Part shown: piece by piece, positions 1-64,000 of the stretch
Layout: each line of letters opens with the position of its first letter
Numbering within the stretch: position 1 is the stretch's first letter
Assembly: GCA_913009825.1 (NCBI GenBank)
Contig: CAJVYQ010000007.1
Span: forward strand, 1-64,000
Length of the DNA stretch: 64,000 bases
Direction of reading: 5' to 3'
Source: an uncultured Deferribacteres bacterium
GTDB taxonomy: Bacteria > Zhuqueibacterota > JdFR-76 > DREG01
Made by a program: the position numbers and the translations under genes
Notes under the pieces: generated by a model
What the model was told of the DNA's origin: nothing
Database searches by the model: none
The model's input: the letters and a program-made list of their open reading frames with translations, nothing else

Positions 1-127
1 TCCCAAACAAGAAAAAGAAGGTTGTTCTCATCGCATTCAGCTTAAATCTGTTATTACCATTATTATGCCTTAAAAAACCTTTTTGTTCAATGCGTCGTAT
101 TTATCCACAAATTCTACAGGAGACCCA
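1..127. repeat. Inverted copy of the repeat at 36136-36261
   Basis: Read as reverse complement, bases 1-60 match 36202-36261 at 56 of 60 positions. The similarity continues at a lower level to about base 127 (matching 36136), with one small indel. The element may continue left of the window. It contains no complete reading frame. It lies just upstream of an antitoxin-like gene at the other end and of unrelated sequence here. Confidence 0.85.
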
Positions 128-648
128 TAAAAGATGACTTTGCGGATTTGGAAAGTATTGTAAAATCGTCTTGGGAGTGGCATTCAGCGCATCCGAGGGG
201 ATACAAAGGATAATGATGCTTGTTGCCCGCCGTTATTTGGGCGGGAATTTTGAACTTAAACAAATGATAAATTTTGAATGATGAATGATGAATTTTGAAT
301 GAAAAGATAAAAGAAATGTTGAATGCACCAGTCGGCGAATTTAAAATTCCCTTTGTGTTCTCTGTGAACTTTGTGGTATTTCAATAGTTGAATAAATTTT
401 GGATATTTTAGTAAATGCCAGAGCATAAATTTACAGAGTACTTTGAAAATAAATTATTATCCTGAAACCGATTCAATTTATATTGATCTATCTTCTAAGT
501 TAATAGCTACATGGGCACGCGGACTGACAATTGCCGAATAGGGATTGGTGATTGGGGAGAAGTCGGAGTCCGAGATTCGAAATTTTGAATGAGTAAAAAA
601 TAAGTTTCATGCGTTAATTTAACCTTTGGGCAGAAGAAGTAAAAGATC
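128..648. other. Intergenic region with degenerate repeats
   Basis: A 26-codon open stretch at 133-213 (+) ends in WEWHSAHPRGYKG and looks coding-like, but it has no start or recognisable family and may be a gene remnant. The rest holds AATTTTGAATGATGAATG-type degenerate repeats (about 265-310) and the phrase CTTTGTGTTCTCTGTGAACT (about 350-370), which recurs elsewhere. No other gene is supported. Confidence 0.4.
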
Positions 649-933
649 ATGAAGAGAATAGAATATTCAGAACATTTAAAAATACGTATGAAATTAAGAA
701 ATATACCCCTAAATTTGGCAAAAGACATATACCTAAAGGCGGACGTAAAATTTTTTGACACTGCTACTCAACATAAAATTGCTTTAAAAAGTTTAGAATA
801 TATGGGTAAAGTTAGAGATATAATTATATGCTATGATGAGTCTGAAAATAGAGTTAAAATCATAACGATTCATCCGCTGAAAACATATCAAAAAGTTCAA
901 AGGATAAAATCTGGGAGGTGGAAAAGATTATGA
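649..933 (+). CDS. DUF4258-type small toxin-like protein (pair 1)
   Basis: A 94-residue protein starting KRIEYSEHLKIRMKLRNI and ending in a basic tail. The pattern of N-terminal SxHxxxRMxxR followed by alternating beta strands (IIICYDES, VKIITIHP) fits the DUF4258 family of RelE/BrnT-like small proteins, usually found beside DUF2283 proteins. The stop TGA overlaps the next gene's ATG by four bases, so the two are co-translated. Ribonuclease activity is inferred from the family and not visible in the sequence. Two further pairs of this type occur at 1752-2245 and 31204-31717. Confidence 0.7.
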   Translation: MKRIEYSEHLKIRMKLRNIPLNLAKDIYLKADVKFFDTATQHKIALKSLEYMGKVRDIIICYDESENRVKIITIHPLKTYQKVQRIKSGRWKRL

Positions 934-1151
934 AAAATCAAAAAACTTTTATTAACTATGATATCCAAAGTGATGTTCTTTTTTTCTCTATTAGAGAAGG
1001 AATTGAAGAAGAATTTATTGAAATTGCTCCTGGGTTTAATGTTGAAATTGATGAAAGGGGCGAAGTCATTGGCATTGAAATATTAAATGCTTCCCAAATG
1101 CTTAAGCCCGTAGCCAGATCATTAGTATCTCGTTTGGAAGTTACGAATTGA
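930..1151 (+). CDS. DUF2283 domain protein, putative antitoxin (pair 1)
   Basis: The chosen start is ATG 930, with GGGAGGTG at 912-919 as ribosome-binding site; it overlaps the previous stop. The 73-residue protein has the DUF2283 layout: an N-terminal YDxxxDVLFFSI strand, then PGFNVEIDERGEVIGIEILNAS. DUF2283 proteins sit downstream of DUF4258 proteins in many bacteria and are regarded as likely antitoxins. The role is inferred from the pairing. Confidence 0.75.
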   Translation: MKNQKTFINYDIQSDVLFFSIREGIEEEFIEIAPGFNVEIDERGEVIGIEILNASQMLKPVARSLVSRLEVTN

Positions 1152-1751
1152 ATATGAAAATCTAAAAAAGATAAAAAGAAATGATTAATTTTGGATTATT
1201 AATTCTGAATTTTCGGCAGATTTTCTGTTTTTTGCAATTCATCATTTATAATTCAACATTTAGCATTCAGCGACTTGAAATTTCCTTTGTGTTCTTTGTG
1301 AACTTTGTGGTTAATATTTTGAATGCCTGTCCTGCTTGTCTCGCCTTTTTGAAGGGCTGAAACTATCCAGCAGTGGTTTTTAAATGGCAAAGACAATCCT
1401 TTTTTGTAGGTCGATTCGCTGAATCGCCACAATGTTTCAATAATATTCATAGATATTCGAAGAATTAAATTAAATCCTCGTAGAGGTTGAATAATTGTAT
1501 GGGATTTACCCCAATTCTGATTAGGATTAATAACCACAAATTATGAATCCTCTCCAAGGATTTCTGATCTTTTTTATCATTTGTTTGTTACAACAATGTG
1601 ACCTCTACGAGGTCATATAGAGGTTAAAAAATTGGTGTTCTTTCTCAGAGATCTAAATCATCGTAAAGGATTAATTATTATAGTATCTAAATTTAGAACA
1701 TTGAATGAATTTATATTGAAAAAACATGGAGCATAATGAAATAGAACAGCC
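1152..1751. other. Intergenic region, repeat remnants
   Basis: It holds a second CTTTGTGTTCTTTGTGAACT phrase (about 1273-1292) and a core of the TGTAGGTCGATTCGCTGAAT hairpin family (about 1404-1430). Small palindromes built on CCTCGTAGAGG / CCTCTACGAGG lie at about 1474-1485 and 1601-1612. No gene is supported. Confidence 0.5.
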
Positions 1752-2018
1752 GTGAACGATAAAGAAATAAAATATTCTAAACATGCTGAGGAACAAATAA
1801 AAGAAAGAAATATTAAAAAGACAATGGTGAAAAGGACATTATTGCAACCGCACCAGATAATTCAAGGGCAAAAGGGCAGGAAGATAGCCCAAAAAATATA
1901 TATTATAGAAGGTCAGAAATTTTTACATCGGGTAGTTTTTGTTGAACATAAGAATTTCATGGAAATCATAACCACTTACCTTACGACAAAAATTATAAAA
2001 TACCGGAGAGATGAATAA
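1752..2018 (+). CDS. DUF4258 domain protein (pair 2)
   Basis: An 88-residue protein starting at GTG 1752. It has the DUF4258 signature SKHAEEQIKERNI near the N-terminus, then IIQGQKGRKIAQK and a C-terminal MEIITTYLTTKI strand. The stop TAA shares its last base with the ATG of the following DUF2283 gene, so the pair forms a tight two-gene unit like 649-1151. The function as a small RNase-like toxin is inferred from the family. Confidence 0.75.
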   Translation: MNDKEIKYSKHAEEQIKERNIKKTMVKRTLLQPHQIIQGQKGRKIAQKIYIIEGQKFLHRVVFVEHKNFMEIITTYLTTKIIKYRRDE

Positions 2019-2245
2019 TGAGAATAAGATATGATGAAAAGGTGGATGCTCTTTATATAAGGCTGCGGGAAAGCAAGTATTTTGAAAGTGACGAGATAAA
2101 AGAGGGTTTTATTCTTGATTATGACAAAGAGGGCAATATTGTGGGTATTGAGATACTGGACGCCTCTTCCTACCTTCTTCCTTCTGAACTTTCTTCCGTC
2201 AGTTTCGAGATAAACAAAACAATTACATCGAACATACCGATCTGA
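2018..2245 (+). CDS. DUF2283 domain protein, putative antitoxin (pair 2)
   Basis: A 75-residue protein with the canonical DUF2283 pattern: MRIRYDEKVDALYIRL, then EGFILDYDKEGNIVGIEILD and an ASS motif. It is translationally coupled to the DUF4258 gene (TAATG overlap). It is the best-preserved DUF2283 protein in the window and was used to recognise the other two. Confidence 0.8.
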   Translation: MRIRYDEKVDALYIRLRESKYFESDEIKEGFILDYDKEGNIVGIEILDASSYLLPSELSSVSFEINKTITSNIPI

Positions 2246-2329
2246 AATATTGAATACCGCTCCAGCAAAAAGGCTTAAACCTTTTACCTGAGCGAACTCG
2301 CAGGGTGCTGCTGTGTGATAATCATAATA

Positions 2330-2480
2330 GACGGTTGACAGTCTTCAGTCTACAGTTCACAGTCTTCAGTCTGCAATGGTGATGATTTGTTTACCGGAAA
2401 CTGCCTACTGCCAATTGCAGACTGATGACTGCCAACTGTAGACTGCCAACTGTAGACTGCCAACTGTAGACTGTCGACTG
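2330..2480. repeat. Tandem ACAGTCTTCAGTCT / CAACTGTAGACTGC repeats
   Basis: Several copies of a 13-15 base unit (CAGTCTTCAGTCTACAGTT) are followed by copies of its reverse complement (AACTGTAGACTGCC), so the block can form an imperfect long hairpin. It sits just upstream of the hddC-like gene and would form structure in any leader of that gene. Confidence 0.8.
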
Positions 2481-2516
2481 AAGCCCGTCATTCAACGATA
2501 AACGTTTAGACATATT

Positions 2517-3218
2517 ATGAAAGCTTTTTTACTTGCAGCAGGCCTTGGTACTCGTTTAAGACCTCTTACCCTTCGAACACCTAAATGTTTGCTGCCGGTA
2601 AATGGTAAACCGTTGCTATCCTATTGGTTTGATCTTTTTACCCAATATAGTATAACGGATGTACTGATTAATACACATTACCTGCCGGAAAAAGTGAACC
2701 AATATTTTAAAAATAATTCTTTCACTCAAAATATAAAAATTAGTTATGAATCGGTATTATTGGGAAGCGCTGGTACTGTTCTTAATAATAAAGATTTTAT
2801 CAGGGGAGAAAATGAGTTTTTTATTTGTTATGCGGATAATTTAACCAATGCTAACCTTTTTAAAATGTTGGAATTTCATAGGTTAAAAAATCCGGTCTTG
2901 ACATGCGCACTTTTTGAACCTCCCAATCTATCTTCTTGTGGCGTTGTCACGCTTGCGAAGGATGGATTAATAACCGATTTTGAAGAAAAACCTCAAAAGC
3001 CTAAAAGTAGATGGGCAAATGCCGGAATTTTTATTGCTTCTCCATGGTTAATTGATTATATTCCTAAAAAATATCCTTGTGATTTTGGATTTGATGTTTT
3101 ACCCAAACTAATTAACAAATCCTATGGCTATAGAATAAATGAATTTTTAATGGATATAGGCACTACGGATGGATATTATAAAGCGAATGAACTCTGGCCG
3201 CAAGTTATTAAAACCTGA
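2517..3218 (+). CDS. hddC: Sugar-phosphate nucleotidyltransferase, HddC-like
   Basis: A 233-residue NTP-transferase-fold enzyme. The nucleotide-binding signature AAGLGTRLRPLT is at residues 7-18, followed by PKCLLPVNGKPL; the conserved lysine of the FEEKP motif is near residue 158, and GTTDGY near the C-terminus. The length fits D-glycero-alpha-D-manno-heptose-1-phosphate guanylyltransferase. A mannose-1-phosphate guanylyltransferase or glucose-1-phosphate thymidylyltransferase is possible from sequence alone. The heptose assignment rests on the nearby HddA-like kinase (4233) and GmhA-GmhB fusion (7056). It would form the GDP-heptose donor for capsule or S-layer glycans in the cytoplasm. Confidence 0.75.
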   Translation: MKAFLLAAGLGTRLRPLTLRTPKCLLPVNGKPLLSYWFDLFTQYSITDVLINTHYLPEKVNQYFKNNSFTQNIKISYESVLLGSAGTVLNNKDFIRGENEFFICYADNLTNANLFKMLEFHRLKNPVLTCALFEPPNLSSCGVVTLAKDGLITDFEEKPQKPKSRWANAGIFIASPWLIDYIPKKYPCDFGFDVLPKLINKSYGYRINEFLMDIGTTDGYYKANELWPQVIKT

Positions 3219-3257
3219 TTTGAGCGGTTTTCTATTCAAATTTACTAACTACCGCGT

Positions 3258-4131
3258 AAAATGTCATTCAGCCTGTCCGCCTCAGGCGGGCAGGAATCTT
3301 TTTACATCTATTCACTCGATCACTTCATTAATGTCATTCAGTATGAATCTTTTTACATCTGTACGCATAACCAACAAGATTCCTCCTGAATGACATTGGA
3401 GCACCTGTGTTCAAAATGTCATTCAGCCTGTCCGCCTCAGGCGGATAGGAATCTTTTTACATCTATTCACTCGATCACTTCATTAATGTCATTCAGTATG
3501 AATCTTTTTACACCCTTGCACAAACCCAACAAGATTCCTCCTGAATGACATTAAAGCACCTGCGTCCAAATTGTCATTCAGTATGAATCTTTTTACATCT
3601 GTACGCATAACCAACAAGATTTCTCCTGAATGACATTGGAGCACCTGTGTTCAAATTGTCATTCAGCCTGTCTGCCTCAGGCGGGCAGGAATCTTTTTAC
3701 ATCTATGCACTCGATCACTTCATTAATGTCATTCAGTATGAATCTTTTTACATCTGTACGCATAACCAACAAGATTCCTCCTGAATGACATTGGAGCACC
3801 TGTGTTCAAATTGTCATTCAGCCCGTCCGCCTCAGGCGGGCAGGAATCTTTTTACATCTATGCACTCGATCACTTTATTAATGTCATTCAGCAGGAATCT
3901 TGTTACATCTGTACACATAACCAACAAAATTCCTCCTGAATGACATTAAAGCACCTGCGTCCAAATTGTCATTCAGAAGGAATCTTTTTACATCTGTACG
4001 CATAACCAACAAGATTTCTCCTGAATGACATTGGAGCACCTGCGTCCCAATTGTCATTCAGCAGGAATCTTTTTACATCTGTACGCATAACCAACAAGAT
4101 TCTTCCCCGTCTTAGGCGGGCAGGCATAATG
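3258..4131. repeat. Array of TGTCATTCAG hairpin repeats (family A)
   Basis: About eleven copies of an imperfect palindrome, TGTCATTCAG-NAGGAATCTT...AAGATTCCTCCTGAATGACA, with a spacer containing TACATCTGTACGCATAACCA. Alternate copies carry a 19-base insert (CCTGTCCGCCTCAGGCGGG) in the left arm, at 3272-3290, 3427-3445, 3667-3685 and 3822-3840. Units of ~65 and ~90 bases alternate, giving a higher-order period of about 155. There are no spacers of independent sequence, so this is not a CRISPR array. Confidence 0.9.
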
Positions 4132-4181
4132 ACAAAACTCCTTGGGTGGTTGTTCCAAGCAAAAAATCGCTCAATTTAGGT
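4132..4181. repeat. Half element of family D abutting the array
   Basis: Its end AAATCGCTCAATTTAGG matches the right terminus of the family D elements (complete at 14868, 40527, 50208 and 52519). The whole 50-base segment is the reverse complement of 9325-9374, with a few mismatches. In both places it joins directly to a family A array. Confidence 0.8.
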
Positions 4182-4232
4182 AGTTATAATTCTTCTTTAA
4201 TAATCCGTGTTTTATAAACTTGGGGTTATAAT

Positions 4233-5222
4233 ATGATTATCAGCCAAACACCTTTACGCATAGGTATCGCCGGCGGCGGCACCGATCTACCGGCTTTTTA
4301 CAAAAAGGAAGATGGTTATGTATTAAACGCAGCCATCGATAAATTTGTTTATATTATCGTCAAAGAACGGTTCGATGAAAAAATTTATCTTAATTATTCC
4401 CAAAAAGAAATTGTAAACTCTGTTGATGAAATAGAGCACGAATTGATTCGGGAAGCGATGCGCAAGACGGGGATTCAGCGGGGAGTGGAAATAACCACGC
4501 TTTCGGATATTCCGGCCACCGGTTCCGGTTTAGGCTCCTCCGGTTCGGTTACTGTTGGCCTGTTGAACGCCCTGTATATGCTCAAAGGCGAACAGGTTAC
4601 CGCCGAAACTCTGGCCCGTAATGCTTGTGAAATTGAAATTGATATTTTGCATAAGCCGATAGGAAAACAGGATCAATATATTGCCGCCTATGGCGGTATC
4701 AGGCTGTTTGGTTTTCATAAAAATGAGCAAGTTTCTGTAGAAAAAATTCATGTTAAAAATTCAGGAAATCGACTGTTCGGTTCAAATCTTCTCCTTTTTT
4801 TTACAAATATTACACGCAAGGCTGATCCTATTTTAAAGCAGCAGCAGCAAAACACGAATGATAGATTTGAGATAATGCGTAAAATGAGGGATCAGGCTCT
4901 TGCCGCAAAAGAATATATACTGGAGCATAATTACGATAAGATTGGCGAACTTTTTTTAAGTGGCTGGCAATATAAGCGGCAAATGGCAAATAAAATATCC
5001 AATCCCAAAATAGATGAGATGATGGAAAAAGCCATGTCTGCCGGTGCGCTTGGCGGTAAAATTACCGGCGCCGGTGGCGGCGGTTTCCTTCTGCTCTATG
5101 TCCCCAGAGAAAATCAGAATAAGGTGAGAAAAGCATTACATAATTATCGTGAATTGCCATTTTATCTGGAAAACGATGGCAGCAAAATTATTTTTAACGT
5201 GAAAAGATATGAGTGGAAATGA
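4233..5222 (+). CDS. hddA: GHMP kinase, D-glycero-D-manno-heptose 7-phosphate kinase-like
   Basis: A 329-residue GHMP-superfamily kinase. It starts with TPLRIGIAGGGTDLPAFY, and the ATP-binding motif 2 (PATGSGLGSSGSVTVGLL) is at about residues 94-111. It continues with KPIGKQDQYIAAYGG and a C-terminal motif 3, GGKITGAGGGGF. Length and motifs match HddA/WcbL kinases, which make heptose-1,7-bisphosphate in GDP-heptose synthesis. A fucokinase or galactokinase-like role is possible, but the GmhA-GmhB fusion and HddC-like gene nearby favour heptose. It is probably transcribed from the region after the 3258-4181 repeats; no clear promoter was seen. Confidence 0.8.
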   Translation: MIISQTPLRIGIAGGGTDLPAFYKKEDGYVLNAAIDKFVYIIVKERFDEKIYLNYSQKEIVNSVDEIEHELIREAMRKTGIQRGVEITTLSDIPATGSGLGSSGSVTVGLLNALYMLKGEQVTAETLARNACEIEIDILHKPIGKQDQYIAAYGGIRLFGFHKNEQVSVEKIHVKNSGNRLFGSNLLLFFTNITRKADPILKQQQQNTNDRFEIMRKMRDQALAAKEYILEHNYDKIGELFLSGWQYKRQMANKISNPKIDEMMEKAMSAGALGGKITGAGGGGFLLLYVPRENQNKVRKALHNYRELPFYLENDGSKIIFNVKRYEWK

Positions 5223-5525
5223 TTGGAACGATGAATGATGAGCGATGAACAATTGGACAGATGGACGGTTCGTTGGTTTTTATAGTTCATCGATTATCGT
5301 TCGCAGTTCCGAAGCGATAAAGATTGAAGGTAAAAAATCTTATAACATGGATTTGTTGAAGCGTACGAAGAAATTTGCACATGATTGTGTAAAATTAGCT
5401 TTGAAGCTGCCCAATACGTATTTGGGAAATCATATTAAGGGTCAATTAATAAGATGTTCTACTTCTGTAGCAGCTAATTAACGTGTTGCAAAGCTGGGTC
5501 AATCAAAAGCATCATTTGTATCAAA

Positions 5526-5664
5526 TCTAAATTGAGCGCTTCTCATCTTAAACTCACTACTGACCGAGTGAAATGTCATTCAGTAGGAATCTTGTTGCTT
5601 GATTACTCAATAACGACAAGCTTCCTCCTGAATGACATGAGAATAGCTCAATTTTAGTCTAAAC
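5526..5664. repeat. Composite repeat: family D ends around a family A hairpin
   Basis: The outer ends CTAAATTGAGCGCTTCTCAT and TGAGAATAGCTCAATTTTAG are inverted repeats of family D type. Between them is one complete TGTCATTCAG...CTGAATGACA family A hairpin. The composite interrupts the four-helix-bundle gene. Confidence 0.75.
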
Positions 5665-5704
5665 TAAGTACATAATTTCATAATTATTATTTCCTAAATT
5701 TTTG

Positions 5705-5765
5705 ACAGGATCAACAGGATTAACAGGAGTATTTTTTCATCTTGTTGATCCAGTTTATCCTGTCT
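5705..5765. repeat. Hairpin repeat GACAGGATCAACAGGAT
   Basis: TGACAGGATCAACAGGATTA is followed after a short spacer by ATCTTGTTGATCC...TATCCTGTC, giving a stem of about 25 bases with mismatches. It lies inside the same interruption of the four-helix-bundle gene and is a separate family from A and D. Confidence 0.7.
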
Positions 5766-6159
5766 GATTTTTTTCAACTACTTTAAAAATACGTCAATGT
5801 ATCTATAAACATGAGCACTGAGTATAGTTATCGAAGAGGCTGATGAATCTGAGTTTTGGCTTGAGTTTATTATTGTAGAAAAGCTTTTACCTATTGATAA
5901 AGTCGATCCTTTAAAGCTAGAAGCTCATGAATTGGCGTCTATATTTATAACATCTACAGAAACAGCGCAGAGGAACGTAAAGAACGATGAGCGATGAACC
6001 ATTGGAGTGATGACGGTTCGTTGGTTTTTATAGTTCATCGATCAACGATCATCGTTCGCCGCTCCGGAGACGTCAGAGAAAAAAATTTGAAGTAAAAAAT
6101 TTAATAATGTATTTTATATGGTCAAAAATAGAAATTCAATTATGTAATGGGAAGATATT

Positions 6160-6444
6160 ATGACTGGAGAACAAAGATCAATCAAAATGTCGAAAGAGGA
6201 CTTAGTTCAAAAAGTAATCAACCGCGATTTTTCGATTGATAAGTCCATTGCGTTATTAGCTGATCGACTTCATAAATTTGAGAAGAAATATAATCTTCGT
6301 TCTGAAATATTCTATAAAATAATAGTAGGTACTCCAGCTGAAGATTCATCGGATTTTGTTGAATGGGGTATATGTTATAGAAGTTATTTCCGGGCGCTAC
6401 AATCAAAATTATCTATTGAAGAGGTTGGCTTAAGTGCTTTATGA
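6160..6444 (+). CDS. Small helical protein, TumA-like putative antitoxin (copy 1)
   Basis: A 94-residue, mostly helical, charged protein with a DFVEWGICYRSYFRAL segment near the C-terminus. It precedes a broken TumE-like gene. The upstream partners of the other TumE-like genes (13787 and 28519) share its layout: a helical half, then D/E-x-x-EW or IEW, then a final helix. This suggests one family of cognate antitoxins. The assignment is by position and pattern only. Confidence 0.5.
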   Translation: MTGEQRSIKMSKEDLVQKVINRDFSIDKSIALLADRLHKFEKKYNLRSEIFYKIIVGTPAEDSSDFVEWGICYRSYFRALQSKLSIEEVGLSAL

Positions 6445-6460
6445 TTCCAACCAACAAAGG

Positions 6461-6896
6461 ATGATAATTGATCGTGGTTGGTTGATTTATGATTTAATAT
6501 CTTCAAAATTTATTGTTCCTTAAGTCCCCTCTTGAGAGGGGATTTAGGGGTGTGTTATAATATCCATCAATTTTAGAGAATGCATTGATTTCCGGCTATT
6601 TTCAGTTAGCAATAGAGATTGGCCCAAAAGGATATTTATTACATATTCATGAGGAATATAAATTTCGAGATTATAGGTTGGCGATTAAAACCTATAGTTA
6701 TAATCTACTGGATAGAAATAAGAATAGTGTTATGCGTGCAGATTCTCTGCCTTACCATAAAGTTGATTATAAAGGCAAAAAACTAACAAATTTCCCTCAT
6801 CACTTACATGATAACAAAGGAAAACTATGCCAGTTTTCTGGTAAGATAGAGGATTTTATTAAAACCTTAACTCAATTTTTCACTACAGCTGGTTAG
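6461..6896 (+). pseudogene. TumE-like (DUF6516) toxin gene broken by a 46-base insert
   Basis: The reading frame starts at ATG 6461 (AAAGG before it) and encodes MIIDRGWLIYDLISSKFIVP. It is then cut by 6520-6565, and resumes PSILENALISGYFQLAIEIG in a different frame. The rest carries the TumE-like signature: a HEEY strand, YNLLDRN, and FPHHLHDN before a C-terminal helix (IEDFIKTLTQFF). Removing the 46 bases exactly restores one frame. A shorter product from TTG 6585 is possible but would lack the N-terminus. Confidence 0.65.
6520..6565. repeat. 46-base CCCCTCTTGAGAGGGG repeat inserted in a toxin gene (family E)
   Basis: It contains TCCCCTCTTGAGAGGGGA and TTAGGGGTGTGTTATAAT. The same phrases appear at 16439-16510 and, split by an insertion sequence, around 24774-24790 and 27163-27190. 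The flanks show TTCC before and ATCC at the end, so TCC may be a target duplication. Confidence 0.75.
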
Positions 6897-7050
6897 ATTA
6901 CTACATCATTTCAGAATTCATTGTTTATAGTTCGCCGTTTATCATTCATCGTTCAATGAGGCTCACGTTCATCGATTATAGTTACCAGTGTTCATCATTC
7001 CAGGGCTCGTCATTCAACATTCGTCATTCATCATTAAAAAAACGGGAGTA
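6897..7050. repeat. Degenerate TTCATCGTTC / GATGAACG repeats (family B)
   Basis: Runs of CATCGTTCA-, TCGTCATTC- and ATTCATCATT-type units between the broken toxin gene and the gmhA-gmhB fusion. Similar blocks, in both orientations, lie at 5220-5300, 5985-6065, 11165-11335, 18110-18250 and 19650-19725. They look like slipped simple repeats. Confidence 0.6.
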
Positions 7051-7055
7051 AATGA

Positions 7056-8219
7056 ATGGAATCATACTTTCGCAGTTATGTAGAAACATTAAAAACGGAA
7101 TTGGATAGAATTAATTATTATGATGTTGAGCAAATCATTAATGTGATATTAGATGCCAGGAAAAAAGATAAGCAAATATTTATTATTGGCAACGGTGGCA
7201 GCGCTGCAACCGCTTCGCATCTAACCTGTGATCTGGCAAAGGGAACTATAAACCATAATGATCATAATTTTAAACGGTTTCGAACCATCAGCCTTACGGA
7301 TAATATGGCAATCTTTACCGCAATTGCCAATGATATTTCTTATGATGATGCCTTTGTAGAGCAGTTGAAAAATTTTCTTAACCCGGGTGATATTGTCCTG
7401 GCGATTACCGCTTCCGGCAATTCTCCCAATATTATCAAAGCAATAGAATTTGCACAGGAAGTTAATGCCACAACAATTGGATTATTGGGTTTTGGCGGCG
7501 GGAAAGCCGGTAAATTGGTTGATTATCAGTTAACTATTCGAAGTAGGAACTATGGTATCGCGGAAGATTTCCATCTTATTTCCGGTCATATCCTAAGTCA
7601 GATGATTAGAATAATTTTGCAGAAAGATTCCCAAAAAGTACTATTCCTTGATCGGGATGGCGTTTTAAACCACAAAGCTCCGGAGCATGATTATATAAAA
7701 AGTTGGGAGGAATTTCGTTTTTATCCTGAAATTTTTGAAGGATTACATCTCCTTCAGGAAATGGGCTTTCGATTTGTGATTATTACAAATCAAAGAGGAA
7801 TAGCGAGAGGACTGTTTACTGAAGCACAACTTCAGGAAATTCATTCCCGCATGCTTTCTGAGTTAAAATTGAGAAACATTACGATTGATAAAATATATTA
7901 TTGTCCCCACGATTATTCAGATAATTGTAATTGTCGCAAACCGGATGTAGGAATGTTTCACCGGGCACAAAGTGAGCTTCCTTATTTAATTGACTTGAAT
8001 AGATCTTTTGTTGTTGGTGACTCCGACTCAGATATCAAAGCTGGCAAAAGATTAAATGTAAAAACTGTTTTTATAAAAAATGGTTCTTATCAAAAACCTG
8101 AAATTGAACCTACTATTACTGTTAAGAATCTGCTGGATTTTGCAAACATATTAAAGAAAGAAACCACACTTCAATTTGAAACCAATTCAGAAAAGGTAGT
8201 CCATACGTATCAATTATAA
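7056..8219 (+). CDS. GmhA-GmhB fusion: sedoheptulose-7-P isomerase / heptose bisphosphate phosphatase
   Basis: A 387-residue two-domain enzyme. Residues 1-190 form a SIS domain with IIGNGGSAATASHLTCDLAK (about 42-61) and ITASGNSPN, as in phosphoheptose isomerase GmhA. Residues ~195-370 form a HAD phosphatase with motif I FLDRDGVLN, motif II ITNQRG, a zinc-site CPHDY...CNCRKP, and motif IV VVGDSDSDIKAG, as in GmhB. With HddA and HddC homologues at 4233 and 2517 this completes the four steps from sedoheptulose-7-phosphate to GDP-D-glycero-D-manno-heptose. The fusion puts the first and third activities in one cytoplasmic polypeptide. The ATG start has GGGAG upstream. Confidence 0.9.
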   Translation: MESYFRSYVETLKTELDRINYYDVEQIINVILDARKKDKQIFIIGNGGSAATASHLTCDLAKGTINHNDHNFKRFRTISLTDNMAIFTAIANDISYDDAFVEQLKNFLNPGDIVLAITASGNSPNIIKAIEFAQEVNATTIGLLGFGGGKAGKLVDYQLTIRSRNYGIAEDFHLISGHILSQMIRIILQKDSQKVLFLDRDGVLNHKAPEHDYIKSWEEFRFYPEIFEGLHLLQEMGFRFVIITNQRGIARGLFTEAQLQEIHSRMLSELKLRNITIDKIYYCPHDYSDNCNCRKPDVGMFHRAQSELPYLIDLNRSFVVGDSDSDIKAGKRLNVKTVFIKNGSYQKPEIEPTITVKNLLDFANILKKETTLQFETNSEKVVHTYQL

Positions 8220-8264
8220 CCCGAATTGAACAATTCCTACATAAATCTGCAACCCAGCGTTTCT

Positions 8265-8952
8265 TGTCATTCAGCAGGAAACTTTTTACATTTACCCACA
8301 CAACCGTAGCATTCATGTCATTCAGCAGGAATCTTTTTCCATCTCTGCACAAACCCAACAAGATTCCTACGGAATGACATTAAAGCGCCGCAGTGGCCAT
8401 GATGTCATTCAGTAGGAAACTTTTTACATCCATGCACCAAACCAACAAGATTCCCCCTGAATGACAGAAACACCACAATAGTCAAGTTGTCATTCAGTAG
8501 GAATCTTTTAACATTTGTACACATAACCAACAAGATTCCTACGGGGAATGACATAGGAGAACCTTTTTTCATACTGTCATTCTGCCTGCCCGACTACAGG
8601 CGGGGAGAATTTTGTTGTATCTCTGCACTCGATCACTTCAATAATGTCATTCAGAAGGAAACTTTTTACATCCATGCACCAAACCAACAAGATTCCTCCT
8701 GAATGACAGAAACACCACAATAGTCAAGTTGTCATTCAAAAGGAATCTTTTTCCATCTATACACACAACCTTAGTATTCATGTCATTCAGCAGGAATCTT
8801 GTTCCATTTGTACACATAACCAACAAGATTCCTACGGAATGACATTAAAGCGCCGCAGTAGCCATGATGTCATTCAGCCTATCCGACTCAGTCGGGCAGG
8901 AATCTTTTTACATCTTTGCACCAAACCAACAAGATTCCTCCTGCATGACATA
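8265..8952. repeat. Second family A hairpin array
   Basis: About nine copies of TGTCATTCAGNAGGAA(A/T)CTT...AAGATTCCTNCTGAATGACA. The spacers contain CCATGCACCAAACCAA or GTACACATAACCAA. Two copies carry GC-rich palindromic inserts (around 8590 and 8877). It ends 65 bases before the GIY-YIG gene; the mirror array begins after that gene. Confidence 0.9.
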
Positions 8953-9017
8953 GTACATAATGTCCTTAGTAACCAACAAAAATCATTCAATCATTTTAAT
9001 TGGTACACAGTGTAATG

Positions 9018-9308
9018 ATGAGCAAGGGTAATTATTATGTATACATAACAACGAATCCCGGAAAGACGGTACTCTATACAGGGGTTTCCAACAATCTAAA
9101 GCGGCGGTTATTGCAGCACTATCAAAACAGGGGAAATAAAAAAAGTTTTGCAGGAAGGTATTATTGTTATAAACTATTGTACTATGAATACTATAATGAT
9201 ATCAATCAAGCCATTGCAAGAGAGAAAGAAATTAAGGATTTGAGCAGGGAAAAGAAAGAAAACCTCATAGCAACAAAGAATCCTAAAATGAATTTTTTAG
9301 TTATTTAA
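9018..9308 (+). CDS. GIY-YIG nuclease domain protein
   Basis: A protein of about 96 residues (start chosen at ATG 9018, MSKGNYYVYI). It has the GIY-YIG signature in the form YVYITTNP...LYTGVSNNLKRRLLQHYQ, then FAGRYYCYKLLYYEYY and a basic DLSREKKENLI helix. It is the typical length of the small YhbQ/UPF0213 class of GIY-YIG proteins. These are predicted single-domain DNA endonucleases of unclear role. The gene sits alone between two large palindromic repeat arrays, so a role in cutting or spreading them is an attractive but unproven inference. Confidence 0.85.
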   Translation: MSKGNYYVYITTNPGKTVLYTGVSNNLKRRLLQHYQNRGNKKSFAGRYYCYKLLYYEYYNDINQAIAREKEIKDLSREKKENLIATKNPKMNFLVI

Positions 9309-9324
9309 ACTGTTTTTCTTGCCT

Positions 9325-9930
9325 AAATTGAGCGATTCTCTGCTTGAAACAACCACCAATAGAGTTTTGTCATCCAGCCTGTCCGCCTCAGGCGGGCAGG
9401 AAACTTTTTACATCCATGCACCAAACCAACAAGATTCCTCCTGAATGACAGAAACACCACAATAGTCAAGTTGTCATTCAGTAGGAATCTTTTAACATTT
9501 GTACACATAACCAACAAGATTCCTACGGGGAATGACATAGGAGTACCTTTTTTCATACTGTCATTCTGCCTGCCCGACTACAGGCGGGGAGAATTTTGTT
9601 GTATCTATGCACTCGATCACTTCAATAATGTCATTCAGAAGGAATCTTTTTACATCTGTACGCATAACCAACAAGATTCCTACGGAATGACATAAGAGAA
9701 CCTGTATCCAAATTGTCATTCAGAAGGAAACTTTTTACATCCATGCACCAAACCAACAAGATTCCTCCTGAATGACATAAGAGAACCTGTATCCAAATTG
9801 TCATTCAACCTGTCCGCCTCAGTCAGGTAGGAATCTTTTTCCATCTATACACACAACCTTAGTATTCATGTCATTCAGCAGGAATCCTTTTCCATCTGTA
9901 CACATAACCAACAAGATTCCTACGGAATGA
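9325..9930. repeat. Third family A array, preceded by a family D half element
   Basis: Bases 9325-9374 are the inverted counterpart of 4132-4181. They are followed by about seven family A hairpins, some with the CCTGTCCGCCTCAGGCGGG insert (about 9378-9396). Part of this array (about 9405-9560) is almost identical to 8425-8580, so the two arrays share a recent duplication. Confidence 0.9.
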
Positions 9931-10007
9931 TATGGTACCCAATTTCCGTTGAAATTAAAACAAAACCCGTTCAATAATTGTAAGACAAAATTAAGCAGGA
10001 ATATATC

Positions 10008-11162
10008 ATGAAAGTACTCGTTACCGGCGGCGCCGGGTTTATCGGTTCCCACACCATTGATGCCTTATTTAAACAGGGTCATGAAATACGGATATTAGAT
10101 AATCTGCAAAAGCCGGTTCATCTAAAAGGTAAACCGTTTTATATCCCCAAAGAGGTTGAATTTATCTTGGGCGATGTACGAAATAAAGCGGATTGGGAAA
10201 AGGCGCTACAAGGGGTGGAGGTCGTTTATCATTTAGCCGCGTATCAGGATTATTTACCGGATTTTAGTACATTCTTCCATGTTAATACGGTCGGAACTGC
10301 CCTGCTATATGAGGTGGCCGTTGAAAAAAAACTGTCTTTGCATAAAGTGGTTGTCGCTTCATCACAGGCAGTTTATGGTGAAGGTCGTTATCTGTGTGAT
10401 TCCTGTAATACGTTTGTTATGGCCGATCAGCGCTCACAGGAACAGTTGGAGAAAGGGGATTGGGACATTGTTTGTTATAGCTGTGGGAAAGAAATGGAGT
10501 ATATTCCCGTTTGGGAAGAATTGGCCAATCCGCAAAATCAATACGCACTATCAAAATATTCTCAGGAAAAGATTGCCCTTAATCTGGGTTACCGCTACCA
10601 TATTCCAACAGTTGCCATGCGGTATTCAATTGTGCAAGGTCCCAGACAATCTTTTTATAACGCTTATTCCGGTGCGAATCGTATTTTTTCTTTAAGCGCT
10701 TTTATGAAGAAATCACCACCCATCTATGAAGATGGAAAACAATTACGGGATTTTGTCAATATCGGCGATGTAGTGAAAGCAAATTTGCTGGTATTGGCAA
10801 AGGATGCAGCTAATTTTAAGGTATTCAATGTTGGCGGAGGTAAATCCTACTCGGTTCTTGAATTTTATGACATTGTCCAAAAAGTGTTTGAAGTAAATAT
10901 TCCGCCCCGGTTAGAAGGGACGTACAGAGTCGGAGATACCCGTCATGCCATTTCGGATATTTCATCGCTTACAAGTCTTGGCTGGCAGCCGGAACATTCA
11001 CCGGAGAAAAGCGTTCGGGATTATCGAAACTATCTGGAACAACAGGAAGATATGGATGATATTCTGGATTATGCGGAAAATTTGATGAAAAAAATGAATG
11101 TGGTTAGAAAAGCTGCCAAAAGTGACCGATTAAGATTAAAACAGGAAAAGAGAAAAATTTGA
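10008..11162 (+). CDS. NAD-dependent sugar epimerase/dehydratase with zinc-ribbon insertion
   Basis: A 384-residue extended SDR enzyme. The NAD-binding VTGGAGFIGSHT is at residues 4-15, and the catalytic pair is represented by ASSQAVYGEGRY and YALSKYSQEK. Between them is an insertion with two Cys pairs (CDSC about 40 residues before CYSC) that probably binds zinc. This arrangement is known in WbiB-type dTDP-L-rhamnose 4-epimerases and relatives. The substrate cannot be fixed from sequence; in this context it may act on a nucleotide sugar for the surface glycan, possibly the GDP-heptose made by the neighbours. RBS AAGCAGGAATAT precedes ATG. Confidence 0.85.
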   Translation: MKVLVTGGAGFIGSHTIDALFKQGHEIRILDNLQKPVHLKGKPFYIPKEVEFILGDVRNKADWEKALQGVEVVYHLAAYQDYLPDFSTFFHVNTVGTALLYEVAVEKKLSLHKVVVASSQAVYGEGRYLCDSCNTFVMADQRSQEQLEKGDWDIVCYSCGKEMEYIPVWEELANPQNQYALSKYSQEKIALNLGYRYHIPTVAMRYSIVQGPRQSFYNAYSGANRIFSLSAFMKKSPPIYEDGKQLRDFVNIGDVVKANLLVLAKDAANFKVFNVGGGKSYSVLEFYDIVQKVFEVNIPPRLEGTYRVGDTRHAISDISSLTSLGWQPEHSPEKSVRDYRNYLEQQEDMDDILDYAENLMKKMNVVRKAAKSDRLRLKQEKRKI

Positions 11163-11345
11163 ACCCCTGGGAATGATGAACCTTTTGGAACGTTGAACGA
11201 TTAACGATGAACGGTAGAACGATAAGTCTTGCATATTTTTTTTGTTCGACATTCGCCGTTCATCGTTCGCCATTCCGGTGTTCGACCTTCATTGCTCATC
11301 GTTCATCGTTCCAGGGTTCGACGATCATCGATCACCATGTTAACT
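11163..11345. repeat. Degenerate GATGAACG / TTCATCGTTC block (family B)
   Basis: Left half reads GAACGTTGAACGATTAACGA-type units; right half reads TTCGCCGTTCATCGTTCGCC-type units, so the block is an imperfect inverted repeat between the epimerase and the first wzi gene. Confidence 0.65.
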
Positions 11346-11432
11346 TAATACTGCTTACTAATTTCATATTTCCACAATCCGCCTCTTTAGCAAATTTCTT
11401 CTTTAATTTATCGCCGCATTCGGAATTTTACC

Positions 11433-12956
11433 ATGTTTAAATATCATCGTAAAAATTTACTTCTTCTCTTTTTTCACTTAGTGTATTATGCTCTTCTATC
11501 TGTACCTTCCTCACCCGCTCAAACCATTCCCACCTATCACTGGAGTTACGACTACCTGGAACAATTAAAATTACGCGGTTATTTAAATGAAATTAATTTT
11601 TCCCACCGCCCATTTCTCTTTAAGGATATTCATCAAAACTTACCAAAAATCAAACCATCTCATTTTGTCGAAAACCTTCTCAATCAGCATATAATTTCAT
11701 CTATTCTGTTTACGCCACTATTAAAATCTGCAAATGCTAATTTTTCCACCCAACTGTTTATCGGCAATAATCTGAACCGCCAAACCGGACAGGATATTTG
11801 GGTTAACCGTTTTGTGCCGCGCGGGCGCATTTTATTTAATTATAAAGACAATTTATCCGTTATAAATACTGTTCTCACAGATAACCGTCTGGATGACGAT
11901 CCGCAATATTTAGGCAAACGGCAAAGCGGAGCTGCTTCGTTTATGGAAGAGGCGTTCATTTTGTATACGCCTGATCATTTCAATTTTTCGCTGGGCAGAA
12001 GTTTTTTACGCTGGGGACCCGGTCAAACCGGAACGCTACTGCTGTCCGATAATTCCCGCCCTCTTGATCAATTGTATGCGGATTTTCACTATAAATGGCT
12101 GCGCTTTTCTTTTGTGACGGCAACGTTGAATACCCGCAACGATTCCGGTTTCGTGGCCAGCCGCTATCTTTCCGCTCATCGTTTGGATATTCATCCTCTG
12201 AAGAACCTGTGGGTTGGCATCAGCGAAGCAATTCTCTACGGCGGTGAAAACAAAGCGCCGGAGCTGTCATTTCACAATCCGGTTATTTTTTACCATGGCG
12301 TGCAGATGAATGGCCCCACTATTGGCAATACATTGGGTTCAATCGATTTTTCCTATTATCCGGTTCGTAATCTGCATTTTTATGGCGAGCTGCTTATCGA
12401 TGATATCCAGTTGGAAAAAACCGGTCCCGGCGATTTGGAACCCAATGAATGGGGTCTGCTGATCGGCGCTCAGGGCGCTTACCAAAGATTTTTTGTGGAA
12501 ACCGAATATGTGCGCATTACCAACCGCACTTACAAAACAGCCTATTTCTGGGAGCGTTACACCCACCGCAACGAACCGTTAGGTTACTATTTAGGCAACG
12601 ATTTCGATCATCTCTTGCTCAGAGGAAACTATTGGCTAAATTCTTCTTTGCGCCTCCAAACTGTACTGCAATTCATCCGCCGCGGCGAAGGGAGCATTGA
12701 TTCGCCGTTTGATACACCCTGGATGAACACGCCCATCGGCCAGAATTATTCCGAACCGTTTCCCACCGGCGTTGTGGAAAAAACGCAGCGATTTCAACTG
12801 GAACTACGTTGGCATCCGTCTAAGTTTGGTTTTGGAGAAATTATTCTTGGCCATGAAAATATTAACAATGTAGAAAATGTGGTAGGTGTAAATTCAGGTG
12901 GTTGGTACTTCAATTTGGGCTTTTGGCTGGAGTTTGGCAAAAGCTGGGGGCTTTGA
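11433..12956 (+). CDS. Capsule assembly Wzi-family outer-membrane protein (copy 1)
   Basis: A 507-residue protein with an N-terminal signal segment (about residues 9-29, ending SSPAQ). The mature start TIPTYHWSYDYLEQLKLRGY is typical of the Wzi family. Beta-strand-rich sequence with aromatic girdles continues to the C-terminal FGKSWGL. Wzi is an outer-membrane barrel that anchors capsular polysaccharide at the surface. A close paralogue lies at 33013-34536, and a fossil 3-prime end of a third copy at 14482-14545. It follows the nucleotide-sugar genes, consistent with a capsule locus. Confidence 0.85.
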   Translation: MFKYHRKNLLLLFFHLVYYALLSVPSSPAQTIPTYHWSYDYLEQLKLRGYLNEINFSHRPFLFKDIHQNLPKIKPSHFVENLLNQHIISSILFTPLLKSANANFSTQLFIGNNLNRQTGQDIWVNRFVPRGRILFNYKDNLSVINTVLTDNRLDDDPQYLGKRQSGAASFMEEAFILYTPDHFNFSLGRSFLRWGPGQTGTLLLSDNSRPLDQLYADFHYKWLRFSFVTATLNTRNDSGFVASRYLSAHRLDIHPLKNLWVGISEAILYGGENKAPELSFHNPVIFYHGVQMNGPTIGNTLGSIDFSYYPVRNLHFYGELLIDDIQLEKTGPGDLEPNEWGLLIGAQGAYQRFFVETEYVRITNRTYKTAYFWERYTHRNEPLGYYLGNDFDHLLLRGNYWLNSSLRLQTVLQFIRRGEGSIDSPFDTPWMNTPIGQNYSEPFPTGVVEKTQRFQLELRWHPSKFGFGEIILGHENINNVENVVGVNSGGWYFNLGFWLEFGKSWGL

Positions 12957-13330
12957 AAAGTAAAAAGTGTAAAGTAAAAAGTTAAAGGCAATTTAAGACA
13001 GAATAATAATACAAAGAAGGAAGGAGACAGAAGAAAGAAGATGAAAAGAAAACAGCTTTAATTTTCAGGCTAATAACATCGGTTTTCTTTCGTGCATTTC
13101 GTGTTTTTCGTGGTTAAAATAAAAAAGTTATTTGCCTTTGACGTCATTTCGCTTCGCTATCATCTGTAGTAAGGGAGTAAGAAGGCAGAAAACAGAAAGT
13201 AGAAATCAGAAGACAGAAACAAAATCTAATTTTGAATCCTGTTTCTGACATCTGCTTTATGCCTTCTTTTTAATTATGAATAAAGATGTGGGATCAAATA
13301 CATCTCTTTATAACAAGTCTCATAGCCTGA
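12957..13330. repeat. Large intergenic repeat unit, copy 1
   Basis: It starts directly after wzi with AAAAGTAAAAAGTGTAAAGT. It includes TTTCGTGTTTTTCGTGGT, the ATTTGCC...GTCATTTCGCTTCGCT phrase, AGAAGGCAGAAAACAGAAAG and GATGTGGGATCAAATACATC. The same order of blocks recurs at 14546-15115, 23100-23540 and, in part, 27215-27345. It contains no gene. Confidence 0.85.
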
Positions 13331-13434
13331 ATTATTCATAAATTTACTAAAATATATGCATAACTATAAAATTATCATTAAATTAACTTTAGTTCCAATG
13401 TAAAATTTAGTTTTTTTACTTTTCATCATTTACT

Positions 13435-13495
13435 GAATAATTCATCCCGATATATCGGGACGATTCCCTTTAAAAATACTATGAATTATTCGGGG
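13435..13495. repeat. CCCGATATATCGGG palindrome element (family G)
   Basis: TGAATAATTCATCCCGATATATCGGGACGATTCCCTTTAAA... ends in ATGAATTATTCGGGG. An inverted copy lies at 23553-23611, so the ~60 base element occurs in both orientations in the window. Confidence 0.8.
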
Positions 13496-13786
13496 TAGAG
13501 ACGGAATGTTTCTAGCGGCTTTTCTTTACAGGTATATTTAATTATCATTCGTGTTTTATATTGCATTCACGGTTAATTAAAATTGTTATCGTTCGTGTTT
13601 ATGATGACAATAAAAATTTGCAGAAATAAGCAAGCTGCTTTATATTTGTATCACGGCAAACAATTTCGTTTTGATTTTAAAGCGTTTGGGATATTCAATT
13701 CTGATACAGATTGGAGATGAAAGATATCTGATAAAAAATAGAAATGTACGAAGATTTAATTATCAATATAATTGTTGGGTAATGAT

Positions 13787-14101
13787 ATGACTGAAATAAC
13801 TATTAAAATTCCTCAAGATATAAAAAACATCATTGATAACATAGATGATCACATTTATCTGGAAGCAATAAAAGAAATATCCAGAAGGAAAATATCGGAA
13901 AAAAGAAAAGAATTAAAACTCCTATTGCGAAAAGTAAAAAGATACGAGTTGAAATATTCATCAAATTATGAAACATTTTGTAAGAATATTCCCGATAAGA
14001 AAACAGCCCATGATGATTGGATTGAATGGTCTTATTTATCTAATGTAGTTAAAGAGAAACAACAAACAATAGAAAAATTGGAAAAACTTTTAGGAAAATG
14101 A
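13787..14101 (+). CDS. TumA-like putative antitoxin (copy 2)
   Basis: A protein of about 104 residues (start ATG 13787, MTEITIKIPQDI). An N-terminal strand-helix segment resembling a ribbon-helix-helix (ITIKIPQDIKNIID) is followed by long charged helices and HDDWIEWSYLSNVVKE. Its stop overlaps the ATG of the TumE-like gene, so the two are coupled. Antitoxin status is inferred from order, overlap and partner. Confidence 0.6.
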   Translation: MTEITIKIPQDIKNIIDNIDDHIYLEAIKEISRRKISEKRKELKLLLRKVKRYELKYSSNYETFCKNIPDKKTAHDDWIEWSYLSNVVKEKQQTIEKLEKLLGK

Positions 14102-14445
14102 ATATTCATCAAATTCTTGATAAATATCAGGAAATTATTAGCTCAGTTGAATATTTTGAATATATTGTCGACGAAAAAGTATCAAAATTAAAATGCAAAA
14201 TTAAATTGGTTGATGTTTCCTTTTTATGGATTAGAGAAATAAAAATTAATTCAAAATTAATTGCTTATAATTATTACTGGCTGAGAGAGGATAACTCCAT
14301 TATTATTGGATGGGATAATGCCCCACATCATAAAAATGTAAAAACTTATCCCCATCATAAACATGTTGGCAATAAAGTAGAATCATCTTCGGAAATTGAT
14401 CTTGAAAATGTTTTTGAATTTATTAGAAATTATTTTTGGAAATGA
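14098..14445 (+). CDS. TumE-like (DUF6516) putative toxin (copy 2)
   Basis: A 115-residue protein carrying the TumE-family block YYWLREDNSIIIGWDNAPHH and YPHHKHVGN, then a C-terminal helix ENVFEFIRN. The family is the toxin half of proposed TumA-TumE type II modules. It is intact here. The pair is flanked on both sides by copies of the same large intergenic repeat (12957-13330 and 14546-15115). Confidence 0.75.
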   Translation: MNIHQILDKYQEIISSVEYFEYIVDEKVSKLKCKIKLVDVSFLWIREIKINSKLIAYNYYWLREDNSIIIGWDNAPHHKNVKTYPHHKHVGNKVESSSEIDLENVFEFIRNYFWK

Positions 14446-14481
14446 ATATATAAACAATTTTGAGAATGCTGAATGAATCAA

Positions 14482-14545
14482 ATCCAGTGGTTGGGTTTTT
14501 AATGCAGGTTTTTAGTTGGAGTTTGGCAAAAGTTGGGGGATTTGA
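14482..14545 (+). pseudogene. Fossil 3-prime end of a wzi gene
   Basis: In frame this reads SGWVFNAGF, stop (TAG), LEFGKSWGI, stop. It matches the last ~20 residues of both wzi genes, with Trp replaced by a stop codon. It is followed by the same AAAAGTAAAAAGTGTAAAGT sequence that follows wzi copy 1. The rest of the gene is gone. Confidence 0.85.
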
Positions 14546-15115
14546 AAAGTAAAAAGTGTAAAGTAAAAAGTTAAAGGCAATTTAAGACAGAATAATAATG
14601 CAAAGAAGAAAGGAGTCTGAATAGAAGGGGGGAAGAAAACAGCTTTAATTTGCAGGCGGCTAACACCGATTTTCTTTTGTTCATTTCGTGCATTTCGTGT
14701 TTAAAATAAAAAATATCATTTGCCTTCGGCGTCATTTTGCTTCGCTTTCATCTGTGGTAAGGGAATAAGAAGACAGAAAACAGCAAGTAGAAGTTAGAAA
14801 ACAGAAACAAAATCTAATTTTGAATCCTGTTTCTGACATCTGCTTTATGCCTTCTTTATAATTATGACCTGAATTGAGCGATTGTAGGGCGATTCGCCTG
14901 TCCGACTCAGGCGGGCTGAATCGCCAATAGGAATTCCTTTAAAAAGGAAAACCCATTTGGTGATTATCGTAAGCACAAAAACGAGGGAATGGCTCAATTT
15001 AATTATGAATAAAGATGTGGGATCGAATACATCCCTTTAAAACAAGTCTCGTAGAGACGGAATGTTTATAGCCGCCAATGGCCCTTAAATTTAATAGTTC
15101 CGTAGGAACGGCATG
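14546..15115. repeat. Large intergenic repeat unit, copy 2
   Basis: It repeats the blocks of 12957-13330 in the same order, but with a family D element inserted at 14868-15001 between the CCTTCTTTATAATTATGA block and the AATTATGAATAAAGATGTGG block. It ends with TAATAGTTCCGTAGGAACGG, which is itself palindromic (TTCCGTAGGAA). Confidence 0.85.
14868..15001. repeat. Family D element with nested 19-base palindrome
   Basis: The termini CCTGAATTGAGCGATTGTAG and GGAATGGCTCAATTTA are inverted. In its left hairpin, CGATTCG-CTGAATCGCC is split by CCTGTCCGACTCAGGCGGG at 14897-14915. The uninterrupted hairpin is seen at 52519-52635. Confidence 0.85.
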
Positions 15116-15531
15116 TTAATATACCAAGCATGATTTTAGATGAAACTAAATGACTTTAATTTGTAGAGGCTAACACCGCCTTTCTTTCGTGCCTTTCGTG
15201 TTTTTCCCGCCAGTGTAGGGCAGGCGTGGGCCACCTGAGTAGCACCGAATATTCTAACATTATGATTCCTATTCGGATGATTCGTGTTATTCGCGGGTTG
15301 AAACGTTACAATTTAAAATCTTTTTATCACAATTATGGAACTATTTTATAATTAAACATTTTATTAATAGCAGATGTTAAAGTTTGAGTCAGGTTTTTAA
15401 AATAGTATAAATTTATATTACAAGCTCGTGCGCCCACCGGCGCATTAATTTGTAATATAAAAAACTGATTTGAGTAGACAAGAAAAACAATTTTTTGTTC
15501 AATCGATTAACTACTAAGATGAAAAAATAAA
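15116..15531. other. Intergenic region before the ParE-type pair
   Basis: It holds TTTCGTGCCTTTCGTGTTTT with a GC-rich palindrome-like insert (about 15209-15232, CCCGCCAGTGTAGGGCAGGC). It also has a short inverted pair TTATATTACAAGCTC / GCATTAATTTGTAATATAA (about 15413-15461) that could act as a hairpin before the antitoxin gene. No gene is supported. Confidence 0.4.
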
Positions 15532-15774
15532 ATGAATTCAAATACATCAAAATCAAAACTACTTCCTAAAGCTGAGAAACTATTAAGGAATCTCTCACTT
15601 GAACGCTTGCGCGTAGCTTTTGATTTTTTAGCTTATTTGAAAGAGCGGGAAAGTTCGGATGCCACTCAAGAACTTCTGACTACTCCCGGTTTTGAAGAAA
15701 ATTTTATGAAAGCATCCGGACAAGTTGATAAAGGTGATATTGTCGGCTTTGACAAGATAAAACGGCATGTATGA
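15532..15774 (+). CDS. Putative antitoxin of a ParE/RelE pair
   Basis: An 80-residue protein: helical LPKAEKLLRNLSLERLRVAF, then FLAYLKERE, then TQELLTTPGFEENFMKAS. This is the layout of small antitoxins in which the C-terminal TPGF/PELLASL region wraps the toxin. It overlaps the toxin start by eight bases. Antitoxin function is inferred from the partner. Confidence 0.7.
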   Translation: MNSNTSKSKLLPKAEKLLRNLSLERLRVAFDFLAYLKERESSDATQELLTTPGFEENFMKASGQVDKGDIVGFDKIKRHV

Positions 15775-16017
15775 AATCTTTCTTACAAAAGATGCGCGAA
15801 ATTTTTACAAGCGTGCCGAAATTAATATTGTTCGTAAGCTAAATCGTTGTTTTGATCAACTTCGGCAAAATCCTTATGAACATCCTAATATAAAAACTTT
15901 AAAGGGTATTTTATCCGGTCATTATCGATATCGTGTTGGTGACTATCGTGTAATTTACAGAATAAATACTGAACCCAAACAAGTATTTATGTAACCGTTC
16001 ACAGGGTAAATGAATAA
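15767..16017 (+). pseudogene. ParE/RelE-family toxin gene with terminal frameshift
   Basis: The open frame (15767-15994) gives 75 residues: MYEIFLTKDARNFYKRA, NPYEHPNIKTLKGILSGHYR, YRVGDYRVIYRI. This is the ParE/RelE fold with its conserved YRVGDYRVIY. The expected C-terminal strand appears one frame over: GTAACCGTTCACAGGGTAAA encodes VTVHRVN, ending at the TAA of 16015-16017. One missing base near 15990 explains both. The truncated product lacks the last strand and may be inactive. Confidence 0.7.
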
Positions 16018-16020
16018 TAT

Positions 16021-16142
16021 CTTATAAACCGCTGAAGCGGTTAAAAAAGTTTTTTCATTTTAGCCCACGACTTAAGTCGTGGGCTAATGAGTCGACATGA
16101 TCATAACCGTTTTAACGGTTTAGGATGTTCTTATTCATCCGG
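16021..16142. repeat. Triple palindrome block
   Basis: Three perfect or near-perfect palindromes lie in a row: AAACCGCTGAAGCGGTT, TAGCCCACGACTTAAGTCGTGGGCTA (26 bases, the centre spanning about 16062-16086), and TAACCGTTTTAACGGTTTA. They directly follow the broken ParE gene and could act as a bidirectional terminator. Confidence 0.75.
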
Positions 16143-16967
16143 TGATTGGTTACGTATTTATCATATTGATTGTCCACAGAAGTAAGGCATACCAGGTAAC
16201 AGATCACAGCGGCAGGTAAAATATACTCTTTACCCCTCCTATGTCCCCCAATGTTGTTGACTTAAGGAAAAAAAATACCGTCTCCCAATAAGCTTCGGGA
16301 CTAAAAATAGAAAGTATCCGCCTGAGACGAACCCTGTAGAGAGAGCGTCATTTATGGCGCTTGCTAATCTTAGCCCCGTGATTTATTGCGGGGCGGACTT
16401 CGAAAATTTCTTAAATCAACAACATTGTCTATGTCCCCCCTCAAGGGGTGATTTTAGTCCCCTCTTGAGGAGGGGATTCTGGCCTGCCTGCGCAGGCAGG
16501 GGTGTGTTAAATAATATTTATGTATTTTTTTACATAATAATTTATTTTTTCAACCTTTGTGTCTTTCCTGCCCGTGCAGGCGGGGTGCCTTCGTGGCGAA
16601 TGAATTTTTCAGGTTAGGTAGCTTTCTGTGATTGGTTACCATACGATTTTTATCGGGGAGAAGTGAAGAATCTCATACCTCATTACTTATTCGGAAGCCA
16701 GAGATTCCTCATCCTTCGCCCTTATGCGGATCCCTTCATATTCTTAGTCCCGAAGTTTTTCTTCGGGTCGGATTTGCTGAAAGTAGGTGATTTTTTAAAG
16801 AAGTGTAACTATCCATTACCCGCTTGTCTACCTCTGGTTATAAATATCAGCTTGCGGCGGACGAACACGAAATACTCTAAAGATTTTATCTGTTTTTTTC
16901 GTGTCTTTTCGTGTTTTTCGTAGTCAGAGTGAGTTGTGACAAGTTTTATATATCCGTTTTTTGACCA
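16143..16967. other. Intergenic region with family E repeat and two mini-palindrome insertions
   Basis: At about 16430-16510 is a CCCCTCAAGGGGTG / CCCCTCTTGAGGAGGGG repeat containing an 18-base palindrome CCTGCCTGCGCAGGCAGG at 16483-16500. A second palindrome, CCTGCCCGTGCAGGCGGGG, is at 16567-16585, inside the recurring phrase GTGTCTTTC...TGCCTTCGTGGCG. Open frames here are repeat-derived and were not annotated as genes. Confidence 0.6.
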
Positions 16968-17120
16968 ATGACTAATGAAGATGCAAACGATGTGATTGAA
17001 GCTGTGAGGGAGATGGTAAAAAAAGGATATTTTAAAATTCAACGTGGTTTCTGTTTTTTTGGAATTTGGGAAATTTATTTATTTGATTTAAATAGTCCGT
17101 TATTGAATATGAGAATTTAG
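16968..17120 (+). pseudogene. Possible C-terminal remnant of a DegT-type aminotransferase
   Basis: A 50-codon frame begins MTNEDANDVIEAVREMVKK. It resembles the last helix of DegT/DnrJ/EryC1 sugar aminotransferases (typically LPMxPxMTxEDxxxVIEAI). A stop codon lies two codons upstream, and what follows residue 20 is not family-like. A sugar aminotransferase would fit the polysaccharide locus, but the match is short. Confidence 0.35.
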
Positions 17121-17137
17121 TTATATTGAGGTTTGCA

Positions 17138-17386
17138 ATGAAATACAAAGAAAATGATTTTTTAAAGAGGATTGAAATAAACCCGGAAATAATGGTGGGG
17201 AAACCTGTCATTAAAGGAACAAGAATACCCGTTGAATTAATCCTCAAATTATTGGGGCAAGGTATATCTTTTCAAGAAATATTAGAAGATTATCCCCGCC
17301 TGAAGAATGAAGATGTTTTAGCTGCCTTGAATTATGCTTCTCACGTTCTTGCCCATGAAGAGGTTTTTCCTGTTGTTGCAGAATAA
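17138..17386 (+). CDS. DUF433 domain protein, putative antitoxin
   Basis: A protein of about 82 residues (start ATG 17138, MKYKENDFLKRI). It has the classical DUF433 sequence: RIEINPEIMVGKPVIKGTRI, PVELILKLLGQG, then ILEDYPRL and the DVLAALNYA helix. DUF433 proteins have a winged-helix-like fold and pair with PIN-like DUF5615 proteins. The following gene is such a partner and overlaps it. Confidence 0.85.
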   Translation: MKYKENDFLKRIEINPEIMVGKPVIKGTRIPVELILKLLGQGISFQEILEDYPRLKNEDVLAALNYASHVLAHEEVFPVVAE

Positions 17387-17738
17387 TCTCAAATTTATAG
17401 TTGATGAAAGTACAGGTATAAAGGTAGTAGAAGCTCTAAGACAAGAAGGGTATAATGCATTATCCATAACCGAGCATTCTCCTGGAATAAGCGATGTTAA
17501 AATTATACAATTTGCTTTCGATGAAGGTAGAATTATCATTACAAATGACAAAGATTTTGGTGAACTAATATACCGTAAGCAAATGCCTGCAATAGGTGTT
17601 ATTCTGCTTCGTCTTAAAGATGAAAGACCTGCAAATAAAATGAGGATTATATTAGAAGTGTTAAGAAAATATAATCGACAATTGCATGGAAATTTTATTG
17701 TAGCCACTGAAAATATTATAAGGATAAGATCTTTATAA
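17355..17738 (+). CDS. DUF5615 PIN-like nuclease, putative toxin
   Basis: Start ATG 17355 is chosen inside the DUF433 gene; TTG 17373 or 17376 is also possible. The protein has LKFIVDESTGIKVVEALRQE, then GISDVKIIQFAFDEGRIIIT and NDKDFGEL. The acidic residues of the PIN-like active site are thus preserved (VDES, TNDKDFG). This is the VapC-like partner of DUF433 and probably an RNase. The pair appears intact. Confidence 0.85.
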   Translation: MKRFFLLLQNNLKFIVDESTGIKVVEALRQEGYNALSITEHSPGISDVKIIQFAFDEGRIIITNDKDFGELIYRKQMPAIGVILLRLKDERPANKMRIILEVLRKYNRQLHGNFIVATENIIRIRSL

Positions 17739-17829
17739 TAAAAACACTTATTCATTCTGTAATCATCCCAAAATTTTTCTTGTTTTTATCATTTGCTTTT
17801 TAAATTCGCTTTGAATTTCCCTTACTTCG

Positions 17830-18132
17830 TCTAATACGTATTTGGGAAATCATATTAAGCGTCAGTTAATACGTTGTTTCACTTCCGTTGCGGTCAATTA
17901 TCGGGTCGCCAGGTTGGCTCAATCAAAAGCATCATTTATATCAAAACTCAGTATTGTCATTGAAGAAGCAGACGAGTCGGAATTTTGGCTTGAATTTATC
18001 AATGAAGAAAAACTTTTACCCTTTGATAAGGTTGAAACGCTTAAAACAGAAGCTCATGAGTTAGCTTCGATATTTATACAATCCGGAAAAACAGCGCAGA
18101 GGAACGAAAGACTTCGGAACGATAAACGATGA
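17830..18132 (+). pseudogene. 5-prime-truncated four-helix-bundle protein gene
   Basis: The conserved frame begins abruptly at SNTYLGNHIKRQ, so the first ~28 residues seen in the copy at 5347 are missing. The rest is open: VNYRVARLAQSKASFISKL, IEEADESEFWLEF, HELASIFIQSGKTAQRNERL. A TTG at 17842 could start a shortened protein. It runs at its 3-prime end into GATGAACG-type repeats (family B), exactly as the 5347 copy does. Confidence 0.7.
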
Positions 18133-18337
18133 ACGTTGGAGCGATGAACGATGTAGGATGAACCTGGGGAACGAAGAATGATGAATTATGAACGATGAGG
18201 GATGATAGGTTGATTTTAAATGTTCGACAATCAACGTTCGCCGTTCCGGGATGGGTAATCTGTTTGGGTATATTATTGTTTTTTAACCCGATAAATATTA
18301 AACTTGACTTTGTAAATTATCGGGTTATATTAAATGT
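18133..18337. repeat. Family B block and leader of the ATPase gene
   Basis: GATGAACG-type units (to about 18250) are followed by the inverted pair TAACCCGATAAATATTAAAC / TAAATTATCGGGTTATATTA (about 18280-18335), which could form a hairpin just before the ATPase start codon. Confidence 0.6.
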
Positions 18338-19615
18338 ATGATTAAACGCAATCTTACAAATGATCTGAGATCTCATCTGAAAGAGAATGAAATTACTGTA
18401 ATCATTGGTCCCAGGCAGGTTGGCAAAACAACATTAATGCAACTGATCAGGGATGAGCTGGTCAGAGCCGGGCAACCGACTTTGTTTTTTAACCTCGATT
18501 TTGAATCTGAAGCGTACTATTTTCAATCTCAGCAGCATTTGATTCATAAAATTCATTTGGAGTTCGGGCCGCGAAAAGGGTATATATTTATTGATGAGAT
18601 ACAGAGGAAAGAAAACGCCGGACTTTTTCTAAAAGGTATTTATGACAGGAACCTGCCGCACAAATTCATCGTTTCGGGTTCCGGCAGTCTGGAATTAAAG
18701 GAAAAAATTCAGGAATCTCTCAGCGGCCGGAAGCGTTTGTTCAAGCTGGCTCCTGTCTCATTTGAAGAATTCATTCATTATAAAACAAATTATAAATACG
18801 AAGAAAAACTTGCGGATTTTCTTGAGATTGAAAATCAAACTCTTTCATTTCTTCTGAATGAGTATCTTAATTTTGGCGGGTATCCGAGAATTATTACCGC
18901 TGAGCGCGGGGAAGACAAGCGGAATTTAATTGAAGAAATATTTCATAGTTATGTTGAAAAAGATCTGGTCTATTTGTTAAAGATCGATCGTCCTGAAGCA
19001 TTTGTCAAACTGGTTCGTCTGTTATCCGGTCAGATTGGGCGGTTAATCAATTACTCTAAACTGTCTGCCTCTCTTGGTATTTCGGTTCACACCCTTAAAA
19101 AATATCTCTGGTTTGCCGGGAAGACATTCATTATAAATTTAGTCACCCCTTTTTTTAAAAATAATCGGAAAGAGATTACAAAAACTCCCGTCGTTTATTT
19201 TGTCGATTTAGGATTGCGCAATTATGCAATCGGGCAGATGGGAAGGTATGAAGAAAACGAAGATATGGGATTTTTATTTCAAAATTTTATTTATAATCTT
19301 TTGAAAGAGAAAATAAAACCATTTGGCTGGCATCTTCATTTCTGGCGGACAACAGATAAAGCCGAGGTTGATTTAATTATTGATCAATATAAAACCATCA
19401 TACCTGTAGAAATAAAATTCACTCATTTGAAACGGGAGACAATTAAACGCTCTTTACGTTCCTTCATTGAAAAGTACCATCCGCATCAGGCCTGGGTGAT
19501 CAATCTTGGTTTTGAAGCTGAAATGGCAGTAGGCAATACTAAAGTAATTTTTTTTCCATATTTCAGGCTGTTGCAGAGAAATTTAAGAGATGCCTTATTT
19601 GATTATCAGGTCTGA
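18338..19615 (+). CDS. AAA_14 / DUF4143 family ATPase
   Basis: A 425-residue protein. Walker A GPRQVGKTT is near residues 24-32 and Walker B YIFIDEIQ near 82-89, followed by sensor VSGSGSLEL. The C-terminal DUF4143 part contains EVDLII and PVEIKF, resembling a PD-(D/E)XK-type nuclease core. These ATPases are widespread in repeat-rich and mobile regions of bacteria and archaea; their function is not established. The gene is complete and stands alone between repeat blocks. Confidence 0.85.
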   Translation: MIKRNLTNDLRSHLKENEITVIIGPRQVGKTTLMQLIRDELVRAGQPTLFFNLDFESEAYYFQSQQHLIHKIHLEFGPRKGYIFIDEIQRKENAGLFLKGIYDRNLPHKFIVSGSGSLELKEKIQESLSGRKRLFKLAPVSFEEFIHYKTNYKYEEKLADFLEIENQTLSFLLNEYLNFGGYPRIITAERGEDKRNLIEEIFHSYVEKDLVYLLKIDRPEAFVKLVRLLSGQIGRLINYSKLSASLGISVHTLKKYLWFAGKTFIINLVTPFFKNNRKEITKTPVVYFVDLGLRNYAIGQMGRYEENEDMGFLFQNFIYNLLKEKIKPFGWHLHFWRTTDKAEVDLIIDQYKTIIPVEIKFTHLKRETIKRSLRSFIEKYHPHQAWVINLGFEAEMAVGNTKVIFFPYFRLLQRNLRDALFDYQV

Positions 19616-20385
19616 ATCAAAATGTAAATGGATATTGCATCGGAGGGCGGATGAAGGTTTGGAACGATGAAGGACGATTTTTTAAACGATAAACGATAAA
19701 GGATTAGAATTTCGAACGATAAAGGAATATCTATACATGCAGAGTGTTGCAGAAAAGAGAAAAAATGCAAAATTGTTATTCCAATTCCCGACAAGTCGGG
19801 ATGAGGAATCTACTGCCGACTTGATAAATATTAGGTATTAGATTCCTCTCCGACAGTTGGCGGATCGGAATGACCTTCTGGTTGATTTGTTTCGCTTTGC
19901 AAGGCCTTGCTTATAGATGGCTGGCTGGAAGTCAAAAAATAACTACAATGGTTATGGAACAATGCCGGGCAGTACCAATATTTTTATGTTCGTCATTCGC
20001 CATTCGTCGTTCAACCTTCCATATCTTTTCTTTCGTGCATTTCGTGTTTTTCGTGGTTAAAATAAGAAATATCATTTGCCTCCGGCGTATACCAACTTAT
20101 GGCCATTGATTGTCATTCGGTCTCGCCGTCATTAGTGGTCGGTTTGGAGGAAGCAGAACAGACTGAGAACAGAAAATAGATAACCACAAAACAAAATACA
20201 AACTTCCGGGGATAGCAACTGTCGGGTGGAAAGATCAACGGCATCTGTCCTCTGTTTCCTTACCAGATAATCATTGGAACAAATTCCTACCTTGAAGACA
20301 AGTCTCGAAGAGACGAAATGTTTATAGCAGCTTGTATTTTAATATACAAATCAATAAATATTTGCAATATTGAAAAGTAGTTAAT
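19616..20385. other. Intergenic region with mixed repeats
   Basis: It contains family B units (about 19655-19725), an inverted pair around AATTCCCGACAAGTCGGGAT...CTCCGACAGTTGGCGGATCG, TTTCGTGCATTTCGTGTTTT, the CATTTGCCTCCGGCG phrase, and AGTCTCGAAGAGACGAAATG. Open frames here are not convincing. Confidence 0.5.
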
Positions 20386-20703
20386 ATGATTGTATTTGAT
20401 GACATTATCTGGTTTAATTCCATTGTTGAAAAATTAGCCTGGAAGTACAATATATTACCTTATAAAGTTGAAGAGGTATTGAGAGGCAAATGTAAAATTT
20501 TCAAGAAAGAAAAAGGCAAAATTGAAGGAGAAAATCTTTATATTGCCCTTGGTTGCACAAATGCCGGACGCTATCTTTCAGTATTTTTCATAAGGAAACT
20601 TAATAATAAAGCTTTAGTTATTACTGCAAGGGATATGAAAAAACAAGAAAGAAGAAAATCTTTTTGTCGATATCTCAATATATCCAAGGAAACTTTTGAA
20701 TAA
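20386..20703 (+). CDS. BrnT-like small toxin-like protein
   Basis: A 105-residue protein with VEKLAWKYNILPYKVEEVLR, GENLYIALGCTNAGRYLSVF and VITARDMKKQERRKSF. The strand-GRYL-strand-ITARDMKxxE order matches the C-terminal half of BrnT-type and related BrnT-like toxins (compare ISARRMIKNERKIY at 23873-24145). It is followed by a ribbon-helix-helix-like antitoxin gene that is frameshifted. Confidence 0.6.
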   Translation: MIVFDDIIWFNSIVEKLAWKYNILPYKVEEVLRGKCKIFKKEKGKIEGENLYIALGCTNAGRYLSVFFIRKLNNKALVITARDMKKQERRKSFCRYLNISKETFE

Positions 20704-20715
20704 GTACGCATTATT

Positions 20716-21022
20716 ATGATGAACCCAAAATAATATCTCATTATTTGAAGCAAGTGATTTTTGGGATGAACATGATTTATTTGAATTTGATGATGTGAAA
20801 GAAGTAACTGATATTGAATTTAGAATAAAAAAGAAAAAATATATTCCGCTTGATGATGAAATTTATCGCCGGATAATTCCGTTAGCTAAAAGCCTTCATA
20901 AGAGTAGTGAAGAACTAATTAATGAATGGATAATAGAAATTTTGCGTAAAAAAGGTTTATATTCTGTCCTTAAAGAAAGAGAAATAGGCCGGAGTTTCCA
21001 ATGCATAAATGAAAAGGAATGA
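20716..21022 (+). pseudogene. CopG/BrnA-like antitoxin gene with a +1 frameshift
   Basis: From ATG 20716 the frame MMNPK stops after five codons. Removing a single T at 20731 joins it to ISLFEASDFWDEHDLFEF, IPLDDEIYRRIIPLAKSL and NEWIIEILRKKG, a full antitoxin of about 101 residues with a C-terminal DNA-binding helix pattern. Without the correction only a GTG start at 20795 is available, which loses 25 residues of toxin-binding region. Confidence 0.65.
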
Positions 21023-21305
21023 AAATTTAAAATAAATATTCACGTCTCTTCGCGTGATTCGCGGTTAGGTAAAATGGTCATTTGCTGCGGCGTTTATCAC
21101 TATGTGGTTCACCCCTTCCTAGTCATTTGTGGTCAATGGAAAGAGCTCATATTGCAGGTAGTAATTTATCACCACAAATATTAGCAGGAACGCAAATTAA
21201 GCTGTATATTTGTAAATAACTTTAATGGTTGAAATAAGATATAACTTTAGACGAATTACTAAAAATAGTTATATTATCATTTTTAAATATGAAAGGTTTC
21301 CAGAC

Positions 21306-21557
21306 ATGGAAAACACAATGACTGCTATTGAAATGTCCGGGACAATAGATGAAAACCGTAATCTTAAACTAGATGATTTATTTCCAATATCTGGCCCAAA
21401 ACGAGTTCGTGTAATTGTAATGTATCCTGATGATGATTTTGATGAAATGGCGTGGTATAAAGCAGCTTCTAATAATCCGGCATTGGATTTTCTAAAGGAT
21501 TCTAAGGAAGACATTTATACACTAAATGATGGAACGCCTTTTAATGACAATAAATAA
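21306..21557 (+). CDS. Putative antitoxin of a MazF/PemK pair
   Basis: The start is set at ATG 21306 (MENTMTAIEMSGTIDENRNL), giving 83 residues. The GTIDENRNLKLDDLFPISGP segment resembles AbrB/DUF2281-type small antitoxins that start with a swapped-hairpin DNA-binding region. Its end overlaps the toxin start by fourteen bases. No named family can be fixed. Confidence 0.65.
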   Translation: MENTMTAIEMSGTIDENRNLKLDDLFPISGPKRVRVIVMYPDDDFDEMAWYKAASNNPALDFLKDSKEDIYTLNDGTPFNDNK

Positions 21558-21885
21558 AATTGTTTTAATCCCTTTTCCTTTTGATGATCTGTCTGGCAAT
21601 AAGGTACGGCCTGCTGTTTGTCTTTCTGAACCGATAGGGATACACCGTCATGTGGTGTTAGCGTTTATTACAAGCCAGGTAATACATAATTCCCTGCCAT
21701 CTGATTTAATAATCCGTTCAACAGATTCTGATTTCTCATTAACTGGTTTGCAGCTTTCATCCACGCTTCGATTACATCGGATGATGACTGTTACATCTTC
21801 CCTCATACGACGTGAGCTTGGCCAGCTTTCTCCAAGATTACAGGAACAAGTTAAAAAGAAATTAATTGAATTATTTAGCTTATAG
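21544..21885 (+). CDS. PemK/MazF-family toxin
   Basis: A 113-residue protein from ATG 21544. Sequence: KIVLIPFPFDDLSGNKVRPA, then HVVLAFITSQV, DFSLTGLQLSSTLRLHRMM and a C-terminal LIRRELGQLSPRLQEQV helix. The family motif FPFDDLSGxKxRPA is clear. MazF/PemK proteins are sequence-specific mRNA interferases. The gene is intact and coupled to its antitoxin. Confidence 0.85.
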   Translation: MTINKIVLIPFPFDDLSGNKVRPAVCLSEPIGIHRHVVLAFITSQVIHNSLPSDLIIRSTDSDFSLTGLQLSSTLRLHRMMTVTSSLIRRELGQLSPRLQEQVKKKLIELFSL

Positions 21886-21917
21886 CAAATTTTTCCAAGC
21901 TGCTCAAAAGAAAAAAA

Positions 21918-22076
21918 GTAACTATTCAGGTAGGCTTGTTTCCTGATATGAGAAAAGCCTTCGACTCCCCGCCTGAGTCGGGCACGCGTTCTGGCTATTC
22001 TAACTAAGCCATCCGCCTTATGCGGCGAGTCGAAGCGTGATTATTGTTAATTTATAGAGCCTGCCTGAATAGTTAC
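21918..22076. repeat. MITE-like element GTAACTATTCAGG...CCTGAATAGTTAC (family K)
   Basis: The termini GTAACTATTCAGGTAGGC and GCCTGAATAGTTAC are inverted. Inside is a second inverted pair (GCCTTCGACTCCCCGCC / GGCGAGTCGAAGC). Other copies: 39742-39869, and one interrupted by an insertion sequence at 24727-27214. Confidence 0.85.
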
Positions 22077-22621
22077 CTTCAATCTAAGAATGCCGAACTT
22101 GATTCTTCTTTTATAGATTGAGATAGCAGAAGATAGAAAGCAGAGAACCAAAGACTGAATGTAGAATACATGGTTTGGAAATAAAATATCAACCCCAATT
22201 TGCATGATCTGCGAGAGATAATTTCATGCGGATATCGCCCGGATTCAATGTTGCTGCAAAAGCAGATGAATAATTCAGGACGGAAAAAACCGACTATATT
22301 ACAGAAACCCCAAAAATTGCAACAAATAGCTAATTTAAATGTTTTGTGTTTGATTTAAATGAAGTTATCTGAAAGTACACTTGTCCCGAAAAATGCTGAG
22401 TTTAAGTTGTTAACTGATATATTAATAAAGGTTTAAATAAAATTAAAATGTTTATTGCATTTTTCGGGGAAACTTAACTCGTATTTTTCAAAAACAGCTG
22501 TTGGTTTTTCTTATAGGTTTAATATTCTTATGGATAAGCGTAAAAACCAGGATTTATCATAGGTCTCCATACTCATGTAAAATTTATAAAGCCAACAATT
22601 TCCAAACGAAAAATCGCAAAG
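22077..22621. other. Intergenic region upstream of the CapD remnant
   Basis: No supported gene. A stretch around 22501-22560 encodes LVFLIGLIFLWISVK, a possible membrane-segment remnant. Two phrases (TGTCCCGAAAAATGCTGAG and TTGCATTTTTCGGGGAAAC) are partly inverted. Confidence 0.35.
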
Positions 22622-22981
22622 ATTTTTATCCTGAAAATGGGCGAACAATTAAAATTAGTGGACCTTGCCCGTCATCTGATAAAACTCTCCGGTTTCGATC
22701 CGGATAAAGATATCCCGATTGAATATACCGGTATTCGGCCGGGAGAAAAATTGTACGAAGAACTATGGAATGGCCATGAATTTCCGGAGTCAACTTCCCA
22801 CCCCAAAATTATGAAAGCACACGGAAATTCCTACATCAATTGGCCGGATTTACGCATTGATATTGAAGAACTTCGCAAATACAGCCGAACCGTCAACCGG
22901 CCCATGATCTACAAAAAACTCCAGGAAATGATTCCGGATTATACGCCCAACCCCCCTTGCAGCAATTTTTCCCGAACATGA
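22622..22981 (+). pseudogene. C-terminal fragment of a CapD/FlaA1-type polysaccharide biosynthesis protein
   Basis: The frame reads IFILKMGEQLKLVDLARHL, then PIEYTGIRPGEKLYEELW, then DIEELRKYSR and KLQEMIPDYTP. This is the conserved C-terminus of the membrane-anchored nucleotide-sugar dehydratases (CapD, WbpM, FlaA1). The NAD-binding and catalytic parts are missing, so it is a remnant. A small protein from ATG 22637 is possible but would have no active site. Confidence 0.8.
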
Positions 22982-23099
22982 ACGTTTGAAAATAGAGAAG
23001 AAAAATATTTTAGAAGAAGTTGGAAAGTGAGTAGTGAAAAGTGAAAAGTCAACTGTGAAACGTGAGATGTGAATATAGAAGAATGAATTTTTTATTTTT

Positions 23100-23540
23100 C
23101 GCGTCTATTCGCGCCATTCGCGGTTATTAAAGGAGTCGGAAGACAGAAAACAGGGCAGGAGGCAGAAAACGGAAGCAGGAGAGCGGAGACAGAAAATACC
23201 TTTAATTTGCAGAGCATTATTATCAGTTTTTTTTGTGAACATTCGTGATTTTCTTGGTAAAATAAAAAATGTCATTTACCTTCGGTGTCATTTCGCTTCG
23301 CTGTTTTTCAGGAGTCAGAAGGCAGAAAACGGAAAGTAGAAGTTAGAAGACAGAAACAAAATCTAATCTTGAATCCTGTTTCTGACATCTGCTTTATACC
23401 TTCTTTTTAATTATGAATAAAGATGTGGGATCAAACACATCCCTTTAGAACAAGTCTCGTAGAGACGGAATGTTTATAGCCGCCAATGGCCCTAAAATTT
23501 AATAGTTCCGTAGGAACGGCATGTTAATATACAAAACATG
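23100..23540. repeat. Large intergenic repeat unit, copy 3
   Basis: Same block order as 12957-13330 and 14546-15115: GGAGTCAGAAGGCAGAAAAC, ATCCTGTTTCTGACATCTGC, GATGTGGGATCAAACACATC, AGTCTCGTAGAGACGGAATG, AATAGTTCCGTAGGAACGGC. It contains no gene. Confidence 0.85.
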
Positions 23541-23552
23541 ATTCTAACCCGA

Positions 23553-23611
23553 ATAATTCATAGTATTTTTAAAGGAGGTCGTCCCGATATATCGGGATGA
23601 ATTATTCGGCA
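23553..23611. repeat. Inverted copy of the CCCGATATATCGGG element (family G)
   Basis: CCCGAATAATTCATAGTATT...GTCCCGATATATCGGGATGA...TTATTCGG is the reverse complement of 13435-13495 with few changes. Confidence 0.8.
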
Positions 23612-23872
23612 ATTAAGGAAAAATTTGAAAACAAAGTTTGAAATTGCAACCATAGTTAATCTTTTAATAAATCGATCTTTAAGAAGATATTTTAGAAGAT
23701 TTATGAATAATTCAGGTTAAAGCGGATGGAGTTTAATATAGAAATAATTGCAAAAATCCGACATCGTAAATATGCTGTGGTTTGGGAACACTTGATAGGG
23801 TTATTCTGTTAAAATAGCTGATGAGAAGGTTTTAGTTTGTAAAAACAATACAGGAAATATATGGATGGGCGC

Positions 23873-24145
23873 ATGGAATTTGAGTGGGATGAGAAAAAAG
23901 CAATAAATAATTTGAAAAAGCACGACATTTCTTTTCATGAGGCGGCGACAGTTTTTGGAGATCCTTTAGCTATAACTTTCAATGATCCTGATCATTCAAT
24001 AGAAGAATTTCGCTATATTACGTTTGGACTCTCACGGTATAATCACTTATTGGTCGAATCACATACTGAGAGGAAAGGTAATTTAAGAATTATAAGCGCA
24101 CGCCGAATGATAAAAAATGAGAGGAAAATTTATGAGGAAGGATAA
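23873..24145 (+). CDS. brnT: BrnT-family toxin
   Basis: A 90-residue protein; start ATG 23873 gives the canonical MEFEWDEKKAINNLKKHDIS. It continues FHEAATVFGDPLAITFNDPD, EEFRYITFGLSR and ISARRMIKNERKIYEE. All BrnT hallmarks (FEWDxxKAxxNxxKH, DP, SARRMxxxER) are present. BrnT is a RelE-like ribonuclease. It overlaps brnA by fourteen bases. Confidence 0.92.
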   Translation: MEFEWDEKKAINNLKKHDISFHEAATVFGDPLAITFNDPDHSIEEFRYITFGLSRYNHLLVESHTERKGNLRIISARRMIKNERKIYEEG

Positions 24146-24359
24146 GCCTGATGAATTACGTCCTGAATATAGCAAAAGTGATTTAGGGCGTGGTATACGC
24201 GGTAAATATTATCAAGATTTTTCGGCTGGTACAAATTTGGTGTTGTTGAGCCCGGATGTTGCGACAATGTTTAAAGATGAAAAATCTGTAAATGATGCGC
24301 TTCGATCTCTTATTAAATTGGCGCAAAAAGCAGTTGAAAAAACAAATCGCTCAATATAG
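24132..24359 (+). CDS. BrnA-like antitoxin
   Basis: A 75-residue protein from ATG 24132: MRKDKPDELRPEYSKSDLGR, GIRGKYYQDFSAGTNLVLLS, then PDVATMFKDEKSVNDALRSL. The RxEYxxSDLGxGxRGKYY motif is typical of small antitoxins found after BrnT toxins. It should bind and neutralise BrnT and repress the operon. Confidence 0.85.
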   Translation: MRKDKPDELRPEYSKSDLGRGIRGKYYQDFSAGTNLVLLSPDVATMFKDEKSVNDALRSLIKLAQKAVEKTNRSI

Positions 24360-24712
24360 ATGGTCGATGGATTTACTAAACCCGGGGCAAAGGTGGTGGA
24401 GCAGGACGGATGGATAAAAGTGCAGGATGTGAAGGATAGGAACTTGGCCACATCTCCGGGCCGCTACCTTGATGCTGAAGAGCCTGCTCTGTGTAATATA
24501 GTATTACACAGGGGTTAGAGGCTATTGCTCGGGCACTTAAGATGAGTGTAGGTCTTGTCATTCTTGATGATAGAGATGTCAAAAACATGGCTGATGCTTT
24601 TGGCTTGAACATTCTGAGTGTAATTGGTGTCCTGATATGGGCTTGGAAAAAACGATTGATCCCAACTCTTAAGGATGAATTAATCGTATCCATTCGGTTA
24701 TCTACACCTTGA
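24360..24712 (+). pseudogene. DUF3368 (PIN-like) toxin remnant with frameshift
   Basis: From ATG 24360 the frame gives KPGAKVVEQDGWIKVQDVKD and LDAEEPAL before a TAG at 24516. From 24518 in another frame it continues EAIARALKMSVGLVILDDRD, MADAFGLNILSVIGVLI and RLIPTLKDELI, ending at 24712. Together these match the second half of DUF3368 proteins (GExEAIALA, LLIDxxxxRxxA, TGVLLxAKxxGLIP). The N-terminal third is absent. It directly follows brnA. Confidence 0.7.
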
Positions 24713-24790
24713 TTTTATTAAAAATTGGTAACTATTCAGACAGAATATTTTTATGATTAAAATGACTTTTACCCCTCCCCTTGAGCTTAA

Positions 24791-27162
24791 CATGTCCCTC
24801 ATTATTTACTGAACACGGAAGGGATTATTTCATATATTATAGGCATGCAAGTATGTGGACAAGAATTTTCGTTAGAAATAATCGAACAGATAAACGAATT
24901 GGTCAACGAACGACCGGATATTTCGCGCACCAAACTGTCCTTGCAGGTATGCGAATGGCTTGATTGGCGAAGTTGGAATGGGAAATATAAGGAGATGAGT
25001 TGCCGTGTTGCCTTGTTGAAACTGGAGAAAGCCGGGGTTATACGACTTCCGGTTGGAGGCAAGAAACCACCCAAGGCAAAAAATGATATATCGACCAATA
25101 AAATGGAGATAGAGCCAATTCCGGAAATAAGTTGTGAACTGCATGATTTGGGTAAAGTGGAGGTTATTCCGATAGAGAATCGACATAGGTCTGAATCCCG
25201 GATTTGGAATAGTCTGATGAGTTCTTATCATTACCTTGGAAACGGGCCGTTGTGCGGCGCACAGATACGTTATTTGATCGTCAGTGAGAAACGGGGTTAT
25301 CTGGGCGGTTTGTCGTTCAGCGCGGCTTCGTGGAAGCTGGCGGCGCGGGACCAATGGATCGGCTGGGACGAACAGGCTCGTCTCAAGCATTTGGAACAGG
25401 TTGTATGTAACAGTCGTTTTCTGATTCTTCCTCAGGTCAGAGTTGCCAATCTTGCTTCTCATGTTCTTTCTTTGAGTGCAAACAGGGTTGGTTACGACTG
25501 GCAGCTTCGTTACGGAACCGAGCCGGCAGTTGTGGAGACGTTTGTGGATCGAGAGCGGTTTAGAGGCAGTTGTTATCGTGCCGCGAACTGGGTTCATCTT
25601 GGTACAACAAAGGGGAGAGGCCGGAATCATTCTCACGGCGAGGAGAAGGTTTCGCAGAAGGATATTTACGTATTTCCGTTGCGCGCAGATTTTCAGGAGA
25701 TACTTTGCGACGGCAGACTTCCCGTTAAAAATGAGTTCCAACCTGCAGATTGGGTGGAACAGGAATTGGGCGGCGCCGATCTGGGAGATCAGCGTAGGGA
25801 TCGGCGTCTTTTGCATATCACGCGTGATTTTTTTGAGCGACCTGATGCGAACATTCCACAAGCCTGTCAGAGCAGAGCAAGAACCAAGGCGGCGTATAAA
25901 TTTTTCGATAATCCTGAGGTTACCATGGAAGGCATTCTGCAATCGCATAAGGAACAGACCATCAATCGGCTCAAAGAGGAAAAGATTGTTTTGGTGCCCA
26001 ACGACACGACGTATCTGAATTTCAGCGCCCATCCCTCTACCGGGGGTCTTGGCCCCATTGGCAGCAAGAAAGATGGCATAAAGGGGCTTTTGGTTCATGA
26101 CACCATGGCCTTTACGGTGGAAGGCACGCCTTTGGGTTTGCTTGATGTGCAAAGTTGGGCTCGTGATCCGGAAGAGTTTGGCAAAAGGAAAAAGCGAAAA
26201 GAATTGCCGATAGAGGAAAAGGAAAGCAATAAATGGCTTGTCGGTTTTCAGGTAATTGATCAGGCTCAACAACGTTGTCCGAATACTATGTTTATACAAA
26301 TGGGAGATCGGGAATCGGATATTTACGATCTTTTCGCTTTGGCCGGGAGAACAGAAAACGGGCCTCACCTGCTTGTCCGTGCGGAGTACGACCGCCTTCT
26401 TGAAGATGGGCAGGGACATTTGTGGCCCTATATCGCCTCGTTGCCCTTGCGTGGCGTGCAAACGGTCAAGGTCCCCCGCAACAGGAAACAACCGGAACGC
26501 ACAGCCGACCTGGAGATACGGTTTTCTCAGGTGTCTTTGAAACCGCCGAAACGCAACCCAAAGCTTGGCAAGGTAACCATATGGGCTATATTGGCGGAAG
26601 AAAAAAATGGTCCGGCCGGGAAAAAACCGGTTAAATGGATGTTGTTGACCACAGTTGCTACCCACACTTTCGATCAGGCCTGCGAAAGGATTAAATGGTA
26701 TTGCGGGCGCTGGGATATTGAAATTTATCATAAGGTGATCAAAAGTTGTTGCAAAGTTGAAGAACGCCAACTTGGGGATAAAAAACGCATCGAGACTTGT
26801 CTCGCAATTGATATGGTTGTCGCCTGGAAAATTCATTATATCACCAAAATAGGTCGTGAAAAACCGGATGTCCCGTGCACCGTTGTTTTTGAAGAAGATG
26901 AATGGAAAGCATTGTATGCGTATGTAGATAAAAATCCCATTCCGCCGGAGAAAACCCCGACGTTAAATGAAGCTGTCCGCGAAGTAGCCGGCCTGGGCGG
27001 CTTTTTAGGCCGGAAATCCGACGGACATCCGGGTACCAAAACTTTGTATCGCGGGTTTACGCGATTAATGGACATAACTGCAACCTATAAAATTGTTATG
27101 AATATGTTAGCGCCCTATCTCCCTAATTCTCCTTCCGTGTCCAGTAAATAATGAGGGACATG
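24791..27162 (+). mobile_element. IS4-like insertion sequence with DruA-fusion transposase
   Basis: The ends are inverted repeats. Segments 24786-24822 and 27131-27167 match at 36 of 37 positions when one is reverse-complemented. They include TTAA on both sides (24787-24790 and 27163-27166), which fits a TTAA target duplication or an end-palindrome. The element proper would then be 2372 bases. It carries a single gene whose stop codon lies inside the right inverted repeat. Confidence 0.9.
24845..27151 (+). CDS. DUF4338 (DruA)-IS4 transposase fusion protein
   Basis: A 768-residue protein. Residues ~85-300 are a DUF4338/DruA-like domain: YHYLGNGPLCGAQIRYLIVS, RFLILPQVRVANLAS, GYDWQLRYG, ETFVDRERFRGSCYRAANW, LGTTKGRGR. 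Residues ~305-768 are an IS4/Tn5-type transposase: AAYKFFDN, then DDE residues in PNDTTYLNF (Asp ~386) and GDRESDIYDLF (Asp ~488), and the YREK signature in YCGRWDIEIYHKVIK (Glu ~625). DruA is the signature protein of Druantia anti-phage loci, but as a transposase domain it is probably a DNA-binding or cleavage module. The reading frame is open and the element looks recently active. Confidence 0.9.
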   Translation: MQVCGQEFSLEIIEQINELVNERPDISRTKLSLQVCEWLDWRSWNGKYKEMSCRVALLKLEKAGVIRLPVGGKKPPKAKNDISTNKMEIEPIPEISCELHDLGKVEVIPIENRHRSESRIWNSLMSSYHYLGNGPLCGAQIRYLIVSEKRGYLGGLSFSAASWKLAARDQWIGWDEQARLKHLEQVVCNSRFLILPQVRVANLASHVLSLSANRVGYDWQLRYGTEPAVVETFVDRERFRGSCYRAANWVHLGTTKGRGRNHSHGEEKVSQKDIYVFPLRADFQEILCDGRLPVKNEFQPADWVEQELGGADLGDQRRDRRLLHITRDFFERPDANIPQACQSRARTKAAYKFFDNPEVTMEGILQSHKEQTINRLKEEKIVLVPNDTTYLNFSAHPSTGGLGPIGSKKDGIKGLLVHDTMAFTVEGTPLGLLDVQSWARDPEEFGKRKKRKELPIEEKESNKWLVGFQVIDQAQQRCPNTMFIQMGDRESDIYDLFALAGRTENGPHLLVRAEYDRLLEDGQGHLWPYIASLPLRGVQTVKVPRNRKQPERTADLEIRFSQVSLKPPKRNPKLGKVTIWAILAEEKNGPAGKKPVKWMLLTTVATHTFDQACERIKWYCGRWDIEIYHKVIKSCCKVEERQLGDKKRIETCLAIDMVVAWKIHYITKIGREKPDVPCTVVFEEDEWKALYAYVDKNPIPPEKTPTLNEAVREVAGLGGFLGRKSDGHPGTKTLYRGFTRLMDITATYKIVMNMLAPYLPNSPSVSSK

Positions 27163-27214
27163 TTAAGGAGGGGGGGTAAGGGGGGTGTTCTCTATCCCTA
27201 CCTGAATAGTTACC

Positions 27215-27345
27215 TTCTTTTTAATTATGAATAAAGATGTGGGATCAAACACATCCCTTTAGAACAAGTCTCGTAGAGACGGAATGTTTATAGCCGCCAA
27301 TGGCCCTAAAATTTAATAGTTCCGAAGGAACGGCATGTTAATTTG
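27215..27345. repeat. Large intergenic repeat unit, copy 4 (partial)
   Basis: TTCTTTTTAATTATGAATAA, GATGTGGGATCAAACACATC, GTCTCGTAGAGACGGAATGT and AATAGTTCCGAAGGAACGGC match 23395-23530 almost exactly. Further downstream (to about 27440) are AGAATAATAATGCAAAGAAG and GGAAGAAGAGTAAAAGGCAG pieces shared with 14590-14640. Confidence 0.85.
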
Positions 27346-27572
27346 TTCCATGAATTTGAATGAAGATAAGGGACAAAAAAGAATAATAATGCAAAGAAGA
27401 AAGGAGCCTGGATAGAAGGGGGGAAGAAGAGTAAAAGGCAGGAAAATAATAAATCCGAAATCAGAAATCTCTAATTCGAAATTTTAAAGGTTTGATGTTG
27501 CCCCGCTAAAAAGAATGCTGAATGATGAATGAATGTTTTTTAGAGAGCGTTTTATAAATGGAGGATGAAATT

Positions 27573-27809
27573 ATGAAATCATTCGAATTAACTGCTGTTG
27601 TTTGGAAGGAAGAGGGAGGGTATGTTTCAAAATGTCCTGAATTGGGCGTTGCAAGTTGCGGTGGTTCTATCAATGGAGCACGGCTTAATCTTAAAGAAGC
27701 TGTTGAGTTGTATCTTGAAAATGCTAAAGCGGTTGGTTTAATGGATGACATACGGGAAAGCCTATGTTCGGATGAAAAATATACGGCTTCACTCGAGGTA
27801 ACAGCATGA
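27573..27809 (+). CDS. hicB: HicB-family antitoxin (pair 1)
   Basis: A 78-residue protein; start ATG 27573 with GGAGG at 27560-27564. Sequence MKSFELTAVVWKEEGGYVSK, then CPELGVASCGGSINGARLNL and KEAVELYLENA. This is the HicB partial-RNase-H-like domain (W/YVAxCPELGVxSxG). No separate DNA-binding domain follows. It overlaps hicA by four bases. Confidence 0.85.
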   Translation: MKSFELTAVVWKEEGGYVSKCPELGVASCGGSINGARLNLKEAVELYLENAKAVGLMDDIRESLCSDEKYTASLEVTA

Positions 27810-28054
27810 CATCTGAAGGTCGTTTGCCTTTATTATCATCGAAAAAAGTTATTAACGCTTTAAAAAGAAATGGTTTTGCTTATGCGCCAAAACGTGGCAA
27901 AGGGAGTCATGTTGCGATGATCAAAGAAGGGGGAAACGGCGAAAAGAGACTGGTGGTTATTCCGAAAAGAAAAGTGATTCCAAAAGGAACATTATTATCA
28001 TTTCTTGATTAGGCGGGATTGAGCAAAGATGAGTTTGTAAATCTATTACGGTAA
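27806..28054 (+). pseudogene. hicA: HicA-family toxin gene with in-frame TAG
   Basis: The open part (27806-28012) encodes LPLLSSKKVINALKRNGFAY, KRGKGSHVAMIKEG and VVIPKRKVIPKGTLLSFLD: a HicA double-stranded-RNA-binding-like fold with the active-site His in GSHV. After the TAG the same frame continues AGLSKDEFVNLLR to TAA at 28054, the conserved HicA C-terminal helix. So a Gln or similar codon has become TAG. The truncated protein keeps the His but loses the last helix. Confidence 0.8.
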
Positions 28055-28518
28055 TATTGAAGGTTGAATTGTCGATGACAACTCGGACGAATCACAAAGC
28101 ACACAAAGAGCTCAAAAGGAAAAAATATCAATCCCCGGCAAAGATTATCCCACGAAAAGACGATGCTGAAATGCTCAATAAAAAGATCAAGGGGGTTCAT
28201 GTTATCGGAACTTTTTCTTAAATCTTGTTACCGTACACTGTTCCGAATGTCCTGTTTTTGACCACGATTTCATGCCCAGCCTGTTCTTTTGGGGAATGCT
28301 TTTATCGGGCATCCAATAAATTATTTTGTAATGGATTCCTGCTAAAAACGTGCGGGAAAGACATGCTGTTTTTTTTCTGTTTTAAAAGTGTCCGGTAGAA
28401 AATTTCAAATCGAAAAATTGCCTCGGCCAAAAATAATTTTTGAAACAATGAAAGAAGGTGAGTAGCTTTATTGAGTTATAAGATTCAGTAAATGCAATGA
28501 ATATATGAGGTTGATTTT
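28055..28518. other. Intergenic region, nothing recognised
   Basis: No gene or clear repeat is supported. TTTTATCGGGCATCC at about 28300 resembles TTTCATCGGGCATTT at about 57930, possibly an unrecognised repeat. Confidence 0.4.
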
Positions 28519-28839
28519 ATGCCTGATAAGATTTTGCGGGAAAAGACGCTTAAACTTTTGCAACAATCCCCATTGCCAGGCGGGGAAATTGATACAAAAG
28601 TCCTCCAGCTTTTAAAATCCGAATATCTGCGCTTGCTGGTGCGGTATCGGCGGATGGATTTTATTATGAACAGCAAGTATGCAATGTCATTTGATGAGTT
28701 TGTGAAGCGAAAGATCGTGCGTCAAAAAGGATATACCTGGGATGTGGAATCCGATGCAATGGAATGGGAAACTGCCATCAGCGGGATGAAGACGACAAAA
28801 CGCAAGCTCCGCGAGCTTGAGGAATTAAGTATTGACTAG
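28519..28839 (+). CDS. TumA-like putative antitoxin (copy 3)
   Basis: A 106-residue, mostly helical protein: VLQLLKSEYLRLLVRYRRMD, MSFDEFVKRKI, ESDAMEWETAISGMKTTKRK. It shares the order 'helix, FDEF/YETF, D-x-x-EW, helix' with the proteins at 6160 and 13787, each of which precedes a TumE-like protein. It overlaps the next gene by eight bases. Confidence 0.55.
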   Translation: MPDKILREKTLKLLQQSPLPGGEIDTKVLQLLKSEYLRLLVRYRRMDFIMNSKYAMSFDEFVKRKIVRQKGYTWDVESDAMEWETAISGMKTTKRKLRELEELSID

Positions 28840-29236
28840 CATTGCGGATTTAGTGCTTGAAGCCCGGGAAGCATTGGATCGGGTTTGGTTTATCCAGAGA
28901 ATAAAATTCTTCGATCGAACGGATGAAACGATATCTTTACGGCTTTATATTCGCGACGATCTCTTTATTCAGGCTTTTGGAGGTCAATTGACTCAGTCGC
29001 TATACTTTGCTTTGATTGAGGGAAACCGCCGGATATTTGGAATTGATTGCGAGTCAGGGGAATGGCATGTTCATCCCTGCAAGTCGCCTCACGAGCATGC
29101 GCCCTATTCAGTTGGCCTGGAGCCGAAGCCCTTGTTTAAAATTCCTTTCAATCATAGAAAAGCTGCTTATCGAAGAGGATTTGTTATAACAAATCTTTGC
29201 ACATATCCGAAACCAGGGAAAGAAGGTATGGCATGA
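28832..29236 (+). CDS. TumE-like putative toxin (copy 3, divergent)
   Basis: A 134-residue protein: LRLYIRDDLFIQAFGGQLTQ, SLYFALIEGNRRIFGIDCES, GEWHVHPCKSPHEHAP. It belongs to a family of small proteins found after antitoxin-like genes. Its strand order and the WHVHP...HEHAP block recall the WDNAPHH...PHHKH block of TumE proteins. The assignment is by analogy and context. The C-terminal ~35 residues (from FKIPFNHRKAA) are not family-like and may come from readthrough into adjacent sequence. Confidence 0.5.
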   Translation: MTSIADLVLEAREALDRVWFIQRIKFFDRTDETISLRLYIRDDLFIQAFGGQLTQSLYFALIEGNRRIFGIDCESGEWHVHPCKSPHEHAPYSVGLEPKPLFKIPFNHRKAAYRRGFVITNLCTYPKPGKEGMA

Positions 29237-29411
29237 AGTGTCATTTACTGCTAATCCCTGGTTCTTCTGCTAAATTTACAAAAATAAATTATTAAGGACT
29301 GTGAATTAAATAATTTGGCCATTTGTATTTTTTCAAGCATTGTCTTTGCAAGAGTTAGTTCGGTGCACTCGATCAAATTAATTAATTCACGTCCCTAAAA
29401 GGGGTAACCAA

Positions 29412-29612
29412 ATGATCTGGAGATCTTCGTTCAATAGCCGCTTTGCGGTAATTGCGGATTTCTTAACCGCGGTGTTGGGTTTTTTACTTTCCTATTCAAT
29501 CTGGTCTCTTCTCTACATTCATTATTCGCCTACGTTTCCAAAACCCGCTCCCATTTCCATTACTTTTGTTATCTGGGCTTTGGTTTCCGGCTATATTTAT
29601 GTCTTCAAATAA
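29412..29612 (+). pseudogene. Truncated membrane protein, possible N-terminus of a polysaccharide enzyme
   Basis: A 66-residue protein: RFAVIADFLTAVLGFLLSYS begins a hydrophobic segment, followed by a Pro-rich loop and a second hydrophobic segment ending YIYVFK. This looks like the first two membrane spans of a sugar transferase or CapD/FlaA1-type protein, cut off where repeat sequence begins. It could be the lost N-terminus of a gene like the C-terminal fragment at 22622, but the order on the chromosome does not fit simple interruption. Confidence 0.35.
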
Positions 29613-29724
29613 AGCTTATAGTTACCAGCGCTTTACATCGCTGAGTGTGGTTACATAAACGAATGTTGAATGATGAATGTTGAATTTTGAATGAAAAGCC
29701 AAAGAAATGTTGAATGCTGAATTT

Positions 29725-29930
29725 TGAATGAAAACATAAAGATAGTAATTCTATCCTTGTAGGACGATTCGCTGAATCGTCACAGCATTTTTCATGAAGT
29801 ATGGCATGTTATTCAGTAAGAATCCTGTTTTGTATTCATCTCAACGTTAGTGTCTGTCATTCAGTAGGAAACTTGTTAAAATTTAGCACAATTTTTATTA
29901 AACCGGGACAAAACGAAATTTATAAAAGTA
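29725..29930. repeat. ~200-base direct repeat R1 flanking hicBA
   Basis: It contains AAGATAGTAATTCTATCC, GTAGGACGATTCGCTGAATC, CATGAAGTATGGCATGTTAT and GTCATTCAGTAGGAAACTTG. It matches 30856-31055 nearly base for base, and 31770-31990 in a more diverged form. Confidence 0.9.
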
Positions 29931-30077
29931 ATTAAGTGTTGAGATATATTACTGGAAATTTGATTAAACTATGGATTTGACGTTGCAAATAGTTTAATTT
30001 TAACGTAATATTATTGTATTCGTTAAATAGTAATCGATTTTTGGAGCATTTATTTTTACAGCCCAAAGAGGTTTATT

Positions 30078-30296
30078 ATGAAATTTAAAATTGTAATAAT
30101 GTATGATCCCGAATATGAGGGCTATGTAATTGATGTGCCTGAGTTGGTTGGCTGCATGAGCCAAGGCAAAACGATCGACGAGGCGTTAAAGAATATCAAG
30201 GATGCAATAACAGGTTGGTTGTATGTTGAGAAAAAACATAATAGATTGGACATTCATGAAATGGGAGATATGTTTATTGGTGAGGTAACTGTTTAA
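30078..30296 (+). CDS. hicB: HicB-family antitoxin (pair 2)
   Basis: A 72-residue protein: MKFKIVIMYDPEYEGYVIDV, PELVGCMSQGKTIDEALKNI. The HicB signature (GYVxxVPELxGCxSQGxTxxEALxNIxxAI) is complete. Its TAA is followed immediately by the hicA ATG. Confidence 0.92.
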   Translation: MKFKIVIMYDPEYEGYVIDVPELVGCMSQGKTIDEALKNIKDAITGWLYVEKKHNRLDIHEMGDMFIGEVTV

Positions 30297-30515
30297 ATGG
30301 GGATTTTGTCCAATATTTCCGGCAAGCAAGCAGTAAAAATATTTCAAAAATTTGGTTATGAACCAGATCATCAAACCGGTAGCCATATAATTTTATACCA
30401 CAAAGTTCGGCCTACGTTATCCATACCCAATCACAAAGAATTAGCAGCAGGTTTATTGAGAGGTCTTATTAGAAAAAGCGGTATGACTGTTGAAGAATTT
30501 CTTTCGGCTAAATGA
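30297..30515 (+). CDS. hicA: HicA-family toxin (pair 2)
   Basis: A 72-residue protein: ISGKQAVKIFQKFGYEPDHQ, TGSHIILYHKVRPTLSIPNH, KELAAGLLRGLIRKSGMT. The catalytic His (TGSHI) and the PNHKELxxGLLRGLIRxxG tail are present, so the toxin looks complete. HicA is a translation-independent mRNA interferase held by HicB. Confidence 0.92.
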   Translation: MGILSNISGKQAVKIFQKFGYEPDHQTGSHIILYHKVRPTLSIPNHKELAAGLLRGLIRKSGMTVEEFLSAK

Positions 30516-30855
30516 CATCATAATTTTGCATTTTAAAAGAAATAATCAGAAGTGCTGAATTTTGAATGAGGCAAAAAGTTTGTGGCTAGACGATTCCACA
30601 TTTAACATTCAAAATTTTGAAAAAGTCGCGTGAGTGACGATATGTTTGCAGATAAAATCATCAACCTAAAAAAGTGAGTCCACCGCAGGCAATTGGCGGA
30701 CAACATATTAACAATATTGTGAAAAGGGCGCGGGCTTTGAGATTGCTGCTTGGTAAATTTTGAATGTTGAATTTTAAATGAAAAAGAAAATGAAAAAAAA
30801 TAAACTACAGAGAACACGAAGAGCACAAAGAAATGTTAAATTTTAAATTATGAAT
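30516..30855. other. Spacer after hicBA
   Basis: It contains AATTTTGAATG-type degenerate repeats (family C) and CACGAAGAGCACAAAGA-type phrases. No gene is supported. Confidence 0.5.
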
Positions 30856-31055
30856 GTTGAATGAAAACATAAAGATAGTAATTCTATCCTTGTAGGACGA
30901 TTCGATGAATCGTCACAGCATTTTTCATGAAGCATGGCATGTTATTCAGTAAGAATCCTGTTTTGTATTCATCTCAACGTTAGTGTCTGTCATTCAGTAG
31001 GAAACTTGTTTGAATCTGGCCCAATGTTCACTAAACCAAGATAAACGCAATTCAT
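30856..31055. repeat. ~200-base direct repeat R2
   Basis: A nearly identical copy of 29725-29930 (one difference is GATTCGATGAATCG for GATTCGCTGAATCG). It separates hicBA from the third DUF4258/DUF2283 pair. Confidence 0.9.
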
Positions 31056-31203
31056 AAAAATACAAAGAAAATAATGAAAACGGTAAAAGTTCCTCTGTGC
31101 ACTCTGCGAACTCTGTGGCTCTAAAAAATGTTAAATGTTGAATGAATAATAAATTTCTAATGTAGGGCAATTTGACATTCCCATTATATTACACCATTAT
31201 ATT

Positions 31204-31491
31204 ATGATTAAACTATCTGAAAAAGATTTTCACAAACACATTTTAAAGAGAATGCGGGAACGTGGCGTGACACGGAAAGAAGTTGAGAAAATTTTAAATG
31301 AAGGCATAATAGAAAAAGATGCAAAACAAGGAACTTTAGGCAAAAAAATGGTGTTCACATTTAAGAAAAAATGGGAAGATATCTATTATGAGGAAAAAGA
31401 GGTTATTGTCTATTACAAATTGAAAAATGGTGAGATTATCTTATTAACTGTTATAGTTCGTTACGGCAAATTTACTAATATCAATAAATAA
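31204..31491 (+). CDS. DUF4258 domain protein (pair 3)
   Basis: A 95-residue protein: FHKHILKRMRERGVTRKEVE, KILNEGIIEKDAKQGTLGKK, then EKEVIVYYKLKNGEIILLTV. It has the DUF4258 H-x3-RMRERGV signature and strand order. The DUF2283 partner follows after 13 bases. Toxin activity is inferred. Confidence 0.75.
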   Translation: MIKLSEKDFHKHILKRMRERGVTRKEVEKILNEGIIEKDAKQGTLGKKMVFTFKKKWEDIYYEEKEVIVYYKLKNGEIILLTVIVRYGKFTNINK

Positions 31492-31504
31492 AAAAGGTTC
31501 AGAT

Positions 31505-31717
31505 ATGAAAGTGGAATATGACAGTCATCGTGATTTACTTTACGTTTATTTTTCAATGCCTTCTAAAAAGGTTGTCAAGACAGTCACTATTGTTCCAGGC
31601 GTATTTGCCGATTTCGATAAAAACGGTAGATTAATAGGTTTGGAAGTTTTGGATGCCAGCGAGGTAATAGATAAAAAAATTGAATTTGATTTATCAAAGA
31701 TGGAACAAGTAGCTTAA
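31505..31717 (+). CDS. DUF2283 domain protein, putative antitoxin (pair 3)
   Basis: A 70-residue protein: MKVEYDSHRDLLYVYFSMPS, PGVFADFDKNGRLIGLEVLD, ASEVI. It is a clear DUF2283 protein, with AAAAAAGG seven bases before ATG. Confidence 0.8.
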   Translation: MKVEYDSHRDLLYVYFSMPSKKVVKTVTIVPGVFADFDKNGRLIGLEVLDASEVIDKKIEFDLSKMEQVA

Positions 31718-31769
31718 AATAGAATAAAGAAATTTTTGATGTGGAATTTTGAATGGATTCCGAAAGACA

Positions 31770-31990
31770 GTAGCGCCGTTTGTGTAGGACGATTCGCTGA
31801 ATCGTCACAGCATTGAGGAATAAACCTATCAATCAAATAATATAGACCAAACATTCCGCCTGTCATTCAGTGGGACTCCTATTCAATATTCAGCATCTCA
31901 TTATGGTCTGTCATTCAGCAGGAATCTTGTTTAAATCTGGCACACTTTTCATTTAACCGAGACACAACGAAATTCACAAAAATACAAAGA
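31770..31990. repeat. ~200-base direct repeat R3 (diverged)
   Basis: GTGTAGGACGATTCGCTGAA, TCGTCACAGCATT, then GTCATTCAGTGGGACTCC and GTCATTCAGCAGGAATCTTG, ending AACGAAATTCACAAAAATAC. Same order of blocks as R1 and R2. It precedes the DUF4160/DUF2442 pair. Confidence 0.75.
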
Positions 31991-32273
31991 CCTTTGTGGC
32001 TACATAAACGAATGTTGAATGATGAATGTTGAATAAAAAGCCAAAGGAATGTTGAATGTTGAATTTTAAATGAAAAGCCAAAGAAATGTTGAATGCTGAA
32101 TTTTGAATGATGAACGATGAGTGGGGGTGTTTTGTTTTTGTTCGACATTCAACGATCAACACTCAAACTTCCTCTTTTGTCATCAGGCTTCGCTGCCATT
32201 TATAGGCACTAATCGTCATTAGTAATCATTGGTTGTAATTTTACTGTGGGATTGAAATAAGGTCTGATATTTA
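31991..32273. repeat. Family C degenerate repeats and CATTTGCC-type phrase
   Basis: GAATGTTGAATGATGAATGT-type units run to about 32130, followed by TTCGACATTCAACGATCAAC and CATCAGGCTTCGCTGCCATT...CGTCATTAGTAATCATTGGT. The latter belongs to the family I phrase seen after both wzi genes. Confidence 0.65.
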
Positions 32274-32510
32274 ATGCCAACCATTTTAATTGAAGGATCA
32301 TATAGTTTTATTTTTTTCAGTTCCGACAAGGGAGAACCTCCTCATATTCATGTTAAACGAGATAAACAAGTTGCTAAATTTTGGCTTAATCCGGTTGTTA
32401 TGGCCAAAAATATGGGTTTTAAAGAATATGAATTGAACCAAATTGAAAAACTTGTGTTAAAAAATCAAGAATTTATTTTGGAGGCATGGCATGACTACTT
32501 TAGTTCTTGA
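32274..32510 (+). CDS. DUF4160 domain protein
   Basis: A 78-residue protein: MPTILIEGSYSFIFFSSDKG, EPPHIHVKRDKQVAKFWLNP, ELNQIEKLVLKNQEFILEAW. The DUF4160 signature (FFSxDxxEPPHIHVxR) is complete. DUF4160 and DUF2442 proteins are coupled in many genomes and thought to be a toxin-antitoxin-like pair. It overlaps the next gene by twenty bases. Confidence 0.9.
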   Translation: MPTILIEGSYSFIFFSSDKGEPPHIHVKRDKQVAKFWLNPVVMAKNMGFKEYELNQIEKLVLKNQEFILEAWHDYFSS

Positions 32511-32787
32511 AAAAGAACCAACAATAAAAGAGGTGGAAATAACCAATGAAAAATTAATTGTTAACCTGGAAGATGGGCGAACGATTATTATTCCACTGGA
32601 ATGGTATCCACGTTTAGCGTATAGTTCTCTGAGCGAACGGGAAAATTTGCGTCTATTAGGAGATGGCTATGCAATTGAGTGGCCTGATCTTGATGAACAT
32701 ATTGGAATTGAAGGTTTACTTGCCGGTCGCCGTAGTGGTGAAAGCAAAAGTTCTTTTGACCAATGGTTGGAAAAAAGGAAAAAATAG
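32491..32787 (+). CDS. DUF2442 domain protein
   Basis: A 98-residue protein: VEITNEKLIVNLEDGRTIII, PLEWYPRLAYSSLSERENLR, EWPDLDEHIGIEGLLAGRRS. The DUF2442 hallmarks (LxDGRxIxIPLxWYPRL, WPDLDEHIxVEGLLAGRRS) are present. It probably neutralises or regulates the DUF4160 partner. Confidence 0.9.
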   Translation: MTTLVLEKEPTIKEVEITNEKLIVNLEDGRTIIIPLEWYPRLAYSSLSERENLRLLGDGYAIEWPDLDEHIGIEGLLAGRRSGESKSSFDQWLEKRKK

Positions 32788-33012
32788 CTTTTAATCAACT
32801 GTTCGTCGGAAAACGGAATAGGATGAAACGTAGAAAAACAAAACTGCAAAGTGTCATTTCGCCTCGCGTTTATTTGTGCCTGCTTGCGCAGGCAGGTCAT
32901 TCGCGGGCGATTTTATTTGTTGTCATTAGCTGCGCTGTTATTTTTAATCTCAGAGATGTTTGCAGTTTGAGCGCTGATAGCTGACCTTTGATTGCTTAAT
33001 AATACCCTTACC
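32788..33012. repeat. Family I phrase with mini-palindrome insertion
   Basis: GTGTCATTTCGCCTCGCGTT and TGTTGTCATTAGCTGCGCTG are family I phrases. An 18-base palindrome CCTGCTTGCGCAGGCAGG lies at 32879-32896, between GTTTATTTGTG and TCATTCGCGGGCG. Confidence 0.65.
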
Positions 33013-34536
33013 ATGAAAAAATTTCCAACTAAAGTCCTATTTCTATACTTTGCATACTCTGTGTTCTCTGGAGTTAATTTTAATTCTATCCTGTTTGCCC
33101 AATATATTCCTACTTATCACTGGAGCTACGAATACCTTGAACAATTAAAAGTCCGTGGTTATTTAAATGATATAAATTTTTCCCACCGCCCGTTTCTCAT
33201 TCAGGATATACAACCGGACTTACAAAAACTCACACCATCCCATTTTGTCGACAACTTTCTTAAGCAGCATATAATTTCATCTACACTATTTGAGTCAGAA
33301 TCAAAATCCACAAATGCCAAACTCTCTACTCAACTTTTTATCCAAAATAACCTTAACCGTCAAACCGGACAGGATGTTTGGTTAAATCGTTTTATCCCGC
33401 GCGGGCGTATTTTATTTAATTTTAAAGACAATTTATCCGTTGTAAACACTGTCCTCACAGACAATCGCTTAGATGACGATCCGCAATATTTAGGCAAACA
33501 ACAAAGTGGAGCCGCATCGTTTATGGAAGAGGCGTATATTTTATATACACCTGATCATTTTAATTTTTTGTTGGGCCGTAGTTTCCTACGCTGGGGACCC
33601 GGGCAAAGTGGAACGCTGCTGCTGTCCGATAACTCCCGGCCTTTAGATCAACTGTATGCGGGTTTTCACTATAAATGGCTGCGTTTTTCTTTTGTTACGG
33701 CAACGTTGAATCCCCGCAGTGATTCCGGTTTCGTTGCCGGCCGCTATCTTTCCACCCACCGTCTGGATATTCATCCTCTGAAAAACCTATGGTTTGGTAT
33801 CAGTGAAGCAATTCTCTACGGTGGCGAAAATAAAGCGCCGGAATTACCGTACCACAATCCTGTTATTTTTTACCACGGTGTGCAGATGAACGGCCCCACA
33901 ACCGGCAATACATTGGGTTCAATCGATTTTTCCTATTATCCTGTCCGCAGCCTGCATTTTTATGGCGAACTGCTTATCGATGATATCCAGTTGGAAAAAA
34001 CCGGTCCGGGCGACTTGGAACCCAATGAATGGGGCATGCTGATCGGCGCTCAGGGAGCGTACCAAAGATTTTTTGTGGAAACCGAATACGTGCGCATTAC
34101 CAACCGCACTTACAAAACAGCCTATTTCTGGGAGCGTTACACCCACCGCAACGAACCGCTCGGTTATTATTTAGGCAACGATTTCGATCATCTCTGGATA
34201 AGAGGGAACTATTGGTTAACATCTTCGATCCGTTTACAGACCAAACTGCAATTCATCCGCCGCGGCGAAGGACGAATTGATACTCCTTTTGATACACCCT
34301 GGATGGATACTCCCATTGGCCAAAATTATTCCGAACCGTTCCCCACCGGTGTTGTGGAAACAACGCAACGATTCCAATTGGAATTGCGCTGGCATCCTTC
34401 GCGCTTTGGTTTTGCCGGAATGATTGCCGGTCACGAGAACATAGAAAATGTAGAAAATGTGGCAGGTGTAAATTCAAGTGGCTGGTATTTTAATTTTGGT
34501 TTTTGGTTCGAGTTTGGCAAAAGCTGGGGGATTTGA
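33013..34536 (+). CDS. Capsule assembly Wzi-family outer-membrane protein (copy 2)
   Basis: Start ATG 33013 gives MKKFPTKVLFLYFAYSVFSG as signal peptide. The mature part starts YIPTYHWSYEYLEQLKVRGY, and residues are mostly identical to the copy at 11433 throughout, including the RPLDQLYAGFHYKWLRFSFV region and the C-terminal FGKSWGI. Its role should be the same: outer-membrane anchoring of capsule. The DNA is also closely similar, so the two genes are recent duplicates in direct orientation 21.6 kb apart. Confidence 0.85.
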   Translation: MKKFPTKVLFLYFAYSVFSGVNFNSILFAQYIPTYHWSYEYLEQLKVRGYLNDINFSHRPFLIQDIQPDLQKLTPSHFVDNFLKQHIISSTLFESESKSTNAKLSTQLFIQNNLNRQTGQDVWLNRFIPRGRILFNFKDNLSVVNTVLTDNRLDDDPQYLGKQQSGAASFMEEAYILYTPDHFNFLLGRSFLRWGPGQSGTLLLSDNSRPLDQLYAGFHYKWLRFSFVTATLNPRSDSGFVAGRYLSTHRLDIHPLKNLWFGISEAILYGGENKAPELPYHNPVIFYHGVQMNGPTTGNTLGSIDFSYYPVRSLHFYGELLIDDIQLEKTGPGDLEPNEWGMLIGAQGAYQRFFVETEYVRITNRTYKTAYFWERYTHRNEPLGYYLGNDFDHLWIRGNYWLTSSIRLQTKLQFIRRGEGRIDTPFDTPWMDTPIGQNYSEPFPTGVVETTQRFQLELRWHPSRFGFAGMIAGHENIENVENVAGVNSSGWYFNFGFWFEFGKSWGI

Positions 34537-34744
34537 AAAGTAAAAAGTGAAAAAGCAAAATTCGCGGGTTGAGGGAAGTCATTTGCCTTCGGCGACATTT
34601 GCTTCGCTGTCATTAATAGTCATTTGTTGTTTGTCTGCATTAAATTTATATTCGCGTTTATTTGCGCCTGCCTGTGCAGGCAGGTCATTCGCGGGCTTTT
34701 TTAAAAAATCTCATTAAATTATTTCTTTTCCCGGGAACTAAAAA
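34537..34744. repeat. Family I phrase with mini-palindrome insertion
   Basis: AAGTAAAAAGTGAAAAAGCA, CATTTGCCTTCGGCGACATT and CATTAATAGTCATTTGTTGT follow wzi copy 2. The palindrome CCTGCCTGTGCAGGCAGG is at 34667-34684, between ATTTGCG and TCATTCGCGGG. Confidence 0.7.
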
Positions 34745-35323
34745 GTGTTGATACGCCAAATAAGCTCGGCTGAAAAAGAATTTTATAAATCAATCCTTTA
34801 TCCGATTCAGGACAAAGTTCTTTCTCTTTTTAATTCGGATAAATTTTATTTAACCGGTGGAACATGTCTGTCGCGTTTCTATTATCAACACCGGTATTCT
34901 GAGGATCTGGATTTCTTTTTTTGGGGAGACAGGTATAATGAAGCCGGGTTTGAGTTAGAATTTGCTAAATATTTTAAAAAAATTAGTAAGTTATATGATG
35001 TTTCATTGTCGGTAAACGAAAAATCTTTTAAAAGGGCTTTCATTCAAAAGAAGGATGTTTTTTTAAAACTCGAATTTATCTATAAACCTTTTCCCGTCAT
35101 CGGCCGGCGTATAAAAAATAAAACATTCTTTATTGACACTAAAGAGAATATTGCGATCAATAAAATCACAGCAATCTATTCCCGAAAAACGATCAAAGAT
35201 TATTTTGATCTCTTTTTTTTGGTAAAAGAATTTTCATTACCGGAGATTATAAAAAAATCCAAAGTTAAAATGATTCCACCATCCTACGAGGATTTGATTA
35301 TTTCTTTAGAAAAGTCGCTTTGA
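34745..35323 (+). CDS. AbiEii/AbiGii-type nucleotidyltransferase, probably shortened by TGA
   Basis: A 192-residue protein from GTG 34745. The nucleotidyltransferase core is FYLTGGTCLSRFYYQHRYSE, DLDFFFW, then KENIAINKITAIYSRKTIKD, YFDLFFLVKEF. The GGTxLS...SEDLDFF motif marks the AbiEii/MNT fold. After TGA 35321 the same frame stays open as EGQVITSLQIEEKELILFTK...EYAKQPQ to 35428, overlapping the next gene by 20 bases. The original end was therefore probably 35428, and TGA is a nonsense change, sequencing error or recoding site. Such enzymes act as toxins that modify tRNA or proteins. Confidence 0.8.
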   Translation: MLIRQISSAEKEFYKSILYPIQDKVLSLFNSDKFYLTGGTCLSRFYYQHRYSEDLDFFFWGDRYNEAGFELEFAKYFKKISKLYDVSLSVNEKSFKRAFIQKKDVFLKLEFIYKPFPVIGRRIKNKTFFIDTKENIAINKITAIYSRKTIKDYFDLFFLVKEFSLPEIIKKSKVKMIPPSYEDLIISLEKSL

Positions 35324-35408
35324 GAAGGTCAGGTAATAACATCCTTGCAGATAGAAGAAAAAGAATTAATCTTATTCACTAAAGAATTAATTAATGAAAT
35401 ATTGGAAT

Positions 35409-35705
35409 ATGCCAAACAACCTCAATAAATATTTTTGGGATTCTGCTTCGGAAACATTTTCAAAAGAGTTCCAAATTGTTCGAATTCTGGAATATGCCTC
35501 TTTCCCTGATTTATTTACGATCCCTTATGACGATTTTAAGGTCAGTCTTGCAAGAATTCAGTTAGACAGGTTTCGAATACCGGAAAGCCGAAAAAGACTT
35601 TTAGAATATATTAAACCGTTTCTCAGCAATAGTTCTTCTTTAGATGAGGCTATTATGCGTTATGTAGATTCCATCATTCAAAGGAAATTAGCAGAAATGC
35701 CATAA
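35409..35705 (+). CDS. Small protein paired with AbiEii-type gene
   Basis: A 98-residue protein (start ATG 35409, MPNNLNKYFWDSASETFSKE). It continues FQIVRILEYASFPDLFTIPY and RIQLDRFRIPESRKRLLEYI. Proteins of this type (DUF6922-like, KYFWDxD...RILxYGxxxDL) commonly sit next to AbiEii-type nucleotidyltransferases and are presumed antitoxins. It overlaps the extended upstream frame. Confidence 0.7.
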   Translation: MPNNLNKYFWDSASETFSKEFQIVRILEYASFPDLFTIPYDDFKVSLARIQLDRFRIPESRKRLLEYIKPFLSNSSSLDEAIMRYVDSIIQRKLAEMP

Positions 35706-35948
35706 TATAAATGTTGAGGAATGAAAAGGATAGTAAAAATATGTTATTGGATTGGGGCACGGAATTGGTCGGCTAACCGTGAGAAGTACAAAGAAGTATG
35801 TAAAAAACAAAATATCACTACCAACTGATTCTTGTCCTACGCATTTTTTATTTGGGCACAATTTTGCTAATCATATTGGTTAGATGATAAATCGGGAAAA
35901 TTATATGATTGGATAAAGAATATTGATACAAAATTAGCAATGTGCAAT

Positions 35949-36197
35949 TTATTCCTGAGCGCCGGTAAAAATTTCACTAAAGAATTTTTTTTTATCCAGC
36001 GTCTTTTGCCACTCACGGTGCCTGCGAACCGACTCCATGCGTATTTTCTTTGGCAGGTTGATAAATCGACTCGTTTCAACTGGTCCCAATTCTTTTAATA
36101 GTACTGAAATTGCTTTCTCAACAAGTTCTTCTTCTTGGGTCTCCGGTAGAATTTGTGGGTAAAAACACCACACTGAACAAAAAGACTTTTTAGTCAT
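35949..36197 (-). CDS. Antitoxin-like protein, minus strand
   Basis: The core LVEKAISVLLKELGPVETSR, FINLPKKIRMESVRRHREWQ, KTLDKKKFFSEIF resembles a family of small antitoxin-like proteins with ELGPVETxRF and HREWQKTLD. The N-terminal ~22 residues (MTKKSFCSVWCFYPQ...) derive from the repeat that also occurs at 1-127, so the true start is probably an alternative codon near 36130. No toxin partner is visible. It is the only small module on the minus strand. Confidence 0.5.
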   Translation of the reverse strand: MTKKSFCSVWCFYPQILPETQEEELVEKAISVLLKELGPVETSRFINLPKKIRMESVRRHREWQKTLDKKKFFSEIFTGAQE

Positions 36198-36261
36198 ACC
36201 AATGGTAATAACAGATTTAAGCTGAATGAGATGAGCACAACTCTCTTTTTCTTGTTTGGGA
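36136..36261. repeat. Inverted counterpart of the repeat at 1-127
   Basis: Matches the reverse complement of 1-127; the last 60 bases (36202-36261) agree at 56 positions. It overlaps the start of the minus-strand antitoxin-like gene. Together the two copies bracket the whole accessory region. Confidence 0.85.
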
Positions 36262-36932
36262 GCGACATTCAGAGCAAAATAAAACCGGCTGTGAGAAAAA
36301 TATACTGCCCGGGAATAATCAAAACCATTTTGCCTGCTTTAAATCGGCACTATGCGAATTTGCAAGGTTTGAAAGTTCCCCGCAAATTCTTACGAAGAAG
36401 CAGTTTTTTTAATTTTCATTTTTCACTTGACATCACCTGTTTATTTCTTATTTTGTAAAGTAGATCTTGCAAATTTTTAAAATTCGTTTTCTAATTTCTG
36501 CCAAATGTGATTTACGTGCCGGAGGTATGCATGAATATTTTTTTTTCAAGAAGATGTGCATGAACAAATAAATATTCTCATGAATCCTGTGCTTTTCCGA
36601 GAATAACCAACTTAAGCTCAGTTAAGCTCACTTTAGTCACTTTAACTTTCAACTTTCAACGTTCAACGTTTAACTTTTAACTTTTTCAGGGGAGGTGGTT
36701 TTAATGAATAGATAAATCCGGGGGTGTTCAGATGGAGCTGAATACCATCGTCAGGGGTTATACTGTTTCTCATCCGATATTGATCAATTTTATCACATTC
36801 CTTCCGATTTCCTTTTTTTTTATTCCCCATTTTTAAAATAATATACCGAGCCATAATAACATGGATGTGGGGCTCCTGTGCAGGATAACTGTTTGTAGTT
36901 TTATGCAAACATAGATCTGAAAGGAGAATGTT
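36262..36932. other. Intergenic region at the island border
   Basis: No repeat family from the island is seen beyond about 36262. Around 36640-36685 is a TTAACTTTCAACTTTCAACG-type simple repeat. The start of the next gene is preceded by GAAAGGAGAATGTT. No gene is supported. Confidence 0.5.
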
Positions 36933-38213
36933 ATGTTTTTCCGAAAAAGAATGATGTTATTAATTGTATTCCTTCTATTTTCTTTCCAAACAATTCTGGC
37001 CACCGTAAGTGAAAATGCCGGTAAATTATTGATTACTGAAGTAGCCATTAAAGAAACCAATGACTGGATTGAGCTCTATGTTGTTGACGGTTCTGTCGAT
37101 TGGTCGAATTATCGGGTTTGGAGAAATGCGAGTAAATATTTCACTTTGCCTTCTAATACTTATGCTACAGGCCAATATATTGTTTTACATCAAGAGACTG
37201 GATCTGATGGTTTAGTAGGAAACTGTTGGCATTTTTATGATGCATTTGATGGAAGTACTTTGACAGGAACAGACCAAAATATCTTTATAACTGATATTGG
37301 GAAACAAAGTACATATGTTGATGCTTTGATCTATTCAAATAGTAGTGGTAGTTATGGAGCCAGTAAAGATAAAGCGAATGACATTGTCGATGATGGATTA
37401 TGGGATGATTATGACTTTACCAACGGTGACGCCGGCGCCTGGACTGATACGTATGATGTTCATGCGGGTGAAACAATCGCACGCTATATGAACGGTTCGC
37501 ACACCGGCTATATTGATAACAATTTAAAGACAGACTGGTATCATTCCACAGCCCCGTCAAAAGGCGGTGCAAACGATTCATCCCTCCCTGTCTTTCTTAC
37601 CTCATTCTCCGCTTCCATCGCACAAAACGGTATTCTGCTGCGCTGGAGCACCGCCGGTGAAGTGAGTAACGCCGGGTTCTACGTTTGCAGGAGCGAGAAT
37701 AACAGCAGCGATTTTACCCGGATTACCAATTTAATCCCCGGCGCCGGCAACAGCGATGAAGCGAAAACCTACCAATTTGTCGATCAGGATGTGACGGTAG
37801 ATGAAACCTACTATTACCGGATTGAAGATGTGGATATTAACGGCATCACCGCCAAACATCAGCCAATCTCAATTACCTATCGAACCGTTGCGCAAAAAGA
37901 AAATTCACCACAGGTTTTCACCATCTCGTCCGGTTATCCCAGTCCTTTTGGCGCCGGTTTGGGAAAAACGGCAACATCCATCCAACTTAACATTCCAAAA
38001 GAGACGGCGAAAAATCCTTTCACCATCGGCATCTTCAATTTGTTGGGGCAGAAAGTTTATCAATTTCCCGCCGCCAATTATCGCTCCGGAACTCATATTT
38101 TGCACTGGCACGGCATGGATGATTATGGTGCACGGTTGAGCGCCGGCCCCTATTTCTGGGTGGTTCAATCTAAAGGGATCCATGAAGTCCGGCGTGTAAT
38201 GCTTCTTAAATAA
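36933..38213 (+). CDS. Secreted lamin-tail domain protein with C-terminal sorting domain
   Basis: A 426-residue protein. Signal peptide (residues ~1-23, ending TILA); lamin-tail-like domain (~30-190, LLITEVAIKETNDWIELYVV); fibronectin-III-like segment (~215-310, FSASIAQNGILLRWSTAGEV); C-terminal Por-secretion/FlgD-Ig-like domain (~325-426, FNLLGQKVYQF and RRVMLLK). The last part is the layout used for type IX secretion or surface anchoring in FCB bacteria. Function is unknown; surface attachment is likely. A similar protein follows at 38489. Confidence 0.8.
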   Translation: MFFRKRMMLLIVFLLFSFQTILATVSENAGKLLITEVAIKETNDWIELYVVDGSVDWSNYRVWRNASKYFTLPSNTYATGQYIVLHQETGSDGLVGNCWHFYDAFDGSTLTGTDQNIFITDIGKQSTYVDALIYSNSSGSYGASKDKANDIVDDGLWDDYDFTNGDAGAWTDTYDVHAGETIARYMNGSHTGYIDNNLKTDWYHSTAPSKGGANDSSLPVFLTSFSASIAQNGILLRWSTAGEVSNAGFYVCRSENNSSDFTRITNLIPGAGNSDEAKTYQFVDQDVTVDETYYYRIEDVDINGITAKHQPISITYRTVAQKENSPQVFTISSGYPSPFGAGLGKTATSIQLNIPKETAKNPFTIGIFNLLGQKVYQFPAANYRSGTHILHWHGMDDYGARLSAGPYFWVVQSKGIHEVRRVMLLK

Positions 38214-38238
38214 CCTGTCGATTTTTTTCTGTTAATAT

Positions 38239-38368
38239 AATTAGTGTCCGTCCGGATTTGTCATTCCCGCATGCTTTTAGCGGGAATCCATTGCTGACCT
38301 CAAGTAGATTCCGGCTTAAAGATTGCCGGAATGACAATATCGTGTGTATTTTCGGAAAGACACTAATT
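38239..38368. repeat. MITE-like element AATTAGTGTC...GACACTAATT
   Basis: A 130-base element with inverted ends AATTAGTGTCCGTCCG / CGGAAAGACACTAATT. Inside are GTCATTCCCGC...GCGGGAATCC and GGATTCCGG-like/GCCGGAATGAC hairpins. It lies between the two lamin-tail genes. Confidence 0.85.
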
Positions 38369-38488
38369 AAAATTCCCCCTGCCTGAGTTTTTTCTTTTAA
38401 CTTCCGTTAAAATAGTTTTTACTTTCTTCTGTCAATCAAGCAAAATAATTTTTCTGTTTTTTTTACATCTAAAAGGGAGAAACAAACG

Positions 38489-39655
38489 ATGAAATCAATA
38501 AAATTCTTTATTTGGCTGCTGCTGCCGTTTTCACTTTTCGCCGCTCAACCCGGGAGTGTAATCATCACCGAAATCATGCAAAATCCGGCCGATGTGTCTG
38601 ATACCAATGGCGAATGGTTCGAGCTTTACAATACTACGGATCAGGACATCGATATAAACAGTTGGACAATTCGTGACACCAGTTCGGATGAACATGTAAT
38701 AGATAATGGCGGTCCGTTAATCATTGCCGCAAAAGGTTTTTTGGTGTTGGGTCGAAACGGCGACAGCAGCGCAAATGGCCGGTATCATTGCGATTACGAT
38801 TATTCCGGGTTTACTTTGGGGAACAAGGATGATGAAATCATTCTTTTGGCTGGAACCGTCGAAATTGACCGGGTGGAGTACAGCAGCAGTATTTGGCCTG
38901 TTTCCAAAGGTAATTCGATAGCTCTGATCAATTTTACATCGGACAACAACAACGGCGCCAACTGGACAGCTTCACAGTCCCGGCAGCCTTCATTCACCGG
39001 AGAAACCGGCGATCTGGGTTCGCCGGGAACACTGGGTGTTGAGCAGACGCTGCCGGTGCTGTTGCTGTCTTTTTCTGCACAATGCCGGGAAGATGGTGTT
39101 TTACTGCACTGGACGACCGGCCAGGAAAGCGACAATCTTGGTTTCAAAGTGCAACGCTCCGGAGAAAAGCAAATGGGAAATTTTCAAACGGTATCCGGCC
39201 TGATTCCCGGAAAAGGAAATTCCTTTGCAAATTCCGAGTATGAATTTTTAGATAAAAATGTGATCCCGGGTCAGCGCTGCTATTACCGTTTGCTGGATAT
39301 CGCTTTCGACGGCAGAACTGCTTTTCACCCGGCAATCGAAGTGACGGCAAGGAGAAGTTCGCCTGTCAAATTTGAACTCAGCCGGATTTATCCCAATCCC
39401 GTTTCTGTGGATAAAAACGGCGGCAAGATCCATTTCAAATTGAACCGGATGATCAATATTTCTACTCAATCTCTAAAAATCGCTATATATAATATTCTTG
39501 GTGAAAAAATTTTTCAAACCGACGAATTGATCATAAACGAAAACGGGGGATCCCTTTCATTCAGATTGCCTGTGGGCTTGAACACCGGTACCTATTTTGT
39601 CCAAATAAAAGCCGGGAAAATTATAAGCAGAAAGAAATTGTTGATTTTGAATTAA
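38489..39655 (+). CDS. Secreted lamin-tail domain protein with T9SS-type C-terminus
   Basis: A 388-residue protein. Signal peptide (~1-18, ending LFAA); lamin-tail domain (~22-165, VIITEIMQNPADVSDTNGEW and FELYN, the classic LTD start); fibronectin-like part (~185-280, FSAQCREDGVLLHWTTGQES); C-terminal type A sorting domain (~290-388, SRIYPNPVS, YNILGEKIF, GTYFVQI, SRKKLLIL). The order is the same as in the 36933 protein, so the genes are paralogues. Probably exported to the cell surface. Confidence 0.85.
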   Translation: MKSIKFFIWLLLPFSLFAAQPGSVIITEIMQNPADVSDTNGEWFELYNTTDQDIDINSWTIRDTSSDEHVIDNGGPLIIAAKGFLVLGRNGDSSANGRYHCDYDYSGFTLGNKDDEIILLAGTVEIDRVEYSSSIWPVSKGNSIALINFTSDNNNGANWTASQSRQPSFTGETGDLGSPGTLGVEQTLPVLLLSFSAQCREDGVLLHWTTGQESDNLGFKVQRSGEKQMGNFQTVSGLIPGKGNSFANSEYEFLDKNVIPGQRCYYRLLDIAFDGRTAFHPAIEVTARRSSPVKFELSRIYPNPVSVDKNGGKIHFKLNRMINISTQSLKIAIYNILGEKIFQTDELIINENGGSLSFRLPVGLNTGTYFVQIKAGKIISRKKLLILN

Positions 39656-39741
39656 CCGGACAATGATGCCTCGGATGAAAGCAGAATTTCTGCGTCGTTG
39701 GTTCAAAAGAGGTAAATCATTAATGAGGGTTTAAAGAAAAC

Positions 39742-39869
39742 GTAACTATTCAGGATACAATACGATTATATTAAAGGTTGTTTTACACCCCCTGTACCCC
39801 CCTCCCTCAAGGTGGACTACTGTAGGCGGGAGTACGGGGAGTGTCCCTTCAATCTACCTGAATATTTAC
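39742..39869. repeat. Family K MITE-like element
   Basis: GTAACTATTCAGGA at the left and TCTACCTGAATATTTAC at the right are inverted. The centre contains CCCCCTGTACCCCCC, CCCTCAAGGTGG and a GC-rich palindrome-like piece (ACTACTGTAGGCGGGAGT). Confidence 0.8.
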
Positions 39870-40526
39870 AAGAGAACTTCCTGATTTTCTGTGTTTGGTA
39901 CACTATGTAAGTCGATCTACAGATTATCCCGAAAAATGAAAAGGCGTTTTGATTTCATCTGATTCGCCTGCAATCGATACCTCAATACTTAAATTTCAAA
40001 AACTCTCTGACAAATCAAATTAAAGTACTGCTAAAAAATCTCCTATCTGCCCTAAAAAATACTCTCTCATTGCCGGATAGCATAAGTGCTGCCGTCTGTT
40101 TGATGAACTCACATATCATCTAGACCGAACCCCTGTGAAACCGGCAATTCCCACCTAATTTCATCTCACTGATAAAGCCAATGCGAGGATAGTAACTCTT
40201 CGCCCTTTCTTGTGAGAATTGAATCCCTCCACTGCACCTTCCTGATTACCACATCCTGTTCCAACCTCAGAATCCCAATATAAGTTTAGGTTCGATATTT
40301 AACTATCTTTTAACCAGGTTATTATCAAACCAAATAGTCTCCTGTTTTCAATTTATTCATAGAACGCATTGCCGGCGATAAACCGGCCTGTTTTGTTACC
40401 ACGATCCCAGTAAATGACTGCTTGACATTTTTAGTTTGATATTTTACTTTTTTTTGCTTACTTTTTTCATCGGAAAAGTGCTCCTTTCTTATCGGTAAAA
40501 GTGTAAATCGCTTATACAAATAGAAT
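39870..40526. other. Intergenic region, no gene seen
   Basis: No coding frame or repeat is convincing. It is AT-rich, and the next gene begins after a family D element. Confidence 0.4.
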
Positions 40527-40653
40527 CTAAATTGAGCGATTGCAGGTTTATTTGCTTAATCGACAATCCGATTTCATTGGATCGATGCAAAAAAATGAAA
40601 ACCCGTCCGGTGTTGGGAACAATCGTAAAAATAAGTAAATCGCTTGATTCAGG
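40527..40653. repeat. Family D element upstream of the histidine kinase gene
   Basis: CTAAATTGAGCGATTGCAGG at the left and AAATCGCTTGATTCAGG at the right are inverted. The conserved inner phrase is AAACCCGTCCGGTGTTGGGA-like and AACAATCGTAAAAAT. It ends 32 bases before the start codon. Confidence 0.85.
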
Positions 40654-40684
40654 TAGAAAATAACAAGCATATTTTAAAGATAAT

Positions 40685-43084
40685 ATGAGATTCAATTTAA
40701 ACAAACTCTTTCCTTTTCTTTCCATCCGCACAAAGTTAATTGTGGCGTTTTCTATGCTTTCATTCATTCCTCTTCTAATTGTAGGAAGTATAGGAATATT
40801 TTATACAATGAACACTATGCGTAATTTTGCGATTGCTAATTTATCGCATGATGTATCCGTAATTGATGAAAGAGCAAAAAATTTTCTTAGCGATATAAAT
40901 GAAGATATTACTTACTTAAGCGATTCGCCTGTATTTCGAAATTTTCTGCAAACTCAGAGTGCATCGATCACAGTGGGCGGGAATAATCAGGTAAAAGAAT
41001 TGATGTTGCACCAGTTTCTGGCTTTCATCAAGACAAAACCGATGTATTATCAGATCTATTTTATCGATAAAAATCATGATGAACTGTTCAGAGTTCAGTT
41101 TTATAATTCATCTCCGACAATTATTCCGGAGGATCAGTTGAGCGAAGGAAGGTTTACCTTCTATTTTTATCTTACGGATACCTTAAAGCAGGGGGAGTTT
41201 GCGGTTATCCCTTCCGAACATCTGGCGTTGGACGGGCAAAAGATAGCGGGGATCAGTTTTGCCATGCGGATTTATGACGGCAAGGGCAATTTTCAGGGAA
41301 TATTGATCACAGACATTCTGGCTAAATATCTGTTCAAACTTTTAGAAACGCCTTCCATCCTTCATTTTAACCGAAAAATTGCTATTGTGAGCTCGGAAGG
41401 CCATTATCTTTATCATTCTCAGAAGAAAAAAGATTGGAACCGTTTATTGGCCACCAGGGATACAGAAACCCTCTTCGATGAATATCGATCGGAATTTACG
41501 ACTCAAATTTTATCCGGTAAATCGGGTATTATCTCAGATATTAAAGATGAATTGTTGGCTTATTCACCTCTTTTTGCTGCTCAGTTTCAAGGCGGAAACG
41601 CTTATTACCTTTTTGAAAGTGTTGAAAAAAAGTTTATTTTTGGATCGGTTCGGCGTTTTATTTTAATCTTTTCCCCCATATTATTCTTTTTCCTGCTCAT
41701 CTCAATTTCTTTTGGTTATTTAGCTACCAGTCAATTGGCGGGACCGGTAAAAATGCTACAACGGGGCGCCGAAATCATTACTCATGGCAACTATTCCTAC
41801 CGTTTACACATTGATACTAATGATGAAATTGAACAACTTGCCCTTCAATTTAATAAAATGGCCGAGGCGATTCGCAATCGTGAGATTTTATTAGAAAACC
41901 ACCAGAAGCGATTGGAAGAAACGGTTCACCAGCGCACATTCGAACTTCAGAATGAACGGGATAAACTTCAGGCAATTATGGACAATGTCCCAAGCGCTTT
42001 CATTTTGATCGACGAGAACGACAAAATTATCTCCGCAAGTGCTGCGATCCAGAGTATTACCAATCTGAATCCGAAGGAAGTGGTTGGCAAATTCTGTTAC
42101 CAGGTTTTCTTGCAGGATCAGATTTGTGAGTTGTGCCCGCAGAATCAAACACGCTTACAGGATTCCTGGCAGCCGCGTATTCGCACTCTAAAAATACCGG
42201 AAGGAAGAACCATTTATGTGGAACACATGACCATTCCATTTTCCATGAAACTTCATCAAAACGTTACGCTTGAGATCCTGACCGATGTGACGGAACGGAA
42301 AAAATTAGAAACTCATCTTGTGAAGATGGAGAAATTAATTGCCACCGGCGAAATGTCTGCTGTGATAGCGCATGAATTACGCAATTCACTGACATCGGTA
42401 AAGATGATTCTGCAATTACAACTGGAAAAGAGCAAAGCCGGGCCGGAGCGGCAAACTTTGAATGTTGCGGTGGAATCCATACTGGGAATGGAAGAAGTCT
42501 TAAACAACATGCTGCGCTTTTCCAAACCCTCTCCATTTGAGTTTCAAAAAGTCGATATCAATCGGATGATTGAAGAGAGTTTAATTTTTGTGGCGCCGCA
42601 AATCAGCATGAAAAAGATCGAGGTTTGCAAGGATTTTTCCGATTTGCTTCCCAAAATCAACTTAGACGTCAATCATATTAAAGAAGCATTTTTTAACCTT
42701 TTGCTAAACTCTGTTCAATCGATCCGCACCGAGGGCAAAATAACGGTTTCAACACGGTTAAAAAACCTATCTGAACCCATGGAAGATTTTGCATTTTCCG
42801 ACCGCACCTCATTGATGGCTGAAAATTTTCAGTATAAAATTATATTGGAAAAAAGCCGGGAAGTACTTCAAGTTGAAATTGAAGATAACGGCGCAGGAAT
42901 TCACAAACAGAATCAGGAAAAAATTTTCGACCCATTTTTTACTACCAAACTTTCCGGCACCGGGCTTGGCCTGGCAATCACAAAGAGAATTATCAATCAA
43001 CATGGCGGTATCATTTTGGTAAGTAGTAAAATTAAACGGGGAACAAAAATTACTATGATTTTTCCAACACAGGATTCATTATGA
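40685..43084 (+). CDS. Membrane sensor histidine kinase (Cache-HAMP-PAS-HisKA-HATPase)
   Basis: A 799-residue protein. Membrane helix ~20-42, a periplasmic dCache-like region to ~315, second helix (~318-345, FILIFSPILFFFLLISISFG), HAMP (~347-400), coiled linker and PAS (~430-530, with a QICELCPQ Cys pair), HisKA with His in MSAVIAHELRNSLTSV, and HATPase with NLLLNS, EIEDNGAGI and SGTGLGLAI. The phospho-acceptor His and all ATP-site boxes are present. It overlaps the next gene by four bases and should phosphorylate the NtrC-type regulator encoded there. The periplasmic domain may sense a substrate of the adjacent redox operon. Confidence 0.9.
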   Translation: MRFNLNKLFPFLSIRTKLIVAFSMLSFIPLLIVGSIGIFYTMNTMRNFAIANLSHDVSVIDERAKNFLSDINEDITYLSDSPVFRNFLQTQSASITVGGNNQVKELMLHQFLAFIKTKPMYYQIYFIDKNHDELFRVQFYNSSPTIIPEDQLSEGRFTFYFYLTDTLKQGEFAVIPSEHLALDGQKIAGISFAMRIYDGKGNFQGILITDILAKYLFKLLETPSILHFNRKIAIVSSEGHYLYHSQKKKDWNRLLATRDTETLFDEYRSEFTTQILSGKSGIISDIKDELLAYSPLFAAQFQGGNAYYLFESVEKKFIFGSVRRFILIFSPILFFFLLISISFGYLATSQLAGPVKMLQRGAEIITHGNYSYRLHIDTNDEIEQLALQFNKMAEAIRNREILLENHQKRLEETVHQRTFELQNERDKLQAIMDNVPSAFILIDENDKIISASAAIQSITNLNPKEVVGKFCYQVFLQDQICELCPQNQTRLQDSWQPRIRTLKIPEGRTIYVEHMTIPFSMKLHQNVTLEILTDVTERKKLETHLVKMEKLIATGEMSAVIAHELRNSLTSVKMILQLQLEKSKAGPERQTLNVAVESILGMEEVLNNMLRFSKPSPFEFQKVDINRMIEESLIFVAPQISMKKIEVCKDFSDLLPKINLDVNHIKEAFFNLLLNSVQSIRTEGKITVSTRLKNLSEPMEDFAFSDRTSLMAENFQYKIILEKSREVLQVEIEDNGAGIHKQNQEKIFDPFFTTKLSGTGLGLAITKRIINQHGGIILVSSKIKRGTKITMIFPTQDSL

Positions 43085-44484
43085 AACAGCCTACCTTATT
43101 AATTGTTGATGACGATGCTCATATCCGTTTCGCATTTAAAAAAACATTTGAAGCTCTGAATTATAGAACCCTTGAAGCTGCCAATGGAGCACAGGCTTTG
43201 CAAATGCTGTCCCATAATAAACCGGCAATTATTTTTATGGACATCATGATGCCGGATATGGACGGTTTAGAAGTGTTGCAGGAGATAAAAAAGAAGAAAA
43301 GAGAGATACCGGTAATCATGATCACCGGTTACGGCACTATGCATACTGCTATGAAGGCCATCCAATTAGGCGCCTATGAATACCTAACCAAACCTCTGGA
43401 TATTGATAAAATACGATTAATTGCCGACCGGGCGCTGGAAATGGTTAGGCTCCGAAAAGCCTTAAAAGATATGGAAGAGAAGAGTTTTCGAGAGACGAAA
43501 CGATTTGAACTGATCGGCAAATCGGAAAAAATGCAGGAAGTATATAAAAAAATGGGCGCTGCTGCGGCCTCTCCCAATACTACCAATATTTTAATCCAGG
43601 GAGAAAGTGGCACAGGCAAAGAACTGGTGGCACGTGCCATTCATTTTAACGGAAATTTTGCCCAAGAACCTTTAATGGCGGTTAATTGTACAGCGCTGCC
43701 GCAAGGATTGTTTGAAAGTGAATTATTCGGCTATGAAAAGGGCGCTTTTACAGGCGCTGTGGATAGAAAGATAGGATATTTGGAAAAAGCTAAAAACGGC
43801 ACCATATTCCTGGATGAAATTGGCGATCTTAGTTTGCATCTGCAGCAAAAATTGTTGCGGGTTATTCAAGAGCGCGAATTTTCCCGTCTTGGCAGTACGG
43901 ATATTCTGCCAATACCAGCCCGTTTTATCGCCGCCACCAATCACAATCTTGAAGAGGAAGTGGATAAAGGGAATTTCCGGGAAGATTTATTTTATCGATT
44001 AAATGTGATGATCATTCATATCCCGCCGCTCAATGAACGGGGAACGGATATTACGCTATTAGCCAATTTTTTCTTGGACCGACTTAATAAGAAGTTGCGT
44101 AAAAATATTAAGATGATTTCAAACCCGGTTTTATCTTTTCTAAATGGCCATGATTTTCCGGGAAATGTCCGGGAACTGGAGAACATGATCGAGCGGGCTG
44201 TGATTCTTGAGAAAGGCGGTATCCTTTCCTTCGATTCTTTTGAAAATTACCTGCAGCCGTACGAAAAAAGTTCATCATTGTTACCGCAGTTATCCTCTGT
44301 CGTTTATCAAAAAGCGCGCTCTGCCTGGTTAACCGAGTTTGAAAAGTGCTTTATTATGGAGCGCTTAAGAATCAATCGGGGCAATGTTACCGCAGCGGCA
44401 AAAGAAGCCAAAATTGAACGCCAAAGTTTTCAGCGTCTAATGAAAAAACATAAAATCCGGTCGAAAAATTTTAAAGAAGAGTAA
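43081..44484 (+). CDS. NtrC-family sigma54-dependent response regulator
   Basis: A 467-residue protein. Receiver (~1-120, IVDDDAHIR, IIFMDIMMPDMDG with phospho-Asp, MITGYG, YLTKPLD), AAA+ domain (~145-385, GESGTGKELVARAIH Walker A, GAFTGA at ~220, GTIFLDEIGDL Walker B) and a C-terminal Fis-type helix-turn-helix (AAAKEAKIERQSFQRLMKKH). GAFTGA shows it contacts sigma54. It is coupled to the kinase. A sigma54 promoter and a palindrome lie just downstream, at 44559-44714. Confidence 0.95.
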   Translation: MKQPTLLIVDDDAHIRFAFKKTFEALNYRTLEAANGAQALQMLSHNKPAIIFMDIMMPDMDGLEVLQEIKKKKREIPVIMITGYGTMHTAMKAIQLGAYEYLTKPLDIDKIRLIADRALEMVRLRKALKDMEEKSFRETKRFELIGKSEKMQEVYKKMGAAAASPNTTNILIQGESGTGKELVARAIHFNGNFAQEPLMAVNCTALPQGLFESELFGYEKGAFTGAVDRKIGYLEKAKNGTIFLDEIGDLSLHLQQKLLRVIQEREFSRLGSTDILPIPARFIAATNHNLEEEVDKGNFREDLFYRLNVMIIHIPPLNERGTDITLLANFFLDRLNKKLRKNIKMISNPVLSFLNGHDFPGNVRELENMIERAVILEKGGILSFDSFENYLQPYEKSSSLLPQLSSVVYQKARSAWLTEFEKCFIMERLRINRGNVTAAAKEAKIERQSFQRLMKKHKIRSKNFKEE

Positions 44485-44558
44485 CCTTATATACAAGGCA
44501 GATCGGTCACTATTCCGGATCAATTATTTTTATAAAAAATCCTTCCTTTTCAATATTC

Positions 44559-44601
44559 TGTCACCCATTCAGTGGCTGTCTTTGTCACTCGATGAGTGAC
44601 A
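44559..44601. promoter_or_regulatory. Palindromic enhancer sites for the NtrC-type activator
   Basis: TGTCACTCGATGAGTGACA at 44583-44601 is a perfect 19-base palindrome. A weaker related site TGTCACCCATTCAGTGGCT lies at 44559-44577, its centre 24 bases away. They lie about 100-140 bases upstream of the sigma54 promoter, the expected position for activator dimers. Confidence 0.7.
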
Positions 44602-44697
44602 CTTCAGTAAATAATTTACATCGGATTCTTTTTTCTTTTCTCTGCAACTATCTGTTAATTAAATAATAATAATGGTACTAATAAAGTATTTTTTTAA

Positions 44698-44714
44698 TTG
44701 GCAATATATTTGCA
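44698..44714 (+). promoter_or_regulatory. Sigma54 (-24/-12) promoter
   Basis: TTGGCAATATATTTGCA has GG at -24 and GC at -12 with the correct spacing (consensus TTGGCACNNNNNTTGCW, one change). It lies immediately upstream of the receiver gene and the cytochrome operon, and just downstream of the sigma54 activator gene. Confidence 0.75.
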
Positions 44715-44746
44715 GAAGAGTTTGAAGAATTTTGAGGAGATTAAAT

Positions 44747-45112
44747 ATTGTCAAAAAAAAAAGGATATTGGTGGTAGATGATGAACCTCATATCTTAAGA
44801 GCCTTTAAGAACTTCTTAACTAATGAGAATTTTAAGATGACAGGTGTAAAGATCATTTCGGAAGCGGAAGAAATTCTACAACATATTAAAATGGATCTTC
44901 TCATTGTGAATATCGAGGAAAAGGATAATTCGACATACTCTGTGATAAAGAAGTTGCGGCAAGAGAGTCCGGATTTACCGATCATTGCCGTTAGCGCTTA
45001 TACAGAATTACAATACCGGGAGTGTTTTAAGGAACTTGCTTTTAATTCCTTTTTACCAAAACCCATAGATATATATTCACTTCGCCAAGCCGTGCATGCG
45101 TCACTCGATTAA
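44747..45112 (+). CDS. Receiver-domain protein lacking the phospho-acceptor Asp
   Basis: About 121 residues: RILVVDDEPHILRAFKNFL, then DLLIVNIEEKDNST, PIIAVSAYTEL and FLPKPIDIYSL. The acidic pair, the Ser and the Lys of a receiver are present, but the phospho-acceptor Asp (normally in xxLDIxMP) is Asn in IVNIEE. The start is uncertain: GAGGAG (44734-44739) is followed by ATT 44747 in frame. TTG 44748 is one frame away across a run of ten A's and would read MSKKKRILVVDDEP with one more A. It may be an unphosphorylatable regulator of the neighbouring kinase pathway. Confidence 0.75.
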   Translation: MVKKKRILVVDDEPHILRAFKNFLTNENFKMTGVKIISEAEEILQHIKMDLLIVNIEEKDNSTYSVIKKLRQESPDLPIIAVSAYTELQYRECFKELAFNSFLPKPIDIYSLRQAVHASLD

Positions 45113-45152
45113 TGCTCCGAATTACATTCTAATTAACCGAAAGGAAAAAACC

Positions 45153-46415
45153 ATGAAGAAGTTATTTTTGGTACTGTTTACTGCTGCAACGATGGGGGTT
45201 TTATTATGGGAAGTGCAATCGGTACAAGCTTTTCCTGTATTTGCGAGAAAGTATAAAACCAGTTGTTCCACCTGTCACTATGCCTTTCCCAAGCTGAATG
45301 CCTTTGGCAAAGCGTTTAAGAACAATGGTTTTCGCTACCCGGCCGGAACAGACGAAGAAATGAGAAAAGAAGAACCGGTTAGTTTAGGTTCCGAAGCCTA
45401 TAAAAAGGTCTTCCCCGATGCGATCTGGCCCACCGATATTCCCGGCACTCCCCCACTTGCATTTCGGGCAATTGGCAGGTTTCTCAAGTTCGATAAGAAC
45501 ACGGAAGATGGGAAATCATCCTTTGAAATGCCTCATGAACTGGCACTGCTTTTTGCGGGAACATTTGACGATCATATCTCTTATCATGGTGAAATTGAAT
45601 TTGAACATGCGGCTGAAATCGGTTATGATTTTAAAGTGCAGTACGATTTTAGCCCCGCCGCTCACCTTGCTTTTGGCACGGTAGGATTAAACCACATGAT
45701 GGCCGAAGATCTTAGATTGACAGCCAATCATTACAATATTGTTAACTTGAGGAACCAATCCGGCACCTGGCGGATTCGCAGCGGCGCTGCCGGCGGCATA
45801 GAATTGTGGGGGGCCGGGAATGGCCCCGGCGGAAGAGGTGGTTTCACTTATGCTGCCGGCGTGGGGAATGGCCAGCGCGACGGTGAAAATTATGATAAAA
45901 ACAAGAGTAAAGATTTTTATGGCAGAGTAACTTATAAAATCGGCGGCCTTGGCGAGATAGGAGGTACGGAAGGACAGGGAAGTTCAACCTCCGCTTTCTA
46001 CATCGACAATTCTTTCCGAATTGGCGGTTTTGCCTATTCCGGCACGGCCGTTGCCTATGCCGGTGATGATGATTTCTCCGTGATCGGCGGAGATATCGAC
46101 TGGTGGTTCAATCGACTGAATGTGGTCGCTGCCGCCATGCAGATGAAATCGACCTATGCAGGTTTTGAGCGTAAATCCTTTACCTATTTTTCAGAAGCCA
46201 ATTATGTTCTTTATCCCTGGTTGATCGCTTATGCCCGCTATGAATTTACCGATAAAAATACGGATGATAATATCGATGCGCAAACGACCATTCTGCCGGC
46301 CATTGTTGCCATGGTTCGGGCAAATGTAAAATGTTCTCTCGAGTATAAGATTCCTTTGGATTCTGCCGGTAAAAATACCGGTGGTTTGATTTTTCAAGTG
46401 GATTTTGGTTTATAA
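45153..46415 (+). CDS. Monohaem cytochrome-porin fusion, Cyc2-like in layout
   Basis: Start ATG 45153 (AAAGGAAAAAACC before it) gives about 420 residues. There is a signal peptide (MKKLFLVLF...VQAF). The mature N-terminus is FPVFARKYKTSCSTCHYAFP, with one c-type haem motif CSTCH, followed by KLNAFGKAFKNNGFRYP and ~350 residues of alternating beta strands typical of an outer-membrane barrel. Cyc2 iron oxidases share this arrangement (N-terminal haem plug plus ~16-strand barrel). A wider family of haem-tagged porins also begins FARKYxTSC, so iron oxidation is only one option. It heads the redox operon. Confidence 0.75.
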   Translation: MKKLFLVLFTAATMGVLLWEVQSVQAFPVFARKYKTSCSTCHYAFPKLNAFGKAFKNNGFRYPAGTDEEMRKEEPVSLGSEAYKKVFPDAIWPTDIPGTPPLAFRAIGRFLKFDKNTEDGKSSFEMPHELALLFAGTFDDHISYHGEIEFEHAAEIGYDFKVQYDFSPAAHLAFGTVGLNHMMAEDLRLTANHYNIVNLRNQSGTWRIRSGAAGGIELWGAGNGPGGRGGFTYAAGVGNGQRDGENYDKNKSKDFYGRVTYKIGGLGEIGGTEGQGSSTSAFYIDNSFRIGGFAYSGTAVAYAGDDDFSVIGGDIDWWFNRLNVVAAAMQMKSTYAGFERKSFTYFSEANYVLYPWLIAYARYEFTDKNTDDNIDAQTTILPAIVAMVRANVKCSLEYKIPLDSAGKNTGGLIFQVDFGL

Positions 46416-46448
46416 TATTACCTGTAAATATTTAGTCGTCGACAAAAA

Positions 46449-46485
46449 ACTTGCCCGGCTCACATTAGTTTTTGCCGGGCAGGTC
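46449..46485 (+). terminator. Hairpin in the intergenic gap of the redox operon
   Basis: TTGCCCGGC and GCCGGGCAG form a nine-base stem around a ~15-base loop. There is no clear U-run after it, so it may be an attenuator or RNA-processing site between the porin and the cupredoxin rather than a full terminator. Confidence 0.5.
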
Positions 46486-46553
46486 TGCTTAGAGGACACA
46501 AATGATACGGTCAAAATAAATATGCTCATTATTCAGTAGAAAGGAAAAAAGCT

Positions 46554-47144
46554 ATGAAATGGATTAACGGCCTGATCACGCTATCTTTTTTGATTTTTGT
46601 ATCGTCCGGAATGGCCGGTGATATAAAAGGGAAGGTAAAAGTAAGGGCGGCGAGAAATAGTGGTAATGTCGTGATTTATATTGATAAGGTTGAAGGAAAA
46701 GTTTTTGAACCTGCCAAAGGACATTCGGTTATGGATCAGAAAAATTTAGAATTCGTTCCTCATGTTTTTCCTGTGGTTGTGGGAACTACGGTGGATTTTT
46801 TGAATAGTGACGAGGTTCTGCACAATGTTTTTTCGCCGGATTGTCCGGATGGAAAATTTAACCTGGGTACCTGGGCAAAAGGGATTATGAAGTCTTTCAC
46901 GTTTAATAAGCCGGGCATTTCCACTATCCTTTGCAACGTCCACCCAGAAATGGAGGCCTACATTGTGGCTGTAAAAACGCCTTATTTTGCTGTAAGTGAT
47001 AAAGCAGGTAATTATATCATCAAAAATGTCCCTGCCGGAAATTACACATTAAAAGTTTGGCATGAAAAGAGAAAAGCCAAACCCCGGGAAGTAGCGGTTG
47101 CGGCTACAGGTGAAACAGCAGTTGATTTTGAACTGAAACGATAA
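46554..47144 (+). CDS. Periplasmic cupredoxin with C-terminal carboxypeptidase-regulatory-like domain
   Basis: A 196-residue protein. Signal peptide (~1-21, ending GMAG). The type-1 copper ligands are His in VLHNVFSP and Cys-His-Met in ILCNVHPEM. A short beta domain follows (AVSDKAGNYIIKNVPAGNYT), as in carboxypeptidase regulatory-like folds. It should be a mobile or tethered one-electron carrier in the periplasm. Its place between the cytochrome-porin and the quinone-linked complex makes it a plausible shuttle between them. Confidence 0.85.
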   Translation: MKWINGLITLSFLIFVSSGMAGDIKGKVKVRAARNSGNVVIYIDKVEGKVFEPAKGHSVMDQKNLEFVPHVFPVVVGTTVDFLNSDEVLHNVFSPDCPDGKFNLGTWAKGIMKSFTFNKPGISTILCNVHPEMEAYIVAVKTPYFAVSDKAGNYIIKNVPAGNYTLKVWHEKRKAKPREVAVAATGETAVDFELKR

Positions 47145-47173
47145 CTACAGACAGGTTCTGACCCGTAAAAAGT

Positions 47174-47707
47174 ATGCAAGGTTCGATGAATTTATTAAAA
47201 AATCAATGGTTTCTAATCGGGGCTGGTCTTTGCGGAATATTGATTCTTGTTGTCTTATTCTTAGTTTTGCCAAATGGAGAGGTGACCCAGCCGATTGCGT
47301 TTAATCATAAAAAACACCGGGACAACAATGTGCCCTGTATTGTGTGTCATCGATTTTACAAAGAAGAGAAAAGGGCGGGCATCCCGCCGGTGAACGTATG
47401 TATTACCTGCCATGAGGATGTTATTTACCCTACTCCGGAAAAGATTAAGATTCAAAATTATTTTAGCCAACATAAAGCAATCCCCTGGCAACAGGTTTAC
47501 AAAGTTCCCGGGCATGTATTTTTTTCTCATCGCCTGCATGTAAATAGGGGGAACCTGGCTTGCAAATCTTGCCATGGTGAAGTCGGGCAGCTTGAACAAC
47601 CCGTCACAAAACAGTTGATTCCGTTAAAAATGAAATATTGTATCGATTGTCATAAAACAGTCGAAACCATTGACAATCCGTATGAGTGCATCCGCTGTCA
47701 CCGGTAA
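47174..47707 (+). CDS. Membrane-anchored pentahaem cytochrome c, ActA/QrcA-like
   Basis: A 177-residue protein (ATG 47186 is an equally good start, MNLLKNQWFLIGAGLCGILI). One N-terminal membrane anchor (~10-33), then five haem motifs: CIVCH ~55, CITCH ~76, CKSCH ~130, CIDCH ~156, CIRCH ~172, with His-rich spacers (FNHKKH, FFSHRLH). Five haems with a single anchor is the pattern of ActA; QrcA has six. It would receive electrons from, or give them to, the complex encoded next. Confidence 0.9.
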   Translation: MQGSMNLLKNQWFLIGAGLCGILILVVLFLVLPNGEVTQPIAFNHKKHRDNNVPCIVCHRFYKEEKRAGIPPVNVCITCHEDVIYPTPEKIKIQNYFSQHKAIPWQQVYKVPGHVFFSHRLHVNRGNLACKSCHGEVGQLEQPVTKQLIPLKMKYCIDCHKTVETIDNPYECIRCHR

Positions 47708-47722
47708 ACAGGAGAACTACAG

Positions 47723-50149
47723 TTGGGAATTAAGCGAAGAGATTTTTTTAAACAAAGCGCACTGTTAGTATCGGCTGCCCACAGCGGACGCTGGGCCAGC
47801 CGGGCGGTTGCCGCACAGGAAAAAGACATCTTTCAGGGTTCGCAGAAGGCGGGGAAAGAAACCTGGAAAAATACTGTTTGCCGTTTATGTCCGGGAGGTT
47901 GCGGTATCCGGGTACGTTTAATTGATGAACAACCGGTTACAATTGCTGGAAATCCAATCTCTCCGATCAACCATGGCGGACTTTGTCCTACCGGCCACTC
48001 AGGTTTGCAACAATTATTTCATCCTGATCGAATTTCAGCCCCGTTAAAGAGAGTTGGCGAAAAAGGGTCCGGGAAGTGGGAGACAATATCCTGGCCGGAG
48101 GCTTTACAAATGGTTGCCCAAAAATTGCTTGCTCTCCGCAATCAGGGCAATCCCCATCATGTGGTTTTCCTGCATGCCGGTTTCCGCGGTTCAACGGCGC
48201 GTTTAGTGCAGCAATTTATGTCCGCTTACGGTTCGCCAAATGTTATCTCCACCCGGGAGGAAAATCCTTATGCACTGCCTTTTTTAACGATGCACGGCAG
48301 AAACGCGCGCCCAGCTTATGATTTTTTAAATTCACGTTTTATATTAAGTTTTGGCAAAGATTTTTTGGGAACTGAAGGGCCGCCTGCCTGGATGGCTAAT
48401 ATCTTTAGTGAAACACGACAACCTCACCGGGAGTTTCAGACTCATTTTGTCCAGATCAGTTCCCGGTGCTCGATGAGTTCGGCAAAGTCCGATCTATGGC
48501 TGCCGGTTTATCCCGGTACTGCCGGAGCATTGGCTTTGGGTATTGCTTATATTTTGATTTTAGAAGATCTCTATGATCACCAGTTTGTGGAAAATTTTAC
48601 CTTTGGTTTTGCTGATTGGATTGACAATAAAGGAAAACCACATTCCGGATTTAAAAATTTGGTTCTTAAAGAGTATTATCCGGAAAAAGTGGCTAAAATT
48701 ACCGGCGCGCCGGTAGATGTAATCATCCAATTGGCCCGGCGGTTTGCCGGCAATAAACCTTCTATCGCCATTTATGGTGAAGAAGTAACCAATTATACTA
48801 ACCGTTTTTATTCCCAAATGGCCATTCATTCTTTAAATGCCTTGTCAGGTTCAATAAATATGAAGGGCGGCATCGTTATTCAGCCTGATAAATATCCCAT
48901 TTCCGTTCCGAAAAGCTTTTTGGATTCAATTGCCCGCAGAGGCCTGAAGCATGATCCACTGGATAAAGGTTCCAATGATCAAGTATCTTTGGTACAGTCT
49001 GATTTAGCTAAGTTTTTACGAAATATAGAAGAACAAAAACCTTATCCGCTGGAACTGGCTTTTCTCTTCCATACGAACCCGGTCTTTGAACTGCCGGAAA
49101 CGACACGTGTAAAACGACTTTTTGCCCACATTCCATACCTTATCAGTTTTTCCTCTTTTATGGATGAAACGACAGAACTGGCCGATCTCATTCTCCCCGA
49201 TCATACCTATCTTGAAAAGTGGGATTTAGATTTTGGCGTGCCCAATATACCGTTCCTGCATGTGGGACTGAGTCAGCCGGTTGTGGAACCGGTATTAGAT
49301 ACCCGGCACACAGGTGAGATAATCATACAATTGGCAAAGATGATCGATCCGTTGACCCGGACAGTTTCATCTCAAAATTATTTGCAGACGATTCGCTCGC
49401 AAGCTAAAATGCTTTATGATTCAGGTTCAGGTTTTATCCCCACCAGTGATTTTGGACAATTCATGTACACATATATGTTAGACCGGGGATTTAAATATTA
49501 TAAAGCAGAAGATTTTGAGCAGTTCTGGAAGGGGTTCGTAACACATGGCAGTTGGTTGGAAATGCCTGCGGGAACAGAGAATACTCGATCAGCCTTTCAG
49601 ACGCCTTCTAAAAAATTTGAATTTGCTTCTCAAATATTACAAGAACAGTTCAGTAAATATAAGAATAATTCATCCGTTCAAGAATCCCGGGACCCTGATT
49701 TGAAATTACTTCCCCATTATGAGCCTTGCGAATTTTCCGGTGCAGAAGATAAATATCCTCTGCATCTAATTCCATATCATTTAGTAACCTTATTCGAAGG
49801 TGAAGGAGCCAATCGGCCGTTATTGTTGGAGATGGTTGGTTATCCTCATCTAATTCGTTGGAATTCCTGGGCAGAAATCAACCCTGAAACAGCACATAAA
49901 TGGAAAATTCATGATAGTGATTGGGTTTGGCTGGAATCTGAAAAAGAGAGAATTAAAATCAGAGTAAAATATTTTCAAGGCGCCATGCCCGGTATCGTGT
50001 ATCTCCCAATTGGACTCGGACATACAACCTATGGATGCCATGCCAAAGATCGAGGAGTGAACCCAAATCAGATTTTAGCGTCTGGATGGGAACGGTTTAG
50101 CGGCCAGTTTGCCCGGCAAGCGACCCGGGTACGGATTCTGAAAATCTGA
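47723..50149 (+). CDS. Molybdopterin-oxidoreductase-family subunit, QrcB/ActB1-like
   Basis: An 808-residue protein from TTG 47723 (CAGGAGAAC before it). The twin-arginine signal is KRRDFFKQSALLVSA. The Fe-S motif is CRLCPGGCG, with the fourth Cys in GGLCPTG. The long MopB fold follows, with NPVFELPETTRVK, DLILPDHTYLEKWD and a C-terminal molybdopterin-dinucleotide-binding-like domain. The usual RPGTDGALAL is changed to YPGTAGALAL. In the order pentahaem - MopB - Fe-S - NrfD it matches Qrc (and ACIII with ActB split). In those complexes this subunit may lack molybdenum and serve as an electron wire. Confidence 0.9.
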   Translation: MGIKRRDFFKQSALLVSAAHSGRWASRAVAAQEKDIFQGSQKAGKETWKNTVCRLCPGGCGIRVRLIDEQPVTIAGNPISPINHGGLCPTGHSGLQQLFHPDRISAPLKRVGEKGSGKWETISWPEALQMVAQKLLALRNQGNPHHVVFLHAGFRGSTARLVQQFMSAYGSPNVISTREENPYALPFLTMHGRNARPAYDFLNSRFILSFGKDFLGTEGPPAWMANIFSETRQPHREFQTHFVQISSRCSMSSAKSDLWLPVYPGTAGALALGIAYILILEDLYDHQFVENFTFGFADWIDNKGKPHSGFKNLVLKEYYPEKVAKITGAPVDVIIQLARRFAGNKPSIAIYGEEVTNYTNRFYSQMAIHSLNALSGSINMKGGIVIQPDKYPISVPKSFLDSIARRGLKHDPLDKGSNDQVSLVQSDLAKFLRNIEEQKPYPLELAFLFHTNPVFELPETTRVKRLFAHIPYLISFSSFMDETTELADLILPDHTYLEKWDLDFGVPNIPFLHVGLSQPVVEPVLDTRHTGEIIIQLAKMIDPLTRTVSSQNYLQTIRSQAKMLYDSGSGFIPTSDFGQFMYTYMLDRGFKYYKAEDFEQFWKGFVTHGSWLEMPAGTENTRSAFQTPSKKFEFASQILQEQFSKYKNNSSVQESRDPDLKLLPHYEPCEFSGAEDKYPLHLIPYHLVTLFEGEGANRPLLLEMVGYPHLIRWNSWAEINPETAHKWKIHDSDWVWLESEKERIKIRVKYFQGAMPGIVYLPIGLGHTTYGCHAKDRGVNPNQILASGWERFSGQFARQATRVRILKI

Positions 50150-50207
50150 ATAAAAAGACATAGAAGTTTGCAACACCGGAAATAATAATTCTGGATATTA
50201 TTATATT

Positions 50208-50333
50208 CTAAATTGAACGATTGTAGGTCGATTTGATAAATCGACAATCTAAATTCATTTGATTTTTGAAAAAATAAAAACCCGTTCGATGTTTAAAAAC
50301 AATCGTAAAAATGGGTAAATTGCTCAATTCAGG
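50208..50333. repeat. Family D element inside the redox operon
   Basis: CTAAATTGAACGATTGTAGG at the left and AAATTGCTCAATTCAGG at the right are inverted; the inner hairpin is GTCGATTTGATAAATCGAC. It separates the MopB and Fe-S genes, which in relatives are usually adjacent. Confidence 0.9.
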
Positions 50334-50367
50334 GATATGTTATTTTTGAATTAAAGGAGGTTATTTT

Positions 50368-51060
50368 ATGCCCCGCTGGGGAATGGTAATCGATTTAAAT
50401 ACATGCACAGGCTGCGGCGCATGCATTGCCGCATGTAAAAACGAAAATAATGTGGCATATTCTTCACCGGAGGAAGCGGAAAATGGACGGGCGTTATCCT
50501 GGATCAATCTGCTTCCCCGCTATGAAGGTGAATTTCCCAATATTCATATTCAATACTATCCAATGTTGTGTATGCAGTGTGATAATCCGCCGTGCATTAA
50601 GGTTTGTCCGGTTCGGGCTACTTATAAAGCTGATAACGGTATAGTTGCACAGATTTACCCCAGATGTATCGGTTGCCGTTATTGCATGGCGGCTTGCCCC
50701 TATACTGTGAAATATTTTAATTGGTATGAACCGAAGTGGGAACCGGAAATGATAAAATCGTTCAATCCTGATGTGTCACTCCGCCCAAAAGGTGTGGTTG
50801 AAAAATGTACTTTTTGTCATCACCGCCTTATCGAGGCGCGGGAGGAAGCTATGGTAGAAGGAATTGAATTTCAAGAAGAACAGTTTGTCCCGGCATGTGT
50901 AGAAACCTGTCCGGCCAGGGCCATGCATTTTGGTGATTTGGATGATCCCAACAGCATGGTATCTAAACTTGCCAATAGTTCCAGAGCTGTCCGGTTTTTG
51001 GAAGATTTGGGAACGGAACCTAAAGTGTATTATTTATCCGCCAGTGAAAAGTTGATTTGA
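50368..51060 (+). CDS. Four-cluster ferredoxin-like subunit (QrcC/PsrB/DmsB-like)
   Basis: A 230-residue protein, AAAGGAGG upstream. It has four Cys groups: CTGCGACIAACK; CMQCDNPPCIKVCP; CIGCRYCMAACP; and CTFCHH with CVETCP. These bind four Fe-S clusters that link the MopB subunit to the membrane subunit. There is no signal peptide, so it probably co-translocates with the twin-arginine MopB subunit. The nine-base gap to the NrfD gene shows co-translation. Confidence 0.93.
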   Translation: MPRWGMVIDLNTCTGCGACIAACKNENNVAYSSPEEAENGRALSWINLLPRYEGEFPNIHIQYYPMLCMQCDNPPCIKVCPVRATYKADNGIVAQIYPRCIGCRYCMAACPYTVKYFNWYEPKWEPEMIKSFNPDVSLRPKGVVEKCTFCHHRLIEAREEAMVEGIEFQEEQFVPACVETCPARAMHFGDLDDPNSMVSKLANSSRAVRFLEDLGTEPKVYYLSASEKLI

Positions 51061-51071
51061 GGTTCAATTAA

Positions 51072-52400
51072 ATGTCTTACGATCCGGATGCAATTTTATA
51101 TGGCCCCATAGAAAGTCCGGGCAAAAGTTTTCGGTATACGGTTGCCGGGCTGATTCTTGTGATCTCGCTCGCTTTGTTCATGTATGTACGCCAGTTTGTT
51201 TTGGGATTAGGCGTTACCGGTATGAATGAACCGGTTACCTGGGGCTTCTATATTGTTAATTTTGTATTTTTCATCGGCATCAGCCATGCCGGCACTCTTA
51301 TATCTGCAATTCTCCGGCTTTCCAAAGCGGAGTGGCGCCGCCCAATTACGCGTATGGCTGAAGTGATTACCGCCATTGTTCTGGCCATCGGCGGTCTCCA
51401 TCCGATTATCGATTTGGGCCGGCCGGATCGCATCCTGAATATTTTCCGTGCCGGTCGACTGCAATCTCCCTTACTTTGGGACGTCACCAGCATTGCCGCG
51501 TATTTTACAGCCAGTACCGTTTATCTCTATGTGCCGCTTATTCCGGATATTGCCATACTGCGAGATCGCGGCGCAAAACCCCAATGGCTTTATAAATTCC
51601 TGAGTTGGGGTTTCCAGGGAACAAAGAAGCAAAAACATGTACTGGAACGGGCAATGAATATTTTGATGGTTATGGTTATCCCGATTGCTATTTCGGTTCA
51701 CACGGTTATTTCATATATTTTTTCCATGACCCTGCAACCGGGATGGCATAGTACCATTTTTGGCCCCTATTTTGTTGTAGGCGCCATTTTCTCCGGCATT
51801 GCCGCTCTGCTCATTGTAATGATCACTTTTCGCAAAGTTTTTCATTTTGAAGCCTATTTAAAAGAAGTGCATTTTCGCTACTTGAGTAACCTGTTATTGG
51901 TTATGGCATTGCTCTGGTTTTACTTCACCTTCTCGGAATATTTAACCGGCTATTTTGGCCACGAACCGTATGAGATGAAAGTGTTTTTTTACAAATTTAC
52001 CGGCAAATATGCGCCGCTTTACTGGGGAATGGTATTCTGTAATTTCATTCTGCCGGTAATTATATTAAGCAATAAAAAAACAAAGAAGATTCCTGGAATT
52101 TTAATTGCCTCTATCGGTATAACAATCGGTATGTGGTTAGAACGTTTGATTATTGTAGTGCCTTCACTGGCGAATACCAGGCTGCCTTATCCGACCGGAA
52201 TCTATATTCCTTCACTTACGGAATGGAGTCTATTTATCGGTGCGGTTGGGATGTTTATGCTCGGTTTTGTTTTATTCTCACGGTTTTTTCCTTTAATCTC
52301 TGTTTGGGAAATTAAAGAGGGACGGGAAACCAGTGTGAGAGAAGTTTCTGAGCGGTTGAAATCGTACCAGCCGGATCAAAGTTTAACAGAAACCGATTAA
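51072..52400 (+). CDS. NrfD-type quinone-interacting membrane subunit (QrcD/ActC-like)
   Basis: A 442-residue protein with about ten membrane helices. Conserved NrfD sequence: WGFYIVNFVFFIGISHAGTL, RRPITRMAEVITAIVLAIGG, LHPIIDLGRPDRILN. It has 10-helix ActC/QrcD length rather than the 8-helix PsrC length. This subunit binds menaquinone/menaquinol and may conduct protons. It is the membrane base of the complex. Confidence 0.92.
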   Translation: MSYDPDAILYGPIESPGKSFRYTVAGLILVISLALFMYVRQFVLGLGVTGMNEPVTWGFYIVNFVFFIGISHAGTLISAILRLSKAEWRRPITRMAEVITAIVLAIGGLHPIIDLGRPDRILNIFRAGRLQSPLLWDVTSIAAYFTASTVYLYVPLIPDIAILRDRGAKPQWLYKFLSWGFQGTKKQKHVLERAMNILMVMVIPIAISVHTVISYIFSMTLQPGWHSTIFGPYFVVGAIFSGIAALLIVMITFRKVFHFEAYLKEVHFRYLSNLLLVMALLWFYFTFSEYLTGYFGHEPYEMKVFFYKFTGKYAPLYWGMVFCNFILPVIILSNKKTKKIPGILIASIGITIGMWLERLIIVVPSLANTRLPYPTGIYIPSLTEWSLFIGAVGMFMLGFVLFSRFFPLISVWEIKEGRETSVREVSERLKSYQPDQSLTETD

Positions 52401-52518
52401 TATGCAGTTTAATTAAAACCTAAACCGGGCGATTCTTCTGTCATTCCGCCTGCCCGACGAATTGTCCACCTGTGCGGACAGGCAGGAGGGGAGGGATCTT
52501 TTTAATTTTTAACATCAA
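52401..52518. repeat. Family A-like half hairpin with GC-rich palindrome
   Basis: CTGTCATTCCGCC and GGGAGGGATCTTTTTAA carry inside them CCTGCCCGACGAATTGTCC...CTGTGCGGACAGGCAGG, a longer version of the mini-palindrome. The matching right arm (AAGATTCCTGCTGAATGACA) is at 52648-52667, beyond the family D element, so D may have inserted into A. Confidence 0.7.
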
Positions 52519-52635
52519 CCTGAATTGAGCGATTGTAGGGCGATTCGCTGAATCGCCGGCCGTATTTGTATTAAAAATGAAAATCCGTTTAGTAAAAAAA
52601 ACAAGGTCAAAAACAAGAGAATCGCTCAATTCAGG
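52519..52635. repeat. Complete family D element
   Basis: CCTGAATTGAGCGATTGTAG at the left and GAATCGCTCAATTCAGG at the right form near-perfect inverted ends. The left inner hairpin GGGCGATTCGCTGAATCGCC is uninterrupted. It is nested between the two arms of a family A hairpin. Confidence 0.9.
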
Positions 52636-52737
52636 ATCAAAATAACAAGATTCCTGCTGAATGACATTTCACTTAATCGGTGATAGTCTGAGGTTCATAA
52701 TCGCTCGATCAAGGTAAAATAAAACTTAGGAATTTAT

Positions 52738-52971
52738 ATGAACGATAAACCGGTCTTATTTCTACAAATTGTGTCACTCATTTTTATCTGGCTCCTTTTT
52801 ATTGGCATCGGTATCTGGATAGTCAATTTACTAAGGTTGTCTATGCTGTTGCATGATGCACCTTCGGCTTCGATTGGTATCAGCATTGTAGCGATCCCGG
52901 TATTTTTTACTCTCGCAAGCATATTAACTTATGTCTTTCTTGGCTTGCGTAAACATCGCGATCAGGAGTAA
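52738..52971 (+). CDS. Small two-span membrane protein
   Basis: A 77-residue protein. Hydrophobic spans are ~7-32 (FLQIVSLIFIWLLFIGIGIW) and ~44-67 (ASIGISIVAIPVFFTLASIL); the C-terminus is charged. Its last base overlaps the next gene's ATG (TAATG). It resembles no named family. By position it could be an accessory subunit that holds the cytochromes near the NrfD complex. Confidence 0.7.
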   Translation: MNDKPVLFLQIVSLIFIWLLFIGIGIWIVNLLRLSMLLHDAPSASIGISIVAIPVFFTLASILTYVFLGLRKHRDQE

Positions 52972-54176
52972 TGCCGATGAATCTCAGCAAAACTTTGATT
53001 TTTTTAACCTTAGTTATTTGTGTTTGCCCTGGCGGGGAAAATACATTATTTGCACAAGAAACTTTGCCTGGCTATAACCCGCAAAAGGGACAAAAACTTT
53101 TTGCTGCGAAAGGTTGTATCAACTGCCATTCGGTTTATGGATTTGGCGGGAAAATTGGCTCTGACCTTGGACGGTCTCTGGCCAATAAAGAAGCGTTGGA
53201 TATCATAGCCGTCATGTGGAACCATTCCAATGAGATGAGCAAAGCCTTAGAACGCGGGCAATCTGTACCCCAGTTGGCGCCACCGGAAATGGCTGCCATA
53301 CTATCATTTTTTTATTATCTGAATTATTTCGGCACTCCCGGTTCTGCCGGGCAAGGCGCACTTATCTTTCAGAACAAAGGCTGTTCTGCCTGCCATTCTG
53401 TTGATCAAAACAATAAAACGAACTCTCCGAATTTGTTTAATGAACCATTCAGCTCACCATTACAATTGGGACAGGCGCTCTGGAATCACGGCGGAAAGAT
53501 GATGGCAAGAATTCGTTCACAGGGAATTCGAGTTCCCACTTTATCCGGTAGTGAGATAACAGATATATTTGCTTTTCTGCGCGGAAGAAATCCGGTTCTA
53601 TTCTACAAACCACAGGAGGCCATCCCCGGTGATTACAAAACAGGCGCAAGGTTGATCAGAGAAAAACAGTGCCTCCGCTGCCATTCTATGGGTGGAAAAG
53701 GCGGTAAGATGGCTCCTGATTTCACTCAAATCAACCTTCACCGTAATGCCGTAGAAATTGTAGCCATGATGTTGAACCATGCTCCCCGGATGTGGCGGAA
53801 AATGAAAGAAAATTCTATAGCCTCACCAACGTTTACGGGCACCAATCTGGCAGATTTGGTAGCGTACTTATATTTTTCAAATTTTCGCATCCCAACCGGC
53901 AATGCTGTAAAAGGCGAAAAGTTGTTTCAAGAAAAACAATGCAATAAATGTCACTCATTACAATTGTCTACTAAAAGGATTGGTCCGAACCTGGCGATAG
54001 TACAAGGGCTGGATGAAATGATCAACATTTCTTCAGCCATGTGGAATCATAATATCAACATGCTGGAGCAGATGCAGCGGCAAAATATTCCTTTTCCGCG
54101 ATTTAACGGTGAAGAATTAAAGAACTTGTTGACATTTATTCGATCTGTGCGCGAGAAAGAACATGAAGAGAAATAA
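52971..54176 (+). CDS. Tetrahaem cytochrome c of four tandem domains
   Basis: A 401-residue protein with a signal peptide (~1-28, ending LFAQ) and four c-type domains of about 90 residues: CINCH ~49, CSACH ~138, CLRCH ~234, CNKCH ~324. Each domain has a conserved WNH-xxx-M (MWNHSNEM, LWNHGGKM, MLNHAPRM, MWNHNINM), probably the region of the Met ligand. It is periplasmic and would extend the electron path from the quinone-linked complex. Confidence 0.9.
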   Translation: MPMNLSKTLIFLTLVICVCPGGENTLFAQETLPGYNPQKGQKLFAAKGCINCHSVYGFGGKIGSDLGRSLANKEALDIIAVMWNHSNEMSKALERGQSVPQLAPPEMAAILSFFYYLNYFGTPGSAGQGALIFQNKGCSACHSVDQNNKTNSPNLFNEPFSSPLQLGQALWNHGGKMMARIRSQGIRVPTLSGSEITDIFAFLRGRNPVLFYKPQEAIPGDYKTGARLIREKQCLRCHSMGGKGGKMAPDFTQINLHRNAVEIVAMMLNHAPRMWRKMKENSIASPTFTGTNLADLVAYLYFSNFRIPTGNAVKGEKLFQEKQCNKCHSLQLSTKRIGPNLAIVQGLDEMINISSAMWNHNINMLEQMQRQNIPFPRFNGEELKNLLTFIRSVREKEHEEK

Positions 54177-54177
54177 T

Positions 54178-56121
54178 ATGAGAACTTACCGGAACTGTTT
54201 TAATAGTTTGCTGTTGATCGTCATCCCGATTCTTTTTGTTGGCTGTTCACAGGATTGGCAAGGCTATCAGAATGAATATAATCAGATAATAGAAGAAAAA
54301 GCTCTCGATGAGAATCAACCGGTTAAAATAGGCAAAAAGGTAATCAGTTATGAAAAATTGCAGGTGGCCGATTATTGTATCTCCTGCCACGTAGGCGTAA
54401 CGGCAATCAAAATGGCCGATGCTCCTCAGCCAATTCAATCGCACCCGGGCGAGTTCCTGATAAAACACGATTGGCAGAAAATCGGTTGCACCATCTGTCA
54501 CGGGGGCAATGGAGGTACCCTTTCAAAAGAAGATGCACATGAAGGTATGTTAAAAGCGGAGATGGTGCAAACCTCCTGTTACCGGTGTCATCCGCGCAGC
54601 CGGCAGCTTCCCGGCGCCAGGCAGCTTAATCACGGCCAAAAGTTATTCACCGATTTACAATGCAGCGGCTGCCACTTTGTCGAAGGCCTGGTTTTACCTC
54701 GCCTCGGTCCTTCTTTGAACGGTATTGGCAGCCGTATAGAAAGAAAATGGTTGCGCTACTGGTTAAAGAATCCTTCTGAAATGATGCCAAATGCCAAAAT
54801 GCCTGATTTTTACCTCAATGATGACAATGCCGGCGCCGTTGCAGCTTATTTGAAGACCTTTAAGGACCAACAATTGGAGGGCGATCCGGAGCCTCGCAAA
54901 GGGGACCCTGCCGAGGGTGGCAACATACTTCGGCGGGCACGCTGCATTAGTTGTCATCCCTTCAATGGCCGCGGCGGCTTCCTGGGGCCTGATTTGGGCC
55001 GGCTCGGCAACAAAACCAATCGGAAATTTTTATTCGCTAAAATCAAGGATCCACGGCGTTTTGAACCAAATTCTACTATGCCCCAATTTAATTTTTCCGA
55101 TCAACAGATTGCCGATGTGGCAGACTATTTGATCGACGAATATACCGATTATGATCTTGTAGATATTTTTAATGAAGACAGTTTGAAAGCCGGGAATGAC
55201 TCGACTACGATTGAGAAAGGGCGCAAAATTTACAAAGAGTTGCGCTGCGTCAACTGCCATATTCTTGATAATGGAATTGAATGGATGCGCATTGGCCCAA
55301 AATTATCTGACATTGGCGATAAACCGTTAAGTGAGTTTGATTTTGGCCATAGTCAAATTCCGGGAACAAGGGGAGCCTATATTTTTGAAAAAATAAAAAA
55401 TCCGCGCGCATTTGCCACGGCAGATCATCCTCAGAAAATGCCGCTTTTTAAATTAACCAACTCAGATATTTATGATTTAACACTGCTGTTGTTGAGTTTT
55501 AATCAGAAAAAAATTTCTTCACCACTGTTTATGGCTTTCCCGGATACATCTCTCTATAGGCCGCAGGGAGAATTCGGCAGGCTTGTTGAAAAATTCCAGT
55601 GTTTTTCCTGTCACCGTATCAACGGTCGCGGATTTAATCTTGCCTATGATCTGTCAATTGAAGGCAGCCGGGTTTCGCGACAATGGCTGTATGATTATTT
55701 GATGGTTTCCTATTCTCTTCGCCCTATTTTGGTTGAAAGAATGCCTATATTTAATTTTACACCCCAGGAGGCAAAAACCATTACGGATCATATTATGGCA
55801 AATTACACCAGCGGTTGGATTCCTCGTCATCCCGGAGAAGAATCCTCGCCGCAACTAATTGTGCAGGGGAAACAGCTTGTTAAGGAAAAAGGGTGCCTGG
55901 CGTGTCATATCCTTGGAGATAAAGGAGGCTATGTTGCTCCCAGTTTTACAACGGGAGCGTTGGCCGGAGATAAATTACAGGCGGAATGGATTTACCGGTG
56001 GCTGAAAGATCCGCAGAAAATTGTTCATGGTGTTCTGGAACCCAATTATGGTTTATCGGATCGGGAAGCGTTAGCAATTACAGCATATTTAATGACTTTA
56101 AACCATAAGGATTGGCGATGA
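54178..56121 (+). CDS. Eight-haem cytochrome c lipoprotein
   Basis: About 647 residues from ATG 54178 (ATG 54163 would overlap the previous gene). Lipobox ILFVGC near residue 23. Eight CxxCH motifs, numbered from 54163: CISCH 72, CTICH 109, CYRCH 139, CSGCH 167, CISCH 261, CVNCH 362, CFSCH 480, CLACH 578. The first three are close together, like a multihaem module. The last five are class I-type domains, most with WL-xx-P and MP-x-F Met-ligand motifs. Anchoring by lipid would hold it at the inner or outer membrane. No exact family is known to me. Confidence 0.9.
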   Translation: MRTYRNCFNSLLLIVIPILFVGCSQDWQGYQNEYNQIIEEKALDENQPVKIGKKVISYEKLQVADYCISCHVGVTAIKMADAPQPIQSHPGEFLIKHDWQKIGCTICHGGNGGTLSKEDAHEGMLKAEMVQTSCYRCHPRSRQLPGARQLNHGQKLFTDLQCSGCHFVEGLVLPRLGPSLNGIGSRIERKWLRYWLKNPSEMMPNAKMPDFYLNDDNAGAVAAYLKTFKDQQLEGDPEPRKGDPAEGGNILRRARCISCHPFNGRGGFLGPDLGRLGNKTNRKFLFAKIKDPRRFEPNSTMPQFNFSDQQIADVADYLIDEYTDYDLVDIFNEDSLKAGNDSTTIEKGRKIYKELRCVNCHILDNGIEWMRIGPKLSDIGDKPLSEFDFGHSQIPGTRGAYIFEKIKNPRAFATADHPQKMPLFKLTNSDIYDLTLLLLSFNQKKISSPLFMAFPDTSLYRPQGEFGRLVEKFQCFSCHRINGRGFNLAYDLSIEGSRVSRQWLYDYLMVSYSLRPILVERMPIFNFTPQEAKTITDHIMANYTSGWIPRHPGEESSPQLIVQGKQLVKEKGCLACHILGDKGGYVAPSFTTGALAGDKLQAEWIYRWLKDPQKIVHGVLEPNYGLSDREALAITAYLMTLNHKDWR

Positions 56122-56606
56122 GGATTTCCTCTAAATCCATTTTGGATTCTATATTGGCTTTTGGGCTGGCATTTATTATATTACAATGTGGCGGTAACTC
56201 TGTTTCGGGAAAAAAAGAAATTGCCGGCTCATCAGCGGTTCAAACCAAAGAGGTCTTTTTCGCAGACATGTATAATAATCCTTACCGGGAGGCTCATTTA
56301 TCCCGGCATCAATACCGGGGAAAACTCATTTATGATCATTATTGTGCCGTTTGCCATGGTGAAAATGGCGATGGCAACGGCTTTAACTCTTTTAACCTGC
56401 AAGATTCCTTCGGAATTCGACCTTTCAATTTTGCCGATTCTACCGCAGCCCCCCTGCTTAAATTGGCGGAAATTAAAAGGGCCATTGAAGGAGGAGGCCG
56501 CGCGGTTGGCAAGTCACAATACATGCCGCCATGGGGTAAGACACTGCGTGATGATGAAATAATAGTACTGATAGACTATATCCGGACTTTTATACCGATG
56601 TTGTAA
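56118..56606 (+). CDS. Monohaem cytochrome c lipoprotein
   Basis: About 162 residues from ATG 56118, overlapping the previous stop (ATGA). A hydrophobic N-terminus with lipobox IILQC, haem motif CAVCHGENGDGNG, and Met ligand in QYMPPWG. It matches the ActE-type single cytochrome domain found at the end of ACIII loci. A likely terminal electron shuttle. Confidence 0.88.
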   Translation: MRISSKSILDSILAFGLAFIILQCGGNSVSGKKEIAGSSAVQTKEVFFADMYNNPYREAHLSRHQYRGKLIYDHYCAVCHGENGDGNGFNSFNLQDSFGIRPFNFADSTAAPLLKLAEIKRAIEGGGRAVGKSQYMPPWGKTLRDDEIIVLIDYIRTFIPML

Positions 56607-56614
56607 TTGTATCG

Positions 56615-57550
56615 ATGATTCAATTCCTTAAAATTTTATTCACATCTATTTTATTACTTCTGCTCAGCAATACGTCGGCAATTTCCCAGGTAGCTCATAC
56701 CGAAGCCACAGGCAGTTATTCCGGATTATTCTTTTCCTATGAATCTTTTGAAAAGTCCGGTGGCTTTGCTGATGAAAAAAGAGGGATTTACCGGTTGGAC
56801 CAGACTGTTTCCACCGCAATTCTAATTGCCATGTATCCGGGTAAAATATTTGGCTTCGGTATAGAAGCTCCATTGATTACTCGAAACATTCGGTTCTTCC
56901 GGCAAAACAATCAAACTAAAAGTAGCGGTTACCGGGAAATGAGTGATCTACGCTTTGTGGCGAAATATCAATTTGGCGTGTACAAAAGATACCGCTTGTT
57001 TGGTCGGGACCGGCTTTTAAATATGCTGGTGAGTCTGGTCGGGAAAATTAAATTCCCTTCTGCTTCAACGAATATTCGTGACCGAAACGGCACGGTTTTG
57101 GCCCCTTTTTTACAACCCGGCACCGGTTCCACCGATATGACGCTTGGTTTCATCTTTCATTCGGGTACGCAGAAATATTTTCGAATTCACGGCCATTTGA
57201 CGACAACGTTTTCACTTTCTCACCGGGAGTATGTGCCGGGTAAGAGAATACATTTTACCCTCTCTTATATCCCGGTGCGAATGGGAATTAAAAATCGCTA
57301 TTATCCTTTTCTTGGTTTAAAAGGATGGTGGAAGGACGAAGCCCGGATAGATAATGTCCCTCAGCCAAACACGGAAGGGCTGCATCTATACTTCTCTCCG
57401 GGCTTCCGGTCTACGTGGTGGTATCTTTCCGGACGGCGTGTCTTTTATATGTTTCAAGCTGCCTTTCAGATTAAATTATTGGCAACCCGCCATGTAATGC
57501 CCGGCCCTGTGTTTGGCTTTTATATAGGCACAAGACTATTTTTTCGTTAA
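56615..57550 (+). CDS. Outer-membrane beta-barrel protein closing the redox operon
   Basis: A 311-residue protein. Signal peptide (~1-25, ending AISQ), then amphipathic strands with aromatic belts and a C-terminal Phe-containing strand (FGFYIGTRLFFR). There are no haem motifs. It starts nine bases after the monohaem gene. It could be a porin or a sheath for a cytochrome; the multihaem lipoprotein and this barrel together would resemble a porin-cytochrome pair, but this is inference. Confidence 0.75.
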   Translation: MIQFLKILFTSILLLLLSNTSAISQVAHTEATGSYSGLFFSYESFEKSGGFADEKRGIYRLDQTVSTAILIAMYPGKIFGFGIEAPLITRNIRFFRQNNQTKSSGYREMSDLRFVAKYQFGVYKRYRLFGRDRLLNMLVSLVGKIKFPSASTNIRDRNGTVLAPFLQPGTGSTDMTLGFIFHSGTQKYFRIHGHLTTTFSLSHREYVPGKRIHFTLSYIPVRMGIKNRYYPFLGLKGWWKDEARIDNVPQPNTEGLHLYFSPGFRSTWWYLSGRRVFYMFQAAFQIKLLATRHVMPGPVFGFYIGTRLFFR

Positions 57551-58108
57551 TGAATTTCTTAATTAGTGTCTTCGTGCCTTCGTAGTAATTATTCCTCTTC
57601 ACTATTAAATATTGGGTAGAGGCAAGAAATTCTTATACTGTAGTTCTTGGTTAGATTTTTACTTGCTTATTATCTACAAAGCCTACATTCAGGTGAAGCA
57701 CCGGGCTAAAAAAAGAGACATTTGTAACACTTTAGTTCTTTGAAAATGAGTTATTTGTGATGAGAAGAAACAAGTAGAAATATCTACTTCATGTAAAAAA
57801 CTGAATTATCAATTTCACAAAACTAAAATGTTACAGCCATTTTAACAGGCTTGTAAAATTTTGCTCACCGTTTGGAAATGATTGTCATTTTTAGGATGCG
57901 GACAGTTCTATATTTTTCCGTCCGAATACTTTCATCGGGCATTTGCCGGCTAAAGACAGAATCCTCACTAAAAATATTGTGTGAATGAAGTTTCAAATGC
58001 AGTTGGTTTATCCGTCGATGATTGCGATTTTACAATGGCTTCCGCCTGCTATCATCCGGTTAATATAAAATGCAGGCAAATTTCCGGCTTTTTCCACGGT
58101 TTTGTATG
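57551..58108. other. Intergenic region after the redox operon
   Basis: No gene is seen. It contains TTTAGTTCTTTGAAAATGAG, also found near 63845 (GTTTTAGTTCTTTGAAAACA), so this may be part of a promoter or repeat. The region ends at a terminator-like hairpin. Confidence 0.4.
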
Positions 58109-58143
58109 AACCTTCCGATTTTCCGGCCGGGAGGTTTTTTTGT
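58109..58143 (+). terminator. Rho-independent terminator-like hairpin
   Basis: AACCTTCCG and CGGGAGGTT form a nine-base stem (one G-U pair) and are followed by TTTTTT. It lies 71 bases before the acetyltransferase start and 559 bases after the last redox gene, so it either ends a long 3-prime untranslated region or an unrecognised small RNA. Confidence 0.65.
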
Positions 58144-58213
58144 TGCTTTTTAAATTTGAACCTGCTTATTTTAAAGAAATAATTAGATCATGATCAGACA
58201 AAAAAGGAATTTT

Positions 58214-58783
58214 ATGGATTCTTCCGTTTATATTCACCCCAGGGCGCTGGTGGAAAGCGAACATATCGGGCCGCGCACACGAGTGTGGGCTTTTGCCCAT
58301 GTAATGAAAGATGCCGTCATCGGCAGCGATTGCAATATCTGCGATCATTCGTTCGTGGAAAGCATGGTTAAAATCGGCAACCGGGTGAAGATAAAAAATG
58401 GCGTGTCTGTTTGGGAGAAAGTAACCATCGAAGATGATGTGTTTTTAGGTCCCAATTGTGTTCTTACCAACGATATGAATCCCCGCGCCGCTGTTGCCAA
58501 AGGTTCAGCGGGATTTTTGCCGACCCTGATTAAAAAAGGCGTAACTGTTGGCGCCAATGCAACTATTGTGTGTGGTATTACCATCGGTGAATATGCCTTT
58601 GTTGCAGCAGGCGCCGTAGTCACTAAAAGTGTGCCGCCTTACGCTCTGATGGTTGGCGTGCCGGCAAAACAGACGGGATATATGTGTCAATGCGGTGAGA
58701 AAATTGATCTGTCCAAGCCGTGTGTCTGCGGCAGATCTTACGACTTGAAAGAAGGTGTTTGTACCTTGGTGCAGAAAGCCTGA
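58214..58783 (+). CDS. Left-handed beta-helix sugar N-acetyltransferase, WlbB/WbpD-like
   Basis: About 189 residues from ATG 58214 (AAAGGAAT upstream): MDSSVYIHPRALVESEHIGP, RTRVWAFAHVMKDAVIGSDC, NICDHSFVES. Hexapeptide repeats continue to VPAKQTGYMCQCGEKI. This is the WlbB/WbpD type that acetylates UDP-3-amino-GlcNAcA for surface glycans. The extra C-terminal segment has two Cys pairs (MCQCG, CVCG) that may bind zinc. It needs a partner aminotransferase, which is not in the window except as a possible DegT remnant at 16968. Confidence 0.85.
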   Translation: MDSSVYIHPRALVESEHIGPRTRVWAFAHVMKDAVIGSDCNICDHSFVESMVKIGNRVKIKNGVSVWEKVTIEDDVFLGPNCVLTNDMNPRAAVAKGSAGFLPTLIKKGVTVGANATIVCGITIGEYAFVAAGAVVTKSVPPYALMVGVPAKQTGYMCQCGEKIDLSKPCVCGRSYDLKEGVCTLVQKA

Positions 58784-58810
58784 AAAATATTATGAAAAAA
58801 TGAGGTTTTT

Positions 58811-59017
58811 ATGGCAAATATTACAATTCAAATTTCCCAAGAAGAACTTTCAAATGTGTTGGATGCCTGCAACATATTACAATCTTTTCTGGGAAAAATT
58901 GTTTCTCCAAATGAACTTTATCAGGAAAAATTTTTAATCGGTTTAAAAGAAGCGGAAGCCGGCGTCCGTTCAAAAAAGTTTGTTGAGGTAAAATCTTTTG
59001 AAGAATTCATCGATTAA
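58811..59017 (+). CDS. Putative antitoxin of a RelE-type pair
   Basis: A 68-residue protein: MANITIQISQEELSNVLDAC, then YQEKFLIGLKEAEAGVRSKK and EVKSFEEFID. The pattern of helical dimerisation part and charged C-terminal toxin-binding tail suits a small antitoxin. It overlaps the next gene by twenty bases. Confidence 0.65.
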   Translation: MANITIQISQEELSNVLDACNILQSFLGKIVSPNELYQEKFLIGLKEAEAGVRSKKFVEVKSFEEFID

Positions 59018-59285
59018 ACGTAAAATACAGAAAACTAATCGGTTTGCCAGAGATATTAAAAAGTTGTCATCTGAGGTGCAAGAAGAAGCTTACAAAATAA
59101 CAGTGAAATTATCCTTTAATATTTTCGATCCCGATTTAAGAGTTAAAAAACTAATAGGATTTGATAGAATATACAGAGTTGTGATCATGAAAGAATATCG
59201 ACTGATTTTTTCTTTTGATGAAGAGAATATTTATCTTTTACGAATTGGCCATCGGAAAGATATCTATAAAAAAATCGAAATTTAA
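58998..59285 (+). CDS. RelE/ParE-family toxin
   Basis: A 95-residue protein from TTG 58998: RFARDIKKLSSEVQEEAYKI, FDPDLRVKKLIGFDRIYRVV, IMKEYRLIFSFDEENIYLLR, then HRKDIYKK. The RelE-fold order and the RxGHRKDIYxK tail are clear. Probably a ribosome-dependent mRNA interferase. Intact. Confidence 0.8.
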   Translation: MKNSSIKRKIQKTNRFARDIKKLSSEVQEEAYKITVKLSFNIFDPDLRVKKLIGFDRIYRVVIMKEYRLIFSFDEENIYLLRIGHRKDIYKKIEI

Positions 59286-59294
59286 ATTCAATTT

Positions 59295-59798
59295 ATGAAA
59301 ACAATCAAACAGATCACATTTATCGGTGTCTTCGCTGCACTCTATTCGGCTTTAACCATATTTTTAGCGCCGATCAGTTACAGCAATATTCAGGTGCGGG
59401 TTGCCGAAGCGCTCACGGTTCTACCCTATTTAACGCCGCTGGCTATTCCCGCTCTGTTCATCGGTGTTTTGTTAGCCAATCTTTTTGGCGGATTCGGTCC
59501 CTGGGACATTTTCGGCGGCAGCTTTCTCACTCTAATTGCCGCCATTTTGACCTATCTGCTGCGCAAAACAAGAAAACCCTGGCTGGCTCCATTACCGCCG
59601 GTTTTGATCAATGCCTTCGGCGTCAGCGCCTATTTGCAGTTTATGATTCAGGGGTTCGAACCGGGCTTGAAAACATACTTTTTCTTTGTGTCAACAATCG
59701 GATTGGGTGAATTGATCGCCTGCTATGTTTTGGGATATCCGCTTTTGCGCTATCTTATGAAATCGGAGGTTATTTCAAAATATTTTCATCAAAATTGA
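59295..59798 (+). CDS. queT: QueT-family queuosine-precursor transporter
   Basis: A 167-residue membrane protein with five or six helices: ALYSALTIFLAPISYSNIQV, RVAEALTVLPYLTPLAIPAL, FIGVLLANLFGGFGPWDIFG. The NIQVRVxEALTxLP and FGGFGPWDxFGGS motifs are typical of QueT, the substrate-binding subunit of an ECF transporter for queuosine precursors. No riboswitch is visible upstream. It is cut close to the duplicated regulator fragment that follows. Confidence 0.88.
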   Translation: MKTIKQITFIGVFAALYSALTIFLAPISYSNIQVRVAEALTVLPYLTPLAIPALFIGVLLANLFGGFGPWDIFGGSFLTLIAAILTYLLRKTRKPWLAPLPPVLINAFGVSAYLQFMIQGFEPGLKTYFFFVSTIGLGELIACYVLGYPLLRYLMKSEVISKYFHQN

Positions 59799-59807
59799 AC
59801 CGTTGCC

Positions 59808-60178
59808 GATCTGGTGCTTTCCGATCTGCGTCTGCCGGATGGCAGCGGCATCGACCTGCTGCGTGCTGCTAAAGCAAAAGAATATCCTTACGAAGTGATT
59901 ATTATGACCGGCTATGCGACGCTGGATACCGCCATCCAGGCCATGCAGGAAGGCGCCAGCAACTATGTTACCAAACCGTTCAACATTGGTGAACTTTTCG
60001 TGCGTATCGAACGTGCTTTGCAGCAGAAACAATTGCGGCGGAAAGTCCGGCGGCTCAAGCGCGAGCTTCATGAACGATTCCACCCGGATAATATCATTTC
60101 CAACAGCGCTAATATGCAGAAAGTGCTGGAGCAGGTGAAAAATATTGCTCCCACCGATAGTTCGGTTCTCATCACCGG
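59808..60178 (+). pseudogene. Duplicated internal fragment of the NtrC-type regulator gene
   Basis: 371 bases almost identical to 60976-61346 (offset 1168). They encode DLVLSDLRLPDGSGIDLLRA through NIAPTDSSVLITGES. It lacks the receiver start and everything after the start of the Walker A motif. Changes include D-to-N in GASNYVTKP and S-to-F in GELFVRI. It directly follows queT and precedes the nucleotidyltransferase pair. Confidence 0.9.
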
Positions 60179-60205
60179 CGAAAGTGAGAAGGGAATTCAA
60201 AAAAT

Positions 60206-60412
60206 ATGAACGGATCAATCTTTGTTTCGCATAAATGGAAAGATGAAACCATCGAAGCGAAAGCCCGCTGGTTTCAATCATTATCTTTGGAGGAGAGGAT
60301 GTACCTGCTTTGTTATTTCACTGATCTGATCCTGGCAGTGAATCCCGGCATTGTGGAGGAAAAATATACTCAACAAGCTTCAGGACGTATTTGCGTCCTT
60401 TCAAAAAAATGA
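60206..60412 (+). CDS. Small partner of a nucleotidyltransferase (toxin-antitoxin-like)
   Basis: A 68-residue protein: DETIEAKARWFQSLSLEERM, YLLCYFTDLILAVNPGIVEE. It resembles short helical proteins found before MNT-type nucleotidyltransferases. The end overlaps the following gene by 62 bases. Function is inferred from position. Confidence 0.55.
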   Translation: MNGSIFVSHKWKDETIEAKARWFQSLSLEERMYLLCYFTDLILAVNPGIVEEKYTQQASGRICVLSKK

Positions 60413-60827
60413 TGTTAAATATGTCATAATTGGGGGAATCGCTTCAGTTTTATATGGCGTTCCTCGCGCAACTTTTGATTTAGATGTCCTAATTAAGGCC
60501 TCGGAAGAAAATGTTAACCGTTTACTCAAAGCACTGAAAGAGGCAAGATTTGGTACTGCAACATTGATCACACCCAAAGAATTGCTGGAGAATAAAATCA
60601 CTATTTTTAGTGACCGGGTTCGAATTGATGTTCAAACAGAGACACCCGGTTTAAATTTCCGGGATGCCTGGGAGAAGAAAGAGATCATGAATTACCGGGG
60701 ACAAGTATTCTATGTCGTTTCGCGTGAGGACTTGATTGCCTCAAAAAAAGCGGCCGGTCCGGATGTTGATCCGGAAGATGTCCGCCTGTTGGAAATGGAT
60801 AAGAGAGGTAAACAAAATAAACCATAA
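60351..60827 (+). CDS. MNT-fold nucleotidyltransferase (AbiEii/DUF6036-like)
   Basis: 158 residues from TTG 60351: NKLQDVFASFQKNDVKYVII, GGIASVLYGVPRATFDLDVL, then DRVRIDVQTETPG and VSREDLIASKKAAG. The GG-x-A-x-x-L-Y-G...R-x-T-x-D-L-D motif marks the nucleotidyltransferase active site (GG and Asp pair). A likely toxin or modifying enzyme paired with the small upstream protein. The pair lies between the two copies of the regulator segment. Confidence 0.8.
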   Translation: MWRKNILNKLQDVFASFQKNDVKYVIIGGIASVLYGVPRATFDLDVLIKASEENVNRLLKALKEARFGTATLITPKELLENKITIFSDRVRIDVQTETPGLNFRDAWEKKEIMNYRGQVFYVVSREDLIASKKAAGPDVDPEDVRLLEMDKRGKQNKP

Positions 60828-60837
60828 TGAGCGTTCC

Positions 60838-62268
60838 ATGGCCAAAATCCTTGTCATAGATGATGAAGACACCATCCGCCGGACGGTAGCAGCTTCGCTG
60901 GAAGCCGCAAAGTATCAAATTTTTAAGGCGGCTGATGTGAAAAAGGGGCTGAAAATTCTGGATAACGAAACCATTGATCTGGTGCTTTCCGATCTGCGTC
61001 TGCCGGATGGCAGCGGCATCGACCTGCTGCGTGCTGCTAAAGCAAAAGAATATCCTTGCGAAGTGATTATTATGACCGGCTATGCGACGCTGGATACCGC
61101 CATCCAGGCCATGCAGGAAGGCGCCAGCGACTATGTTACCAAACCGTTCAACATTGGTGAACTTTCCGTGCGTATCGAACGTGCTTTGCAGCAGAAACAA
61201 TTGCGGCGGAAAGTCCGGCGGCTCGAGCGCGAGCTTCATGAACGATTCCACCCGGATAATATCATTTCCAACAGCGCTAATATGCAGAAAGTGCTGGAGC
61301 AGGTGAAAAATATTGCTCCCACCGATAGTTCGGTTCTCATCACCGGAGAGAGCGGCACCGGGAAAGAACTGATCGCCAATGCCATCCATCTTCTCAGCAA
61401 GAGAAGTGAACATCCTTTTATCGCCGTGAATTGTGGCGCCCTGCCAGAATCGTTGTTGGAAAGCGAGTTATTCGGACATGTCAGGGGAGCCTTTACCGGT
61501 GCGACAAACACCCGGGCGGGATTAATTGAAAGTTCGGACGGCGGCACATTGCTTTTAGATGAAATTGGTGATGCTTCCATTCCGGTGCAGACAAAATTGC
61601 TGCGTGTTCTGGAAAATGGCACAATCCGGCGGGTGGGCGATACGCAGGAACGAAAAATAAATATCAGGCTTCTGGCAGCAACCAACAAAGAGTTAACCCG
61701 GGAGATCACCGCCGGCCGGTTTCGTCAGGATTTTTATTACCGGATCAATGTAATTCCGATTCATCTTGCCCCGTTGCGCGAACGTTTAGAGGATATCCCG
61801 CTGCTTGCCAAATTTTTTCTGAAACGGCACGCTGCCCGGATTAGTAAACAGATAGAGGAAATTGATTCCGCAGTGATTGAAAAATTGATGCAATATTCCT
61901 GGCCCGGAAACATTCGGGAATTGGAAAATTTAATTGAGTATGCCGTTGCCATGGCGGATTCCGAAATGATTCGCATAAAAAATCTGCCCTTCACTTTTTC
62001 TCAGGAAAGTCCCGTGCAAAATAAAAGCAGGGCAGATCTGCTGCAGCAGGAAATTCTTCCCATTGCGGAAATAGAGAAGCGGCATATCCTGTTGGTTCTG
62101 GAAAAAGTGAACTGGAACCAGAGAAAAGCATGTGATCTGCTGCAAATTTCCAAAGTTACCCTTTACCGCCGGTTGAAAGAATACGGGATATCACCACCCG
62201 GGGGCAACGCCCCCGGGGGAAAAAAACGGAGTCAAGCCCTGAAGGGGCAAAATACAAAATTCAAATGA
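60838..62268 (+). CDS. NtrC-family sigma54-dependent response regulator (second)
   Basis: A 476-residue protein; start ATG 60838 gives MAKILVIDDEDTIRRTVAAS. Receiver (phospho-Asp in LVLSDLRLPDGSG), AAA+ (GESGTGKELIANAIH, GAFTGA ~217, GTLLLDEIGD), and Fis-type helix-turn-helix (ACDLLQISKVTLYRRLKEYG). After the helix-turn-helix the last ~25 residues (PPGGNAPGGKKRSQALKGQN...) are encoded by an intergenic palindromic repeat, 62200-62358. No kinase is next to it in the window. Confidence 0.95.
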   Translation: MAKILVIDDEDTIRRTVAASLEAAKYQIFKAADVKKGLKILDNETIDLVLSDLRLPDGSGIDLLRAAKAKEYPCEVIIMTGYATLDTAIQAMQEGASDYVTKPFNIGELSVRIERALQQKQLRRKVRRLERELHERFHPDNIISNSANMQKVLEQVKNIAPTDSSVLITGESGTGKELIANAIHLLSKRSEHPFIAVNCGALPESLLESELFGHVRGAFTGATNTRAGLIESSDGGTLLLDEIGDASIPVQTKLLRVLENGTIRRVGDTQERKINIRLLAATNKELTREITAGRFRQDFYYRINVIPIHLAPLRERLEDIPLLAKFFLKRHAARISKQIEEIDSAVIEKLMQYSWPGNIRELENLIEYAVAMADSEMIRIKNLPFTFSQESPVQNKSRADLLQQEILPIAEIEKRHILLVLEKVNWNQRKACDLLQISKVTLYRRLKEYGISPPGGNAPGGKKRSQALKGQNTKFK

Positions 62269-62358
62269 ACAGATCGCACCGGCACCGGTAAATATTCCGC
62301 CCTTTCAGGGCTTGTTATTCTTTTTCCTCTTTTCTCCCCGGGGCGTTGCCCCGGGCTA
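62200..62358. repeat. Nested inverted repeat element (REP/BIME-like)
   Basis: Outer arms: CCCGGGGGCAACGCCCCCGG (62200-62222) and CCCCGGGGCGTTGCCCCGGG (62338-62358), each itself palindromic. Inner arms: AAGCCCTGAAGGGGC (about 62233) and GCCCTTTCAGGGCTT (about 62300). The left part lies inside the regulator coding sequence and supplies its stop region. Confidence 0.85.
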
Positions 62359-62945
62359 TTGTATTTCACCCCGTTGGGGCGGCTGAAAATGTATTTTAAT
62401 TGCTATGAATTTCTCACTGATATCTAAAAGAGTATCACAGGCTTTTTCAGTTTGGGTAAAAAATCCTTTTAATTCGTACAATTTTGTAATACCTTCAATA
62501 TACAGCATATAACCTTTGTTTTGGAATTATGTATTAACATATTATAATTTATTAAGTTGTGAGGTTGTATGCTGCTTTTTTTATGCTGGTTTCCCTTATT
62601 TTTATGCCGGTTAACTAACTGCGAAACTTGAAATGTTAAAAATTAAAAAGATTCCTCCCCGCCTGCAGCGGGCAGGCTGAATGACAGAAGAATTGCCCGG
62701 TTTATGTATGAATTATTCGGGGTAACGAATGAGAAAAGAAAAATTATGTTTTCAAGCCGATACAAACTTCTTGATTTTTACTTCGATTTTAACTATATTT
62801 TTCCCCGGTGAAAAATGGAGTATGGATGATCAAGATTGTTAAAGTTTTTTTTTGTTCGATGCAGATTTTATTAAAAATATAAATTCTAAAGTGCACCAGT
62901 CGAGTGCACTTTTTTTGTTTTTACCCGATTTGTCCGGAGGTTATT
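62359..62945. other. Intergenic region before the zinc-ribbon gene
   Basis: It holds a half family A repeat with GC-rich palindrome (AAAGATTCCTCCCCGCCTGC, AGCGGGCAGGCTGAATGACA, about 62647-62687) and TGAATTATTCGGGGTAACGA, a piece of the family G element. No gene is supported. Confidence 0.55.
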
Positions 62946-63665
62946 TTGCGATCTAAGTTAAAAACACTGTTCTCTTTACAAGAAACGGATTTAAGGCTAA
63001 AAGAATTAGAGAATTTGCGGGGGGATCTGCCTCAACAGGTTGAAAAAACAAAGCAGGAAATGATCGATACAGGAAATCGATTGCAGACCACGAAACAAGA
63101 ACTCAAAGATGCCGAATTGGAGCAAAAGCAGCTTCAAACCGACATAAAACAGGCCAATGCGAAGCAGGAAAAATATAAGAATCAGCTTTATCGTGTCAGC
63201 ACAAACCGTGAGTATGATGCCCTGACTGCGGAGATTGAAGCGGTAAAAGAAAATACCGACAAATTCGAACTGCGTATTCTTAAACTCGACGATATCCAGG
63301 AGGAGCTGCAAACGAAAATACAAAGTCTCGAAGAGGAAAAAACCAAATTTACTGCCAATCACTACGCTTTGGACAAAGAGCTGCAGGGAAAATTGAATCG
63401 GAGCAACCGGGAAGAGGATAATTTACGTTTACATCGCAAAGAACTGGTTGGCCGCCTCGACAGGCAGATGTACAGCACATACGAGCGGGTGAGAAAGGGG
63501 AAAAATGGCATAGCCGTTGTTGCAATCCAGCGAAACGCATGCGGCGGTTGTTTCAATGCCATTCCACCGCAGCGCTTGTTGGAAATCCGTGAAAAGGAAA
63601 AATTTATCACCTGTGAATTCTGTGGCCGGATCCTTATCTGGAATGAAAAGGAGAATAAAAAGTAA
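62946..63665 (+). CDS. C4 zinc-ribbon coiled-coil protein (COG1579 / CdsZ-like)
   Basis: 239 residues from TTG 62946 (CCGGAGG at 62934-62940). LKTLFSLQETDLRLKELENL starts a long antiparallel coiled coil, with the loop NQLYRVSTNREYDALTAEIE. The C-terminus is a zinc ribbon: CGGCFNAIPPQ and TCEFCGRILI. The family is thought to assist in nucleic-acid or secretion-linked processes; its function is not settled. It appears complete and conserved. Confidence 0.88.
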   Translation: MRSKLKTLFSLQETDLRLKELENLRGDLPQQVEKTKQEMIDTGNRLQTTKQELKDAELEQKQLQTDIKQANAKQEKYKNQLYRVSTNREYDALTAEIEAVKENTDKFELRILKLDDIQEELQTKIQSLEEEKTKFTANHYALDKELQGKLNRSNREEDNLRLHRKELVGRLDRQMYSTYERVRKGKNGIAVVAIQRNACGGCFNAIPPQRLLEIREKEKFITCEFCGRILIWNEKENKK

Positions 63666-64000
63666 GATAAATGAGTTTGTTGATTTAATGCAAAAAACTG
63701 CCAAAGTTTTTGATCAATTCTGCAAAATGTGATTTATATTTTTGGAACATACAATATGTTGACAAACGCCCACGGGGAAACTTTGGAAGTTTAATTAATC
63801 AACAGAATCATAAATGACCGGTCGAAATTAAATCAATCGCAGCGTTTTAGTTCTTTGAAAACATGGCATTCACACCTTTCTACTCTCTCCCCTTCACAGG
63901 CTCAGGACAGGTCTTGCTGAAGTGTGAAAGAGGGAAAGATGGAGATGATTATTACGCCTCTTCAGGGCTATCGGGAAATATGATATACATTAACCCGGGA
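63666..64000. other. Region after the zinc-ribbon gene
   Basis: No gene is supported. GTTTTAGTTCTTTGAAAACA (about 63847) repeats a phrase found near 57735. I looked for RNase P RNA, which follows COG1579 genes in some genomes, and did not see its conserved core before the window ends. Confidence 0.4.

Follow-up and report, generated by a model that had tools for sequence, protein, structure and literature searches.

The closest described relative of the system reported here is Cyc2 of Acidithiobacillus, Mariprofundus and Chlorobium ferrooxidans, in which a signal peptide, a single haem bound by AxPxFAR[QK][TY], CXXCH and PxL at set spacing, and a 16-strand porin are joined in one chain, and for which a monohaem potential of 208 mV is reported (PMC8406198). 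In Acidithiobacillus ferrooxidans, this outer-membrane monohaem porin is encoded in a gene cluster with a type-1 copper protein, rusticyanin, to which it hands its electrons (PMC10654088). The function of Cyc2 cluster 3 is the most uncertain according to Keffer and colleagues (PMC8406198); FeGenie labels it “probable iron oxidation and possible iron reduction” and finds it in iron reducers such as Geobacter (PMC7005843). Cyc2 homologues from Calditrichota and Gemmatimonadota vent metagenome-assembled genomes (MAGs) are mostly of this cluster, there written cluster III (PMC9769843).

The window (the whole 64,000-nucleotide stretch of DNA that was analysed, from an uncultured Deferribacteres bacterium) encodes a porin-cytochrome that is a new member of this known superfamily, present as one copy in the genome:

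45153..46415, + strand: monohaem porin-cytochrome of the FARKY clade (Cyc2 superfamily), 420 aa, with a signal peptide at about residues 1-26, a haem domain at about 27-100 and a 16-strand barrel at about 102-420 (open reading frame, motif, AlphaFold2, Foldseek and trees)
45228..45299, + strand: haem-binding block AFPVFARKYKTSCSTCHYAFPKLN, holding AxPxFAR[QK][TY], CSTCH and PxL (direct reading, published Cyc2 definition and invariant columns across 77 rows)

The gene starts at an ATG with a purine-rich, ribosome-binding-like stretch on its 5′ side. By inspection, the N-terminus, MKKLFLVLFTAATMGVLLWEVQSVQA|FPVFARKYKTSCSTCHYAFPKLNAFG, reads as a typical signal peptide whose cleavage site is of the AxA type; it ends in VQA and leaves a mature chain that begins FPVFARKYKTSCSTCHYAFPKLNAFGKAFKNNGFRYP. 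The first haem cysteine is residue 38, 12 residues into the mature protein, in agreement with the first-pass annotation, which had placed one CSTCH within 25 residues of the mature end. We compared the protein with the Cyc2 definition of Keffer et al. 2021 (PMC8406198). It has a signal peptide (by inspection) and exactly one CXXCH; AXPXFAR[Q/K][T/Y] appears upstream as AFPVFARKY, with the same offset to the first cysteine as in FARQT sequences; PXL follows four residues past the haem motif (CSTCHYAFPKL); and the chain, at 420 aa or about 394 mature, exceeds the required length of at least 365 residues. The same definition asks for a blastp E-value of at most 1e-5 to a Cyc2 query. The window protein reaches 2e-8 at a database size of 2e8, a value that is borderline at nr size and refers to FARQTG sequences rather than to the published queries; 6 of 27 cluster-1-type sequences match it at 1e-5 or better at that same database size.

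An AlphaFold2 model computed from 77 aligned sequences (the window protein and 76 relatives from GTDB contigs; mean pLDDT 87.7, pTM 0.84) predicts a helical N-terminal domain followed by 16 strands between residues 102 and 419. Its best Foldseek matches are the 16-strand porins OmpU, OmpF and OmpC, with OprP also among them, and OprP/OprO is the match that Keffer et al. found for Cyc2 (PMC8406198). Model and matches together supply the fused 16-strand porin of the Cyc2 definition, and the early description of a monohaem cytochrome fused to a porin in the Cyc2 layout therefore stands. The barrel itself is present, although it begins near residue 102 and spans about 320 residues rather than the 350 first proposed. 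The N-terminus, which would have spoken against this reading had it been disordered and too short to hold haem, is modelled as an ordered helical domain with pLDDT of 73-91 across residues 31-90, in a model that contains no haem.

Searches of GTDB contigs found 563 related stretches, the best 80 of which were retained as loci for the FARKY neighbourhood counts given below. P28, F30, A31, R32, Y34, T36, C38, C41 and H42 are invariant in the 77-row alignment, and this conservation, with the 563 relatives, indicates that the gene is not a chance reading; it also bears out the suggestion that the FARKYxTSCxxCH start belongs to a broader family. A second axial His or Met was not found among the invariant columns of that alignment. 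Since the haem block is invariant, we rejected a haem-free porin, and in the tests made the protein did not group with haem-free porins. Neither Pfam nor NCBIfam matched it with any family, as was also the case for a comparison Cyc2 from Caballeronia; a PDB sequence search gave no match from the single sequence or from a profile, and an Rfam scan of the window gave none. Separately, one relative of the same clade (L006, G030:C141:26455-26778) contains two in-frame stop codons and is possibly a decayed gene.

Within the Cyc2 superfamily, phylogeny places the protein on a branch of its own. The FARQTG-type sequences used for comparison come from named plasmids (three), Chlorobiaceae (five, among them the Chlorobium sp. 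L304-S-6D genome) and Pseudomonadota genomes (30). They form two groups that we label c1 and c2; these labels are ours and do not come from a published tree. The branch that parts c1 and c2 from the side of the window protein has support of 99 when the tree holds 119 rows and of 100/98 when it holds 54, which sets the protein outside Cyc2 clusters 1 and 2. On its side of that branch, the protein falls within the FARKY clade (b), whose unity as a single clade has only moderate support (72/83); the neighbouring family (a, mostly FARRY) is common in the protein’s phylum. Unlike FARQTG-type Cyc2, the window protein carries FARKY in place of FARQT and lies in a separate clade. Profiles of c1 and c2 match it at 47 and 39 bits solely through the haem block and fail once that block is removed, so that no barrel similarity to FARQTG Cyc2 is detectable; the barrels of c1 and c2 are nearly as dissimilar to one another.

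The FARKY clade is probably what the literature calls Cyc2 cluster 3. That cluster, as defined by McAllister and Keffer, includes Cyt572, the second copy of Zetaproteobacteria and the Geobacter copies, and the published Cyc2 consensus allows K and Y as in FARKY. Moreover, a member of the window’s own subclade (L039) is a Dive96 Gemmatimonadales MAG, apparently from the same sampling as the vent MAGs with cluster III homologues (PMC9769843), so that FARKY proteins are probably already known under that label. Cluster 3 is heterogeneous, and the assignment draws on the published Cyc2 consensus and on that study.

The next gene after the porin-cytochrome encodes a copper protein:

46554..47144, + strand: periplasmic cupredoxin with a C-terminal CarboxypepD_reg domain (Pfam/NCBIfam, AlphaFold2, and PDB matches to amicyanin and plastocyanin)

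Its copper loop is of the amicyanin type (C127-x2-H130-x2-M133, plus H90), and the His...Cys-x2-His-x2-Met ligands lie in a predicted type-1 cupredoxin fold (AlphaFold2 pLDDT 93.9) whose top match is amicyanin, with profile matches to amicyanin near 5e-7. All 72 homologues have CxxHxxM, and C127, H130 and M133 do not vary. Among the best 80 of the 563 loci, 72 have a cupredoxin homologue near the FARKY porin, across 17 named phyla by NCBI labels, and 55 of those 72 homologues lie within 1 kb downstream of the porin on the same strand. Furthermore, the top five cupredoxin matches in the window’s phylum come from the five genomes with a full-length clade b porin, the window’s own included, and lie on the same contigs. 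No cupredoxin homologue was found near the sister a-family porins (0/21 loci) or near FARQTG Cyc2 (0/20 loci, about 10 kb of each read); these controls comprise fewer loci than the FARKY set, and since their query was the cupredoxin of FARKY loci, unrelated cupredoxins such as rusticyanin would escape them. The likeness to the Cyc2-rusticyanin chain of A. ferrooxidans has bounds: here the copper protein resembles amicyanin and carries an additional CarboxypepD_reg domain, and the partners that follow, in place of cyc1/coxBACD, are multihaem cytochromes and quinone complexes. In the freely available literature that was searched, neither the porin-cupredoxin pair nor the exchange of quinone modules beside it was found described.

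Downstream of the cupredoxin, the window continues with a quinone module and a series of cytochromes:

47174..47707, + strand: pentahaem c7-type cytochrome, QrcA-like, with an N-terminal membrane anchor (five CXXCH; NCBIfam QrcA)
47723..50149, + strand: QrcB-like subunit of the molybdopterin oxidoreductase family, exported by Tat, in which the CxxCx3C cluster motif is intact (Pfam/NCBIfam; RRDFFK Tat motif by inspection)
50368..51060, + strand: iron-sulfur subunit, QrcC-like (NCBIfam QrcC)
51072..52400, + strand: NrfD/PsrC-type quinone-reactive membrane subunit (Pfam NrfD; 88% identical in the Calditrichota MAG of locus L037)
52971..54176, + strand: tetrahaem c-type cytochrome (four CXXCH; Cytochrom_C domains, Pfam)
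54163..56121, + strand: octahaem c-type cytochrome with a lipoprotein-like start (eight CXXCH; Pfam, neighbourhood table)
56112..56606, + strand: monohaem cytochrome c of the CBB3 class (Pfam; homologue in 29/80 loci, best 80 of 563)
56615..57550, + strand: probably an outer-membrane protein or one rich in beta structure (a homologue with 35% identity occupies the corresponding position in locus L034)

The product of 56615..57550 matched nothing in Pfam or NCBIfam. Between the NrfD and tetrahaem genes, at 52401-52970, lies a short open reading frame that starts MNDKPVLFLQIVSLIF and resembles a small membrane protein.

The predicted quinone module shares with QrcABCD, and with alternative complex III, a cytochrome of c7 type, a molybdopterin-family subunit, a QrcC-like Fe-S subunit and an NrfD-type subunit in one operon. 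All four subunits fall below the NCBIfam equivalog cut-offs (QrcA 90.8 bits against 180, QrcB 318.9 against 440, QrcC 300 against 400 and QrcD 39.6 against 570), and by sequence we class the module as Qrc-like only. It differs from QrcABCD in that its cytochrome is pentahaem, and in that the QrcB-like subunit retains CxxCx3C at residues 53-60 and a Pfam Molybdop_Fe4S4 match, whereas QrcB is reported to bind no redox cofactor. Characterised Qrc passes electrons from periplasmic cytochromes to menaquinone, and alternative complex III, with similar parts, from quinol to cytochrome c (PMC13059093).

Besides the window, L037 and five Myxococcota loci (L090, L093, L096, L098 and L099) have a Qrc-like set with the porin-cupredoxin pair, while Rieske and split cytochrome b genes stand beside the pair in about 29 loci; an octahaem cytochrome is found beside the porin in 31 of 80 loci, and 22 loci of the whole set have a GltD-like NAD(P) oxidoreductase (each among the best 80 of 563). 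The quinone module beside the pair is thus interchangeable: it is Qrc-like in these seven loci, and in many others a Rieske/cytochrome b set with an octahaem cytochrome, often joined by the NAD(P) oxidoreductase. The window operon keeps octahaem and monohaem cytochromes. The module of many relatives, with Rieske protein, split cytochrome b, NAD(P)-type flavoprotein and octahaem cytochrome, resembles the Rieske/cytochrome b and NAD(P) oxidoreductase complexes of anammox bacteria (Kustd1480-1485) as described in the available passages of PMC12954380; such a set is absent from the window operon, and those passages mention no porin-cytochrome. In Chlorobium sp. L227-S-6D (L097:9989-20022), the cluster comprises a FARKY porin, Rieske protein, ferredoxin, split cytochrome b, octahaem and monohaem cytochromes c and the cupredoxin; immediately after it come genes for a small cytochrome c and for a Cyc2 of cluster-1 type (FSRQTG). 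In two Chlorobiaceae genomes (G089 and G085), open reading frames with 16 and 14 CXXCH motifs lie near FARQTG Cyc2 (L164:2949 and L165:3032).

Upstream of the porin-cytochrome, the window carries regulatory genes and candidate control sites:

40685..43084, + strand: sensor histidine kinase, dCache-HAMP-PAS-HisKA-HATPase (Pfam)
43081..44484, + strand: NtrC-type sigma-54-dependent response regulator (Pfam)
44583..44601, no strand: palindrome TGTCACTCGATGAGTGACA (sequence scan upstream of the porin)
44699..44714, + strand: sigma-54 promoter-like site TGGCAATATATTTGCA with consensus spacing
44732..45112, + strand: stand-alone receiver-domain protein (Pfam)

When the 500 bases ahead of the porin gene were shuffled 100 times, no shuffle scored as high as the sigma-54-like site (0/100). 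Because it is placed upstream of that site, the palindrome is possibly a binding site for the NtrC-type regulator. The kinase and regulator pair also lies upstream in L034, L035, L037, L038 and L039. A sigma-54-like site upstream of the porin was significant in only 14 of 76 loci, and we therefore set aside sigma-54 control as a trait of the family.

Elsewhere in the window, the beginning of an NtrC-type regulator gene (60736-62268) is repeated as a truncated copy (59814-60209) about 1 kb upstream of the full gene, and the copied stretch looks almost identical. Two Wzi-type outer-membrane proteins, closely similar by eye, are encoded about 20 kb apart (11433-12956 and 32992-34536), and a single 768-aa open reading frame at 24845-27151 fuses a DruA domain to Tn5-type transposase domains.

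On the best reading of these data, the FARKY porin-cytochrome serves as an electron conduit in the outer membrane, with a copper protein as its shuttle. A small solute, for example dissolved Fe(II), would enter the barrel and exchange electrons with the single c-type haem, held by the small helical domain that precedes the 16 strands of the porin. From there, we infer, electrons would pass to the neighbouring cupredoxin, which may carry them across the periplasm to the multihaem cytochromes (pentahaem, tetrahaem and octahaem) and to the Qrc-like quinone complex. Gene neighbourhood is no proof of electron transfer, and the donor, the cellular placement of the parts and the step from haem to copper are accordingly offered as predictions. 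Across the family, flow would most likely be inward, as electron uptake; in the window genome it may run either way. A COX1-family protein occurs in 46 of 49 carrier genomes, a count that covers carriers only and a family that includes nitric oxide reductases, and this favours uptake for the family, as do the Qrc-like and NAD(P)-linked modules and the Chlorobium linkage with Cyc2. We give a probability of about 0.5 to a conduit with inward flow as the main role of the FARKY family.

Outward flow in the window organism is a serious rival. The same conduit would then run in reverse: from quinol, by way of the Qrc-like/NrfD complex, the multihaem cytochromes, the cupredoxin and the porin haem, electrons would reach an acceptor outside the cell such as Fe(III), Mn(IV) or a partner cell. 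The window genome, at 95.9% completeness, yielded no COX1 and no cytochrome bd (CydA), and its three molybdopterin enzymes (the Qrc-like subunit, NuoG and a DMSO-reductase-family protein) include no Nar or Nap nitrate reductase; COX1 is also missing from the genome of L034, the closest relative, a Calditrichota MAG. High-potential electron uptake therefore has no obvious sink in the window genome, and an external acceptor would supply one. The window genome also encodes, on another contig (L150:397-2214, C76), a 605-aa multihaem protein found via weak NrfA-family matches, with a C-terminal sorting-like tail and possibly secreted to the surface, which would suit outward flow, as would the quinol-to-cytochrome direction of alternative complex III (PMC13059093) and the FeGenie label of possible iron reduction for a cluster present in Geobacter (PMC7005843). 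The Chlorobium linkage with Cyc2 and the 46 of 49 carriers with COX1 suit uptake better. Furthermore, the potentials of monohaem Cyc2 and of type-1 copper proteins are usually high for the reduction of iron minerals. We judge the reversed conduit less likely than inward flow, though with a substantial probability.

It is improbable that the protein is Cyc2 in the strict sense, binding and oxidising dissolved Fe(II) exactly as in Mariprofundus or Acidithiobacillus. Motif, haem, length and fold all agree with the published definition, the blastp values (borderline at nr size) point the same way, and the cluster III homologues of Calditrichota and Gemmatimonadota vent MAGs (PMC9769843), with L039 apparently from that sampling, would fit; against these stand the 100/98 split from FARQTG Cyc2, the different partner gene, with the cupredoxin at 0 of 21 a-family and 0 of 20 FARQTG loci, and the uncertain function that Keffer et al. 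assign to cluster 3. Moreover, Chlorobium L304 and L227 have both FARKY and FARQTG-type proteins, so that the two kinds are probably not redundant. An ordinary uptake porin, with a structural or sensing haem and coincidental neighbours, is more improbable still: the Foldseek matches are to general and substrate porins and no second axial His or Met is conserved among the invariant columns, but the haem motif is invariant in 77 rows and redox neighbours are kept in many phyla.

With the copper-coupled conduit as the preferred reading, we propose, at somewhat less than even odds, that the FARKY porin and the cupredoxin form an undescribed two-part outer-membrane electron-transfer unit, found in at least 17 phyla with exchangeable quinone modules. 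Such a unit would stand apart from the Cyc2 pathway, although its genes at times lie next to a Cyc2 gene. The copper partner sets FARKY proteins apart from FARQTG Cyc2, in whose neighbourhoods no such partner was found at the 20 loci examined. Cluster 3 homologues are used to mark iron oxidation across many uncultured phyla despite having the least certain function in the family, and the window genome, with no recognised oxygen or nitrate reductase, counsels caution in calling an organism an iron oxidiser from a porin gene alone. For such predictions of iron oxidation, the copper partner and the short list of quinone modules supply a testable pathway. The pairing across some 17 phyla points to a widespread candidate route for electrons over the outer membrane.
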